A DNA stretch of 46,342 nucleotides from Candidatus Woesearchaeota archaeon (GCA_023264635.1 JAHFLT010000008.1:1-46342), one strand, 5' to 3'; positions 1-46,342 are shown, numbered from the stretch's first letter. Numbers and translations: made by a program. Notes: generated by a model not told the origin, from the letters alone.

Positions 1-1019
1 GTAGCACAGAGTCTGGAGAAGTTTGTGAGGGAGAATCATTAAGTTATTCTGCTGGTACAAATAAACTTTGCTGTAAAAAATGCAAAATAAGTCCTGGACC
101 AACTCCACCCTTACCAACAGGAGGGTATCCACTTGCCTATGTTGGCGGAGACGAATCACAGACATGTGCTTTTCAGAAGGGGAGCAATTGTGCAACAGAT
201 AAGTATTGTACCAATGACCAGTGGATAAAGGCAAAGGATACAAAGACATGCTGCAAGGAGGCGTGCGTGGCACGCATACAACATAGGGATGTAGATTTTG
301 GTTCCCCATTGGGTAAGACTACTGTTGAGCGATTCTCGGGAAACAGGTTTGGCATCTGGTACGGCTCTGGTGTGGGAGAAGGTTTCTTTGAGTTGGGAAG
401 ACCAAACTATGTGGAAGCGAAAAATGTTGGAAGTGATAATTATGAATTTATGATAAATAGTAAAAAATATTCTTTTGCTGTTGTTGTAAACGAGCCGGGA
501 AGAATACAGGTAAACCCGGTAACGCAACCACAACTAGTTGATGGTGACAACTGTACTGCTGATAGCGACTGTATTTCAGTAAAAGCTGATTGCTGCGGCT
601 GCAATCAGGGCGGAAAGGCGAAGGCAATTAATAAGAATAAAAAAGAAATTTACGATGCGTCGCTTCAATGCATAGGGGTTGTCTGCGTGCAGATGATTAG
701 TGGAGATCCGAGCTGCAGTGCAACGCCAAAATGCGTAAGCAACAAATGCACTTTATCTGCAGTGGTTGGACCAACAACTGTGGAAGTTTCTATTGAAAAC
801 TTTGCATACAAGCCAGCTACGGTAGCAATAAAGAAGGGGACAACGGTGAAATGGACTAACAACGATAATGTTGCACACACAGTGACGAGTAATAGTTTTG
901 ATTCAAAGACTTTGCAACCGGGGCAATCCTTTGGTTTCACGTTTAATGGTGTGGGGGATGTTGCATATCAATGTACCTTCCATCCAACATCTATGAAAGG
1001 TAGCGTTGCTGTGACATAA
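1..1019 (+). CDS. Cys-rich secreted/surface protein with C-terminal cupredoxin domain (5' partial)
   Basis: The reading frame is open from base 3, so the gene starts before the window; the in-frame GTG at 267 is internal. Visible parts in order: a Cys-rich stretch (about bases 3-270), a segment with GNRFGIWYGSGVG (about 345-480) shared with the next gene, a second Cys-rich domain with CTADSDC and CCGC (about 550-760), and a plastocyanin/amicyanin-like domain (about 780-1016). The last domain has a complete type-1 copper ligand set: His in VAHTV, Cys in YQC, His in FHP and Met in SMKG. Blue copper domains carry electrons or bind copper outside the cytoplasm, which fits the disulfide-type cysteines. 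The signal peptide, if any, lies outside the window. The cupredoxin call is strong; the rest has no recognised function. Confidence 0.8.
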   Translation, partial: STESGEVCEGESLSYSAGTNKLCCKKCKISPGPTPPLPTGGYPLAYVGGDESQTCAFQKGSNCATDKYCTNDQWIKAKDTKTCCKEACVARIQHRDVDFGSPLGKTTVERFSGNRFGIWYGSGVGEGFFELGRPNYVEAKNVGSDNYEFMINSKKYSFAVVVNEPGRIQVNPVTQPQLVDGDNCTADSDCISVKADCCGCNQGGKAKAINKNKKEIYDASLQCIGVVCVQMISGDPSCSATPKCVSNKCTLSAVVGPTTVEVSIENFAYKPATVAIKKGTTVKWTNNDNVAHTVTSNSFDSKTLQPGQSFGFTFNGVGDVAYQCTFHPTSMKGSVAVT

Positions 1020-1020
1020 G

Positions 1021-1821
1021 ATGAAAAAAGGTGTTGACTGGGGGAAGTTTTTGTTGTTCTTTTCTATAGCTTTTCTCGGACTTGTTTTTTATGGAATAAA
1101 GACATGCGAAAAGCAGATGGAAAAAGCTCGGGGAGAGATTCACCATGCTGGAGAGAAACTTGTAGAACAAGTTGAGAAAACAGGAAAAAGGATAGAAGAA
1201 GCAGCGGAAAAGATACCAAAAAGGATTATTGGAGACTTACACATTAATTTTGATGATCTTTGCACAAAAGCTAAGAGACATGTATGTGATCCGGATAAGA
1301 CTGAGTTTTGCGCGTCAGAAGACCAGGTGGGGATAGAAGCTTTCCTGGGTCCCAGAGGAGACAAGGTTTGTTGCCAAAAAGAGTGTAGTTCTACGCTGCC
1401 ACCGATACATGCACGTTATCTCATTAATTATGTTGGGGGTAACAACCTCCTTACGTGCGCCTTCCAAAAAGGGAATGACTGCAAACAAGATAAGTACTGT
1501 CAGAGTGAACAATGGTTAAAGGCGCTGGATTCAAAGACATGCTGCAAATCAGACTGCATAGAACGTGTCATGCAACGAGATGTTTTTTTTGATGGGCTTG
1601 GCTATACTTCTGTCGAGCGCTTCCCGAGTAACAGGTTTGGCATCTGGTACGGTTCTGGTGTTGGTGACGGGTTTTACGATTTAGGCAGACCAAACTACGC
1701 AGATACGCAACATATAACTGACACCACATTCCAATTTAGTATAGAAGGAAAAAAATATGCATTTGACCTTCTACAAAATGAGCCGTCTATGATAAAGGTC
1801 AATGCTACGGCTGTACAATAA
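1021..1821 (+). CDS. Membrane-anchored Cys-rich protein, tandem paralogue of the preceding gene
   Basis: 266 aa, starting one base after the stop of the cupredoxin gene, so probably co-transcribed. Residues about 10-27 form one hydrophobic segment, followed by a charged heptad-like coiled-coil region (about 30-70) and then an extracellular-type Cys-rich region. Residues about 135-260 repeat the module of the upstream protein: CAFQKG, CCK pair, VERF..NRFGIWYGSGVG and LGRPNY appear in both in the same order. It lacks the copper domain. The shared module indicates a duplication. Function unknown; a surface protein anchored by its N-terminus is the best description. The 3' end overlaps the convergent RNase P p30 gene by 17 bases. 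Confidence 0.75.
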   Translation: MKKGVDWGKFLLFFSIAFLGLVFYGIKTCEKQMEKARGEIHHAGEKLVEQVEKTGKRIEEAAEKIPKRIIGDLHINFDDLCTKAKRHVCDPDKTEFCASEDQVGIEAFLGPRGDKVCCQKECSSTLPPIHARYLINYVGGNNLLTCAFQKGNDCKQDKYCQSEQWLKALDSKTCCKSDCIERVMQRDVFFDGLGYTSVERFPSNRFGIWYGSGVGDGFYDLGRPNYADTQHITDTTFQFSIEGKKYAFDLLQNEPSMIKVNATAVQ

Positions 1822-2386
1822 CCCCAGAAGAGAGGATCTCTCCTTTTTTTCTTTTTTGTGCAGAGAGTATTCTTTCTTTCAGCAAAGTTAGTGACTGCTT
1901 TGCTTCCTTGGGAGTCATACCAATGAGGATGGCAAATGCTTCCATATCATGTACATGACGTAAATCATATGGTGTTTGTGCGCCAGAAGCAAGTATGATG
2001 GGGACATGATATTTTCTTAAGAGGGGGATAAGCATTTGTATTTTCTCCAGTGATTGTATCCTTTCCTCCCTTTCTGCTGTAAGGAGCGGCCTAAGAAAAA
2101 AAAGCACAAACTTGTTTTTTTTACTAAGCAAAGATAGTATGACATTGTCCACACCAATGCCTTTTGTTGGAAATTCTTCTATGCCGAAAAAACCATCCAC
2201 GGGCAATGATGTCTGCTCACGAAGCTTACTGTCTGCTTTTATGAGCTGCAGTATTGCTTGTTTTGCGTTGGGATAGATACCAATAAGATTGTCTTTATCT
2301 GGCACAAAAATAAGTTCTACTCCTAATCTTGAAGCCACCACAGAAAATGCTGCTTCATTGTCTTTTGAAAAAACTATATCTATCAC
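1805..2386 (-). CDS. rnp3: Ribonuclease P protein component 3 (Rpp30/p30)
   Basis: 193 aa. Protein subunit of archaeal RNase P, which trims tRNA 5' leaders; p30 has a TIM-barrel-like (PHP-type) fold. The start MIDIVFSKDNE, the middle LFFLRPLL and the closing half with ILASGAQTPYDLR and EAK are typical of the family. I chose the GTG at 2386 because it overlaps the upstream gene's stop as GTGA and gives the usual p30 N-terminus; the earlier GTG at 2422 would add 12 residues within the thiolase gene. Last gene of a minus-strand operon with tRNA-thiolation genes, so the operon joins tRNA modification with tRNA processing. Confidence 0.85.
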   Translation of the reverse strand: MIDIVFSKDNEAAFSVVASRLGVELIFVPDKDNLIGIYPNAKQAILQLIKADSKLREQTSLPVDGFFGIEEFPTKGIGVDNVILSLLSKKNKFVLFFLRPLLTAEREERIQSLEKIQMLIPLLRKYHVPIILASGAQTPYDLRHVHDMEAFAILIGMTPKEAKQSLTLLKERILSAQKRKKGEILSSGVIVQP

Positions 2387-3321
2387 TTTACAACCATCTC
2401 TATCAACGCACACGCACGACACAAACCATGAGAAGATGGTTCACCGCATTTACCACAGGCTGTAAGCTTTTCTGTGTTCCCTTTCATCAGAAGCGGTTTT
2501 AATTTGAGGAATAACTCAACAATATTCTGCTTTGCTTGGGGGAACTTATCTTCATAATTTTTTAACAACGTCTTGATAAAATATCGGAAGGAGTCCACAC
2601 TACATGGACATGCACCATAATGCACGGGAAATTGTTTGATTTTTGAATAGGTGATCACTTCTTGTTCTGTCACAAAATAAAGAGGCTTAACTCTCTGCAC
2701 AAATTTTTCTTGTTTTGTTATCCCCGTGATTGGTCCTATCCGCGCAAGCTGTTCGGGATTTCCTTTCAGCAGATTCATCAAAATGGATTGTGCCTCATCA
2801 TCCAGATTGTGCCCAAAAGCAATTTTTGTACTATCAAGGTTGCGCGCATGCTTGTTGAGAAGATATCTCCTGAGTACCCCACAAATAGTACAGGACGTTA
2901 AGTCGTTGCCTCCCTGCTTAATAAGCGTACGCAAGTAACAGAGAGAATAACCAAACTCTTCACGAAATGATATATGAGAGAGATGGACGCCCAACTGCTT
3001 GCTGAAGGCTGTTGCATTTTGTACATTTTCCTTGCTATAACACCCAATATAGGCGTTGAGGGTTATTGCCTCTACTTTATATCCAAGTTTATGTAATATA
3101 TATAAAAGGACAGTACTGTCTTTTCCACCGGAGTAAGCGACAGCTATCTTGTCATCTGTGGATAACATTGAAAAACGTGTAATAGTCTCCTGTACACGTT
3201 GTTCTATCTGTTCACAAAAGTGATTGATGCAGAGAGTATTAACGACAGCTTCTGCTCCACATCTACACGTGTTTCCATTTGTGGGTACCAATATATTTTG
3301 TTGTTCGATTACGCAGTGCAT
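2383..3321 (-). CDS. TtuA/Ncs6-family tRNA 2-thiolation enzyme
   Basis: 312 aa, normal length. PP-loop ATPase that adenylates a tRNA uridine before sulfur insertion. Visible: N-terminal zinc-type cysteines (C19, C21, C31, C36), the PP-loop SGGKDS at 64-69, GHNLDDEAQS at 170-179, the cysteine pair C144/C147 and a CPC at 238-240 (the positions that hold the Fe-S cluster in TtuA), and a C-terminal CGKCG...LCRAC zinc knuckle. Family members make 2-thiouridine at position 34 (Ncs6/NcsA) or 54 (TtuA); the sequence alone does not decide which. It lies directly after a ThiI-like gene with no ATPase motif and after a cysteine desulfurase, so it is the only intact thiolation ATPase of the operon. Confidence 0.88.
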   Translation of the reverse strand: MHCVIEQQNILVPTNGNTCRCGAEAVVNTLCINHFCEQIEQRVQETITRFSMLSTDDKIAVAYSGGKDSTVLLYILHKLGYKVEAITLNAYIGCYSKENVQNATAFSKQLGVHLSHISFREEFGYSLCYLRTLIKQGGNDLTSCTICGVLRRYLLNKHARNLDSTKIAFGHNLDDEAQSILMNLLKGNPEQLARIGPITGITKQEKFVQRVKPLYFVTEQEVITYSKIKQFPVHYGACPCSVDSFRYFIKTLLKNYEDKFPQAKQNIVELFLKLKPLLMKGNTEKLTACGKCGEPSSHGLCRACALIEMVVK

Positions 3322-3325
3322 ACAT

Positions 3326-4120
3326 TTATTCTCCTTCTTCCATTCCTTCTAAAGGAAGATAACTAGTTGGTAGTGGACTATTTTCATCGCCAGACACAAC
3401 GAAATCGTATGTTTTCAAACTCTCCTCATCAATTTTAGGTAATGATATTCCCGGACACCAGTGTTGTAATTGTCTATATAAATCTTGATTGTTCACGATT
3501 ACATCGGGAAGGCAACCCCGCTTAAGCAGCAGCTTTCCGGCAATTACATCTTTCTCTGTTCGCAAAAGAAGACATACACGACCTTCTGGTCTAATTGGTA
3601 ACCCACCAACCCCATTTTCTTCTGAAAATAGGACATATGCTTCGTGTAAATACCAATCTATCCTTACAGTGGTCTTTGGCTTTTCAAGCTGTACTTTTTT
3701 TCCTGTTTTTTGCACAATAAATGCGCCGAGATCGCGTTCAATCTCTTGTGAGAGTGGACCGTGTTTCTCCAGCCGGTTTACGCGAATACAAAATGGTTCA
3801 TCTATGCGCTCTACCTGTTCCCCGAGCAAATGCTTTATTTTTTCCAGCGTTGCTTCAGTTTGTACAGCTAGTCCGTAGGAAACTATACCAGATACTCTGG
3901 TGAGTGCTTCACATAGATGAGGGGATGCTATAATAATTCTACCATTTTTTCGAATTATCTCTCCATGTGGATGGGCACAACTAATAAGGCATGCACGAAT
4001 GTTTTTTATGAGTGCGTGTTCAAAAAAAGAGCGGTTGTGTCCTTTAAGCCATAACTCCCCATAACGAATAATGATGCGGGTTTCTTTTGTTTCCCTGTCT
4101 GGATTCATAGGTATATTCAC
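3326..4120 (-). CDS. ThiI-like THUMP protein with degenerate, truncated PP-loop domain
   Basis: 264 aa, against roughly 380-480 for ThiI. The first part matches the ThiI N-terminal ferredoxin-like plus THUMP region (IIIRYGELWLKG at 16-27; about 60-170 THUMP), which binds tRNA. The conserved GVGGLP and the strand before the ATPase loop are present at 170-186, but where ThiI has SGGIDSPVA this protein has RTEKDVIAG (187-195), followed by LLLKRG as in ThiI; the rest of the catalytic domain, including the catalytic cysteine region, is missing. It therefore probably binds tRNA but cannot activate uridine. The GTG at 4120 has AAGGT five bases upstream; ATG at 4108 is the alternative. It sits between iscS and the TtuA-like gene. 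Confidence 0.8.
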   Translation of the reverse strand: MNIPMNPDRETKETRIIIRYGELWLKGHNRSFFEHALIKNIRACLISCAHPHGEIIRKNGRIIIASPHLCEALTRVSGIVSYGLAVQTEATLEKIKHLLGEQVERIDEPFCIRVNRLEKHGPLSQEIERDLGAFIVQKTGKKVQLEKPKTTVRIDWYLHEAYVLFSEENGVGGLPIRPEGRVCLLLRTEKDVIAGKLLLKRGCLPDVIVNNQDLYRQLQHWCPGISLPKIDEESLKTYDFVVSGDENSPLPTSYLPLEGMEEGE

Positions 4121-4123
4121 TTT

Positions 4124-5263
4124 TTACCTTGTAAGTGCACGAAGAGACGCTACAATAGTAGTAATGGTCTTTGCAGTGTACTCTATTTCTGCGTCTGTGG
4201 TATATTTACTTAAAGACAACCTTATTGTGCCAAGTGCCTGTTCGTCTGATAACCCTATTGCCTTAAGCACGTAACTTGGTACTAATTCGTGCGCTTTACA
4301 CGCTGACCCAATGCTAGCCATAATTCCATGATCACTCAGATGCTCTAATAAAGTCTCCGCTTCTATACCTTTAAAAGAGATGTTACAACTATTAGGAAGA
4401 CGCTTTTTGGGATGCCCATTGAGTTTTGTGCCCGGTATATTTAGTAGGCTGTTTATTAGCACATCTCTCTGTTTTTCCATCGTGACAATGTCGATGGGTT
4501 GTTGAGCAGCCAACCCAAAACCAACGATAGCAGCACCATTTTCTGTTCCAGCTCTATAGGCATGTTCCTGTTCCCCACCAAGAAGAAGTGGTTGGATGTG
4601 TGTTTTCTTCTGTACAAAAAGAGCGCCCACCCCCTTGGGTCCGTGGATTTTGTGTGCAGAGAGTGAACATGCATCTATTCTTTCTAACAAGAATGGGGTT
4701 TTCTTAAAACTCTGGACTGCGTCTGTGTGAAAAATCACTCCCCTGTTTTTTGTGATAGCTGCTAACTCATCTATTGGTTGTATAGTACCTATTTCATTAT
4801 TTGCATGCATGATAGAAACAAGTATTGTATCGTGTCTTAACGAGGCGCTGAGCATTGCCAGTGACACAAGACCATCATTATCTACAGGAAGATACGTCAC
4901 TGAAAACCCCGTTCTTTCAAGATACTTAGCAGCTTCTATTATAGAAGGATGCTCTATTTGCGTTGTGATTATGTGTTTACCTTTGTTTTGCTGTGCGTAA
5001 GCAATTCCCACCAAAGCAAGATTGTTGGCTTCTGTACCACCAGAAGTGAAAATAATTTCTTCTGGTTCACAACCAAGTTCTTTTGCTAAAGTGCGTCTAG
5101 CATTCTCAATTACTGTACGCGCTTGTTGTCCAAAGCTATGGGAAGAAGAAGGATTACCATACTCACTAGAGAAGTATGGTAACATTCCTACCCTTACTGC
5201 TTCATCTATTTTTGTCGATGCAGCATTATCTAGATAGATAAATTTAGATTCTGTTGTAGTCAT
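4124..5263 (-). CDS. iscS: Cysteine desulfurase (IscS/NifS family)
   Basis: 379 aa, full length. PLP enzyme that takes sulfur from cysteine as a persulfide and passes it to acceptors. Visible: YLDNAAST (10-17), SGGTEANN (74-81), the aspartate of HTDAVQS near 181, the PLP lysine K205 in SAHKIHGPKG, the RAGTEN signature (237-242) and the catalytic cysteine C322 in GSACKA. The gene is followed three bases later by the ThiI-like gene and then the TtuA-like gene, so sulfur for tRNA thiolation is a likely use, with Fe-S cluster supply also possible. Its start overlaps the end of the cupin gene by 20 bases. Confidence 0.93.
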   Translation of the reverse strand: MTTTESKFIYLDNAASTKIDEAVRVGMLPYFSSEYGNPSSSHSFGQQARTVIENARRTLAKELGCEPEEIIFTSGGTEANNLALVGIAYAQQNKGKHIITTQIEHPSIIEAAKYLERTGFSVTYLPVDNDGLVSLAMLSASLRHDTILVSIMHANNEIGTIQPIDELAAITKNRGVIFHTDAVQSFKKTPFLLERIDACSLSAHKIHGPKGVGALFVQKKTHIQPLLLGGEQEHAYRAGTENGAAIVGFGLAAQQPIDIVTMEKQRDVLINSLLNIPGTKLNGHPKKRLPNSCNISFKGIEAETLLEHLSDHGIMASIGSACKAHELVPSYVLKAIGLSDEQALGTIRLSLSKYTTDAEIEYTAKTITTIVASLRALTR

Positions 5264-5591
5264 CTTCTATTCTACAAATATCCTCAAGGTGTGGTGTTGA
5301 AACTTCCAGAATGATTGAGTCTTCTAATGCTTCCAGCCTATGAATTGTTTTTGGTGGGACATGAACAAACTGATGGAGTAAAGAGACAAATGATGTATTT
5401 CCATGAGTTACTTTTACATTTCCTTTAACGAAATACCATGATTCCTCTTTGATATCATGATATTGTAAAGAGAGTCTATGCCCTTTGGTGATATAAAGCT
5501 CTTTTACGACATAGTCCTTTGTCTTTACATAGAGGACTTCTTTTCCCCAGGGTTTTATGGTTTCCTTTGGAAATACATCTTCAATTGTCAT
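5244..5591 (-). CDS. Cupin, mannose-6-phosphate isomerase type II C-terminal-like
   Basis: 115 aa single cupin domain. KPWGKE (13-18), GHRLSLQYHDIKEESWYFVKG in the middle (His and Glu metal-ligand positions) and the closing RIEDDYNR match the small cupin found at the C-terminus of bifunctional phosphomannose isomerases and as free-standing proteins. It could isomerise mannose/fructose 6-phosphate or act on another sugar phosphate. A longer open frame reaches 5777, but only the ATG at 5591 gives the family N-terminus, and a TATA-like element lies about 30 bases upstream. First gene of the sulfur/tRNA operon; no obvious functional link to it. Confidence 0.8.
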   Translation of the reverse strand: MTIEDVFPKETIKPWGKEVLYVKTKDYVVKELYITKGHRLSLQYHDIKEESWYFVKGNVKVTHGNTSFVSLLHQFVHVPPKTIHRLEALEDSIILEVSTPHLEDICRIEDDYNRI

Positions 5592-5615
5592 GTGAAAGGA
5601 GCAAAAACAAGTAAG

Positions 5616-5628
5616 ATTTTTAAATATT
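5616..5628. promoter_or_regulatory. Shared TATA element of a divergent gene pair
   Basis: TTTTTAAATA at 5617-5626 reads as a TATA box on both strands. It lies about 30 bases from the cupin ATG (5591, minus) and about 23 bases from the ATG at 5645 (plus). The gap between the two starts is only 53 bases, so one element must serve both, or two boxes overlap almost fully. Confidence 0.6.
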
Positions 5629-5644
5629 GTGCATTGACATGCCA

Positions 5645-5917
5645 ATGTATGATATACCAATGCGCATTGAAAGGTGTAAGACGCGAGAAGGATATAAGGT
5701 AACACCAGAAGAGAAACTTGTGTTTGATCTCCAGAAACTAAAGAGGAATCCTGCAATAGTATTATACTGCTGGACACCTTTTGTTGCTGCCTGCAAGTAT
5801 AAAGGTGTTGATGTTATTATTCATCGTTATGGAGAACTACAGTTTAAAATGGAAAATGATATCACCAGAGTAAGAGACTTGTCCGGGGAGATTTATACAG
5901 TACTATGCTGCCTTTAA
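5645..5917 (+). CDS. Hypothetical 90-aa protein
   Basis: No family recognised. About 90 aa, soluble, basic N-terminus (RIERCKTREGYKV) and a centre with LYCWTPFVAACKYKGVDVIIHRYGELQF; no membrane segment, four cysteines. ATGs in frame are at 5639, 5645 and 5660. I list 5645; 5660 would place the start behind a short leader of the shared TATA element. Divergent from the cupin/iscS operon and followed by a T-run, so it is a single-gene transcript placed between that operon and the predicted origin. Confidence 0.5.
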   Translation: MYDIPMRIERCKTREGYKVTPEEKLVFDLQKLKRNPAIVLYCWTPFVAACKYKGVDVIIHRYGELQFKMENDITRVRDLSGEIYTVLCCL

Positions 5918-5925
5918 TGTTACCT

Positions 5926-5936
5926 CCTTTTTTTTA
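5926..5936 (+). terminator. T-run terminator after the 90-aa gene
   Basis: Eight consecutive T (5928-5935) start 11 bases after the stop codon, as is usual for archaeal intrinsic termination. Confidence 0.5.
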
Positions 5937-6017
5937 CTACCCCTTTATTTCTCATGGAAGATATATTTATAATTGTTGTTGTTCGAATAAAATACATTTT
6001 TGAGTATTATAGTAATT

Positions 6018-6061
6018 ATATTATTCTATATTGAAATAATATATTATTCTATATTAAAATA
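6018..6061. repeat. AT-rich direct repeat in the putative unwinding element
   Basis: ATATTATTCTATATTGAAAT at 6018-6037 recurs with one change at 6041-6060 (ATATTATTCTATATTAAAAT), a 23-base period. Low-melting DNA beside ORBs suggests a duplex unwinding element. Confidence 0.7.
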
Positions 6062-6128
6062 ACCAAGACTAATAGTAAATAAAGTACATAAAATCAAAAA
6101 CAACAACAAACTCAAAAATCTACTTTAC

Positions 6129-6150
6129 GTTCCAGAGGAAATCAGGGGGA
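6129..6150 (+). other. Origin recognition box (ORB) with G-string
   Basis: TTCCAGAGGAAATCAGGGGG (6130-6149) matches the archaeal ORB pattern: TTCCA-GGAAA dyad core followed by a run of G. One core base differs from the perfect dyad. Confidence 0.7.
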
Positions 6151-6157
6151 CATCAAC

Positions 6158-6172
6158 CTTCCACTGGAAATG
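6158..6172 (-). other. Mini-ORB dyad, inverted orientation
   Basis: On the minus strand the sequence reads CATTTCCAGTGGAAG, containing the ORB core TTCCAGTGGAA, but without a following G-string. It faces the 6129 element across about 8 bases. Confidence 0.6.
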
Positions 6173-6180
6173 TTTATATA
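6173..6180 (+). promoter_or_regulatory. TATA box of orc1/cdc6
   Basis: TTTATATA, centred 26-27 bases before the ATG at 6203, sits right beside the mini-ORB, so binding of Orc1 there could repress its own promoter. The spacing implies a leaderless transcript and decides the start. Confidence 0.65.
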
Positions 6181-6202
6181 ATTGGTTTACTCTCAATTTT
6201 CA

Positions 6203-7420
6203 ATGGGACAAAAAGATCTTGAAGGATTTTTCGCCAGCTTCTTGACAAAGGCTCCCCTTTTTCAGAATAAAAAAGTATTACAGGCGAATTATACACCCGA
6301 CTCTATAATGCATAGAGATGACCAAATCAAACAAATGGCACACGTTCTCTCTCCCAGCCTGAGGAATGAGAAGCCATCCAATATATTCATTTATGGTAAA
6401 ACCGGAACAGGTAAGACTGTTTGTATTAGGTATACCACTAAAAAAATCCTTTCACTCGCAGAACAAACAAAGGTACCTGTTTTTATGTTATATCTTAATT
6501 GCAAGTTAAAAAAAGTGGCAGATACCGAATACAGGGTTATTGCACAATTAGCACGGGAGTTAAAAAAGACGATTCCCGCGACAGGCTTACCAACAGACGA
6601 AGTCTATAATATTTTCTACAAAGCCATCAATGAAAAAGAGGGAATTTACATCATAATATTGGACGAAATAGACCAACTTGTTAAAAAAGTAGGTGATGAA
6701 ATACTTTATAATTTAACACGTATTAATTCAGAACTTGATAATGCACAAGTCACTTTAGTCGGTATTTCAAATGACTTGGTGTTTGCAGACAATTTAGATC
6801 CTCGTGTCAAATCTTCGTTGAGTGAGGAATATCTTGTTTTTCCCCCATATAATGCATTACAAATACAAGACATATTACGGGAAAGAGCTACTAAAGCATT
6901 TAAGCCAAGTGTTCTTCAACCAGGTGTACTTGAAAAATGTGCTGCATTATCAGCACGGGAACATGGTGATGTGCGGCGAGCGATAGAATTGTTACGGGTA
7001 GCTGGAGAAATAGCTGAAAGAAAAAGTGCAGTTAAAGTCAATATAGAACATTTAGATGAAGCAGAAGAAAAAATAGAAAAAGATAGGGTATTGGAACTTG
7101 TTGAAACCCAACCAAAGCAGTTCCAAGCTACGCTCTACGCAATCCTCAATTTATGCAAGAAACAAAAAAATGAGCAGATAAGCACAGGCGACGTCTACGA
7201 AATATACAAACACGTATGTAAACAAACTGGTTTGATCCCCCTCACCCAAAGGCGTATTTCGGATATTATAGCAGAGTTAGACATGCTCGGAATCATTGGC
7301 ACGAGAGTAATATCAAAAGGAAGACATGGCCGTACAAGGGAAATCACCATAGCTGTACCCGATCAAACAATTCCAAAAATATATACAATTCTTCTTGAAG
7401 CATTAGATATCAAAGAATAA
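6203..7420 (+). CDS. cdc6: Replication initiator Orc1/Cdc6
   Basis: 405 aa, normal length. Binds origins and loads the MCM helicase. AAA+ domain: Walker A GKTGTGKT (65-72), Walker B ILDEIDQL (152-159), sensor-1 region GISNDL, then DPRVKSSL, and the sensor-2/lid with HGDVRRAIELL. The C-terminal winged helix (about 320-395) ends with SKGRHGRTREI, the DNA-contacting wing. An upstream TTG at 6182 would add seven residues, but the ATG at 6203 lies at leaderless distance from the TATA box. Followed by a separate promoter for DP1. Confidence 0.95.
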   Translation: MGQKDLEGFFASFLTKAPLFQNKKVLQANYTPDSIMHRDDQIKQMAHVLSPSLRNEKPSNIFIYGKTGTGKTVCIRYTTKKILSLAEQTKVPVFMLYLNCKLKKVADTEYRVIAQLARELKKTIPATGLPTDEVYNIFYKAINEKEGIYIIILDEIDQLVKKVGDEILYNLTRINSELDNAQVTLVGISNDLVFADNLDPRVKSSLSEEYLVFPPYNALQIQDILRERATKAFKPSVLQPGVLEKCAALSAREHGDVRRAIELLRVAGEIAERKSAVKVNIEHLDEAEEKIEKDRVLELVETQPKQFQATLYAILNLCKKQKNEQISTGDVYEIYKHVCKQTGLIPLTQRRISDIIAELDMLGIIGTRVISKGRHGRTREITIAVPDQTIPKIYTILLEALDIKE

Positions 7421-7424
7421 GAAT

Positions 7425-7434
7425 GTTTATTAAT
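7425..7434 (+). promoter_or_regulatory. TATA box of the polymerase D genes
   Basis: GTTTATTAAT, centred 28 bases before the DP1 ATG at 7457; it lies in the 36-base gap after orc1/cdc6. Confidence 0.55.
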
Positions 7435-7456
7435 TTTACTTACACAGTTTTATGCA

Positions 7457-8998
7457 ATGAATCCCAAACAAAAACTCATCTCTCTTTTTCTTGAGCAAAA
7501 TTATTTGTTGAGTGAAGAAATACTAGAATCCCTTTCTCCTGAAGAGACGCTCACCATCATCACCGAACTTAGTCGGACAAAAAGGAACATAGCTGTCATT
7601 ACAAAGGACGTTGCACACTCTTTTGATACCTCGACAGCTCCCCCCTCAACACAACACGAACAGGAAATCAAGGCAATACCAAGCGTGTCAGTAGGCATAT
7701 CAGTTGAGAAACAAGAAAGTAACATACAGAATCCAATCAAAATTGTTTGTTGTCACAACGAAATCACCCCAAAAAGAACACCAGACCACTTTGTGCAGTA
7801 CTTTACACACCGTTACAAAACCATTGAGCGCATCCTACGAGCAAGGATAGAATTACAAAATGCAGCGTCCATTATTCGCATACAAGAGAAAAAAGATAAG
7901 GAACCAATAGCGTGCATAGGGATGGTGTATGAGAAGAAGGAGACAAAGAACAAGAATATTCTTCTCACGTTAGAAGATCCAACGGGTTTTGTTACATGTT
8001 TGGTTAAAAATTCACACAATGAGCTTTATCAGCAAGCCCGTGACATAACTCCAGATGAAGTACTAGGAATTACAGGAAGAAAACAAGGAGATCTTGTGTA
8101 CATTGATAGTTTATTGTGGCCGGACGTACCAGTAACCAAGGAATTAAAAAAATCACCAGACGAAGTATATGCAGTATTCATGAGCGATATGGAATTTGGT
8201 TCTAAGATGTTTCTTGAAGATGCGTTTAATAGGTTTCTTCTTTGGATTAATGGGGAGCTGGGATCAGAAGCACAACGTGAAGCAACAAAGAAGATAAAAT
8301 ATCTTTTTATTGTAGGAGATCTTGTGAACGGAGTAGGTATTTATCCTACACAGGAAAAGGACCTCGCCATAACCGATGTGTATAAGCAATATGAGGTAAT
8401 GGCAAGACACTTACGCCAAATACCATCTACTATCACAATCGTAGCGTGTCCCGGCAATCACGATGCTACTCGCATATCAGAACCACAACCAATACTCGCT
8501 AAAGAATATGTTAGCCCACTTTTAGAGCTATCAAACATACATCTTGTTAGTAACCCATCGTGGATAAATATACACGCGAGCCCAGCCTTTCCGGGTTTTG
8601 ATGTTTTGATGTATCATGGGTTTTCTTTCATTTATTATGCAAACAATATAGAAAGCATAAGGACAGCTGGCGGTCAAGAACGTGCGGATTTGATTATGAA
8701 ATATTTATTGAAGCGAAGGCATATGGCACCAACACACGGTTCCAATCAATATATCCCCGAAGCAAAAGCAGACCCATTAGTTATTGACAAAGTTCCGGAT
8801 TTTTTTATTTCTGGTCATCTTCATCAAGTAGCTGTTGCACAATACAAGAATATTACGCTTATGAACTGTTCTGCATGGATAAGTAAAACAGATTTTCAGG
8901 AAAAGATGGGCATTGAGCCAAAACCCGGGCGTTTAATCCTTGTTAATCTCCAAACCAGAGAGACAAAAATCATTACTTTTTGTAAGGAGGGACAATGA
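7457..8998 (+). CDS. polB: DNA polymerase D small subunit DP1
   Basis: 513 aa. Small subunit of the archaeal replicative polymerase D; in the family it carries an Mre11-type 3'-5' proofreading nuclease. N-terminal helical region (1-50), a variable linker, an OB fold (about 150-225) and the phosphoesterase domain (about 238-500). Nuclease motifs: GDLVNGVG with D288, PGNHDA with N334/H335, YHGFSF, and GHLHQ. In motif I the family has SDIHVGS, but here it reads SDMEFGS, so the metal-ligand histidine is replaced by E246. Its stop overlaps the DP2 start as ATGA. Exonuclease activity may thus be altered (inference). Confidence 0.93.
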   Translation: MNPKQKLISLFLEQNYLLSEEILESLSPEETLTIITELSRTKRNIAVITKDVAHSFDTSTAPPSTQHEQEIKAIPSVSVGISVEKQESNIQNPIKIVCCHNEITPKRTPDHFVQYFTHRYKTIERILRARIELQNAASIIRIQEKKDKEPIACIGMVYEKKETKNKNILLTLEDPTGFVTCLVKNSHNELYQQARDITPDEVLGITGRKQGDLVYIDSLLWPDVPVTKELKKSPDEVYAVFMSDMEFGSKMFLEDAFNRFLLWINGELGSEAQREATKKIKYLFIVGDLVNGVGIYPTQEKDLAITDVYKQYEVMARHLRQIPSTITIVACPGNHDATRISEPQPILAKEYVSPLLELSNIHLVSNPSWINIHASPAFPGFDVLMYHGFSFIYYANNIESIRTAGGQERADLIMKYLLKRRHMAPTHGSNQYIPEAKADPLVIDKVPDFFISGHLHQVAVAQYKNITLMNCSAWISKTDFQEKMGIEPKPGRLILVNLQTRETKIITFCKEGQ

Positions 8999-11900
8999 CC
9001 GTCCAGGACTATTTTTTTGAAATAGACGAAAAGGCCAGTAAAGCTTATGAACGTGCACAATTGGCGCGGAAAAGAGGGTATGACCCTGAGACCAAAGTGG
9101 ATATCCCTTTAGCCAAGGGGCTGCCAGAGCGCGTTGAAGGTTTGGTAAGTGCGGCATGGCCTTCACTGTTTGGTTCGGGGGTGGCAGCAAGAATAATTGA
9201 AGTTGAAAAGCAGTTCGGGGTTCTTGACTGGCGTGTTGCATTGACAATAGCAGTAGAAGTCTCAAATAGTAAATTCTGTACCTTCCCTTCGAAGAAAGAG
9301 GCCATAGAAACTGGTATAAGAGTGGGTCTTGCGTACATCACTTTAGGTGTAATAGCAGCGCCGCTGGAAGGTTTTATCGACATCACAATAAAAAAAACAC
9401 ACGGGGGGAAAGACTATTTAGCAGCAAATTTTGCTGGTCCCATTCGCGCTGCTGGCGGGACAGCAGCCGCATTGTCTGTCATAATCGCAGATTACGTCCG
9501 TGTCAAACACGGACTAGCTGACTACGACCCAGACAAACTGGAGAAGAAAAGATATGTTGCTGAAATACAAGATTATCACGAAAGATGTACTAACTTACAG
9601 TACTTCCCCTCAGAGTCAGAAATTGATTTTCTTGTAAATCACCTTCCTATAGAGATAGACGGGGACCCAACGGAATTGATTGAAGTCTCCAATTACAAAG
9701 ACCTTCCTCGTATAACCACAAACAGAGTGCGCGGTGGTGTTTGTCTGGTTTTAGCTGAAGGCCTAGCACAAAAGGCTCCCAAAGTCTTCAAGCAGCTTGA
9801 TAAATGGGGGACACAATTTGATTTGTCTCACTGGATGTGGTTGAAAGAGTTTATCGAGTTACAGAAAAACATCAAAGCAAAATCCGGAGCCACTCATGAC
9901 ATAAGTAAACCAAAGGCAAAAATTATGCCTAATTACACATTTATCAAAGACCTGGTGGCGGGCAGACCTGTGCTGGGATATCCATTAGCACACGGTGGAT
10001 TCCGTTTGCGTTATGGTCGTGCCCGCACAAGCGGCTTCGCAGCAGATTGTTTGCATCCAGCAACAATGCACATACTCTCAAATTATATTGCTACAGGAAC
10101 GCAGCTCAAAGTAGAGCGGCCAGGCAAAGCTACTGTAGTTAGCGTGTGCGATACAATAGAAGGCCCGATTGTTAAGTTAGAAAATGGTACCGTCCTTCGG
10201 GTGGACTCAGAAACAGTTGCAAAAAAAAACAGAGGAGAGATTCGGGAAATTCTTTATCTCGGGGATATACTCATCAGTTATGGTGATTTCTCAGTTAACA
10301 ATCACCCACTTGTTCCCGCAGGATATAATGAAGACTGGTACTGTCTAGAAGTTGAAAAAGCAACAAGTCAAAAATATGTTACATTGGATATTGAGAGGCT
10401 GACAGCAGATACAGGTATAGAAAAGCAGAGAATAGACAGTTTTTTCACGAATCCAAATCGCATTGCACTTTCTTTTGCAGAGGCGCTGGCGCTGTCCAAG
10501 ATTTTACAAGTTCCTCTTCATCCCAGGTATACTTATTATTGGAATGCGATAACAATGCTGCAGCTGGATCATCTGCTAGTGTGGTTGGCAACAGGAAGGC
10601 TTCATTACAATGAGAGAGAACTTGAAAAAATAGTTATCCCCTCTCATCAGGAAGGCAAGCGCACTCTTGAGTTGCTAGGGGTTCCCCACACATTCCCACA
10701 GGGAGAATACATTGTTGTAGAGAAGGACGATGCTCAAGCACTTTTTCTGTGTCTTGCGGGATTCGAAAAGAAAGAATTGTCCAGTCAGTCCCCATTAGAA
10801 GCGGTAAACACACTATCACCGGTTATTCTTAGGGATAAGGCGGGTACATTTATCGGTGCTCGTATGGGAAGGCCGGAAAAAGCCAAACAACGAAAATTGG
10901 CAGGTAGTCCACATGTTCTTTTTCCTGTGGGGGAGGAAGGGGGTAAAATGCGTAGCGTCCAAGCAGCTTTAGAAAAAAGTATGGTAACTGCGCAGTTTCC
11001 TTTACTCTTCTGTGAATCATGCAAAAAAGAAACTATCTATCGTAAATGCCATAGATGTGATACCTTTACCAAGGAAAAATATTTTTGCAGGTATTGCGGA
11101 GTTATTGACTCTGCTATATGTCAGCACGGTCCAGCAGCACAACATGCTTACCAGAAGCTACCACTCAAAGAGTATGTTGATAATGCGGTTTTTCAGACTA
11201 AGCCTAATGTGCTCCCCGATTTGGTAAAAGGTGTTCGAGGAACATCCAACAAAAATCATGTGCCTGAACATTTAGCTAAAGGATTGTTACGGGCAAAGCA
11301 TAAACTGTCTGTGAATAAAGATGGCACTATTAGATATGACATGATCGAAATGCCAATTACTCATTTTAGGGCAAAGGAAATTCGAACAAGCATAGAAAAA
11401 CTCCACGAACTCGGTTATGATAAAGACATTTATAATATTCCCCTGACAAATCCTGAACAACTTCTTGAGCTTAAATCACAAGATGTTATTCTCCCAAACT
11501 GCCCAGAGAGTAACGATGAGTCAGCAGACGATGTTTTATTACGAATAACACACTTTATTGATGACCTTTTAATGACACTGTATGGGCTTCCACCGTTTTA
11601 TAATCTTACTTCTCGAGAGGATTTGGTAGGCCACCTCCTTATTGGACTTGCGCCACACACATCAGCAGGCATCTTGCTCAGAATAATAGGTTTTTCAAAA
11701 ACACAGGGAATGTTTTGTCATCCGATGCTTCATGCGGCAATGCGTAGAAATTGTGATGGGGATGAGGCGGGAGTTTTGGTTCTTATGGACGGCCTGCTAA
11801 ATTTCTCTCGCACCTATCTGCCAGATAAGCGTGGCTCACGTACTATGGACAGTCCACTAGTTCTTACTACTCACCTCGTGCCCGCAGAAGTGGATGATGA

Positions 11901-12504
11901 AGTGCACGGTTTGGACATTGTTTGGAGATACCCCCTCGAGTTGTATGAAGCTGCACTTCAGTACAAGAGTGCGAGCGACATAAAAATATTACAACTGAAA
12001 GACGTTTTGCACACGCCAAGGCAATACGAAGGGTTCGGGTTCACGCATGACACCACGGATTTCAATGCAGGAATCAGATGCTCTGCATACAAGCTGCTTC
12101 CAAGTATGGAGGAAAAATTAAGAGGGCAAATGCTTCTTGCAGAACGTATTCGTGCAGTAAATCCCACAGACGTTGCTTCATTGGTTATTGAAAAACATTT
12201 TTTGAAAGACACCAAAGGAAACCTACGCAAATTCTCCCAGCAGCAATTTCGATGTGCTAAGTGTAATTCCATCTATCGTAGGCCACCATTAATCGGACGG
12301 TGTTGCAAATGCGGAGGTAATCTGATTTTCACCATCTCTGAGGGGTCTGTCATAAAATATCTTGAACCAAGTATAAGCCTTGCAAAGAAGTATAATGTTT
12401 CACCTTACTTGCAGCAGACGTTGCAGTTGTTGAAGCATCACGTAGAAGGCGTTTTTGGGAAAGAGCAGGAAAAACAAGAAGGATTGGGGCGTTGGTTTGG
12501 TTAA
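8995..12504 (+). CDS. polC: DNA polymerase D large catalytic subunit DP2
   Basis: 1169 aa, full length. Catalytic subunit of polymerase D with a double-psi-barrel core as in RNA polymerase. The catalytic loop NCDGDEAG is intact, with D921 and D923; in several archaea an intein interrupts this site, here there is none. Zinc modules: CESCKKET...CHRCD...CRYC (near 670-705) and CAKCN...CCKCGG (near 1090-1115). N-terminal half has the conserved ANFAGPIRAAGGTAAALSV region. Translation is coupled to DP1 (ATGA overlap) with a strong GGAGG eight bases upstream. The 3' end overlaps the convergent aIF2-beta gene by four bases. Confidence 0.97.
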   Translation: MTVQDYFFEIDEKASKAYERAQLARKRGYDPETKVDIPLAKGLPERVEGLVSAAWPSLFGSGVAARIIEVEKQFGVLDWRVALTIAVEVSNSKFCTFPSKKEAIETGIRVGLAYITLGVIAAPLEGFIDITIKKTHGGKDYLAANFAGPIRAAGGTAAALSVIIADYVRVKHGLADYDPDKLEKKRYVAEIQDYHERCTNLQYFPSESEIDFLVNHLPIEIDGDPTELIEVSNYKDLPRITTNRVRGGVCLVLAEGLAQKAPKVFKQLDKWGTQFDLSHWMWLKEFIELQKNIKAKSGATHDISKPKAKIMPNYTFIKDLVAGRPVLGYPLAHGGFRLRYGRARTSGFAADCLHPATMHILSNYIATGTQLKVERPGKATVVSVCDTIEGPIVKLENGTVLRVDSETVAKKNRGEIREILYLGDILISYGDFSVNNHPLVPAGYNEDWYCLEVEKATSQKYVTLDIERLTADTGIEKQRIDSFFTNPNRIALSFAEALALSKILQVPLHPRYTYYWNAITMLQLDHLLVWLATGRLHYNERELEKIVIPSHQEGKRTLELLGVPHTFPQGEYIVVEKDDAQALFLCLAGFEKKELSSQSPLEAVNTLSPVILRDKAGTFIGARMGRPEKAKQRKLAGSPHVLFPVGEEGGKMRSVQAALEKSMVTAQFPLLFCESCKKETIYRKCHRCDTFTKEKYFCRYCGVIDSAICQHGPAAQHAYQKLPLKEYVDNAVFQTKPNVLPDLVKGVRGTSNKNHVPEHLAKGLLRAKHKLSVNKDGTIRYDMIEMPITHFRAKEIRTSIEKLHELGYDKDIYNIPLTNPEQLLELKSQDVILPNCPESNDESADDVLLRITHFIDDLLMTLYGLPPFYNLTSREDLVGHLLIGLAPHTSAGILLRIIGFSKTQGMFCHPMLHAAMRRNCDGDEAGVLVLMDGLLNFSRTYLPDKRGSRTMDSPLVLTTHLVPAEVDDEVHGLDIVWRYPLELYEAALQYKSASDIKILQLKDVLHTPRQYEGFGFTHDTTDFNAGIRCSAYKLLPSMEEKLRGQMLLAERIRAVNPTDVASLVIEKHFLKDTKGNLRKFSQQQFRCAKCNSIYRRPPLIGRCCKCGGNLIFTISEGSVIKYLEPSISLAKKYNVSPYLQQTLQLLKHHVEGVFGKEQEKQEGLGRWFG

Positions 12505-12908
12505 ATCTTACTCTTCACTGGTTGACGGGCTCCGCAAGCCATACACCGCAAGAAAGAGAAATCTCCCTCTTTCACTATTTTAGTGTCCGGCTTGTTACAC
12601 TCTTTGCAGATGACAAACTCATGGGCATACTGCTCTATTTTCTCATTGACTCTTGCCGCAGACAATTTCCTTCCTAATATAAGCAGATGTTTCTGGAGGT
12701 CTCCCGGAGTAGCCAACTCTTTCAGAATAAATTTCAATAAATGTTGTGGATCTCTTTGTAGCGTATCTGTGATTTGGAAGAAATTACTTATGACTGTTTT
12801 GTTTCCTTGGAGATGGCCCACTACTTTTGGCACTTCAAAACGCTCAGTCGTTTTTGTGACGAGCGGTAGTTCCTTTCGTGCTTTCTCCAATAACTCTTTG
12901 TAATCCAT
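12501..12908 (-). CDS. eif2b: Translation initiation factor aIF2 subunit beta
   Basis: 135 aa, typical archaeal length. Part of the heterotrimeric factor that brings initiator tRNA to the ribosome. The alpha-beta core contains GNKTVISNF (35-43) and HLLKFILKELATPG (56-69), and the C-terminal zinc ribbon has C101-C104 and C122-C125. Archaeal IF2-beta lacks the lysine-rich N-terminus of eukaryotic eIF2-beta, as here. A TATA-like ATATAAAA lies near 12946-12953; read on this strand it is about 41 bases from the ATG, leaving a short leader. Confidence 0.94.
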   Translation of the reverse strand: MDYKELLEKARKELPLVTKTTERFEVPKVVGHLQGNKTVISNFFQITDTLQRDPQHLLKFILKELATPGDLQKHLLILGRKLSAARVNEKIEQYAHEFVICKECNKPDTKIVKEGDFSFLRCMACGARQPVKSKI

Positions 12909-12965
12909 CTCTTTGTAATCCTTTATTCAGGAGAAAAGGCAGAGCTATATAAAAGGTTCGAAGCC

Positions 12966-12973
12966 TTTTTAAG
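12966..12973 (+). promoter_or_regulatory. TATA box of the SpoIIM-like gene
   Basis: TTTTTAAG, centred 26 bases before the ATG at 12996, consistent with a leaderless transcript. Confidence 0.55.
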
Positions 12974-12995
12974 GTCCAAAATCCAAGAAAAGGTA

Positions 12996-13817
12996 ATGGT
13001 CATAGAATCCTTTGTCAGCCCAGTGGAAGCAGAGAAACAGCCATGGAAGTTATTGTTTCTGGGGCTTCTGTACGCACTGGTTGGCGTTTTTTTGGCTCAG
13101 ATGGTATTTGCTGAGCAAGCTAGCCTAGTGATGGTATTTTTCACTACAATGGCTTGTATTCCTCTTATGCATAGTACAATGCGTCTGGAAGAGAAAAAAG
13201 ATACACTCCTAATTTCAGAGTGGAGGATTCTCAATGAGCATCGAAAGGCAATCGTTTTTTTCTTATTCCTTTTCTTTGGGCTTTGTTTGGGCTACACATT
13301 GTTGTACGTGCTTCTTCCAGAGAGCTTCTCGAGCAATATTTTTGCCATCCAAAGCAAAACCATTTATTCCATAAACAGCCGCATTTCTGGTAGTTTTGAG
13401 CCAAATGCTCGGTTTTTCTTTGAGATACTGTTCAATAATTTTAAAGTCATGATATTCTGCATCCTATTCTCTTTCATTTACGGATCAGGATCAATCTTCA
13501 TCATCGTCTGGAATGCTACAGTAATATCTACAGCTATCGGAAATCTCATACGATCTAGCCTCGTTAGCCAGGGAATCCATCAAGCAGTCTCTTATGGGTT
13601 TATGCGCTACTTCACACATGGTATCCCTGAAGTTACAGCATATCTTGTGGCAGGCCTTGCTGGAGGTATAATTTCTGTAGCTGTCATAAGGAATGATATC
13701 GCAACAGAAAAATTTGAAGGTGTCATGCTGGATGCAGCAGAACTTATTGCTTTATCAGTTGCTATTTTGATTGTTGCAGCGTATATAGAAACGTACATAA
13801 CACCGGTATTGTTCTAA
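12996..13817 (+). CDS. SpoIIM/DUF95 family integral membrane protein
   Basis: 273 aa with about six hydrophobic segments: near 18-38, 42-58, 88-110, 145-170, 205-228 and 245-268. The sequence FEILFNNFKVMIFCILFSF, then the glycines of IYGSGSIFIIVWNA and the FTHGIPEVTAYLVAGLAGG stretch match the stage II sporulation protein M family, which is widespread in archaea that do not sporulate. Its archaeal role is unknown; in sporulating bacteria SpoIIM works with peptidoglycan-degrading enzymes at the septal membrane. It stands alone between convergent replication and translation genes, and its last four bases overlap the RPA-like gene. Confidence 0.85.
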   Translation: MVIESFVSPVEAEKQPWKLLFLGLLYALVGVFLAQMVFAEQASLVMVFFTTMACIPLMHSTMRLEEKKDTLLISEWRILNEHRKAIVFFLFLFFGLCLGYTLLYVLLPESFSSNIFAIQSKTIYSINSRISGSFEPNARFFFEILFNNFKVMIFCILFSFIYGSGSIFIIVWNATVISTAIGNLIRSSLVSQGIHQAVSYGFMRYFTHGIPEVTAYLVAGLAGGIISVAVIRNDIATEKFEGVMLDAAELIALSVAILIVAAYIETYITPVLF

Positions 13818-14401
13818 TCTAAAACTTTCACTCTCCCCGGCTTTATCTCAAAAATAATCCCTTCCTTGATTAATGAATAAACAATTTCCTCTGGGACATC
13901 TTTAGCAAGCAGGTCATCAACTTCTACGCCCTCCCCTGTATCCATCTGCTTGACACACTCGACACATCGTTCAGCAGTTTTAGGAAGCGCAATAATAGTC
14001 ACTGGGGATTTTTCCGGAATCGGTTGTAGATATTTACCAAGCAGAGATATCTCTTTTTTCCTGACGGCAATCCACCCGGAATCAGGCAATTTGTTCATCG
14101 CTTCTGGTGAGATATATCTCTCTTGGCCGAAAATACGTAATCTGCCAATGACACGGATAGCGTTGCCTACCTGGAATAAAGGTCCGGGAGCGTCAAACAC
14201 CCTGAGAGCAATAGACCCAGTTCCATCATCTACAAAAACATTTTGATACGTTTCTTTTTTCTGAACAGAAATAACAACTCCAATAATGTTTGCCCTGCCA
14301 AGCACACGATTATTCCACAAAAGCACGCCCTCCTGCACAGAGGATGCAAGAATATCTGCTATGGAAACCTTGTACGCAATGAACCTGCTTGCATCAGACA
14401 T
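13814..14401 (-). CDS. RPA-like single-stranded-DNA-binding protein (OB fold plus winged helix)
   Basis: 195 aa. The OB fold spans about 30-110 (VLGRANIIGVVISVQKK, VFVDDGTGSIALRVFD, GNAIRVIGRLRIFG), as in the RPA32/Stn1-like class, and the C-terminal 60 residues (VEVDDLLAKDVPEEIVYSLIKEG) look like a small winged helix, also as in RPA32. Likely binds ssDNA at the replication fork. The ATG at 14401 follows the MCM stop after one base; a longer frame to 14449 would lie within MCM. Co-transcription with MCM supports a replication role. Confidence 0.82.
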   Translation of the reverse strand: MSDASRFIAYKVSIADILASSVQEGVLLWNNRVLGRANIIGVVISVQKKETYQNVFVDDGTGSIALRVFDAPGPLFQVGNAIRVIGRLRIFGQERYISPEAMNKLPDSGWIAVRKKEISLLGKYLQPIPEKSPVTIIALPKTAERCVECVKQMDTGEGVEVDDLLAKDVPEEIVYSLIKEGIIFEIKPGRVKVLD

Positions 14402-14402
14402 T

Positions 14403-16421
14403 TTATATTTTAGATATGAAGCCCCTCTTTGGCTCAAAAACTTCACCATTGCGTTTCAGTTTATCTATTATCTCTTCAACATCAGGTTCACGCATCTCTT
14501 TCTCCTGTGCAAGCGCTAAAATATCATCATAGGGGATCACTTTACCGACTTTTGTTTCGAGCTCATTGATAATCTCCTTTATTGTTGCGATTTTTCCCCG
14601 TTGAGATGCGGGTATACCCGTCGCAATAACGTCTATATCAATCTTCCCTGTCTCAGGGTCAATGCCTATTTGTCGTAGGCAAAAATCCAAAATATCTATG
14701 GCTCTCCTTGCATCGGTCTTCAAAACCGTGTCTGATAACCGAATTTTTGCACTTGCCTCTGAAAGCCTGACAAGAGCCTCAAGTTGTCGTGCGGATATAG
14801 TAACACTCCTAATAGGACCGTCCTCAGCATTTGAGTTTCTCATATCCACATAGTACGTTTTTATTTCTTCGATAGCCTCTTCGCTAAGAATGGGTTCGAT
14901 ATTCTGTCGTATGTATGCAATATATTTCCGTAGGAAATCTGTCGAGATATCTGTTTCTTCTGTAACTGGGTTTTGGTGCAGCTTGAGTATGTGGGATGCC
15001 ATTAATTCATCGTTCTGTACATCCGGAACATCTTTAATTGGAAAGATAAGGTCAAACCTGTTTAACAGCGCTGGTGGCATATTTATCTGCTCTGCAAGTA
15101 ATTTGTAAGGATCAAAACGTCCGTATTTAGGGTTGGCTGCTGCCAGCACAGTTGTTTCACAACGCAACGTAGCCTGAATGTTAGCTTTAGAGATAGAGAC
15201 AGTTTGTTGTTCAAGCCCCTCATGCATTGCACTTCTGTCTTCATCTGACATTTTATCCATTTCATCTATCATTACAAATCCCCTGTTCGCAAGAGGAAGT
15301 GCTCCTGCTTCAAGGCTCCACCCATTTAGGAACTCGTCTTTCACAACAGCAGCAGTTAAACCAGCGCCACTAACACCCTTACCAGACACGTATCTTGACT
15401 TTGGTGCAATCTTTATCATTCTCTTTAAAATTTGGGATTTGCCACTGCCTGGGTCCCCAACAAGGAGAACGTGGATATCTCCTCTGGTTGTTACCCCATC
15501 AAGCCGCTGTTTTTTCTTTCCTCCAGCCAATTGGAGCAAAAGTGCTTCCTTAATACGCTCGAATCCGAAGATGGAAGGCGCAACCCCACGAATAAGCAAA
15601 GGGAATAATTTTGGGTTTTTGGCCAACTCTTTGATTCTGGTAATTTCCACATCACTTGTTTTAATATCAGTGTATTCCTCAACAACAGACTCGATATAAT
15701 TTCCCTCTATCATTAAATCATACCTTGTTGACTGCCCACCTGTTTTGTGAGGAATGGGGATCTCTTTAACAAGTCCAACCACACGTATCTTTGATCCTGG
15801 ATTTGTCTTCTTGTCGCTCATCGGAGACACCAAATCGTTATTAAGGAAAACGTGTATCCTTTTTGGCTGTTCTCCACCCTCGAGATCCTCTGGCGCTTCC
15901 TCAAGCACAATTCGTTGCACGTCTACAAGGTCTTTGCTCAGAAGCCTGAATTTTCCTTTTCTTCCACAGCCACACTGAGAAGGTTCTTTAAATTTTTGGT
16001 CGAGTTGCAGGATGGGGATGATGTTGCCACAACTTGGGCATTCAAAGCGAGCATTGGTAACCTGTGGTCTTACATCTGATTTTTGACGAACAACACCTTC
16101 TGTATATAGAAGCAAGCCGAGATGCTTACTTCTGATCTCCCTTATCATTATGGACTGTGTTTTCGTGAGGTTGGTGATACGAATCTTAAAGTCTTTAATC
16201 GGTACTGGCAGATCAAATTGTTCTATTGCTAATTCCGCAGCTTTTATCACCTCAGTAGGTTGTTCAAGGAGAAGCTCAGAAAGCGCTGGGTCAAAATGCG
16301 AGAGCTCAAGGAAATCGATGACAAAGAAAGCATTACCTTTTCTTATAGTCTCCAAAAGTTCTGCATAGTGATACGCCTGAAGAAATTCTTTAAAGCGTTT
16401 TATCTGTTCAGAAGCTTCCAA
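14403..16421 (-). CDS. mcm: Replicative helicase MCM
   Basis: 672 aa, full length. Hexameric 3'-5' helicase that unwinds DNA at forks. N-terminal domain with zinc ribbon C128-C131/C150-C152, OB fold, then the AAA+ domain: Walker A GDPGSGKS (322-329), Walker B MIDEMDKM (384-391), sensor 1 AAANP and arginine finger LLNRFDLIF (near 455). The C-terminal winged helix (about 600-672) is present. No intein. The start is TTG at 16421, chosen because GGGGGTG (16431-16437 on this strand) lies nine bases upstream. Followed directly by the RPA-like gene. Confidence 0.96.
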   Translation of the reverse strand: MEASEQIKRFKEFLQAYHYAELLETIRKGNAFFVIDFLELSHFDPALSELLLEQPTEVIKAAELAIEQFDLPVPIKDFKIRITNLTKTQSIMIREIRSKHLGLLLYTEGVVRQKSDVRPQVTNARFECPSCGNIIPILQLDQKFKEPSQCGCGRKGKFRLLSKDLVDVQRIVLEEAPEDLEGGEQPKRIHVFLNNDLVSPMSDKKTNPGSKIRVVGLVKEIPIPHKTGGQSTRYDLMIEGNYIESVVEEYTDIKTSDVEITRIKELAKNPKLFPLLIRGVAPSIFGFERIKEALLLQLAGGKKKQRLDGVTTRGDIHVLLVGDPGSGKSQILKRMIKIAPKSRYVSGKGVSGAGLTAAVVKDEFLNGWSLEAGALPLANRGFVMIDEMDKMSDEDRSAMHEGLEQQTVSISKANIQATLRCETTVLAAANPKYGRFDPYKLLAEQINMPPALLNRFDLIFPIKDVPDVQNDELMASHILKLHQNPVTEETDISTDFLRKYIAYIRQNIEPILSEEAIEEIKTYYVDMRNSNAEDGPIRSVTISARQLEALVRLSEASAKIRLSDTVLKTDARRAIDILDFCLRQIGIDPETGKIDIDVIATGIPASQRGKIATIKEIINELETKVGKVIPYDDILALAQEKEMREPDVEEIIDKLKRNGEVFEPKRGFISKI

Positions 16422-16430
16422 CAGTCAACC

Positions 16431-16468
16431 CACCCCCATTTATTGAAAAGAGTGGGCACTATAAATGC
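16431..16468 (-). promoter_or_regulatory. TATA box and G-rich Shine-Dalgarno of mcm
   Basis: Minus strand GCATTTATAGT (16458-16468) would place transcription start near 16437, just where GGGGGTG begins. The leader is then about 15 bases and consists mainly of this ribosome-binding sequence, which pairs with the CACCUCC end of archaeal 16S rRNA if one G-U pair is allowed. Confidence 0.5.
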
Positions 16469-16509
16469 TTTTTTATTTCCAAAGTTACCCCCGTTAAAAA
16501 CACAGAGAG

Positions 16510-16515
16510 AAAAAA
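16510..16515 (-). terminator. T-run terminator after tbp
   Basis: On the minus strand six T follow the TBP stop codon by a few bases (GTTTTTTCTCTC). Confidence 0.45.
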
Positions 16516-16519
16516 CTTT

Positions 16520-17080
16520 TTACTTACTGCCTTTGACCTTCTTTAAATTCTCTATCAACTTTTTACAGGCAGCATCAACTTCATCTTCAGATTTTGTTCC
16601 TGTACATACTATTTTTCCATTGCTGAACAATAAGAATGTAGCCCTGTCACTCCCCTCCTTGCCACCAAGCTTGTACACAAGACCCGGAAACTGCTCTGGT
16701 TCGTATTCCGTATTTGGCAACTTCATCGCCAACACATTAAGATTTAAATCCATCCCCACATTCCCAGAAGCCACGATGTTTTGAACATTGATTTTTGGCT
16801 CAATTTTGATTTTGATATTGATCTTCTCTAGCGTCTTAATGATCTTCTTTATGGATTTATCTACTTCCTCCATTGTTTTAGCACCTGTGCATACCACGTT
16901 GCCAGAACTAAAGATGAGAGCGGTTGTTTTGGGTTCTTTAATTCTAAGAACCAGCCCGGGAAATTGTTCGGGGTTGTATTCAGTGTTGCTTAAAGTAGCA
17001 GCCATCTTTTCCAGAGGGATGTCATGCTGTAAAGATGTCGATACAACGATATTGACAACCTTCATGTCTTTCTTATTCAT
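16520..17080 (-). CDS. tbp: TATA-box-binding protein
   Basis: 186 aa. Binds TATA boxes and with TFB recruits RNA polymerase. Two symmetrical repeats are clear: VVNIVVSTSLQHDIPLEKMA...YNPEQFPGLVLRIKEPKTTALIFSSGNVVCTG and VQNIVASGNVGMDLNLNVLA...YEPEQFPGLVYKLGG...LFSNGKIVCTG. I place the start at 17080 (MNKKDMKVVNIV): GGGGGGGTG lies six bases upstream, and the TATA box at 17129-17140 would put the transcript start below the alternative ATG at 17116. Single-gene transcript ending at a T-run. Confidence 0.95.
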   Translation of the reverse strand: MNKKDMKVVNIVVSTSLQHDIPLEKMAATLSNTEYNPEQFPGLVLRIKEPKTTALIFSSGNVVCTGAKTMEEVDKSIKKIIKTLEKINIKIKIEPKINVQNIVASGNVGMDLNLNVLAMKLPNTEYEPEQFPGLVYKLGGKEGSDRATFLLFSNGKIVCTGTKSEDEVDAACKKLIENLKKVKGSK

Positions 17081-17085
17081 GGATT

Positions 17086-17140
17086 GCACCCCCCCGTTAA
17101 TCGTCTGGCTACCCATAAATTGACCAGACTATTTAAATAC
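17086..17140 (-). promoter_or_regulatory. tbp promoter and ribosome-binding site
   Basis: GTATTTAAATAG at 17129-17140 (minus strand) is a near-ideal TATA box; GGGGGGGTG ends at 17087, six bases before the ATG at 17080. The leader between is about 27 bases. The gene whose product reads TATA boxes thus has one of the best ones in the window. Confidence 0.55.
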
Positions 17141-17176
17141 TTCTTTTTTAAATGCTTCGTTTCCTATAGAACTCAT
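17129..17176 (-). CDS. Possible 15-codon ORF upstream of tbp
   Basis: ATG at 17176 opens a 15-codon frame (MSSIGNEAFKKEVFK) whose stop lies in the tbp TATA box. GGGGGGGTG is placed seven bases upstream, the same signal as for mcm and tbp. It could be translated on a transcript reading through from eS31, or be chance. No homology can be judged at this length. Confidence 0.2.
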   Translation of the reverse strand: MSSIGNEAFKKEVFK

Positions 17177-17205
17177 TACCAGTCACCCCCCCACAGAATT
17201 CATGT

Positions 17206-17211
17206 AAAAAA
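17206..17211 (-). terminator. T-run terminator of the rpo7-eS31 operon
   Basis: Six T on the minus strand (GATTTTTTAC) 14 bases after the eS31 stop. Confidence 0.45.
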
Positions 17212-17224
17212 TCACAACTCCAAA

Positions 17225-17407
17225 TCAACTTTTCTTTTTGACAAACTCAGTATAATGGCAGCTACCACACGATAAGCGCGTTTTATGGTTTGCAAGGAAA
17301 ATACCAGTACCACACTTTGGGCAATGTGTTAGTTTGCGCACGAGACTTTGACCGCTTATTGCATATGCTGTCCATTTCTTGCTCGTCTTTTTTTTACCTT
17401 TAGCCAT
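17225..17407 (-). CDS. rps27ae: 30S ribosomal protein eS31 (S27ae)
   Basis: 60 aa. Small-subunit protein without the ubiquitin part found in eukaryotes. Basic N-terminus and a zinc ribbon CPKC (29-32)...CGSC (47-50) identify it. The start overlaps the end of the eS24 gene by eight bases, with GGAGG upstream inside that gene. Last gene of the Rpo7-Spt4-eS24-eS31 cluster, followed by a T-run at 17206-17211. Confidence 0.9.
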   Translation of the reverse strand: MAKGKKKTSKKWTAYAISGQSLVRKLTHCPKCGTGIFLANHKTRLSCGSCHYTEFVKKKS

Positions 17408-17684
17408 TCTGGCCTCCAGCAGGGACTGCGACTTTCCTTACTTTTCTTTTGAAGAATTCTTTTGCTTTTGCTTCCTTGTATGCGCTCGCCCGTATATTTA
17501 CCTTAGTCGTGCCGAATACAGGATAGATAGATTCCACCGTTATGAGGTTCTCCGGAACAGAGAGTTGTGTTGCAAGATCCTTCAACACATTAGCTCTCGA
17601 AGGAGTCCCTTCATAAGCAGATGCCTCTACTACTATCTTGTCGAGCAAAGCCATATCCTTTTTCTTGTCGATAACAATTATCAT
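17400..17684 (-). CDS. rps24e: 30S ribosomal protein eS24
   Basis: 94 aa. Small-subunit ribosomal protein. The family pattern is visible: a basic start, VVEASAYEGTPSRANVLKDLA (helix one), then YPVFGTTKVNIRASAYKE with the conserved FG..K....A..Y. Lies between Spt4 and eS31, an order common in archaea. Its C-terminal codons hold the Shine-Dalgarno for eS31. Confidence 0.9.
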   Translation of the reverse strand: MIIVIDKKKDMALLDKIVVEASAYEGTPSRANVLKDLATQLSVPENLITVESIYPVFGTTKVNIRASAYKEAKAKEFFKRKVRKVAVPAGGQNG

Positions 17685-17694
17685 AGTTGTATCA

Positions 17695-17883
17695 TCATTT
17701 TATTTTAATTGCATATTCTCCATTATTTGCTACTCCCATACGTTTCGCAATAAGGGATTGGCTTGCATCAAGCAATGCTACACGTCCATTCCACGATTGT
17801 GTGAATTGGTTGCCTTTGCATAGCGGACACTCGTCACCTTCAACGAACACCCTACATCTTTTACATGCCTTTTTCTTGTTCAT
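17695..17883 (-). CDS. spt4: Transcription elongation factor Spt4 (RpoE'')
   Basis: 62 aa. Zinc-binding partner of Spt5 (NusG) that keeps RNA polymerase processive. CKRC (7-10) and CPLCKG (19-24) form the zinc site; SQSLIAKRMGVANNGEYAIKI is the typical C-terminal half. Its ATG overlaps the Rpo7 stop by four bases, and its position behind Rpo7 is the standard archaeal arrangement. Confidence 0.92.
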   Translation of the reverse strand: MNKKKACKRCRVFVEGDECPLCKGNQFTQSWNGRVALLDASQSLIAKRMGVANNGEYAIKIK

Positions 17884-18467
17884 TTTTTAGCTTCTTTTAC
17901 TTTTTTTGCTGGTGCTGAAACCGTTGACTCTTTTTGTAGGTCTTCTTCAATCCACTCAAGTTTTCCTAATCCTGGTTGTCGCATTGTTAACCCTATTTTG
18001 GGATTGTTAATATCTTTATAGGATATTGCGATAATACGCGCCCTACATTTATCTCCAACTCTTAATGATCTTTTCGATTCTTTTCCGACCAATGTTTTGT
18101 CTTTAGAGAAACTGACAAAGTCATCCATTGTTTGTGATACGTGTATCATACCATCTATAGCCCCAAGCTGCAAGAAAGCGCCAAAATCTGTTATGTCCTT
18201 TATCTTACCTACAACAACCTCCTGTTGTTCAGGTTTGAAAACCATCAGCGTAAAAACAGCTTCGTAGTAGGCAGCTCCATCTCCCGGGATTATCACTCCT
18301 TCATTGATCTGTTCCACTCCCCCAACGTCAATAACAATCCCCAAATCTTTAGAGATATATCCCTCGTAGTCCTTCTTAATTCTCCGTAGAATAGCTTCTT
18401 CTACGGGAAGGTTAAAATGATCTGGAGGTACGCGAATGTGATCCTTTATCTTTTCTTCGTAGTACAT
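17880..18467 (-). CDS. rpo7: RNA polymerase subunit Rpo7 (RpoE')
   Basis: 195 aa. Stalk subunit that binds nascent RNA with Rpo4. The N-terminal RNP-like domain includes VPPDHFNLPVEEAILRRIKKDYEG with the conserved VPP, and the S1 domain lies at about 80-165 (GKIKDITDFGAFLQLGAIDGMIHVSQ). The C-terminal tail after residue 180 is a lysine- and alanine-rich extension. Fifteen bases behind the PIN-domain gene, so probably in one transcript with it. Confidence 0.95.
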   Translation of the reverse strand: MYYEEKIKDHIRVPPDHFNLPVEEAILRRIKKDYEGYISKDLGIVIDVGGVEQINEGVIIPGDGAAYYEAVFTLMVFKPEQQEVVVGKIKDITDFGAFLQLGAIDGMIHVSQTMDDFVSFSKDKTLVGKESKRSLRVGDKCRARIIAISYKDINNPKIGLTMRQPGLGKLEWIEEDLQKESTVSAPAKKVKEAKK

Positions 18468-18482
18468 GATATTCCTTCTAGA

Positions 18483-18872
18483 TTATCCTTCTAAAAGCAG
18501 GAAGCTTTTTTTACGTAGCACGATGCGACGTACTCTATGGGATTTAAGCATCCTTTTTAAATCTTTATCTTGTGTTGCAATAATAGCCCCATTCTTTCCC
18601 CAGAACAAAAGTGCGTCATCTACTGTTGTGCAGTCTCCCATAGAGAGCATATGAATCTCTTTTACCTTTAGGAAAGAAGCTCCAATTTTGGCAGCCATAG
18701 CAGTTTTCCTATTCTGGGTGCGTGCAATTTTTTCTAATTCGGTGATAGTTTTCTCCACTGCACAAAGTTCATAGGGGAAAGCACAGATGCGTTCTATTTC
18801 TGTAAAAATATCAACCTTAAACTCTATCGGAATGAGAAGAAAATTTGTGTCGAGGATAATTTTCTGTATCAT
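18483..18872 (-). CDS. PIN-domain ribonuclease, Fcf1/Utp24-like
   Basis: 129 aa single PIN domain. Acidic active-site positions are visible: D8 in ILDTNFL, E42/E45 region in VEKTITELEK, the aspartates of DCTTVDDALL and D102 in TQDKDL. Stand-alone archaeal PIN proteins next to rpo7/spt4 are related to the rRNA-processing nuclease Fcf1 and to VapC9-like proteins. Genomic context with ribosomal genes favours rRNA processing; no antitoxin gene is beside it, which speaks against a toxin. A TATA box lies 26 bases upstream. Confidence 0.82.
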   Translation of the reverse strand: MIQKIILDTNFLLIPIEFKVDIFTEIERICAFPYELCAVEKTITELEKIARTQNRKTAMAAKIGASFLKVKEIHMLSMGDCTTVDDALLFWGKNGAIIATQDKDLKRMLKSHRVRRIVLRKKSFLLLEG

Positions 18873-18892
18873 TTATTCAATTCACGCAATGT

Positions 18893-18903
18893 CGTTTAAA
18901 ATG
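18893..18903 (-). promoter_or_regulatory. TATA box of the PIN/rpo7 operon
   Basis: Minus strand CATTTTAAACG, centred 26 bases before the ATG at 18872; leaderless start. Confidence 0.55.
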
Positions 18904-18942
18904 TTTTGCTTTTAGCTACCCCCTAAGAGTAAAAAAAGGAAG

Positions 18943-18952
18943 CTTTAAAAAA
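18943..18952 (+). promoter_or_regulatory. TATA box of deoxyhypusine synthase
   Basis: CTTTAAAAAA centred 26 bases before the ATG at 18973; leaderless start. Confidence 0.55.
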
Positions 18953-18972
18953 CCACTCTCGTCTACAGTCAT

Positions 18973-19926
18973 ATGTCTTCCAAACACCTCTATCCACCAG
19001 TTGAACATGTTCACCTTACAAACAAGATGAGCGTTAATGATCTCGTCCAGCAGTTCAAGGCCGCTGGTGTTATGTGCAGTGGCAGAGTAGCCCGCGCAGT
19101 GGACATTGGAGAGACAATGTTCAATCATAGAGAGTGTACTATTTTTCTTGGAGTGGCAGGCGCCATGATCCCTGGTGGAATGAAGCACGTGATTGCAGAC
19201 TTATTGACGATGGGAGCTTCTGTTTTTGTAACCACGGGAGCTATGCTCACTCACGATTTGGTAGAAGCGCTTGGTCATAAGCACATGAAAGGCAGTCCCT
19301 ATATTGATGATAAACTATTGCATAAGAATAACATAGTCAGGATGTATGACTCTTATATGTCTTCCGCTGTGTACGAGGATCTTGAAGACTTTTTTGCATT
19401 ACATTTTGATGAACTTGCAACAAAATCAACTGTGAAAGAAATGTTGTGGTGTCTGGGCTCCAAAGTACTTGCCGAAGATTCACTGCTCAGAATATGTGCT
19501 GATAGAAAGATCCCCCTTTTTTGCCCAGCATTAGCAGATTCTGGTCTTGGTTTAATGATATGGGGACAGCTCGCAAAAGGAAAAAAGATGCCTATCCCCG
19601 CTTTCGATGACTTAAAGGAAATCTTACAAATAGCATGGAATGCAAAGCAGTGTGGCGTTTGGTATGTTGGAGGTGGAGTTCCTAAGAATTTCATCCAACA
19701 AACCATGCAGTTTGCTCCAAAAGGTGCCTCTTTCGGAATTCAGATAACTACAGATAGGCCTGAATCTGGAGGAAGCAGTGGTGCAGAATTACGTGAAGGC
19801 ATAAGTTGGGGTAAGATGGACTACTCGGCACATTATGTTGATGTGCCACTCGACGCTACTGTTGCCCTACCCTTGATAGTAGCTGCCCTAAAGGAGAGAC
19901 TTGGCTCCCCTTCACCACGTTCTTAA
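18973..19926 (+). CDS. dys: Deoxyhypusine synthase
   Basis: 317 aa, normal length. Transfers the aminobutyl group of spermidine to a lysine of aIF5A using NAD. Visible: MSVNDLVQQF, the NAD-binding FVTTGAMLTHDL region (85-96), the C-terminal DRPESGGSSGAELREGISWGKM with the catalytic K281. The neighbouring genes code for other translation and transcription factors; aIF5A itself is not in the window. Leaderless start supported by the TATA box. Confidence 0.95.
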   Translation: MSSKHLYPPVEHVHLTNKMSVNDLVQQFKAAGVMCSGRVARAVDIGETMFNHRECTIFLGVAGAMIPGGMKHVIADLLTMGASVFVTTGAMLTHDLVEALGHKHMKGSPYIDDKLLHKNNIVRMYDSYMSSAVYEDLEDFFALHFDELATKSTVKEMLWCLGSKVLAEDSLLRICADRKIPLFCPALADSGLGLMIWGQLAKGKKMPIPAFDDLKEILQIAWNAKQCGVWYVGGGVPKNFIQQTMQFAPKGASFGIQITTDRPESGGSSGAELREGISWGKMDYSAHYVDVPLDATVALPLIVAALKERLGSPSPRS

Positions 19927-19943
19927 TTTAATTCTATCGAAAA

Positions 19944-19953
19944 GGTTAAATAG
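19944..19953 (+). promoter_or_regulatory. TATA box of the first envelope-cluster operon
   Basis: GGTTAAATAG centred about 26 bases before the ATG at 19975. Confidence 0.5.
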
Positions 19954-19974
19954 TTTCTTACTGTTTTCTTTTTT

Positions 19975-20100
19975 ATGTTGTCGACGGAAAAAAAGGCAAA
20001 CACATTTCTCGCTCCGGAAACGTTGGTTGTCCTTATTCTGACGGTGTTCTTTCTTCTCATAATGTTTTATTTATTTGTTACTTTGGTAATCAAAAAGTGA
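19975..20100 (+). CDS. 41-aa single-span membrane protein
   Basis: ATG at 19975 opens a 41-codon frame: a charged start (MLSTEKKANTF), a hydrophobic helix from about residue 14 to 38 (LAPETLVVLILTVFFLLIMF and on) and a closing IKK. A TATA box at leaderless distance and a following gene ten bases downstream make it a real gene although it is short. Its hydrophobic part is similar in pattern to the 43-aa protein at 21841 (VLFFLLMFIFFLYVRL). Both head an operon of anchored proteins, so they may be small subunits of the same machinery. No family recognised. Confidence 0.6.
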   Translation: MLSTEKKANTFLAPETLVVLILTVFFLLIMFYLFVTLVIKK

Positions 20101-20109
20101 AAACAAAAA

Positions 20110-20895
20110 ATGAAAAAGGGTCTCGAATTCAGCGTGCTTGTGACACTCATTATTGTGTTAGTTGGAGGGCTTCTTCTCGTCTATTATCTTTCATCAATCA
20201 CCAGTGAATTTGAAAGAAAAACAGATATCGAAACGTGCAGGTTGAGCATAATCGCCAATGCAAAAGCAGAGCAGTCGCTTTTGTCACTCGCAGCACCAAT
20301 CACGTGCCCAGCAGAACGCATCTTTCTTAGACAAAAGGACAAGAAAGTTGTAGCAGCAGATGTAACAAAGCAGATGAAGGATTGCTGGTACAAAATGGCT
20401 GAAGGGCAAATATCTGTATTCGGTCGCGCATGGACCCAGACAAAATCATCTTGCCTTGTCTGTAGCGAGTTTGTGCTCACAAACGATCTCAGTGTCAATG
20501 CTGTTAAAGAGTATCTTACCTATAAAGTTCCCCATAGCGATCAAACCTATCTTGATTATTTTAGTGTTCTCAACCAACCAAGAGCTCCATCATCAGACAT
20601 TTTTTTTGTGGATGTGGGTATAGATGGACCAAAGCGCCTTGAGACATTTGTCAAAGCAACGCCTTACTTCGTGCTCTTTGTGCGTCAACAAAGGTCTTCC
20701 CTACAAAAATTCTTTTCCTCACTAACTGATGTCGTCTCTTCTCTGATGGCCAAGATTACTGGAGAAGAGCTCCTTCAAGATACGCAGACGTTTTTTATTG
20801 TTCCCAGGGAAAAGCTCACCCAATTAAAAAGTGACAATATCCCCCTCTGTCAGGATCTTTATTGGGAAAAAGGCGAAGAATATGCCAAACAATAA
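20110..20895 (+). CDS. Pilin-like anchored surface protein, paralogue of next gene
   Basis: 261 aa. Begins MKKGLEFSVLVTLIIVLVGG: lysines, Gly, then Glu within a long hydrophobic helix, resembling class III (pilin-type) signals, although Glu is at +2 rather than +5. The rest is extracellular-type. Cysteines lie in pairs: ETCRLSI near 41, TCPAE near 64, CW near 95, and CLVCS near 116. Shares layout with the next protein (C-x-x-SI-x-A-x-AK...CP). No recognised family. Starts nine bases after the 41-aa gene and overlaps the next by 14 bases. Confidence 0.65.
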   Translation: MKKGLEFSVLVTLIIVLVGGLLLVYYLSSITSEFERKTDIETCRLSIIANAKAEQSLLSLAAPITCPAERIFLRQKDKKVVAADVTKQMKDCWYKMAEGQISVFGRAWTQTKSSCLVCSEFVLTNDLSVNAVKEYLTYKVPHSDQTYLDYFSVLNQPRAPSSDIFFVDVGIDGPKRLETFVKATPYFVLFVRQQRSSLQKFFSSLTDVVSSLMAKITGEELLQDTQTFFIVPREKLTQLKSDNIPLCQDLYWEKGEEYAKQ

Positions 20896-21769
20896 AGGCA
20901 TGGAGATGGGAGTGATCGTAGTATTGATTGTTTGCATAATCATTTTAGTTCTTTTGATGCTGTATATCGGAAAAATAACGGAAAGCTTCAAAATAAACAC
21001 TGAAGTTAGTCGGTGCAAGACAAGTATCTATGCTTTTGCCAAGCTGCATGCAAGAGGATCAACCATTAAGCAACAGACAATCTCCTGTCCTGTTCATAAA
21101 TTGGTTGTCTCCAAGGAAGAGGACATACTTCCTATGGTAGCAAAAGAGATGGCAGTGCTTTGGGATAATTTCGGAGAAGGGAAATTGGATTTGTTCTCTC
21201 CAGAGGACGAAGTCTTTTGCGTACTTGGAAGCCATATTACTTTCTCAGGCATAAAAAAAGAAATGCATGGGTTATTGCCTTATCTTAATGAACATGCGTA
21301 CAAGCAGACAAGTTATCTTGAGTATCTGACAGGAATCCCTTCCTCCACGGTTACAAAATCTCAGCTTCTGTCACCACAGCTTCAACCACTCGACAAAATA
21401 GACACATCTCACCCTCTTGGCATACTTTTTGTTTACAACAAAGATACCAAAATGACAAAACAGGAAGGAGTTGTCTATGGTCTTGGTATCGGGACTGTTG
21501 TTGGTACTGTGGCGGGCATCGCAACCTTGTTTTATTTCCCCCCCGGAGGTATTTCTCTTTTGGGTATTACTATCATCTCTCCTTTACTTATAGGAACTGC
21601 ACAAGTCGCAAGTGTTACTGCTATCAGCAGCATTGCTTTAGCCACAACAGGATATCTCTTTGGTCACGATGAAAGCGCAGAGTGGGATGCAAGAATACTT
21701 TCAATACCTTTTACGCCTAAGGAAATAAGCAGACTGCCATGTACATATTGGCCTGTTCCCCTCACATAA
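20882..21769 (+). CDS. Pilin-like anchored surface protein with C-terminal hydrophobic region
   Basis: 295 aa from the ATG at 20882 (a longer frame from 20831 would lie inside the upstream gene). N-terminus MPNNKGMEMGVIVVLIVCII is a lysine-glycine motif followed by a hydrophobic helix. The next 60 residues resemble the upstream protein (SRCKTSIYAFAKLHARG...SCPVH). Unlike that protein, it has a long hydrophobic glycine-rich part at about 198-275 (GVVYGLGIGTVVGTVAGIA..., then LLGITIISPLLIGTAQVAS), probably two or three membrane helices. Function unknown; the paired arrangement suggests the two proteins interact. Confidence 0.65.
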   Translation: MPNNKGMEMGVIVVLIVCIIILVLLMLYIGKITESFKINTEVSRCKTSIYAFAKLHARGSTIKQQTISCPVHKLVVSKEEDILPMVAKEMAVLWDNFGEGKLDLFSPEDEVFCVLGSHITFSGIKKEMHGLLPYLNEHAYKQTSYLEYLTGIPSSTVTKSQLLSPQLQPLDKIDTSHPLGILFVYNKDTKMTKQEGVVYGLGIGTVVGTVAGIATLFYFPPGGISLLGITIISPLLIGTAQVASVTAISSIALATTGYLFGHDESAEWDARILSIPFTPKEISRLPCTYWPVPLT

Positions 21770-21810
21770 TAAGGTACGTTCATTCATTTTGTATATCTCA
21801 TTTTAATAAA

Positions 21811-21822
21811 GCATTTAAACTA
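21811..21822 (+). promoter_or_regulatory. TATA box of the second envelope-cluster operon
   Basis: GCATTTAAACTA, centred about 25 bases before the ATG at 21841. Confidence 0.5.
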
Positions 21823-21840
21823 TCCTTCTCTGTACTATTT

Positions 21841-21972
21841 ATGTCAAAGGGTTCCATTGTGTGGGATAAACTGGTGAACATCCTTCTTGCACTCATTGTC
21901 TTATTTTTCCTGCTTATGTTCATTTTTTTCCTTTATGTCCGCTTAACTAAAACAGAGGTTCCTTGGATCTAA
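21841..21972 (+). CDS. 43-aa single-span membrane protein
   Basis: MSKGSIVWDKLVNILLALIV starts a 43-aa protein with one membrane helix (about residues 11-35) ending in RLTKTEVPWI. The open frame extends upstream to 21739, but the TATA box places the start at 21841. One base separates its stop from the TPR gene. It resembles the 41-aa protein at 19975 in size, position and helix composition. No known family. Confidence 0.6.
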   Translation: MSKGSIVWDKLVNILLALIVLFFLLMFIFFLYVRLTKTEVPWI

Positions 21973-21973
21973 G

Positions 21974-22975
21974 ATGAAAAAAGGGATGGCTCTTGAGCAG
22001 GTAGCCTATGCAATCATAGCGTTAGTGATTCTTGTTGTTGTTGCTACCATGTTTTATCGAAGTGGTCAAGGAATATGGTCCACAGTAGAGACAGCATTTT
22101 CCTCAGAGTCACGTTGCCTCAAAAGTGGAGAGGTAGTATCAACCTATAAAAGCGATATAGCTGTACTAGAGAGTACTCTCAGCAAAGAATCAAAAGATTC
22201 ATCAGCCTATCGTGAAGCGCAAGAGAAACTCGGTGCTCTTTATGATGAGTATCACCAATGCGGGTTTAGTGAGACATTATCACTTTCACCAGTAGCAAAG
22301 CTGGCATTAGTTGGCTATTACGCAGCAAAAGGGAACACTGCTGCAGCTATAGCTTTGTATGAAGAATATTTGGCTCAGAACAAGGTAACCCCGGACATTC
22401 TGAATGGCCTCTCCGACCTATATAAACTCAGTGGCAACGATCTAAAGTCACTGGCCACATTGCGTCGCATTGTTGCTGAAAATCCCGATACAAAAGATGC
22501 CGCATCGGCACAATACAGGGTCGGCCGTTATTATGAAAAAAAAAAGGATTATACCAAAGCAAAAGAGGAATATCAGAAACTACTCAATGGGAACTATTTT
22601 TCAGAGCTGGCAGAATATGCCATTGCAGAAATCACATTCAACAACGAAAAACCAGCACCATATCCAAGCACCCTTTCTGGAGAGCAGGAAAAGGAAGTTG
22701 ATACCATTTACAACAGGGCTCGTGCTTCTGAGAAAGCCGAGAAATATGAAGAAGCAATAGTTCACTATCGTCTTCTCACATCACGATATCCAACAGCAAG
22801 GCAAGGCGTTTATGCACAGTATGAAATAGGTCATATCTATCGCCAGAAAAAAGAGCTGGACAGGGCTGTTGTGGAGTTCACCAGGACACCACACTACGGC
22901 TCTTATGGAGCCCTTGCAGCCCTAGAGTTAGCGCAGACAAAGATAGACCTTAAAGGCATCAAGAAGCCAATCTAA
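21974..22975 (+). CDS. Pilin-like anchored TPR protein
   Basis: 333 aa. KKGMALEQVAYAIIALVILV is pilin-like: basic residues, Gly, and Glu four residues after the Gly, then a 20-residue hydrophobic helix. Two cysteines (RCLKSG, HQCGF) follow, then TPR-type helical hairpins over about 105-325: AAIALYEEYLA, SLATLRRIVAENPDT, DYTKAKEEYQKLL, KYEEAIVHYRLLTSRYPTA and ELDRAVVEF. TPR arrays serve protein-protein contacts; an anchored one outside the membrane resembles assembly factors of secretion and pilus systems. The exact role is inference. Confidence 0.75.
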   Translation: MKKGMALEQVAYAIIALVILVVVATMFYRSGQGIWSTVETAFSSESRCLKSGEVVSTYKSDIAVLESTLSKESKDSSAYREAQEKLGALYDEYHQCGFSETLSLSPVAKLALVGYYAAKGNTAAAIALYEEYLAQNKVTPDILNGLSDLYKLSGNDLKSLATLRRIVAENPDTKDAASAQYRVGRYYEKKKDYTKAKEEYQKLLNGNYFSELAEYAIAEITFNNEKPAPYPSTLSGEQEKEVDTIYNRARASEKAEKYEEAIVHYRLLTSRYPTARQGVYAQYEIGHIYRQKKELDRAVVEFTRTPHYGSYGALAALELAQTKIDLKGIKKPI

Positions 22976-23025
22976 TCAAAGAGGAATAGAATCGAAGAAT
23001 GGAATCATAAAACTACAATACTAAA

Positions 23026-23042
23026 AATGGAATAAATCCATT
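23026..23042. terminator. Hairpin between convergent genes
   Basis: AATGGA-ATAAA-TCCATT forms a 6-bp stem between the TPR gene (ends 22975) and the minus-strand gene ending at 23043. No long T-run adjoins it, so termination is only suggested by position. Confidence 0.3.
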
Positions 23043-24095
23043 CTAATCTAATCTCCCATGTACTGCACATCGTATCTGCCCGGAGGAATCATTCAAGTAA
23101 TAACTATTCGCAGGCTCATGCAACAATTTGAGGCAGTTCCATTCATCACCAAACATATCTGCTTCAGCTTTGTTGCTGAGGTTGGGATATATTTTATGGC
23201 TTACAAAGTGCATATCCAAAAATTTTGTTACCAAGTGCTGCTGCCATGCGCATTTCTCTTTAATTGTTTCGGGAGTAACAGAAGGGGGCATATGCTTTGT
23301 GCACCAGACGTTGCTATGGTTATCAGAGAAATAAAGCCCACCGAATGTTTCCTTCACCTCTTCATCCAGTGCACCCAACCTTTTCAGCATACCCGTAAAC
23401 CCATCAGTCCCATCTTCTGCAGTAGCTTGATAGGCATTTCCATAATCAGCGCTGGATTTCTTTATAGCCTCTTCTATTTTTTTCTGGTAACTTATACATA
23501 TACTATACTCATCCATTAAAAGTATATTCTTCTCACGTCTGTGTAGAAGTCCATACAAGTTCTGCTGGTAAAACAGCATAATTCTTTTTGGACTTTGCGG
23601 GAGAGTGATTTTCAGTTCTTCTGCTAGTGCATAACCCATTGGCAGCAGCCATGACTCAGCATTGATAGACTCTGTCCCAAAGAGTTCTTTCGCTCGTCTC
23701 ATATCCACTTGTTTATGTATTTCTGAATCTTCCTTTACTTTTTTCGCTAACTTGGTAAAGATCGGTAAGACTTTATCATCTAATGTTCTGAGAAGCCAAT
23801 CTGTCAGCTGTTTGTTTCCCTCACGTTCATTGACAACCCAGTAGTTTTCATGTTGCATGATTTTTGCTTCGATAGTGACAGCACATTTTTCTCCATTGTA
23901 TATTATCATCCCGTCCCCCAATAAATTGATGAGTGGTGGAAGCATGCGCTTTATTGGGTCTTTAGTCAATGGAGTTGCTTTGATGCTTATGGTAACTGGA
24001 TGTTTTTGTGAAACCGTGTACGTCACGAAATCATCTTCTCCATTTTCAGCACATACGCCAGTTGCCAGAAGCAATGTTACTATAATTTTTTTCAT
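23043..24095 (-). CDS. Secreted protein of unknown function
   Basis: 350 aa. MKKIIVTLLLATGVCAENG is a standard Sec signal with a likely cut after VCA. The upstream part of the open frame (to 24224) has no coding character, and the ATG at 24095 gives the signal peptide. The mature protein has an N-terminal beta-rich part (VTYTVSQKHPVTISIKATPL), a lysine-rich helical middle, and six cysteines, three of them near WCTKHM, KCAW and NCLK. No domain recognised. It lies opposite in direction within the pilin-like cluster and shares the intergenic region with the gene at 24169. Confidence 0.65.
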   Translation of the reverse strand: MKKIIVTLLLATGVCAENGEDDFVTYTVSQKHPVTISIKATPLTKDPIKRMLPPLINLLGDGMIIYNGEKCAVTIEAKIMQHENYWVVNEREGNKQLTDWLLRTLDDKVLPIFTKLAKKVKEDSEIHKQVDMRRAKELFGTESINAESWLLPMGYALAEELKITLPQSPKRIMLFYQQNLYGLLHRREKNILLMDEYSICISYQKKIEEAIKKSSADYGNAYQATAEDGTDGFTGMLKRLGALDEEVKETFGGLYFSDNHSNVWCTKHMPPSVTPETIKEKCAWQQHLVTKFLDMHFVSHKIYPNLSNKAEADMFGDEWNCLKLLHEPANSYYLNDSSGQIRCAVHGRLD

Positions 24096-24136
24096 TATAC
24101 GAAGGAAAATGAACCTGTTTTTATCTTTTGCCAATA

Positions 24137-24148
24137 GGTTTAAATAAC
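24137..24148 (+). promoter_or_regulatory. TATA element between 23043-24095 and the Ca-loop gene
   Basis: GGTTTAAATAAC is nearly palindromic. It lies about 27 bases from the plus-strand ATG at 24169 (leaderless) and about 47 from the minus-strand ATG at 24095 (20-base leader), so one box may drive both. Confidence 0.5.
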
Positions 24149-24168
24149 CAGTGAGGATAAAGTGTGTC

Positions 24169-24666
24169 ATGAATTGCACGAAAAAAGCTGCAATGCCTCT
24201 CGAGGTAATTGCCTGGGCGATCATTGTACTAGTGGTTGTTGTTGTTCTTCTGTTGATTTTTCAAGGTCCAAGCCAAAGGGCACATACTTATTTTGGAGAA
24301 ACACTGGATTCTCTTGGGGATGCAGCTTGCCTTTCTCAGGGAATGCTGACAAAGGTTTCACCTAAAAATGATATAGACGGGGATAATAGACCAGACTCAT
24401 GTGATGTATGTGTTTGTGAAGGGGTTTGCCCTAACGGAAAAAACAGTAAGAATGATGAAGATGATAACGGAAACAAAATCCCCGATGGGTGTGACGATCT
24501 CAATGACCCCGAAGACCATTGGTGGCCTGGCTGCAAAAAAGAGGATAGGAACAATGCATTCTCTGGGAAAAATCCTGGCAGTATTGTTGTACTTGACAAA
24601 CAGAAGCGTACGTGGCAATGTAGATTAAAAACAACCCCCTCTCAAAGTGTTTCACTACCAAAATGA
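24169..24666 (+). CDS. Pilin-like anchored protein with calcium-type DxDxD loops
   Basis: 165 aa. KKAAMPLEVIAWAIIVLVVVV has the pilin-type order: basic residues, Ala, then Glu at +5 of a hydrophobic helix. The extracellular part contains two thrombospondin-type-3-like calcium loops, NDIDGDNRPDSCD (about 71-83) and NDEDDNGNKIPDGCD (about 97-111), each ending in PD-x-CD. The intervening cysteines (CDVCVCEGVCPNG) are probably disulfide bonded. Start at 24169 is set by the TATA box. Stop overlaps the next start as ATGA. Likely a minor subunit stabilised by calcium (inference). Confidence 0.7.
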   Translation: MNCTKKAAMPLEVIAWAIIVLVVVVVLLLIFQGPSQRAHTYFGETLDSLGDAACLSQGMLTKVSPKNDIDGDNRPDSCDVCVCEGVCPNGKNSKNDEDDNGNKIPDGCDDLNDPEDHWWPGCKKEDRNNAFSGKNPGSIVVLDKQKRTWQCRLKTTPSQSVSLPK

Positions 24667-25790
24667 AGCTCCTTGCCAACAAACGTGGCATATCTCTTGT
24701 CCTAGAAGCATTTATCGGTTTTCTCCTCGCAACTTTTGCTACAGTTATCTTGATCTATGTCGGCTTCCGTCTTGTGTCCCTTCTTATTCCACCAACAATA
24801 GATCCTGCTACTGAAGCAAATATGAACAATCTTGTTAAAGCCATCAATTTACTTAATTCTGGGAATAAAGAGAAGGATGTCATACGTCATTTTCCATTCC
24901 ATATAGGGGAGGACTATATTCTTGTGGGATTCCCAAAAGGACAAGGCATCATCGATGATTGCAGACCGTTGTCATTACCTTCAGCAATACAACGTCCTCT
25001 GCAGTGCGGAGATAATGCATGCTTATGTATTTATAAAAATATTCATGGTTTTGATGATTTAACCAAACAACCTCTGCGTTGCGTTGCGTTGTTCAATGTC
25101 GATATGATTTACAGTCCCTTTCATAGCGATGAAAGTAGTATGCAGCTTCGTTCAGGTTTGGCATCAGCGGTTTCAGAAAACTTGAGGGCGGCACCATTAC
25201 AGGTTAAGCCCAAGGCGTATGGGGGGTGGACGGGGCAATATCAATACTTTATTTTATATGGCCAATGCATGGCACCTCCTGCATTCAGTGTCCAGGAATT
25301 GTATGTCGATATGCATCGTGAAGAAGGCAAGACATTTATTTTCATTGCAGGAGAGTCTGGTCATGCACAAGACAGATATAACGACTTGCAGGAGGGATTG
25401 CCCGGCTTTCCACGTACTTTAGAGAAACAACTGGAAGAACTTATTGCTCTTATAGAAAAAAGCAAAGACCCCTACCAAGTCAATTATGCAGTTTTCACCG
25501 TACTTACAAATCCAGTATTAATCAATAGCTTTTTAGCAACGCACTCACTGGAGGAATTCAAGAAACTTTTCTTCAAGCGCTACGAGAAAAATCTGGTGCC
25601 GATTCCTACATTAACAGAAAGTCATATAAAAGATAATGCAGAACAGGTCTGGGAACAATATGAGAATGTCCTCATAAAACTCGGTTATCCCGGTAAACCA
25701 TGGTACGCAAGTACGTGCGTAGCAGCGTTTAAAACCGGTAAGGAAGAAAACGAGTGCTGGGTGCCCAAGAATAGGGATTTGAACAGGTAA
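24663..25790 (+). CDS. Large pilin-like anchored protein, unknown family
   Basis: 375 aa. NKRGISLVLEAFIGFLLATF is a basic-RG start followed by Glu inside a hydrophobic helix that runs to about residue 42. The ectodomain has a cysteine group near 100-125 (DDCRPL, QCGDNACLCIYK) and 140 (LRCVALF), and a final pair near 351-364 (STCVAAF, ECWVPK). The middle part (FSVQELYVDMHREEGKTFIFIAG) is beta-rich, the later part helical. Translationally coupled to the calcium-loop gene. No recognised domain; size and position suggest a major component or adhesin of the same apparatus. Confidence 0.65.
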   Translation: MKLLANKRGISLVLEAFIGFLLATFATVILIYVGFRLVSLLIPPTIDPATEANMNNLVKAINLLNSGNKEKDVIRHFPFHIGEDYILVGFPKGQGIIDDCRPLSLPSAIQRPLQCGDNACLCIYKNIHGFDDLTKQPLRCVALFNVDMIYSPFHSDESSMQLRSGLASAVSENLRAAPLQVKPKAYGGWTGQYQYFILYGQCMAPPAFSVQELYVDMHREEGKTFIFIAGESGHAQDRYNDLQEGLPGFPRTLEKQLEELIALIEKSKDPYQVNYAVFTVLTNPVLINSFLATHSLEEFKKLFFKRYEKNLVPIPTLTESHIKDNAEQVWEQYENVLIKLGYPGKPWYASTCVAAFKTGKEENECWVPKNRDLNR

Positions 25791-25803
25791 AAACACAATC
25801 TCC

Positions 25804-25827
25804 AGTAACTCATTTTTTTCTGTTACT
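25804..25827. terminator. Hairpin with T-run downstream of 24663-25790
   Basis: AGTAAC (25804-25809) pairs with GTTACT (25822-25827); the loop contains seven T (25813-25819). It lies 14 bases after the stop of the preceding gene. Confidence 0.45.
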
Positions 25828-25900
25828 CTATACCTCCTAATCCCATTTGAACGTCTATAAAAAACTCTGAAAACTAAACTGAAAGTGAAATTCCAAATAC

Positions 25901-25918
25901 TCATTGAAGTATCAATGA
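25901..25918. repeat. Perfect 7-bp inverted repeat between convergent genes
   Basis: TCATTGA-AGTA-TCAATGA. A third half-site, TTCAATGAA, follows at about 25932-25940 over the stop of the regulator gene. It could be a transcript-end hairpin or a binding site. Confidence 0.4.
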
Positions 25919-25932
25919 ATAATAATAATGTT

Positions 25933-26508
25933 TCAATGAAGCATCACTGGGCTTTTCATCTGTTCAACATGGTGAGATGCCAACATTTTCATTCCATATT
26001 CTGAGAGCCTCACATAACTGTGTCTTCCTTTTTTCATTCTCTCAATAAAGTGGAGTTCCTCAAGACGTTTGAGGTAATTTGCAACAGTGGTCTGCATTTT
26101 TTCAACATTCTGGGTCCCATACAGTTCAGCATTAGTTGTTCTCACTGGAACATACTGTGCTCCATGCTCTCGCTGCAATGACCCAATGAGAAAAAGTGTT
26201 TTTCTTTGCTGCTCAGTAAGTATGTCCAGCGATGCCCCATCATATTGTCGTATTATCCTGTTTTGAGCTTCAGTGAACTGTTGATGAACTATTTCCTTTT
26301 CTTCAGATTGCTTCATCAAATGTTCATTGAACTTTTTTTCAACATTTTTTTTCCATTCCTCATGTTCGTTCTGTGCAGCTTCATTTTGTGTAGCAATAAG
26401 TGAGAGTTCCTCTATACGCTCTTTTAGATATGAAATCCATTTTACCAAGAATTCATTATCTTTTTTTACCTGTTTGAATGATTCCCTTACTTTTCTCTCA
26501 TTAATCAT
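25933..26508 (-). CDS. Coiled-coil winged-helix transcriptional regulator
   Basis: 191 aa. Residues about 1-90 are a highly charged coiled coil (KWISYLKERIEELSL, HEEWKKNVEKKFNEHL). The C-terminal half is a MarR/PadR-like winged helix: LTEQQRKTLFLIGSLQ (first helix), MQTTVANYLKRLEELHFIERM (recognition helix and turn), KKGRHSYVRLSEYGMKML (wing). The coiled coil could serve for dimerisation or for sensing a partner. It diverges from the 26662 operon, lies inside the envelope cluster and has a candidate operator in front of it, so it probably regulates the cluster. Confidence 0.75.
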   Translation of the reverse strand: MINERKVRESFKQVKKDNEFLVKWISYLKERIEELSLIATQNEAAQNEHEEWKKNVEKKFNEHLMKQSEEKEIVHQQFTEAQNRIIRQYDGASLDILTEQQRKTLFLIGSLQREHGAQYVPVRTTNAELYGTQNVEKMQTTVANYLKRLEELHFIERMKKGRHSYVRLSEYGMKMLASHHVEQMKSPVMLH

Positions 26509-26530
26509 TTGAAATCTACAAGACTTCTAA

Positions 26531-26540
26531 GCTTAAATGC
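26531..26540 (-). promoter_or_regulatory. TATA box of the winged-helix regulator
   Basis: Minus strand GCATTTAAGC, centred 27-28 bases before the ATG at 26508; leaderless. Confidence 0.5.
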
Positions 26541-26560
26541 GTTTATGTCGTCGGAAAAAG

Positions 26561-26586
26561 TGCATACTACATGTAGATTATGCATA
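26561..26586. promoter_or_regulatory. Candidate operator between divergent regulator and envelope operon
   Basis: A compound dyad: the palindrome CTACATGTAG (26567-26576) is flanked by TGCATA on the left and TATGCA on the right. It lies between the regulator's TATA box (26531-26540) and the TATA box of the 26662 operon. The sequence TGTAGATT from its right half occurs again on the minus strand near the regulator's start (about 26513-26520), as expected if the regulator binds both places. Confidence 0.45.
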
Positions 26587-26631
26587 CAGTATATCTGCCA
26601 ATTCAATTTAGGCACCATTCATATCAAAAGC

Positions 26632-26641
26632 CATTTAAAGC
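26632..26641 (+). promoter_or_regulatory. TATA box of the 26662-29444 operon
   Basis: CATTTAAAGC, centred about 26 bases before the ATG at 26662. Confidence 0.5.
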
Positions 26642-26661
26642 TAAAATATATGAGTTAGTCC

Positions 26662-27048
26662 ATGGTCTGTTGGTCAAAAAAAGGAGCCATGGAAGCAGAG
26701 ACGTTGGTTATACTAGCTGATGTTTTCTTTTTGCTGCTTGTTTCTGGAGTACTCTTATCTGAGCTCAGGGACGTGCAAAAAAATACGACTTTCGAGAAGG
26801 CATATGTAGCAAGTGATCTTGCAGCACTGCTGGCAACAATCCAAGTCTTTGCAGGTGATGTGGTAATAGAGTACACGCTTCCGCTCACGCTCACTGTAGA
26901 ACTGCGTGGAAATGAAGTAGTAGTTTCTGATGATGGAGCTGCTGTAAGTCACATATTTCCCAAAATTATTACATCAACACCCGTTACATTATCTTCTATA
27001 ACAAAATTTAAGATTGTCAAGAAAGGCCGCGAGGTGACACTCTTGTGA
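26662..27048 (+). CDS. Small pilin-like anchored protein
   Basis: 128 aa. SKKGAMEAETLVILADVFFLLLVSGVL: two lysines, Gly, Glu at +3 and +5, then a hydrophobic stretch, the best pilin-type N-terminus of the cluster. The remaining 90 residues form a short beta-rich domain (VVIEYTLPLTLTVELRGNEVVVSDDGAAVSHIF) without cysteines. No family recognised. It opens a four-gene run in which each gene overlaps the next, an arrangement like that of minor pseudopilins in type II secretion loci. Confidence 0.65.
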   Translation: MVCWSKKGAMEAETLVILADVFFLLLVSGVLLSELRDVQKNTTFEKAYVASDLAALLATIQVFAGDVVIEYTLPLTLTVELRGNEVVVSDDGAAVSHIFPKIITSTPVTLSSITKFKIVKKGREVTLL

Positions 27049-27521
27049 AAGCTCAGATTACTTCTACAATACCAATAACCGTTATGAAATATGGCATAGC
27101 AGTACTTCTTGTTTTACTTCTAAGAGCAATAACGCCTTACACTATGGTTATGCATGTGGATACTGGAGAAGCTGAGCGTTATCTTTTTATGAACCAATTG
27201 CTGGCATCGTCGCTTGTGTTAGAGAAAGACGGGTATGCACATGTTGGTGTTCTTGATCCAGCAAAGATATCTACTTTAGACCAGCGCATCACCTACGACC
27301 ATAGACTAGCGGCCAAGATAATACTATCCAACGCTACAGGTACTCTCAATTCAGAAGGATTTTTTCAAGAGGAATGGTATAAGTTGTGGTCTGTACTCGT
27401 GGGCAAGAGAGGTCCTGGCGGCACTGTGAAGGAGGAGAAAATATATTATGTTCTGTATCAAGAAGGAGAAAAACTTATCCCGGGAACAGTGAAGATTGAC
27501 GTGGTGATGCCCATTGGATAG
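27045..27521 (+). CDS. Anchored protein of the pilin-like operon, unknown family
   Basis: 158 aa. GTG start overlapping the upstream stop as GTGA. One hydrophobic helix near residues 14-27 (KYGIAVLLVLLLRAITPY), without the basic-Gly motif of its neighbours. The ectodomain (about 35-158) has no cysteine and includes AERYLFMNQLLASSLVLEK, which resembles the helix after the anchor in archaeal pilin-like proteins. Overlaps the next gene by eight bases. Confidence 0.6.
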   Translation: MKAQITSTIPITVMKYGIAVLLVLLLRAITPYTMVMHVDTGEAERYLFMNQLLASSLVLEKDGYAHVGVLDPAKISTLDQRITYDHRLAAKIILSNATGTLNSEGFFQEEWYKLWSVLVGKRGPGGTVKEEKIYYVLYQEGEKLIPGTVKIDVVMPIG

Positions 27522-28008
27522 AGGATTTCTCGCAGAAGTTATACCCATAGCATTATCTTTGTTCCTCTTTGCGTTCATATTTATCATATTTTATGCACTA
27601 CTCTCCTACAGCGGAGAGCAGCAAACTACGCTGCTTACCAGCGCATCCTCAAAAACATCGTCCATGAATGAACTTCTCTCACTGCTTCAGACTCCCATAC
27701 TCCTTAATGATGAAACAGTGCCACTTGCAGATGCAATGGTCATGGCGATCGAAAGGCCAGAATACCAACTTAGGGTACACGATGAAATAACGCAACATAT
27801 GTTTCTTTTTCATGCTCCAACCAAAAAGACGCTCTGTGGGTATGTCCTCATTCTGAGAAACGGCAACAAAGAAGTACTTTCAGCGCACTCAATACAATTT
27901 GCCACAACAGCATATGTCTATGAAACGTACCCATTTACCCTATCGTCTTACAAATCACCCGGTACTATATACAACGCTGATTTCAGCGTGGAGTGTAGTG
28001 CTTATTGA
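27514..28008 (+). CDS. Anchored protein of the pilin-like operon, unknown family
   Basis: 164 aa from the TTG at 27514 inside the preceding gene's end. MDRGFLAEVIPIALSLFLFA: Arg-Gly, Glu and a hydrophobic helix to about residue 32, so again a pilin-like anchor. The ectodomain has the segment MNELLSLLQTPILLNDETVPLADAM followed by beta strands and two cysteines (LCGYV, VECSAY). Overlaps the SLT-domain gene at its stop (TTGA). No recognised family. Confidence 0.6.
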   Translation: MDRGFLAEVIPIALSLFLFAFIFIIFYALLSYSGEQQTTLLTSASSKTSSMNELLSLLQTPILLNDETVPLADAMVMAIERPEYQLRVHDEITQHMFLFHAPTKKTLCGYVLILRNGNKEVLSAHSIQFATTAYVYETYPFTLSSYKSPGTIYNADFSVECSAY

Positions 28009-29444
28009 AAATGACAAAAGGCGTTATTTTTAGTATCGGACTGGTGTTGATTACCATTGGCTTTTTATCTGGGTTACTGCTCGTCGTCATGACAAAAGAG
28101 GGCAAGTTTGCGCAAAAAGCTATAGGAGAGTATAGTTACCAAATGATTGATAAATTTTATGACATTGAAATTGCTCGTCAATCCCTTATACAATCAGGAC
28201 GTTTTGCATTACTTGCAGCTGAAAAATCTTCTCTCGAGCAAGGGATACGTGAGGCTTGCCCAATGGAAAACGGGGTTGCTGTTTGGTCAGGAGAAACGGA
28301 TTGTTTCCCAACAAAAGATGATTTTGAAAAAAGCATTACGGTCAAAGTAGGAACCCTGCTACAGAAATACCAGAAGAGTATGCTTTATCTTGATGATAAT
28401 TACGAGCTTATAGTGAATGTGCAGCCTTCTCACATAGTTCTCACTGCAAGACCATATAGTTTGGTAACGTACGAAGTAGACAAGCCAAGCCAGAAAGGGG
28501 AACCCTATCTCGCATCCTCTGAATCACTCTCAGAAAAAATAACAACTGAAAAAATCACAGCATGTCCATTTCCCCAACGGCTATTGGCACAGAAATACCT
28601 CGCAGCATTTTCACGGTATCAAACATCCATCTTTGCAGCTTCAAAAAGATTTTCTGTTGACCCGGCACTGTTAGCTGCCCTTATTACAGAAGAAACAAGC
28701 TTTGGCACTAATCCGGAGGCAGATCGTACAGATGACTATGGACGACCAATGAAAGATGGGATTCCGGATTATTTGGCTGGGTGTCGTGTCTGTTACATTG
28801 AAGGATGTCTCGATCATTCAACAGTAAGCGATCTTACTAAAAGCAACTGGCGTGCACCGCCCAATAAACCTGACCATAATATCATGTGTGCAGCAGAACG
28901 CATTGCAGCGTATAAATCAAAAATAGCGTCTGGGGAAGCATTTGGTTGCCTTATGGACTCTCGTTACGATGGGCAATCTGAAAATATGCTCATAAGAAAA
29001 TTGGCTTGCACTTATAACAGTGGGCCAGAAAAGTACTCCTATGCAGAAGAAGTGTATTCTTTCTTTTTACAGTGGAAGGATGTGCTGTGCAAGCAGAATC
29101 TGCTGACGGGAGGCGTTGTAACCAATCCTGCACCGGCACAACGCAATGCAATATACAGTGCAATGCCAGCTTTTTCTTCGGAGATTAATGTAAACATGAC
29201 TGAAATAGAAACAGTCATCTCCAAAGCAAAGGAGCTTGCAGTGCTCTGTAAGACTAATAGTATTCTTTGTCTTCAAAAGTCACCATTTCTTGATGCATCA
29301 TGCACTGCAAAATACAAAACATTGCCAAAAATAGAGCCAGGCAAGTCATTAGTGCTTACGTTCTGCAGTCCCATCACCGCACCTCTGCTTAATGATAAAC
29401 CATTTTACTTAAAATTCTCATTTTTGCTTCCTCAACGTCATTAA
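28005..29444 (+). CDS. Anchored protein with lytic transglycosylase-like (SLT) domain
   Basis: 479 aa from the TTG at 28005; ATG at 28011 is an alternative. TM anchor about 5-29, an ectodomain of unknown fold (30-190), then an SLT-like domain at about 200-365. Its pattern ALLAALITEETSFG places the catalytic glutamate at E230, and LACTYNSGPEKYSYAEEVYSFF (with YNSGP at 337-341) matches the closing YNAGPG...Y motif of the family. A cysteine-bearing insertion lies between them. A C-terminal domain with more cysteines follows. Such enzymes cleave peptidoglycan glycan strands, which archaea do not have; the target may be another cell's wall or another glycan. Last gene of the operon. Confidence 0.78.
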   Translation: MKMTKGVIFSIGLVLITIGFLSGLLLVVMTKEGKFAQKAIGEYSYQMIDKFYDIEIARQSLIQSGRFALLAAEKSSLEQGIREACPMENGVAVWSGETDCFPTKDDFEKSITVKVGTLLQKYQKSMLYLDDNYELIVNVQPSHIVLTARPYSLVTYEVDKPSQKGEPYLASSESLSEKITTEKITACPFPQRLLAQKYLAAFSRYQTSIFAASKRFSVDPALLAALITEETSFGTNPEADRTDDYGRPMKDGIPDYLAGCRVCYIEGCLDHSTVSDLTKSNWRAPPNKPDHNIMCAAERIAAYKSKIASGEAFGCLMDSRYDGQSENMLIRKLACTYNSGPEKYSYAEEVYSFFLQWKDVLCKQNLLTGGVVTNPAPAQRNAIYSAMPAFSSEINVNMTEIETVISKAKELAVLCKTNSILCLQKSPFLDASCTAKYKTLPKIEPGKSLVLTFCSPITAPLLNDKPFYLKFSFLLPQRH

Positions 29445-29462
29445 AAACGTCTTCAACTATAG

Positions 29463-29472
29463 ATTTTTAAAC
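29463..29472 (+). promoter_or_regulatory. TATA box of the phosphoesterase gene
   Basis: ATTTTTAAAC, centred 26 bases before the ATG at 29493. Confidence 0.5.
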
Positions 29473-29492
29473 CGCTTTGATTCTAAAGGGAT

Positions 29493-30077
29493 ATGAACAT
29501 TTTGGCATTTGCTGATTTGCATGCACATAAAGTTTCAATGGAGAAACTACGCAAGAAGAGCAAAGAGGCGGATATAATCATCGCTGCAGGAGACATGTCC
29601 ATCTTCGGGAACCATCTTGATACTGTTATGGGATTCCTGATATCTTTAGGCAAGCCTGTTCTTGTTCTCCATGGTAATCATGAGAGTGAAGAAGAAGTAA
29701 TTGGATTAGTGGGCGGATCCATGCACTTCATCCACAATAGCAGTTTTATGTTTGCAGGAACATTGTTCATTGGGTGGGGTGGTGGTGGATTTTCTATGGT
29801 AGACACTGCTTTTGAAAGGAATATGAAGGCTTTTATTTCACAATGTTCACACTCTAAGAAAACGGTCTTCATTACGCATCAGCCACCTTACGGAACAAAA
29901 CTTGACAAAATCTATGGTAGCTACGTTGGCAACAAGTCTTTCCGTACATTCATCCGTCAAGCACAGCCAACCCTCGCAATAAGTGGTCATATCCACGAGA
30001 CTGCAAGAAAAACAGATCTTCTGGGTAAGACGTTCCTGGTAAATCCGGGACCAGAAGGGATGTTGCTGAAAGTTTAA
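29493..30077 (+). CDS. Calcineurin-like metallophosphoesterase
   Basis: 194 aa. All motifs of the binuclear-metal phosphoesterase fold are present: ADLHAH (7-12), AGDMS, LHGNHES (GNHE), THQPPYG and SGHIHET. Similar to small archaeal YfcE/MJ0936-like enzymes; the substrate is not predictable, possibly cyclic nucleotides or phosphodiesters. Leaderless single gene, convergent with TYW1. Confidence 0.88.
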   Translation: MNILAFADLHAHKVSMEKLRKKSKEADIIIAAGDMSIFGNHLDTVMGFLISLGKPVLVLHGNHESEEEVIGLVGGSMHFIHNSSFMFAGTLFIGWGGGGFSMVDTAFERNMKAFISQCSHSKKTVFITHQPPYGTKLDKIYGSYVGNKSFRTFIRQAQPTLAISGHIHETARKTDLLGKTFLVNPGPEGMLLKV

Positions 30078-30098
30078 AATCCCTCCAATTCAAAATAT

Positions 30099-31037
30099 TC
30101 AGAATTCCATTATTCTTTCTTTGCTGTCTTCTCGCGCTAGCAGCACGACTCTGCTCACTTCTTTTTCATCGATTATTCTAAGCTCGGGGTTGTGTCTAAC
30201 AATATCCAGTGCAAACTGCTTGATTTCCAGATAGGTTGGCATACTGCTTATTTCTAAACGTTCGCGTGAATGACCAATCCACATATAGCCTTTCAGCTCG
30301 TAGAATTTCGCACGGACAGTTTTAAACATATCTGCATATAATTCCGGATGTACCATATTGTACCCCTTTGTGAGCGTCATCCTGATAACAGTACGCTTGA
30401 AATTTGGGAGCATGTTCAATGTCTCTTGTAAGCGCTGCCATGCGTTTGGAGTAATGGGCATTGCGGATTTTTTATAAATATCTTCATTTGGTCCATATAA
30501 GCTAACATACAACTGGGTTGGCTGGTTATCCAGCAATTGCCTTACCATTAAAGGGATAGTCCCATTTGTCACCAAATAAGAAGTGATGCTACGCTTATGC
30601 AGTTCTGCAATGAGCTCAGGAAGGCGTGGATACATTGTCGGCTCTCCAGTCAAAGAAATAGCGAAATGGAGCGGTTTTTTCATCTCATCCAATCGCTGTT
30701 TGTCTACATGTGGATTCCCACCAAATCCTTGTAAATATTTTACCTGTTCACGAATACATCCCTCTATGATGTCAACAGGATTATCAACAGGTCCTTGCCA
30801 TGTGGGATATGTATACTTCGTGTCACGCCAGCAGAAAACACAGCGATGGTCGCACATATGTGTTGGGCTCATTTGTACGCACTGCCATGAGTGGATGCCG
30901 TAGAATTTACACTTGTAGCAGGTATCTACTCCCCTTATCGCTTTTTTTGTCCATTCACATACTTTGATGAGACTGTGATTCCCGACAACACGGTATCCCT
31001 GTCTCTCAAAGTCAAGTCTCTTCTCGGGACTGAGCAT
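30099..31037 (-). CDS. taw1: S-adenosylmethionine-dependent tRNA 4-demethylwyosine synthase TYW1
   Basis: 312 aa, archaeal length without the flavodoxin part of eukaryotic TYW1. Radical-SAM enzyme that builds the tricyclic base of wyosine at position 37 of tRNA-Phe from pyruvate and m1G. The radical-SAM cluster motif is C62-x3-C66-x2-C69, and the second cluster cysteines of the family are C27, C40 and C53. SLTGEPTMYPRL is the SAM-binding region, TSYLVTNGT and YVSLYGPN follow. It shares a central TATA box with the divergent gene at 31091. Confidence 0.95.
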   Translation of the reverse strand: MLSPEKRLDFERQGYRVVGNHSLIKVCEWTKKAIRGVDTCYKCKFYGIHSWQCVQMSPTHMCDHRCVFCWRDTKYTYPTWQGPVDNPVDIIEGCIREQVKYLQGFGGNPHVDKQRLDEMKKPLHFAISLTGEPTMYPRLPELIAELHKRSITSYLVTNGTIPLMVRQLLDNQPTQLYVSLYGPNEDIYKKSAMPITPNAWQRLQETLNMLPNFKRTVIRMTLTKGYNMVHPELYADMFKTVRAKFYELKGYMWIGHSRERLEISSMPTYLEIKQFALDIVRHNPELRIIDEKEVSRVVLLAREDSKERIMEF

Positions 31038-31058
31038 GTTTTATTGGCAAAAGGGGAA

Positions 31059-31070
31059 CTATATAAATTA
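31059..31070. promoter_or_regulatory. Bidirectional TATA element (taw1 / 31091)
   Basis: CTATATAAATTA is centred 27 bases from the minus-strand ATG (31037) and 27 from the plus-strand ATG (31091). The only TATA in the 53-base gap, exactly in the middle, so both genes appear leaderless and served by one element. Confidence 0.7.
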
Positions 31071-31090
31071 TTACTGTTCTCCTACCAGTA

Positions 31091-31570
31091 ATGGATGTTT
31101 GTGCGTGTATAAATACTGCAGAGAAGAATAAAGACTATCTCACTTGGAAGAACATCCATCCTCATGCGTTCCTGAGTTACTTCTTTCTGAGTGAGGATTT
31201 CGGACAAGTGGGATTCTACGATGAAAAGATTGATAAAGTGTTTTCACTGAAATTAGATGCAACAATGAATGTGGTCTCTTCATGGGAGGATGAGGTATTT
31301 TGTGATCCTGAGAAAAAGATAGAGCCATTAGTTTTGGATTCGGTTACGTTGTCGGTTACAGCAATAAAAGAGGCAGCGACACTATTCTTTTCCGAGAAAT
31401 ACAAAACGCTCCAGCTTGTTAAAATGTTATACCTGCTTGAGAAAATGCCCGGGTTTGGTGTCGTTTGGAATATAACATTTGTTACTACCTCTTTTCTCCT
31501 CATTATAATAAAGCTCGATCCACGTACCGGGAAACTTCTCGACGAGCAGAAAACTAACCTTGTCAAATGA
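31091..31570 (+). CDS. Hypothetical archaeal protein, possibly PepSY-like
   Basis: 159 aa. Soluble, no signal peptide. The first half has DYLTWKNIHPHAFLSYFF, the second half ends with VVWNITFVTTSFLLIIIKLDPRTGKLLDEQ, where the order W-x-I-x-F...I-x-L-D-x-x-T-G-K-L resembles the PepSY strand pattern. This resemblance is weak. Divergent from taw1 and convergent to tmk; no functional hint from context. Confidence 0.55.
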   Translation: MDVCACINTAEKNKDYLTWKNIHPHAFLSYFFLSEDFGQVGFYDEKIDKVFSLKLDATMNVVSSWEDEVFCDPEKKIEPLVLDSVTLSVTAIKEAATLFFSEKYKTLQLVKMLYLLEKMPGFGVVWNITFVTTSFLLIIIKLDPRTGKLLDEQKTNLVK

Positions 31571-32254
31571 TTACTTTGTCAAGTAAGGCAGTACGACTTT
31601 CCATATACTCTCTGCTATTGTTACATATGGGAGAATATTCCCCTTATCAACACATTCTATAACTTTCCAATTTCTCTCTCCTGCTAATGTAAGGTACTGT
31701 TCCATTACTCTCTTTTGGAACTCACCGTCATTCTCATGAATATCTGCCTGCTTCCCGGTTTCTTTTGATTCTTTTTCCTCTAATTGTTTGGAAATTTCTG
31801 TAGGAACGTGTAAATAAATAACTAGATCTGAGCGAGGTAACTCAAATATCCCGAATTCTAGCGTTTCAAGCCATTGCAGAAATGCAGGTCTTTCCTTTTG
31901 AGGGAGTTTGGCGCTCTGGTATGTCATGTTTGATTCCATGTAACGGTCAAGTACCACGATATATCCATTGTTCAGCCAGTTCACTAGTTTTTCTTTTTCA
32001 TTAAACCGGTTCACTGCATAAAGCAATGAAGGTAGTTTTGCACCGAGTTGTTCCTTTGAGCCATAACAACCTTGCAAGTATTCTTTAACCATCTCTCCAC
32101 TTAACGATTGGTACTGTGGAAAGTCAAGTAATGCTGTCTTGTAGCTTTCTCTTTTCAGTCTTTCATGCAAGAGCGTTGCCTGAGTATGTTTACCCGTTCT
32201 ATCCGTACCATCTATTGTGATAATCTTTCCTATTTTTTTTTCCAAGCTGCCCAT
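31571..32254 (-). CDS. tmk: Thymidylate kinase
   Basis: 227 aa. Phosphorylates dTMP to dTDP. P-loop GTDRTGKHTQ near residues 16-25, differing from the usual GIDGAGKTTQ; FPQY, then DRY in VVLDRYMESNMTYQ, a LID region with ESKETGKQADIHE and a long C-terminal helix. Start choice: GGTGGAG six bases before the ATG at 32254 looks like a Shine-Dalgarno; the GTG at 32269 falls in a TATA-like box (32270-32278). The box is only 20 bases from the ATG, so either the TTG at 32245 is used leaderless or the transcript starts further upstream, through the structured region. Confidence 0.88.
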   Translation of the reverse strand: MGSLEKKIGKIITIDGTDRTGKHTQATLLHERLKRESYKTALLDFPQYQSLSGEMVKEYLQGCYGSKEQLGAKLPSLLYAVNRFNEKEKLVNWLNNGYIVVLDRYMESNMTYQSAKLPQKERPAFLQWLETLEFGIFELPRSDLVIYLHVPTEISKQLEEKESKETGKQADIHENDGEFQKRVMEQYLTLAGERNWKVIECVDKGNILPYVTIAESIWKVVLPYLTK

Positions 32255-32300
32255 TATATTCTCCACCACTTTTTATACATTGTGCATCACCATAGGCTTC

Positions 32301-32499
32301 ATCAAAAAATTCTCGCTCTCGCCCGGCTCAGCAGATTTTCACCTTTGCATTTTTAGGTGATAGCTGACACAAAGAAGAATCGCTGTTCTCCTTATGTAAG
32401 AAGCCTATTGCTTCTTTGCATTTCCCTAATGTCGTCCCTTTGTCAGCGCAAAATGGGCTACTGATAAGGCTCGACCTTAGGCTGCTGAGCGCTTTTTTG
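32301..32499. ncRNA. Structured non-coding RNA or leader of unknown class, strand undecided
   Basis: A gene-free, comparatively GC-rich segment with nested stems. A closing 9-bp helix GCTCAGCAG (32326-32334) / CTGCTGAGC (32482-32490) encloses: hairpin TCACCT/AGGTGA (32339-32360); helix GCTGACA/TGTCAGC (32363-32369 / 32441-32447), which itself contains AAGAAGC/GCTTCTT (32398-32416); and hairpin TAAGG/CCTTA (32465-32479). T-runs of six lie at both outer ends: 32493-32498 on plus, 32304-32309 on minus. TATA boxes also exist at both ends (32270-32278 and 32522-32533). On minus it would start about 55 bases from the divergent kinase ATG and run toward tmk. I could not match it to RNase P RNA, SRP RNA or a tRNA. 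Confidence 0.6.
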
Positions 32500-32521
32500 G
32501 ATGGAACTATCATTATCCAAA

Positions 32522-32533
32522 GATATATAAAAA
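32522..32533. promoter_or_regulatory. TATA element upstream of the P-loop kinase
   Basis: GATATATAAAAA, centred 27 bases before the ATG at 32554. Read on the minus strand it would start a transcript near 32500, at the edge of the structured RNA region. Confidence 0.55.
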
Positions 32534-32553
32534 CATTGCGCTCATGGAAGCGC

Positions 32554-33105
32554 ATGATTCTTGGTGTCACGGGCACAAATGCAAGTGGTAAAGGTGTCTT
32601 ATGCTCAATCCTGAAAGAGTTGCATGGCTTTACTATCTTGTCACTGGCAGACATTCTCCGAGAAGAAGCATCCTCCAGAGGTATTGAACCATCGACTAAT
32701 AATCTTATTGCGTTAGGTAACGAATTTCGGGAAAAGTATGGAGCAGCTGTACTGGCCAAGCTTATCAAAAAACGTCTTCCTGATGGAGATGTTGTCATAG
32801 ATTCTATCAGGAATCCAGTTGAAGTAGAAGAGCTTCGCAAAATCCCTGGTTTTTTCTTTATAGCAATAGATGCGCCACAGAAATTACGGTATGAAAGAGA
32901 ACATAGCAGAGGAAGGGTAGGGAATGTAAAATCATTTGATGACTGGTTGTCCATTGAAAAATTAGAGGATGAGGAGAATCCACTCCACCTGCAGGTACAT
33001 GAATGTATGAAACTTGCTGATTATACCATTGTGAACAATGGAAATAAAGACCAACTCATTTTACAAACAGGGAAAATGCTGCAAGCAATTAAAGAAAAAC
33101 AATGA
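32554..33105 (+). CDS. P-loop nucleotide/dephospho-CoA kinase-like protein (UPF0200-like)
   Basis: 183 aa from the ATG at 32554; the frame stays open up to 32416 but the TATA box and the N-terminus MILGVTGTNASGKG set the start. Walker A is GTNASGKG at about 7-14. DVVIDSIRNPVEVEELR resembles the second motif of the archaeal UPF0200 / dephospho-CoA-kinase-like P-loop family, and FFIAIDAPQKLRYEREHSRGR its LID part. The substrate is unknown. Ends overlap with the convergent DUF167 gene by 17 bases. Confidence 0.75.
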   Translation: MILGVTGTNASGKGVLCSILKELHGFTILSLADILREEASSRGIEPSTNNLIALGNEFREKYGAAVLAKLIKKRLPDGDVVIDSIRNPVEVEELRKIPGFFFIAIDAPQKLRYEREHSRGRVGNVKSFDDWLSIEKLEDEENPLHLQVHECMKLADYTIVNNGNKDQLILQTGKMLQAIKEKQ

Positions 33106-33322
33106 TCTTGTCACGTGAATGGTACCCACTCTTTATGCGGACTCCCCTTTTTGTCAGCTTCTTCAGGTACTTGCACAGCCTAATGTTTGCTTTTCCTTTT
33201 TCAGGTGGTGCATTAATCGTAATGTAAAGAATCCCATTCTCAAATTTATGTATCTCATCCTTGGTTGATGGAATAATGTGTATACGTAGCTCATTGTTTT
33301 TTACATAGGATGTGATGTCCAT
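33089..33322 (-). CDS. DUF167/YggU family protein
   Basis: 77 aa starting at MDITSYVKN (33322); a longer frame to 33379 would overlap the divergent gene. INAPPEKGKANIRLCKYL and GYHSRDKIIVFL are the family signature (A-P-x-x-G-K-A-N ... G-x-x-S-R-x-K). Fold known from structural genomics, function not known. TATA box 26 bases upstream; shares it with the divergent HAD gene. Confidence 0.85.
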   Translation of the reverse strand: MDITSYVKNNELRIHIIPSTKDEIHKFENGILYITINAPPEKGKANIRLCKYLKKLTKRGVRIKSGYHSRDKIIVFL

Positions 33323-33342
33323 TAGGAGGTGATTCTTCCAAA

Positions 33343-33353
33343 GCTTTTTATAG
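33343..33353. promoter_or_regulatory. Bidirectional TATA element (DUF167 / HAD gene)
   Basis: GCTTTTTATAG: about 26 bases from the minus ATG at 33322 and about 30 from the plus ATG at 33378. Start-to-start distance is 56 bases. Confidence 0.6.
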
Positions 33354-33377
33354 CCTTCTCCCTCTTCTTTGCTTTCC

Positions 33378-34019
33378 ATGAAACCTATGGGGAGTATAGA
33401 TCTGGATGGTGTGCTGTGTACATTCTTGCCAGCATTTCTCGAAGAAGTAAACTCCCTCTACAATCTTTTCTTAATGGAAGAAGATGTTGTTGAGTATGAT
33501 TTTGTAAAACTTGGGTTACGTCGTGATCAGATATACACTGCATTCGATAGCATGTTAGAGAAGAAAGCATACGAGAGCTTACCAATAGTAGATGATGCGC
33601 TTTCCGCAGTTTATTCCCTTTCGGAGGCTTACAATCTCATGATAAGTACTTCCCGAGACGAATCAACAAAAGCCCAAACCGATGCATGGTTACAAAAACA
33701 GTTTCCCAAAGTTTTTACTCCTGTCGTATTCAATGGTAATAACAAAAGGCACATCATGCAAGCACATTCATGTCTTTTTCATGTTGATGACTATGCCGAG
33801 CACATTAGTAGCATAGAAGGAACAGACACACTCCCCGTGCTCTACACAAGACGATATAATAAGAAGTATATTACTCACTTAACCTATGGGCAATCAGATA
33901 TCCATATACACCTTTTAGATTATTACTGCAAGCACAAAGGCTGGCCTTCTGTGCGCGTTCAGTCATGGAAAGAATGCGTCACACTTTTACTCGAATTCGC
34001 TGCGGTTCATCCGAAATAA
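33378..34019 (+). CDS. HAD-superfamily phosphatase, 5'-nucleotidase (NT5C)-like
   Basis: 213 aa. Catalytic motif DLDGVLC (nucleophile and acid/base aspartates near residues 8-10), motif II threonine/serine in MISTSRDE, the lysine region around NKRHIM, and motif [11 protein letters not shown]. The arrangement fits the 5'(3')-deoxyribonucleotidase type C family, which removes phosphate from dNMPs; with thymidylate kinase nearby this would fit nucleotide metabolism. Possible start codons are ATG at 33378 and 33387; the TATA box favours 33378. Overlaps the end of cdc48 by 13 bases. Confidence 0.8.
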
Positions 34020-36286
34020 TGCGGCTTCTCTTCTTTCATCTGTTTTGCTTTTGCAGCTTTGAATTGTCTTAATAGCTCACGGTACATGTTGGCTATATCC
34101 GGGGTTACCGATGGACCCACTGTTTCCAGAGCAGCTTTGAAATCATCCATCTCTACATCCTTTGTCTTGATATTCTTGCGCAATGCATGGATTGCGGCCT
34201 CACGGCATATGGCTTCCATGTCTGCGCCCACATACCCATCTGCCAAGTCCGCCAGTTCTTCAAGCTTAACATTATTGAGCGGCATATCCTTGGTATGCAC
34301 CTTCAATATCTGAATGCGTGCTTCTTTGCTTGGCACATCTACCAGAATGATTCTGTCACATCTTCCTGGTCTGAGCAGTGCCGGGTCAACGATATCTGGC
34401 CTGTTTGTGGCTGCAATTATCACAACGTCATGCAACTCTTCCAGGCCATCTATTTCAGTCAGCAATTGGTTGACAACACGCTCACTGACATGTGCATCGC
34501 TACTCGCCCCTCTCCTCGGAGCTAAACTGTCAATCTCATCAAAAAATATAATGGTTGGAGCTGTCTGACGTGCTTTTTCAAACACCTTGCGTACAGCTTT
34601 TTCACTCTCGCCCACCCATTTTGAAAGAAGCTCTGGTCCCTTTACAGAAATAAAATTAGCTTCACTCTCTGTAGCCACTGCCTTAGCAAGCAGTGTCTTA
34701 CCAGTCCCGGGAGCTCCATACAAAAGGATTCCTCTGGGAGGCCTAACCCCAAGCCGCTTGAATGCATCGGGATACTTGAGCGGCCATTCAACAGCTTCTT
34801 TGAGTTCTTGTTTTACGTTTTCCAAGCCACCTATCTCTTCCCATCTAACTGTTGGCACTTCAACAAGTACCTCACGCATAGCACTAGGACGGACCACTTT
34901 TAGTGCATTCATGAAATCACGCTGTGTAATCCTAAGTTGTTCAAGTACATCCTTTGGAATTGCTTCCTCTTCTCGGAGTTTTAATTCCGGCAGAATGCGC
35001 CGCAGGACAATCATCGCAGCTTCCTTACATAAAGCACTCACATCCGCGCCTACAAATCCATGTACCATATCAGCGATCTTCTTCAGGTTGACACTCTTAT
35101 CCAGAGGCATGTTACGCGTGTGGATTTTCAGAATGTTCAAACGACCTTCTTTGCCAGGTACTCCTATCTCAATTTCCCTGTCAAAGCGTCCAGGACGGCG
35201 TAATGCCGGGTCAAGTGCATTTGGTCTATTGGAAGCAGCAATGACAACAACTTTTCCCCTGCTCTTTAATCCGTCCATCAGGGCAAGCAACTGTGCAACG
35301 ACACGTCTTTCCACTTCACCAACCACTTCTTCCCGTTTCGCGGCAATCGCATCTATCTCATCTATGAAAATAATGGATGGGGCATTCTTTTCAGCTTCCT
35401 CAAATTTCTTTCTTAAATTTTCTTCCGACTGTCCATAAAATTTGGACATTATCTCCGGGCCATTAATCAAGAGAAAGTTGGAGTTGCTCTCATTTGCCAC
35501 TGCTTTTGCCAGCAGCGTCTTTCCCGTACCTGGGGGACCGTGCAAGAGAACTCCTTTTGGCGGTTCTACACCTAAACGCTCAAACACCTCAGGATGCTTT
35601 AATGGAAGCTCTACCATTTCCCTAATCTTTTTGATTTCTTCGTCTAATCCACCGATATCTTCGTAATTCACTTCAGGGAGAGCTTCTTCCTTTACTTCGA
35701 TTGCCTCAGGATTCAAGACAACTTCAGTTGCATCAGTGATGATCACAGCTTGCTTAGGATTAGTATCAGCGATAACGAATTTAATGTCCCCAAAGCCAAG
35801 GCCAGCAAATTCCTCATCTAACATACTAAAAATATCCTCAAAAAATGGAGATTCCGTCATGGTATGGCGTCTCCTCCGTGTTCCTCCCAAAGAGACTATA
35901 TCTCCTTTGACCACAGCGCGGCCAAGAAGCCCATTCTTGAATGTGGTAGGGGATGCACGTACAATAACACCTTTTTTAGCAGGAGCAACAACGATACGCT
36001 TTGCTTCTTTCACCTCAACTTTTCTCACATCCACCATATCACCTAAACTAGTTCGTGCATTTTTTCTTATAAGTCCATCCATCCGTACAATAGGTAACCC
36101 AATATCGCTCGGGTATGCACGGTCAGCAATAGCAACAGTCTTTCTCTCCCCCTCAAGTTCAACGATATCACCTGCTCGTATCCCTACCTTCTGCATAAAA
36201 CTAGAATCAATTCTTACAATACCTTTATTGACATCATCCTGAACAGCTTCTACAACTTTGAGTTTTGTTTCTTTTTCTTCAGCCAT
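34007..36286 (-). CDS. cdc48: Cdc48/VCP AAA+ ATPase
   Basis: 759 aa, full length. Hexameric unfoldase that feeds proteins to the proteasome. N-domain (about 1-185, double-psi barrel plus second subdomain), D1 with Walker A GPPGTGKT (250-257) and Walker B IIFIDEID (305-312), D2 with Walker A GAPGTGKT (524-531) and Walker B IIFFDEID. Arginine fingers RRPGRFDR and LRPGRCDR are present. The C-terminus ends KPHYFG, an aromatic tail of the type that can dock to the proteasome, though not a strict HbYX end. The start is one base behind the stop of the small gene at 36288. Confidence 0.96.
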
Positions 36287-36287
36287 T

Positions 36288-36488
36288 TTAGTCCTCCTTA
36301 CATAATTTTATCTGTTTCTTCTTAATAATGTGTTCTGCGAATTCTATTTTCTCAATAATGTTTTCTACTGTGCCAAGATATTTCACCACACGCTGGTGTG
36401 TATGGTCATCTTTACGCACTCCTTCAACTATGTAATAATACGCCTTAATGCCGTGACTGCGTTGGAATCTTTTAACGCGGATATACAT
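36288..36488 (-). CDS. Small protein resembling the N-terminus of IS1634-type transposases
   Basis: 66 aa from the ATG at 36488 (the longer frame to 36509 begins in the promoter). MYIRVKR...YYYIVEGVR...QRVVKYLG matches the short N-terminal domain of IS1634/IS4-type transposases, but the rest of a transposase is missing and no inverted repeats are seen. It ends two bases before cdc48 and so is co-transcribed with it; a TATA-like TTTAAAT at about 36516-36523 lies 31 bases upstream. Probably a domesticated DNA-binding-like protein rather than a mobile-element remnant. Confidence 0.65.
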
Positions 36489-36509
36489 GGTGAGCCGTAG
36501 GCACAACAA

Positions 36510-36708
36510 TCTTTTATTTAAATCTTTCTATGACAATTTTCAAATCTCACTACTACTTGGTTTAAACACCATTTAAGCAGTATTCTCTTGATATATCCAT
36601 CCGATAAATGTTCAAAGACCACTTCTACTCATTGCAAATCAGTTATGGTTCATTTTACACGTTCTCGTGTAGGCACACAATCAGCATAAAAAATTACCAA
36701 TTACCTAT
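36510..36708. other. Intergenic region before the giant surface-protein gene
   Basis: About 200 bases without a supported gene. It holds the promoter of 36288-36488, a short hairpin ACACG-TTCT-CGTGT (36657-36671 region) and the T-run for the giant gene. A 43-codon plus-strand frame at 36607 has no promoter at the right distance and overlaps the giant gene. Confidence 0.5.
36688..36693 (-). terminator. T-run after the giant surface-protein gene
   Basis: Six T on the minus strand, 16 bases after the stop at 36709. Confidence 0.45.
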
Positions 36709-39700
36709 TCACATACTCTTCTTCACATACTCTAAGTGATGGTCCAACAATTTTTCTACAATGTCATCCTCCCACTCCTCACGCAACTTCGCCTTAAGTT
36801 CATGAATAGAGGCACCTTTTTCTATGTCCTCTTTTATCTTTGTGCATACCTCCTTGAGTTTCTTTTTGATGCATTTGGCCATATCAAGCATTACGTTTGC
36901 CGGGATATTATATCGTGAGAGCACAGATTCATAATTCCCTTTTCGTAAGATTGCGATGATGCATTGTTTTATGCACTCAGTATTCCTTTGGTTTATCTGG
37001 GAGCGTATCTTTTCAACAATGTCTTCTGGTAATTTCGTTTTGATATATTTTTTATCTCCATTAATACTCGTTTTCCATAGTTGTTCGTATATGCTTGCTA
37101 TTTTATCCATCTCTTCTGCAACAATCTGCATGACTAATTCCTTGTTCCAACCAGCGTGTACGAATTCATGGATTATCTGGTTTGGCTTGTAACCATTTGT
37201 CAATGCATCAACTACACGGTAAGTGACAGCCAGACAGAAGTCTTTGTAAGGTTCTAATGTTTTATTCACCATTTTTCTGGAAAGACCAACATCAATCAAT
37301 GTTCTGCAGATTTCCCTGTCATCTACTCCACCTTTTACCGCTGCCCGAACAAATTCATCTACTTGTGTAACAAATGTATCGTACTTCCTGAGTTTCTTAG
37401 TAATGTAAGGTAACTGTAGTCCACTCTTGAGGAGCATGAGCTTGATTTGCCATAAGGGTTTCCCATGCGTAATGGCATAGGTAAGAGGTCTATTCCTTAT
37501 ACTCGTAATTATCTCCTGAATTGTATTATGGTATGCTTGCACAAATGAGTGATATGTATCTGTAAAAGTGTACCAAGTGCTTAAAAATGTGGAAATTACC
37601 GTATGGATGAGATGATGATACTTCTTCTTTAGAGCATGTTCTACATTAGTTATCACAGTGCCGATTAATTCCATTCTATAATAGTACCATTCACGTAATG
37701 CACTCACTCTGTTTACAAGTCCACTAACGTTTTCGTATATCTCTCCACGATACCTCTCTTCTGAAATAAACAATCTGTTTACTCTCATTGTTACTTTTTT
37801 CTTACCAATACGCACAATAGGTGTATATGTCTTGATAGAGAATACTCGTTGTATTGTTTCATACCAATAATTGAATAGTGGAGGCCATCTCTTCGTAATA
37901 TTCTCTATAAATCTCTTCCTGACAATCCTCTGGTACGCTACATACCCTCCCAATACTGTGGCAAGAATAAGGATGGCTACAAGAAGATTATAGAACGCTA
38001 CTTCTATTGGTCTTTTGACTATGACTGGTTTTACTTCTACCAATTGTGGGAGAACTGGTTTTTCTATCCACTGGCATGTTTCTGTTTCCACACGCTGCAA
38101 TATGCTCAGGTCACATTTGCTATCGTCAGTACAAATCCGCATCCGATTACCTGTTTCATTGTATTGTCCCCATTCGCTGCATACCCAATTTTCAGTACAT
38201 GCGGTTGCACCACCACTTATTGTTTTCAGCCAGCCTTTCTTTTTGGTTGTCACGGTGGCTGTGGGAGTTTCTGTTGTTGGGCATTTGCCGCAGTCAAACT
38301 CACAGTTTGAACACATCTCTCCTTCATCACATGAATTATCACCACAGTACGGAGCATATGGAGAAGGACCTATGCCAAGTCCGGGGTCATGCGGTTTGAT
38401 ACTCGTATTAACATAAATCAATCCTTTTGGTAAGTGCTGCCAGACAATCCATGCTGTGTCATTATTACATCTCCCCTCAGTAAAGTTCCAGTCAGCGCAT
38501 TTGAATACTTTATATCTCGGTCCTGAACAAACATATCCCAACTCAATAGTCATTTCAGTAAAGTTGGCAATCGGTTCAATGCCGACAATAGATTCGAATT
38601 TCGTGAAATTGGATGCATTGACCGGCACTTGTTGCAGTCTCGCAAATTGGCTGATATTGACATAGCCTCCTTTTGCACCAGTACCTGAGATAGAAACACG
38701 TGCTATTGCGGGGATTGGTTGTGCTTGTGCCACTGGTTCAGCTGCAGCAGCTGCGACAGCCACAGGCGCAGCAGCTTCTCCTGGGCCGGCAGTAGGTGCT
38801 TGTGCTGCTGGGCCAGCTTCACCTGCTGCTTTTGATTCTCCTCCAGCACCAGCTCCGCCACCTGTTGTACCTCCAGAAGCACCTCCAGCTTCTGCTGCAG
38901 TACTCACTTCAACAGTTATCTGGCTTGTTATCGTTTCAAAGCCATCGCTTACTCGAAGTGTTACGGTATCAGAACCAGCAGCACTTGCTGTTAATGTTAC
39001 TATTCCACCACTAACGGTAGCAGTAACTAATCCTGTTGTTGATGCAGTGAAAGAGAGTGTGTCTCCATCCTCATCACTGAATCTTGAAAGAAGGTTGACT
39101 GTCGTACTCGATTTTGCTTTGAAGAATTGTGCTGGCACACTACCTGTAGGTGGAACATTAATGATGAATGCGAAGATATCTGATGAGTTCCAGTTGTTGC
39201 TTGTGTCATTAGCATATACTCTCCAACCTACTCTTGAACCATGCGTTGCATTGATTCTTGTTACGTTCACAGAATTATTTGTTGTTCCGCTAAATCTCTC
39301 AAAGGAAGTATTAACAAACTGTCCTGAGTTATTTATACTAAAGATGAAACCTGATAAGCCAACGGTATCTGTCCATGTTAGATTGAATAAAGCAGTATCA
39401 TTATTTTTTATGCTTGTAAAGTTTGTTATGTTGTTGCTCCAGCCTGGTGGTTGGTTGTCTGCTACGGTAAATGAGAATATTGAGGATGAGTTCCAGTTAT
39501 TGGTGGTATCATTTGCATAAAATCTCCAGCCAACTACTGAACCGGGGACAGCATTAATACGTGTTAGATTAGTAGAAACATTTTGCGCTCCTGAAAATCG
39601 TTGGAAGGTACTATTGACAAAAGTGCCGGAATCATTGATGCTGAAGATAAATCCAGACAAGCCGACATTATCTGTCCATGTGACGTTGAACAGTCCATTG

Positions 39701-42700
39701 GCTCCTTCACTGATTGTTGTGAAATTAGTGGCGTTATTACTCCATTGCGGAGCTTCTCCTGTTATGGTGAAGGAGAATGTGTTAGTTGAGTTCCAGTTGT
39801 TAGTCGTGTCATTAGCATAGATTCTCCACCCAATGACTTCCCCACTTCTTTTTGTGTTGTTGATAGTGTACGCAACACTGCTGACATTGTTTGTGCCAGT
39901 GAGTGATGTAAAGCTTCTGTTGACAAAGAGCCCAGAGTCATTAATGCTGAATATAAATCCAGACAAGCCGACATTATCTGTCCATGTGACGTTGAACAGT
40001 CCATTGGCTCCTTCACTGATTGTTGTGAAATTAGTGGCGTTATTGATCCATTGTGGAGCTTCTCCTGTTATGGTGAAGGAGAATGTATTAGTTGAGTTCC
40101 AGTTGTTAGTCGTGTCATTAGCATAGATTCTCCACCCAATGACTTCTCCACTTCTTTTTGTGTTGTTGATAGTGTATGCAACACTGCTGACATTGTTTGT
40201 GCCAGTGAGTGATGTAAAGCTTCTGTTGACAAAGAGCCCAGAGTCATTAATGCTGAATATAAATCCAGACAAGCCGACATTATCTGTCCATGTGACGTTG
40301 AACAGTCCATTGGCTCCTTCACTGATTGTTGTGAAGTTAGTGGCGTTATTACTCCATTGCGGAGGGGTCCCGTCACTTACACCACGTGCTTGGGAATTAC
40401 TCGTTATACCAAACTCTCTCCCATCAAATGGCTCAATTCTAAACATAAGGTTACTGCCATTCCCATACACAGAATTATCCAATCCAAACAATGGGAAGTT
40501 TCTCAGGAAAGATTGATTAATTTCTTCTGAAGTTAATGCTCTATCATAAATCGCAACTTCATCTATCGTTCCATTAAAGAGGAACGCGTTTGCAATACGT
40601 GTGGAATTACCTATACTAATAGTAGGAGCAATTACAGAGATGATGTCTCCTCTCACTAGCTGTCTTCCCGTAAGAGTACCGTTGACGTATATAAGGAGAT
40701 CAGTTCCATTGTAGGTTCCAACGATATGGGTCAATGTTCTATTTGGAATGATTGTACTAAAGACGCTGTTCGGATCAGTCACATTATGAATCAAGAATGT
40801 AGCAGAGCCATTGCTCGAGAGGAATAATTCGTAGGCTCTCTGCGTACCATTACCTACCGCAAGAATTCTTCTATTGCCATAATCATTTGTGCTTATCCAT
40901 GCTTCGACTGTTATGTTCCCTGAAAGATTAAGGTTTCTCGCTCCAATGGTAAGGACATTTTGATCAACACCATTGAATGTTCCAGCAGGCGTTCCATATT
41001 GACCATTTGTTGTAAAGCCAAGCGTTCCTGTCAGATCATTCTTCCCAAATGCATCTTTTATTGTACTTCCACTATTCTCATTGAAGTGCCACATTGATAC
41101 GGGCTTGTCGGGAGCTGGTGTGCCCACCTCTGCTTTGTCTAATGCGCCGTAATCCATCATATTATACAAGTTTGCTATCTCAAATGGTGACAGTGTCCTG
41201 TTGTAGATACGGACTTCGTCTATTGTGCCATTGAAGTTGTAAGCACTTTGTGTTGTTAGGGTGTTTCCTGCTGCACCAATTGTCAACGATGCTGTTCCAT
41301 CTACTATGTTGTCAGGATTACCAGCTGTTTGAGAACTGTCGATGGCATTTGTTTCAAAGATGCCATTAAGGTATATGCTCGTTCTATTTTCTCTATTCGC
41401 AGTGCCATTGTAAACAACAATAATATGCGTCCAGACATCAGGTTGTATTTGGGTTGTTGTTGTAATCCATCTCTGCGCTACACCAGCACCAAGGTCCCCA
41501 TGCCATGCAAAAGTAACTGTCCCGGGTACTGATGAACCGCGCGTCCCCAAGAACCATTGTCGTTGGTCTTCCCCAACGAGACCATCTGCATATTTGCTAA
41601 TGAAAAACTGGTTTTGAGCAGTTGTACTTCTTCTTGGTTTAACCCAAAGTGAGATTGTAAAGTTTGCACCAGCTGCAGTAAATGTGTTATCGAGAACATC
41701 ACCAAAATGAATGGCATCATTGTTCTGAGTTCCGTTAAATGCAAATGCTCCTTTTGTGATACCTCCTCTAGAGAGATTTCCGGCGCCTGCGATAGAACCC
41801 GCATTGTTTCCAGTAGAATTATCTACTGCACTGCCATCTAATCTCCAATAGCCCACTAGTGTTTTATCCGTTAACCATACTTCACTCCCATTAACAAACC
41901 ACGTCCAGACTGAGCCGTTCTCCACATCATTATCTGCATCACTGTAGTTCCATGCGCCGGCTACATCCATTGCTGTTGTGGGACTATAAGGAGTGATGTT
42001 GACTAACGATACATTCGGTAATGTATTTCCCACAATAAACGTAAAGATACTCGTGCTATTCCAATTATTATTCGTGTCGTTAGCATAAACTCTCCACCCT
42101 ATAACCTCTCCTCTTCTCTTTGTACTGTTGATTGTCTTTGCCACGCTGGAAACATTTGTTGTACCACTAAATCGTACGGTTGTATCATTAACAAATAGTC
42201 CACTATCATTAATGCTGAAAATGTAACTTGACAACGCAGTCTCATCCGTCCATGTTACATTAAACAACCCATTCTCTCCTGCACGGATTGTAGTGAAATT
42301 GGTAACGTTGTTGCTCCAACCTGGTGGAGATATATCTGCACCAGCTGGTGAAGTGAAATTGAAGAGCCACGTTTCATTAATATCTCTAGATGAAATTCTA
42401 CCACCAAATAAAATAACCTGGTTAATTCTTCTGTCAAATGCCATTGCATGTGTTGCTACTCTTGGTGGAGAAATTTGTGCAGTTGTAAGATTAAACCAGG
42501 TGTTGCTACTTGTATTGTATCCATATGTGTTATTTCCATAATTTCCCGCTTGTGCTCCAAATACAATTATGAGTTTCGTATTTGAATCATATACTGCAGC
42601 ATGACCGTTATGGCCGGGTAGAGTATCTGGAACTATTCTAGGGCTCCATTGGTTGTTAGTAGCGTTATATACCCAAGTCTCATTGGTAGCGGATGCACCG

Positions 42701-45700
42701 GGATTTATCCCCCCTCCATGTAAAACAGATAAGTTCACACTCTCATCATATACAAAAGGTGGTGCTCCCCGCGCACTAGGACTTGTGAGAGGAGAAAGTT
42801 GTCTCCATGTGTTTGTGTCTGTTCTATACGACCAAAGTTGATTATCTCCATTAGCCCCTCCTCCTCCGAATATCAAGGTTGATCTGTTGCTTACATCAAA
42901 GGCAATACCCCATATATGTCCCAGAGAGGGGATTGAGTTCCCACTAGGTGGGGAAATTAATGGGGTTACGTTTGTCCATGTATTAGCTGTAAAGTTGTAT
43001 ATCCACGTATCATTAAGTGGAATAGATGTTCCATTCACAATTCCACCAAAGAGAATAGTGACGTTGTTGATACTATCATATGTCATCAAAGGTGCTCTCC
43101 TATGAGATGGTGCATTGTTTACTGTAGCGGTCCCCCAGGCCCTAGTTGCGGAAATGAAAAACCACGTTCTATTAGTAAAACCCGCACCATTACCAATACC
43201 TAGTTGGTTGTCTGATTCCCCAAATAAGATTGAGATATTGTTAGCAATATCATAAATAAAATTCTGGTTAGGTATGAAAACATTATTCCCAACGGAAATG
43301 GGGCGGTTATCTGTATTAATAAAACTCCAGTTGAAGTCAAAGCCAGAGAGATTGCCGAAACGTCTTGGTATTCTAAACGAAAAAGTATTTGTTGTGTTCC
43401 AATTGTTGCTTGTGTCATTTGCATACACACGCCATTGTATAATCTGTTCTTCTCTTACTGTTGTATTAATGGTTATTGCAACACTGCTGACATTAGTAGT
43501 ACCAGTGAGAGAAGTAGAGCTTCTGTTGACAAACGCACCTGAGTCATCTATACTAAAAATGAAGCTTGACAGAGCAACATTGTCTGTCCATGTCACGTTG
43601 AAAAGAGCATTATCTCCTGCATTGATCGTTGTAAAGTTTGTAACAGCACTACCCCCTCCCGGGGGTGCTGTATCTAGGCTGCTTGATGAAGTGAAATTGA
43701 ATATAAATGTCTCATTTAGTGATGAGTCAGCCCCATTTAAACCTCCTCCGCCACCAAAGAGGATGATGTGATTAAATACTCTGTCAAATGCCATAACAGA
43801 GCCACCTGCTTTTTTGCCCGATGTTGTTCTCGCACTCAGATTAATCCATGTATCACTGCTTGTATTGTATGCAAGTGTATCATTTGTTGCGCCACTAACA
43901 CCACCATTATCATTTCCTTTTTCTCCACCAGCAATAATAATTATCTTTCTTACTGCGTCATATGCTGAGGCATATCTTCTGTTTGCTGGAAGTGTATCAG
44001 GTACAGCTCTTCGCGACCATCTATTATCTGTTGCGTTATAGACCCATGTTTCATTGTGTATGTTTGTTCCAAGAATACCACCAAATAAAACAGTAAGATT
44101 CACACTTTCATCGTATGTTAATGCCGGATCCATTCTCGCAGATGGTGGTGCGTTAGCAGGAGATAGTTGTCTCCACAAATTGGTGTCTGTTCGATATGAC
44201 CATAATTGATTAACTCCACTTGAATCCCCCCTCCCGAAAATGAGAACTGACTGGTTTGCTCGATCAAATGCGATGCTAAATATATGTCCATTACTAGTAG
44301 AGCTTGTATCTACTGCAGGTGATATCGCCGGAGTAACATTTGTCCACGTATTTGCTGTAAAATTATAGATCCATGTTTCGTTGATGAAATCACTTGTAGA
44401 ACTATTTCTGAACCCACCAAAGAGAACAGTCACATTATTGAGACTGTCATACGTCATCATAGGAGAATATCTAGGGGTTGGTGCACTATTTATCTGCAAA
44501 ATTGTCCAGTTATTTGTAGAGGAATTAAAGAGCCATGTGTTGTTTGTTCCTGTTGGTGCTACGTCCTCGTTTTCTCCGAACAGGATTGCTACCCTATTCG
44601 CAATGTCGTAAACAAAGTTGTTACTACGCAGAGTATTTCTTAGTCTCCTTGGAGCAGTGCCCGGTCTTATCAATGTCCAGTTGAAGTCAAATTCCCCTGT
44701 TAGATTATGGAGGCCTCCACTATGCGGGTCGTATGCATACGCAACAGCGTCACCGAAGTGGAATTCTAATGCAGCTGTTCCGGGAATGTAGACATGACTT
44801 GTGAATTGCCCGGTATTGTTACAAGAATAATCCTGTTGGGAAACAGATATGTTGTCGTAAGTCGGATGTAATTTATCTACACCGCATTTCAATTCAACAA
44901 ACGAAATCTCCCTGTCCCACTGCGTGTTGTTAACAGGCAGAACAGTCAAATTTGCAGTTCCAGTTGTATTGAAAAACACCGTCCAATTCTCACCACTGTG
45001 GGGGAAGGAGAAAACATTGAGGATATTGATTTCGATGAGATAAGTTTCGTTGGAGAGGTGGGGTACAACCCATTCAATTTTATCGATGAGTAAATTGTTA
45101 TTCTCATCAAAATAGCTGATACCCCCGGTGAACAGCTCCTTGGAACCGTTCACCAGGTGATATAGCTTAATGGAGGTTTTAGGTGATTCTTTGGGTAGCG
45201 TGGTGTATGTCGTGATGTTTTCATAGTGGTAATCACTGTACACAGTAATTTTTTTCTGAGTGGCAGAAAGATTATTTTCAGTTACTAATGGCGGAGGTGT
45301 TTCATACGAAACTTCATACTCTTTTGCAGAAGTACGTGTCGTGACTGTTATGTTTTCAGTTGTTACTCTTGTTGTGGCAGACAGTGATTTATATGAGGAG
45401 AGGAGAATATTCTGTGCATGTTGCTTAATTGCAATATCACTATCTGGAATCTCCCGATATATGTCTCCCACCACAGTTTTAACAGTCACATTCTGTGATG
45501 GAGGCAGTTCCACATTCAGTGGCCCATCAGTGGTGATTTTCTTTACCCATACAACTGGCTTGTTTATTTCTGCAGGAAACTGGATAGTTATATTCTGCGG
45601 CATCTCTGCTGGAGTGGCAGATAAATTGTCAACCAACAACTCATCAATAAGTATGTAGGTACCTACACTCTCATTGTTCTTCTCACCGCTCACTTTGATT

Positions 45701-46080
45701 GTTGCTTCATGTTCCCAGCTACCGAATGCCGGGATTTCTCTAATTACTTTGTAGGTAGTTTCTGGTGAGTACAGGTCAACATGGAATGAGATCTTGTCCA
45801 GTTCAATATCCATTATGCCAAAGTCATCACGTTGTTGTGTAATGATAAACAGCTTACTACCATTGAACTTGTATACAAGGTAACTGCCGTTGGTATTTGA
45901 GATTAATGCGCTTCCATTGACATAGTTACTGTTTTCTACATCCACCCAAGCACCTTCTGTTGCAACTACCATACCTGTTGGATGAGGCACTGGAGAAAAG
46001 AAAGCAAGTGTGAATAATACACTAAGAGCTACTGCTACAAAAAACAGTTCTTGCAGACCTCTTTTTTGATGCTTTTTCAC
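36709..46080 (-). CDS. Giant multidomain surface protein (Kelch, LamG, Ig-like repeats, cytoplasmic tail)
   Basis: 3123 aa from a GTG that overlaps the upstream stop (GTGA). N-terminal signal/anchor KKHQKRGLQELFFVAVALSV. Rough layout: beta-rich domain (45-450); Kelch-type propeller 1 (453-793; units with YDSLNNVTVLFGG and NETWIYNFTANTWTNVTP); Ig-like unit; propeller 2 (900-1250), a paralogue of the first; Ig-like unit; LamG-like domains (1403-1650 and 1660-1857, each closing with FNGTIDEVxIYxRxL); four Ig-like repeats (1903-2300) with GFIFSINxSG; cadherin-like domain with DEDGDTLSF (about 2303-2393); Ala/Gly-rich linker; Cys-rich stretch with CGDNSCDEGE; TSP1-like segment; TM helix (2691-2713); basic helical tail of about 400 residues. 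Very many NxS/T sequons. Likely an adhesin or S-layer-associated protein. Confidence 0.9.
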   Translation of the reverse strand: MKKHQKRGLQELFFVAVALSVLFTLAFFSPVPHPTGMVVATEGAWVDVENSNYVNGSALISNTNGSYLVYKFNGSKLFIITQQRDDFGIMDIELDKISFHVDLYSPETTYKVIREIPAFGSWEHEATIKVSGEKNNESVGTYILIDELLVDNLSATPAEMPQNITIQFPAEINKPVVWVKKITTDGPLNVELPPSQNVTVKTVVGDIYREIPDSDIAIKQHAQNILLSSYKSLSATTRVTTENITVTTRTSAKEYEVSYETPPPLVTENNLSATQKKITVYSDYHYENITTYTTLPKESPKTSIKLYHLVNGSKELFTGGISYFDENNNLLIDKIEWVVPHLSNETYLIEINILNVFSFPHSGENWTVFFNTTGTANLTVLPVNNTQWDREISFVELKCGVDKLHPTYDNISVSQQDYSCNNTGQFTSHVYIPGTAALEFHFGDAVAYAYDPHSGGLHNLTGEFDFNWTLIRPGTAPRRLRNTLRSNNFVYDIANRVAILFGENEDVAPTGTNNTWLFNSSTNNWTILQINSAPTPRYSPMMTYDSLNNVTVLFGGFRNSSTSDFINETWIYNFTANTWTNVTPAISPAVDTSSTSNGHIFSIAFDRANQSVLIFGRGDSSGVNQLWSYRTDTNLWRQLSPANAPPSARMDPALTYDESVNLTVLFGGILGTNIHNETWVYNATDNRWSRRAVPDTLPANRRYASAYDAVRKIIIIAGGEKGNDNGGVSGATNDTLAYNTSSDTWINLSARTTSGKKAGGSVMAFDRVFNHIILFGGGGGLNGADSSLNETFIFNFTSSSSLDTAPPGGGSAVTNFTTINAGDNALFNVTWTDNVALSSFIFSIDDSGAFVNRSSTSLTGTTNVSSVAITINTTVREEQIIQWRVYANDTSNNWNTTNTFSFRIPRRFGNLSGFDFNWSFINTDNRPISVGNNVFIPNQNFIYDIANNISILFGESDNQLGIGNGAGFTNRTWFFISATRAWGTATVNNAPSHRRAPLMTYDSINNVTILFGGIVNGTSIPLNDTWIYNFTANTWTNVTPLISPPSGNSIPSLGHIWGIAFDVSNRSTLIFGGGGANGDNQLWSYRTDTNTWRQLSPLTSPSARGAPPFVYDESVNLSVLHGGGINPGASATNETWVYNATNNQWSPRIVPDTLPGHNGHAAVYDSNTKLIIVFGAQAGNYGNNTYGYNTSSNTWFNLTTAQISPPRVATHAMAFDRRINQVILFGGRISSRDINETWLFNFTSPAGADISPPGWSNNVTNFTTIRAGENGLFNVTWTDETALSSYIFSINDSGLFVNDTTVRFSGTTNVSSVAKTINSTKRRGEVIGWRVYANDTNNNWNSTSIFTFIVGNTLPNVSLVNITPYSPTTAMDVAGAWNYSDADNDVENGSVWTWFVNGSEVWLTDKTLVGYWRLDGSAVDNSTGNNAGSIAGAGNLSRGGITKGAFAFNGTQNNDAIHFGDVLDNTFTAAGANFTISLWVKPRRSTTAQNQFFISKYADGLVGEDQRQWFLGTRGSSVPGTVTFAWHGDLGAGVAQRWITTTTQIQPDVWTHIIVVYNGTANRENRTSIYLNGIFETNAIDSSQTAGNPDNIVDGTASLTIGAAGNTLTTQSAYNFNGTIDEVRIYNRTLSPFEIANLYNMMDYGALDKAEVGTPAPDKPVSMWHFNENSGSTIKDAFGKNDLTGTLGFTTNGQYGTPAGTFNGVDQNVLTIGARNLNLSGNITVEAWISTNDYGNRRILAVGNGTQRAYELFLSSNGSATFLIHNVTDPNSVFSTIIPNRTLTHIVGTYNGTDLLIYVNGTLTGRQLVRGDIISVIAPTISIGNSTRIANAFLFNGTIDEVAIYDRALTSEEINQSFLRNFPLFGLDNSVYGNGSNLMFRIEPFDGREFGITSNSQARGVSDGTPPQWSNNATNFTTISEGANGLFNVTWTDNVGLSGFIFSINDSGLFVNRSFTSLTGTNNVSSVAYTINNTKRSGEVIGWRIYANDTTNNWNSTNTFSFTITGEAPQWINNATNFTTISEGANGLFNVTWTDNVGLSGFIFSINDSGLFVNRSFTSLTGTNNVSSVAYTINNTKRSGEVIGWRIYANDTTNNWNSTNTFSFTITGEAPQWSNNATNFTTISEGANGLFNVTWTDNVGLSGFIFSINDSGTFVNSTFQRFSGAQNVSTNLTRINAVPGSVVGWRFYANDTTNNWNSSSIFSFTVADNQPPGWSNNITNFTSIKNNDTALFNLTWTDTVGLSGFIFSINNSGQFVNTSFERFSGTTNNSVNVTRINATHGSRVGWRVYANDTSNNWNSSDIFAFIINVPPTGSVPAQFFKAKSSTTVNLLSRFSDEDGDTLSFTASTTGLVTATVSGGIVTLTASAAGSDTVTLRVSDGFETITSQITVEVSTAAEAGGASGGTTGGGAGAGGESKAAGEAGPAAQAPTAGPGEAAAPVAVAAAAAEPVAQAQPIPAIARVSISGTGAKGGYVNISQFARLQQVPVNASNFTKFESIVGIEPIANFTEMTIELGYVCSGPRYKVFKCADWNFTEGRCNNDTAWIVWQHLPKGLIYVNTSIKPHDPGLGIGPSPYAPYCGDNSCDEGEMCSNCEFDCGKCPTTETPTATVTTKKKGWLKTISGGATACTENWVCSEWGQYNETGNRMRICTDDSKCDLSILQRVETETCQWIEKPVLPQLVEVKPVIVKRPIEVAFYNLLVAILILATVLGGYVAYQRIVRKRFIENITKRWPPLFNYWYETIQRVFSIKTYTPIVRIGKKKVTMRVNRLFISEERYRGEIYENVSGLVNRVSALREWYYYRMELIGTVITNVEHALKKKYHHLIHTVISTFLSTWYTFTDTYHSFVQAYHNTIQEIITSIRNRPLTYAITHGKPLWQIKLMLLKSGLQLPYITKKLRKYDTFVTQVDEFVRAAVKGGVDDREICRTLIDVGLSRKMVNKTLEPYKDFCLAVTYRVVDALTNGYKPNQIIHEFVHAGWNKELVMQIVAEEMDKIASIYEQLWKTSINGDKKYIKTKLPEDIVEKIRSQINQRNTECIKQCIIAILRKGNYESVLSRYNIPANVMLDMAKCIKKKLKEVCTKIKEDIEKGASIHELKAKLREEWEDDIVEKLLDHHLEYVKKSM
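39640..40370 (-). repeat. 306-bp tandem repeat inside the giant gene
   Basis: About 2.4 near-identical copies with a 306-base period (102 codons), seen for example by TTCCAGTTGTTAGTCGTG at 39791 and again at 40097, and CCAGACAAGCCGACATTA at about 39653, 39959 and 40265. Each copy is one Ig-like unit. The more distant units of the same protein differ much more, so this is a recent in-frame duplication. Confidence 0.85.
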
Positions 46081-46342
46081 TCCCTTTTCACCTTTAATAC
46101 AGCACGATGATAGACTGTCCAGATTGTTCTTGAGTCCCGATTCAATGTTTGAGCAATATTTTTGAAAGGTAATGATTCCGTTGTATGGAGATAGAATACG
46201 ACTAATTCCAATGGCGCGAATGTTTGGTGTTTCTCGAATTCTTTAAAAGGAATAACTTTTGTGTAATCTAATGGAAGTTTCTCCTGCATTTTTTTTGCTG
46301 CACGGAAATAAGTGGTTGAGATTGTTGTTGTTTCCCGCTGGA
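46077..46342 (-). CDS. Helix-turn-helix protein, sigma-70 region-4-like (5' partial)
   Basis: The frame is open to the window edge, so the gene begins outside; the ATG at 46289 is internal or an alternative start. The visible 87 residues end with LPFKNIAQTLNRDSRTIWTVYHRAV, an HTH of the type found in region 4 of sigma factors, in which IAQTLNR and RTIWTVYHRA would be the two helices. APLELVVFYLHTTES precedes it. Such small HTH proteins recur beside large surface-protein genes in DPANN genomes (my recollection, not checked). Its stop overlaps the start of the giant gene (GTGA), so the two are translated together. Confidence 0.65.
   Translation of the reverse strand, partial: QRETTTISTTYFRAAKKMQEKLPLDYTKVIPFKEFEKHQTFAPLELVVFYLHTTESLPFKNIAQTLNRDSRTIWTVYHRAVLKVKRE

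Follow-up and report, generated by a model that had tools for sequence, protein, structure and literature searches.

A conserved pilin-type gene cluster of Woesearchaeota and its possible display of exchangeable peptidoglycan hydrolases

In the genome of a Candidatus Woesearchaeota archaeon (GCA_023264635.1; 46 contigs, 1.32 Mb, 96% complete), a stretch of 46,342 nucleotides (JAHFLT010000008.1:1-46342; G000:C26:1-46342), here called the window, contains a row of genes whose products begin with a membrane anchor and mostly lack a recognisable family. What might the archaeon assemble from these proteins, and against what would it be directed? The original prediction, made from the sequence alone, was of an envelope or pilus-like machine. 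We consider it on balance probable that the row belongs to a type IV pilus-like device displaying a murein hydrolase, and that the window holds half of a conserved Woesearchaeota locus. Taken as a whole, the observations behind the prediction were partly confirmed and its interpretation is supported.

Re-reading of the sequence bore out the coordinates and N-terminal anchors of the cluster genes, with one correction: eleven plus-strand genes had been counted, whereas there are ten, and two minus-strand genes interrupt the row. It opens with two pilin-type paralogues, Q1 (20110..20895, 261 aa), whose N-terminal helix region reads MKKG followed by LEF, and Q2 (20882..21769, 295 aa from the ATG at 20882), which has a second hydrophobic segment and homologues with E-values down to 1e-34. 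Their homologues are paired side by side in many relatives. Many Q proteins have, besides the N-terminal helix, such a second segment at about residues 230-260, which is unusual for a pilin. A 44-aa single-helix protein follows (21838..21972; small single-helix genes occupy the same place in loci L051, L052 and L059), and then a 333-aa protein (21974..22975) combining a class III N-terminus of the strict pattern with TPR repeats. The TPR assignment is solid (TPR_2, 5.2e-13) and is the only solid Pfam/NCBIfam match in the row, much as had been expected. After a minus-strand gene with no family assigned (23043-24095) come a small pilin-type protein of 165 aa with calcium-loop-like acidic repeats (24169..24666), which also has the strict class III pattern and has related helices in the same place in relatives, and the pilin-type protein P (24663..25790, 375 aa). 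These two genes share a 4-base overlap. A single-sequence search found P in 33 of 193 genomes of the order, and in most loci it lies directly upstream of A, the first gene of the quartet described below. The second minus-strand gene (25933-26508) had been read as a regulator within the cluster; the gene is there, but on the opposite strand and with only a weak winged-helix match below the cut-off (PF22665, 4e-5). Both minus-strand genes were considered as members of the system and left out, since no relatives of them were detected in the other loci.

The row closes with an overlapping quartet made up of A (26662..27048, 128 aa), B (27045..27521, 158 aa), C (27514..28008, 164 aa, TTG start) and D (28005..29444, 479 aa, TTG start). 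All three predicted overlaps are present, namely GTGA between A and B (27045-27048), 8 bases between B and C, and TTGA between C and D (28005-28008). Elsewhere in the window, on the minus strand at 36709-46080, an open reading frame of 3123 aa contains Kelch beta-propellers, Laminin_G_3, a bacterial Ig domain and lectin domains of the sialidase type, and looks like a large surface adhesin.

That the cluster proteins may be made as class III (prepilin) precursors is suggested by their N-termini. A strict class III pattern with an uncharged hydrophobic run occurs in five of the ten cluster genes, compared with 7 of 99 control open reading frames, and a looser test for K/R-G/A is positive in eight of ten and 10 of 99, respectively. 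All seven strict-positive controls themselves have pilin-type N-termini, and four of them are genes U1 to U4 of this same system on contig C31. Starts of the KKG or KKA type are common throughout the relatives. The cluster thus has the prepilin-type N-termini (K/R-G/A and then a hydrophobic helix) that mark the type IV filament superfamily of type IV pili (T4P), type II secretion systems (T2SS) and the archaellum. A glutamate after the basic-Gly/Ala motif had been noted for six genes (21974, 24169, 24663, 26662, 27514 and, weakly, 20110); an early glutamate is indeed found in all six, but its position is not fixed and it is not conserved in relatives. Two more genes of class III type, reading KRG followed by QTTLF and KRG followed by QATLF (L045:11868-13775, on G000:C31), lie close to the second prepilin peptidase of the genome.

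Conservation of the gene order was assessed with profiles rebuilt from the parts after the membrane helix (head-only), which avoids helix-helix matches. Iterated profiles that included the helix drifted, the 'families' of 21838 and 24169 swelling to more than 100 members, and for this reason only the head-only profiles are trusted. Over the fetched loci and the window they found A in 71 loci, B in 73, C in 55 and D in 77, and they recovered the order Q-Q...P-A-B-C-D, which in the window runs from 20110 to 29444, in many families of the order. Among 56 unseen loci, fetched by D alone, lying outside the training set and with enough upstream sequence, 52 have B on the same strand as D and at most three genes upstream of it, and 46 keep the order A-B-D. 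Of 164 neighbouring pairs (A-B, B-C or C-D), 143 overlap or are separated by no more than 10 bp, against 350 of 669 background pairs. The same order and the same co-occurring genes are found in distant families of the order Woesearchaeota, as the prediction required, and an order that recurs in dozens of genera is far beyond chance. Upstream of Q, relatives have a giant extracellular protein together with four more genes of class III type (1-2-3-4); these large partners, giant Ig/TSP3 proteins, are conserved in the locus. Relatives also contain short 85-aa KKAQGISINVIIIAA-type genes, whose products look like major pilins.

In the genome studied here the other half of the locus is found on contig C31 (L161, G000:C31:8988-18000), where U4-U3-U2-U1 are accompanied by a giant Ig/TSP3 protein whose length is 2167 aa or more. 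This U half directly adjoins RPA- and RadA-like genes (named by eye) of the kind that follow D in relatives, and from this neighbourhood the window is best read as one half of an ancestral locus that has since been split. The neighbours of the two halves are exchanged (28005-31037; L162, L010, L163): the Q-to-D half in the window adjoins a metallophosphoesterase (29493) and a radical-SAM gene (30099), and in genomes G001 and G002 the U half adjoins the metallophosphoesterase/radical-SAM place and D adjoins RPA/RadA.

The window contains no assembly ATPase or platform protein, which the original prediction named as its main gap. The gap is filled, but elsewhere in the genome. At the end of contig C7, one strong secretion ATPase (PF00437, 2.1e-39) is encoded at C7:79482-80480, directly followed by two adjacent genes for PF00482 platform proteins (C7:80978 and C7:81793) and then by a GQAAIEFLMTYGWAI-type gene. 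Two A24 prepilin peptidases (PF01478), both above the cut-off, are encoded at C32:40865 and C31:38397. The genome thus contains all three components that were to be searched for and that are expected of a type IV filament superfamily system. Because the ATPase and the cluster lie on different contigs, we infer their partnership; across the genome sample the ATPase and D are each common and do not occur together more than expected (193 genomes with both; Fisher p 0.54).

Two of the proteins, B and D, were modelled with AlphaFold. As a pilin-type protein should be, B is predicted to be a long N-terminal helix followed by a beta head (helices 4-37 and 41-56, strands 58-156; pLDDT 90.9, pTM 0.77). 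When the head was compared with solved structures by profile and by Foldseek, no pilin was matched, and according to the model B is pilin-shaped with a head of an unrecognised type.

The last gene, D, was the unexpected finding. Its N-terminal pilin-type domain (28005..28520) comprises about 180 aa and has a class III start; two of its residues, Gly41 and Trp94, are invariant. The profile of this domain (A4) was found in 247 of 288 genomes of the order, covering 172 of 193 genera and mostly in a single copy per genome. The C-terminal parts vary between relatives, and those that can be assigned are almost all peptidoglycan hydrolases. Among 76 D proteins these are SLT (25), M23 (20), M15 (5), VanY (5), NlpC/P60 (3), M74 (2), Amidase_2 (2) and CHAP (2), together with YkuD, 3D and glucosaminidase, and the best E-values reach 1e-29 for SLT and 2e-29 for M23. 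This count is biased, part of the sample having been picked for known SLT or M23 matches, and less biased sets are therefore given alongside it: a hydrolase domain was found at 1e-3 in 8 of 16 complete D proteins of a first set chosen by another gene, and at 0.01 in 12 of 20 D proteins chosen from those for which no strong SLT or M23 match was listed. Lists joined by eye contain some 150 D frames, of which about 40 had SLT or M23 (18 SLT, 26 M23, 4 both), where well under one coincidence is expected by chance with about 1-2 such domains per genome. D proteins from other families within the order clearly exceed the Pfam cut-off for SLT.

On a quick tree of the pilin part with 47 labelled rows the cargo changes state at least 23 times, a count inflated by errors in the tree, which is weak and short. 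A hydrolase cannot be recognised in some D proteins, and one of these cases has a metallophosphoesterase. At L139:9002-10477 and L065:1241-3481, a calcineurin-like phosphoesterase or a GDSL lipase takes the place of the murein hydrolase in D-type proteins. Of the 21 D homologues listed from other orders of the class, 20 are short open frames of 235-309 aa and, judged by this length, apparently carry no cargo. Open frames of the P family that include M23 or SLT were found in G094, G177 and G079. The genomes compared here encode many further SLT and M23 proteins.

The D protein of the window itself had been predicted to be an SLT enzyme. Pfam does not carry this assignment, its SLT_2 match (0.019; 14.6 bits against a curated cut-off of 24.3) falling below the threshold, but the fold and close relatives do. 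The D of the congener G001, 51% identical, matches SLT_2 at 3.6e-4. In the AlphaFold model (mean pLDDT 80.2) the C-terminal cargo region (28590..29093) is a helical domain. Goose-type lysozymes, MltC, Slt and MltF head its Foldseek matches to solved structures (probability 0.9-1.0, E 0.05-0.2), and by fold it belongs to the lytic transglycosylase/lysozyme superfamily. Glu230 in ETSFG (codon 28692-28694) stands, by motif position, at the ET/ES position of the family and is the putative catalytic residue. A divergent lytic transglycosylase/lysozyme-like domain is therefore supported for the window's D, which had no match when searched against named genomes.

How these parts might work together can be proposed as follows. 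The prepilin peptidases of C31 and C32 would trim the class III precursors, and the C7 ATPase with its two platform proteins would assemble the subunits into a pilus or pseudopilus. A minor-pilin initiation or tip complex would be supplied by the four genes that close the row (26662-27045-27514-28005). D would carry its peptidoglycan hydrolase on the cell exterior. As the enzyme has often been changed and the pilin part kept, the device would locally cut the wall of whichever bacterium the archaeon holds. This points to a surface device by which these archaea attach to bacteria or break into them. More tentatively, and as a possibility that we would not yet call probable, the T4P tip subunit may be a modular hydrolase mount in an archaea-on-bacteria contact machine, swapped repeatedly to suit the wall of the host or prey.

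A bacterial target is probable, since no PBP transpeptidase was found in the window genome or in 25 of the 29 genomes tested, most of them with hydrolase cargo. The same result, together with a mixture of glycosidases and D-Ala endopeptidases that fits murein and varies among relatives, unlike a house-keeping enzyme, makes it very improbable that the hydrolases remodel the archaeon's own envelope, although a PBP-type transpeptidase is encoded in 4 of the 29 and gaps in metagenome-assembled genomes could account for absences. G011, G049, G107 and G113 each encode a murein-hydrolase cargo and a PBP-type transpeptidase domain protein. The SLT cargo of G012 shares 33-38% identity with proteins of Clostridia, which would agree with its having been acquired from bacteria.

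The proteins might instead form a membrane-anchored envelope complex, their helices staying in the membrane and holding an extracellular assembly that displays the hydrolase. The large conserved Ig/TSP3 partners would suit such a complex, as would an ATPase uncorrelated with D and a B head unlike solved pilins, and the case for a pilus is made from genes and predicted models. We nevertheless regard it as rather unlikely, since one genome combines class III N-termini with prepilin peptidases and a T4P ATPase/platform operon, the overlapping order is typical of minor pilins and the 85-aa genes of relatives resemble those of major pilins. Less likely again is a pseudopilus that pushes hydrolases out in the manner of type II secretion, with D as a minor pseudopilin and a released or displayed enzyme. 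GspH, GspI, GspJ and GspK are the minor pseudopilins of type II secretion, with GspK last, and the quartet would be analogous in consisting of four overlapping pilin-type genes closed by a large one, D; these genomes also have many other SLT and M23 proteins. For B, profile and Foldseek comparisons detected no relation to the GspH-I-J-K heads in sequence or fold. Archaea, however, have one membrane and hence no secretin step, D has a helix of its own as anchor, and no separate exoprotein was identified.

The type IV pilus-like reading matters in several ways. For most Woesearchaeota, D gives a concrete molecular reason to seek bacterial hosts, its near-universal, mostly single-copy pilin-type gene bringing with it a defined protein set for testing. 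If the contact-machine proposal were true, most Woesearchaeota would live on bacteria, as episymbionts or predators, and not on archaea. The openly accessible literature yielded no paper joining pili with these murein hydrolases.

Among known systems the closest are the archaeal T4P (Makarova, Koonin and Albers 2016, PMC4858521), which likewise have class III pilin-type proteins, a VirB11/PilB-type ATPase, a TadC-type platform and an A24 peptidase. Two TadC-type platform proteins per locus were noted there for euryarchaea, as here, and the ATPase/platform module lies apart from the pilin set, as with Haloferax PilB3. The text of that census mentions neither DPANN/Woesearchaeota nor transglycosylases, and the present system differs in that its pilin families have no Pfam/NCBIfam model and murein hydrolases are carried by the pilin-type protein at its end. 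The killing of bacteria by archaeal peptidoglycan hydrolases has been described, the enzymes being made, like those here, by archaea without murein and abundant in Nanoarchaeota (PLoS Biol 2025, PMC12352652); by a term search, that paper mentions neither pili nor type IV systems. Lytic transglycosylases on extracellular proteins of Woesearchaeota and Pacearchaeota were reported earlier, with attachment to or attack on bacteria proposed for these archaea (Castelle 2021, PMC8204110; Vigneron 2022, PMC9723730), and a term search found pili in neither paper. Unlike in those reports, where the transglycosylases appeared as isolated proteins, the enzyme here has a genetic context: it is one of many swappable cargoes on a fixed pilin-type domain within a conserved pilin locus, which adds a case of pilin-type subunits as exchangeable enzyme mounts.
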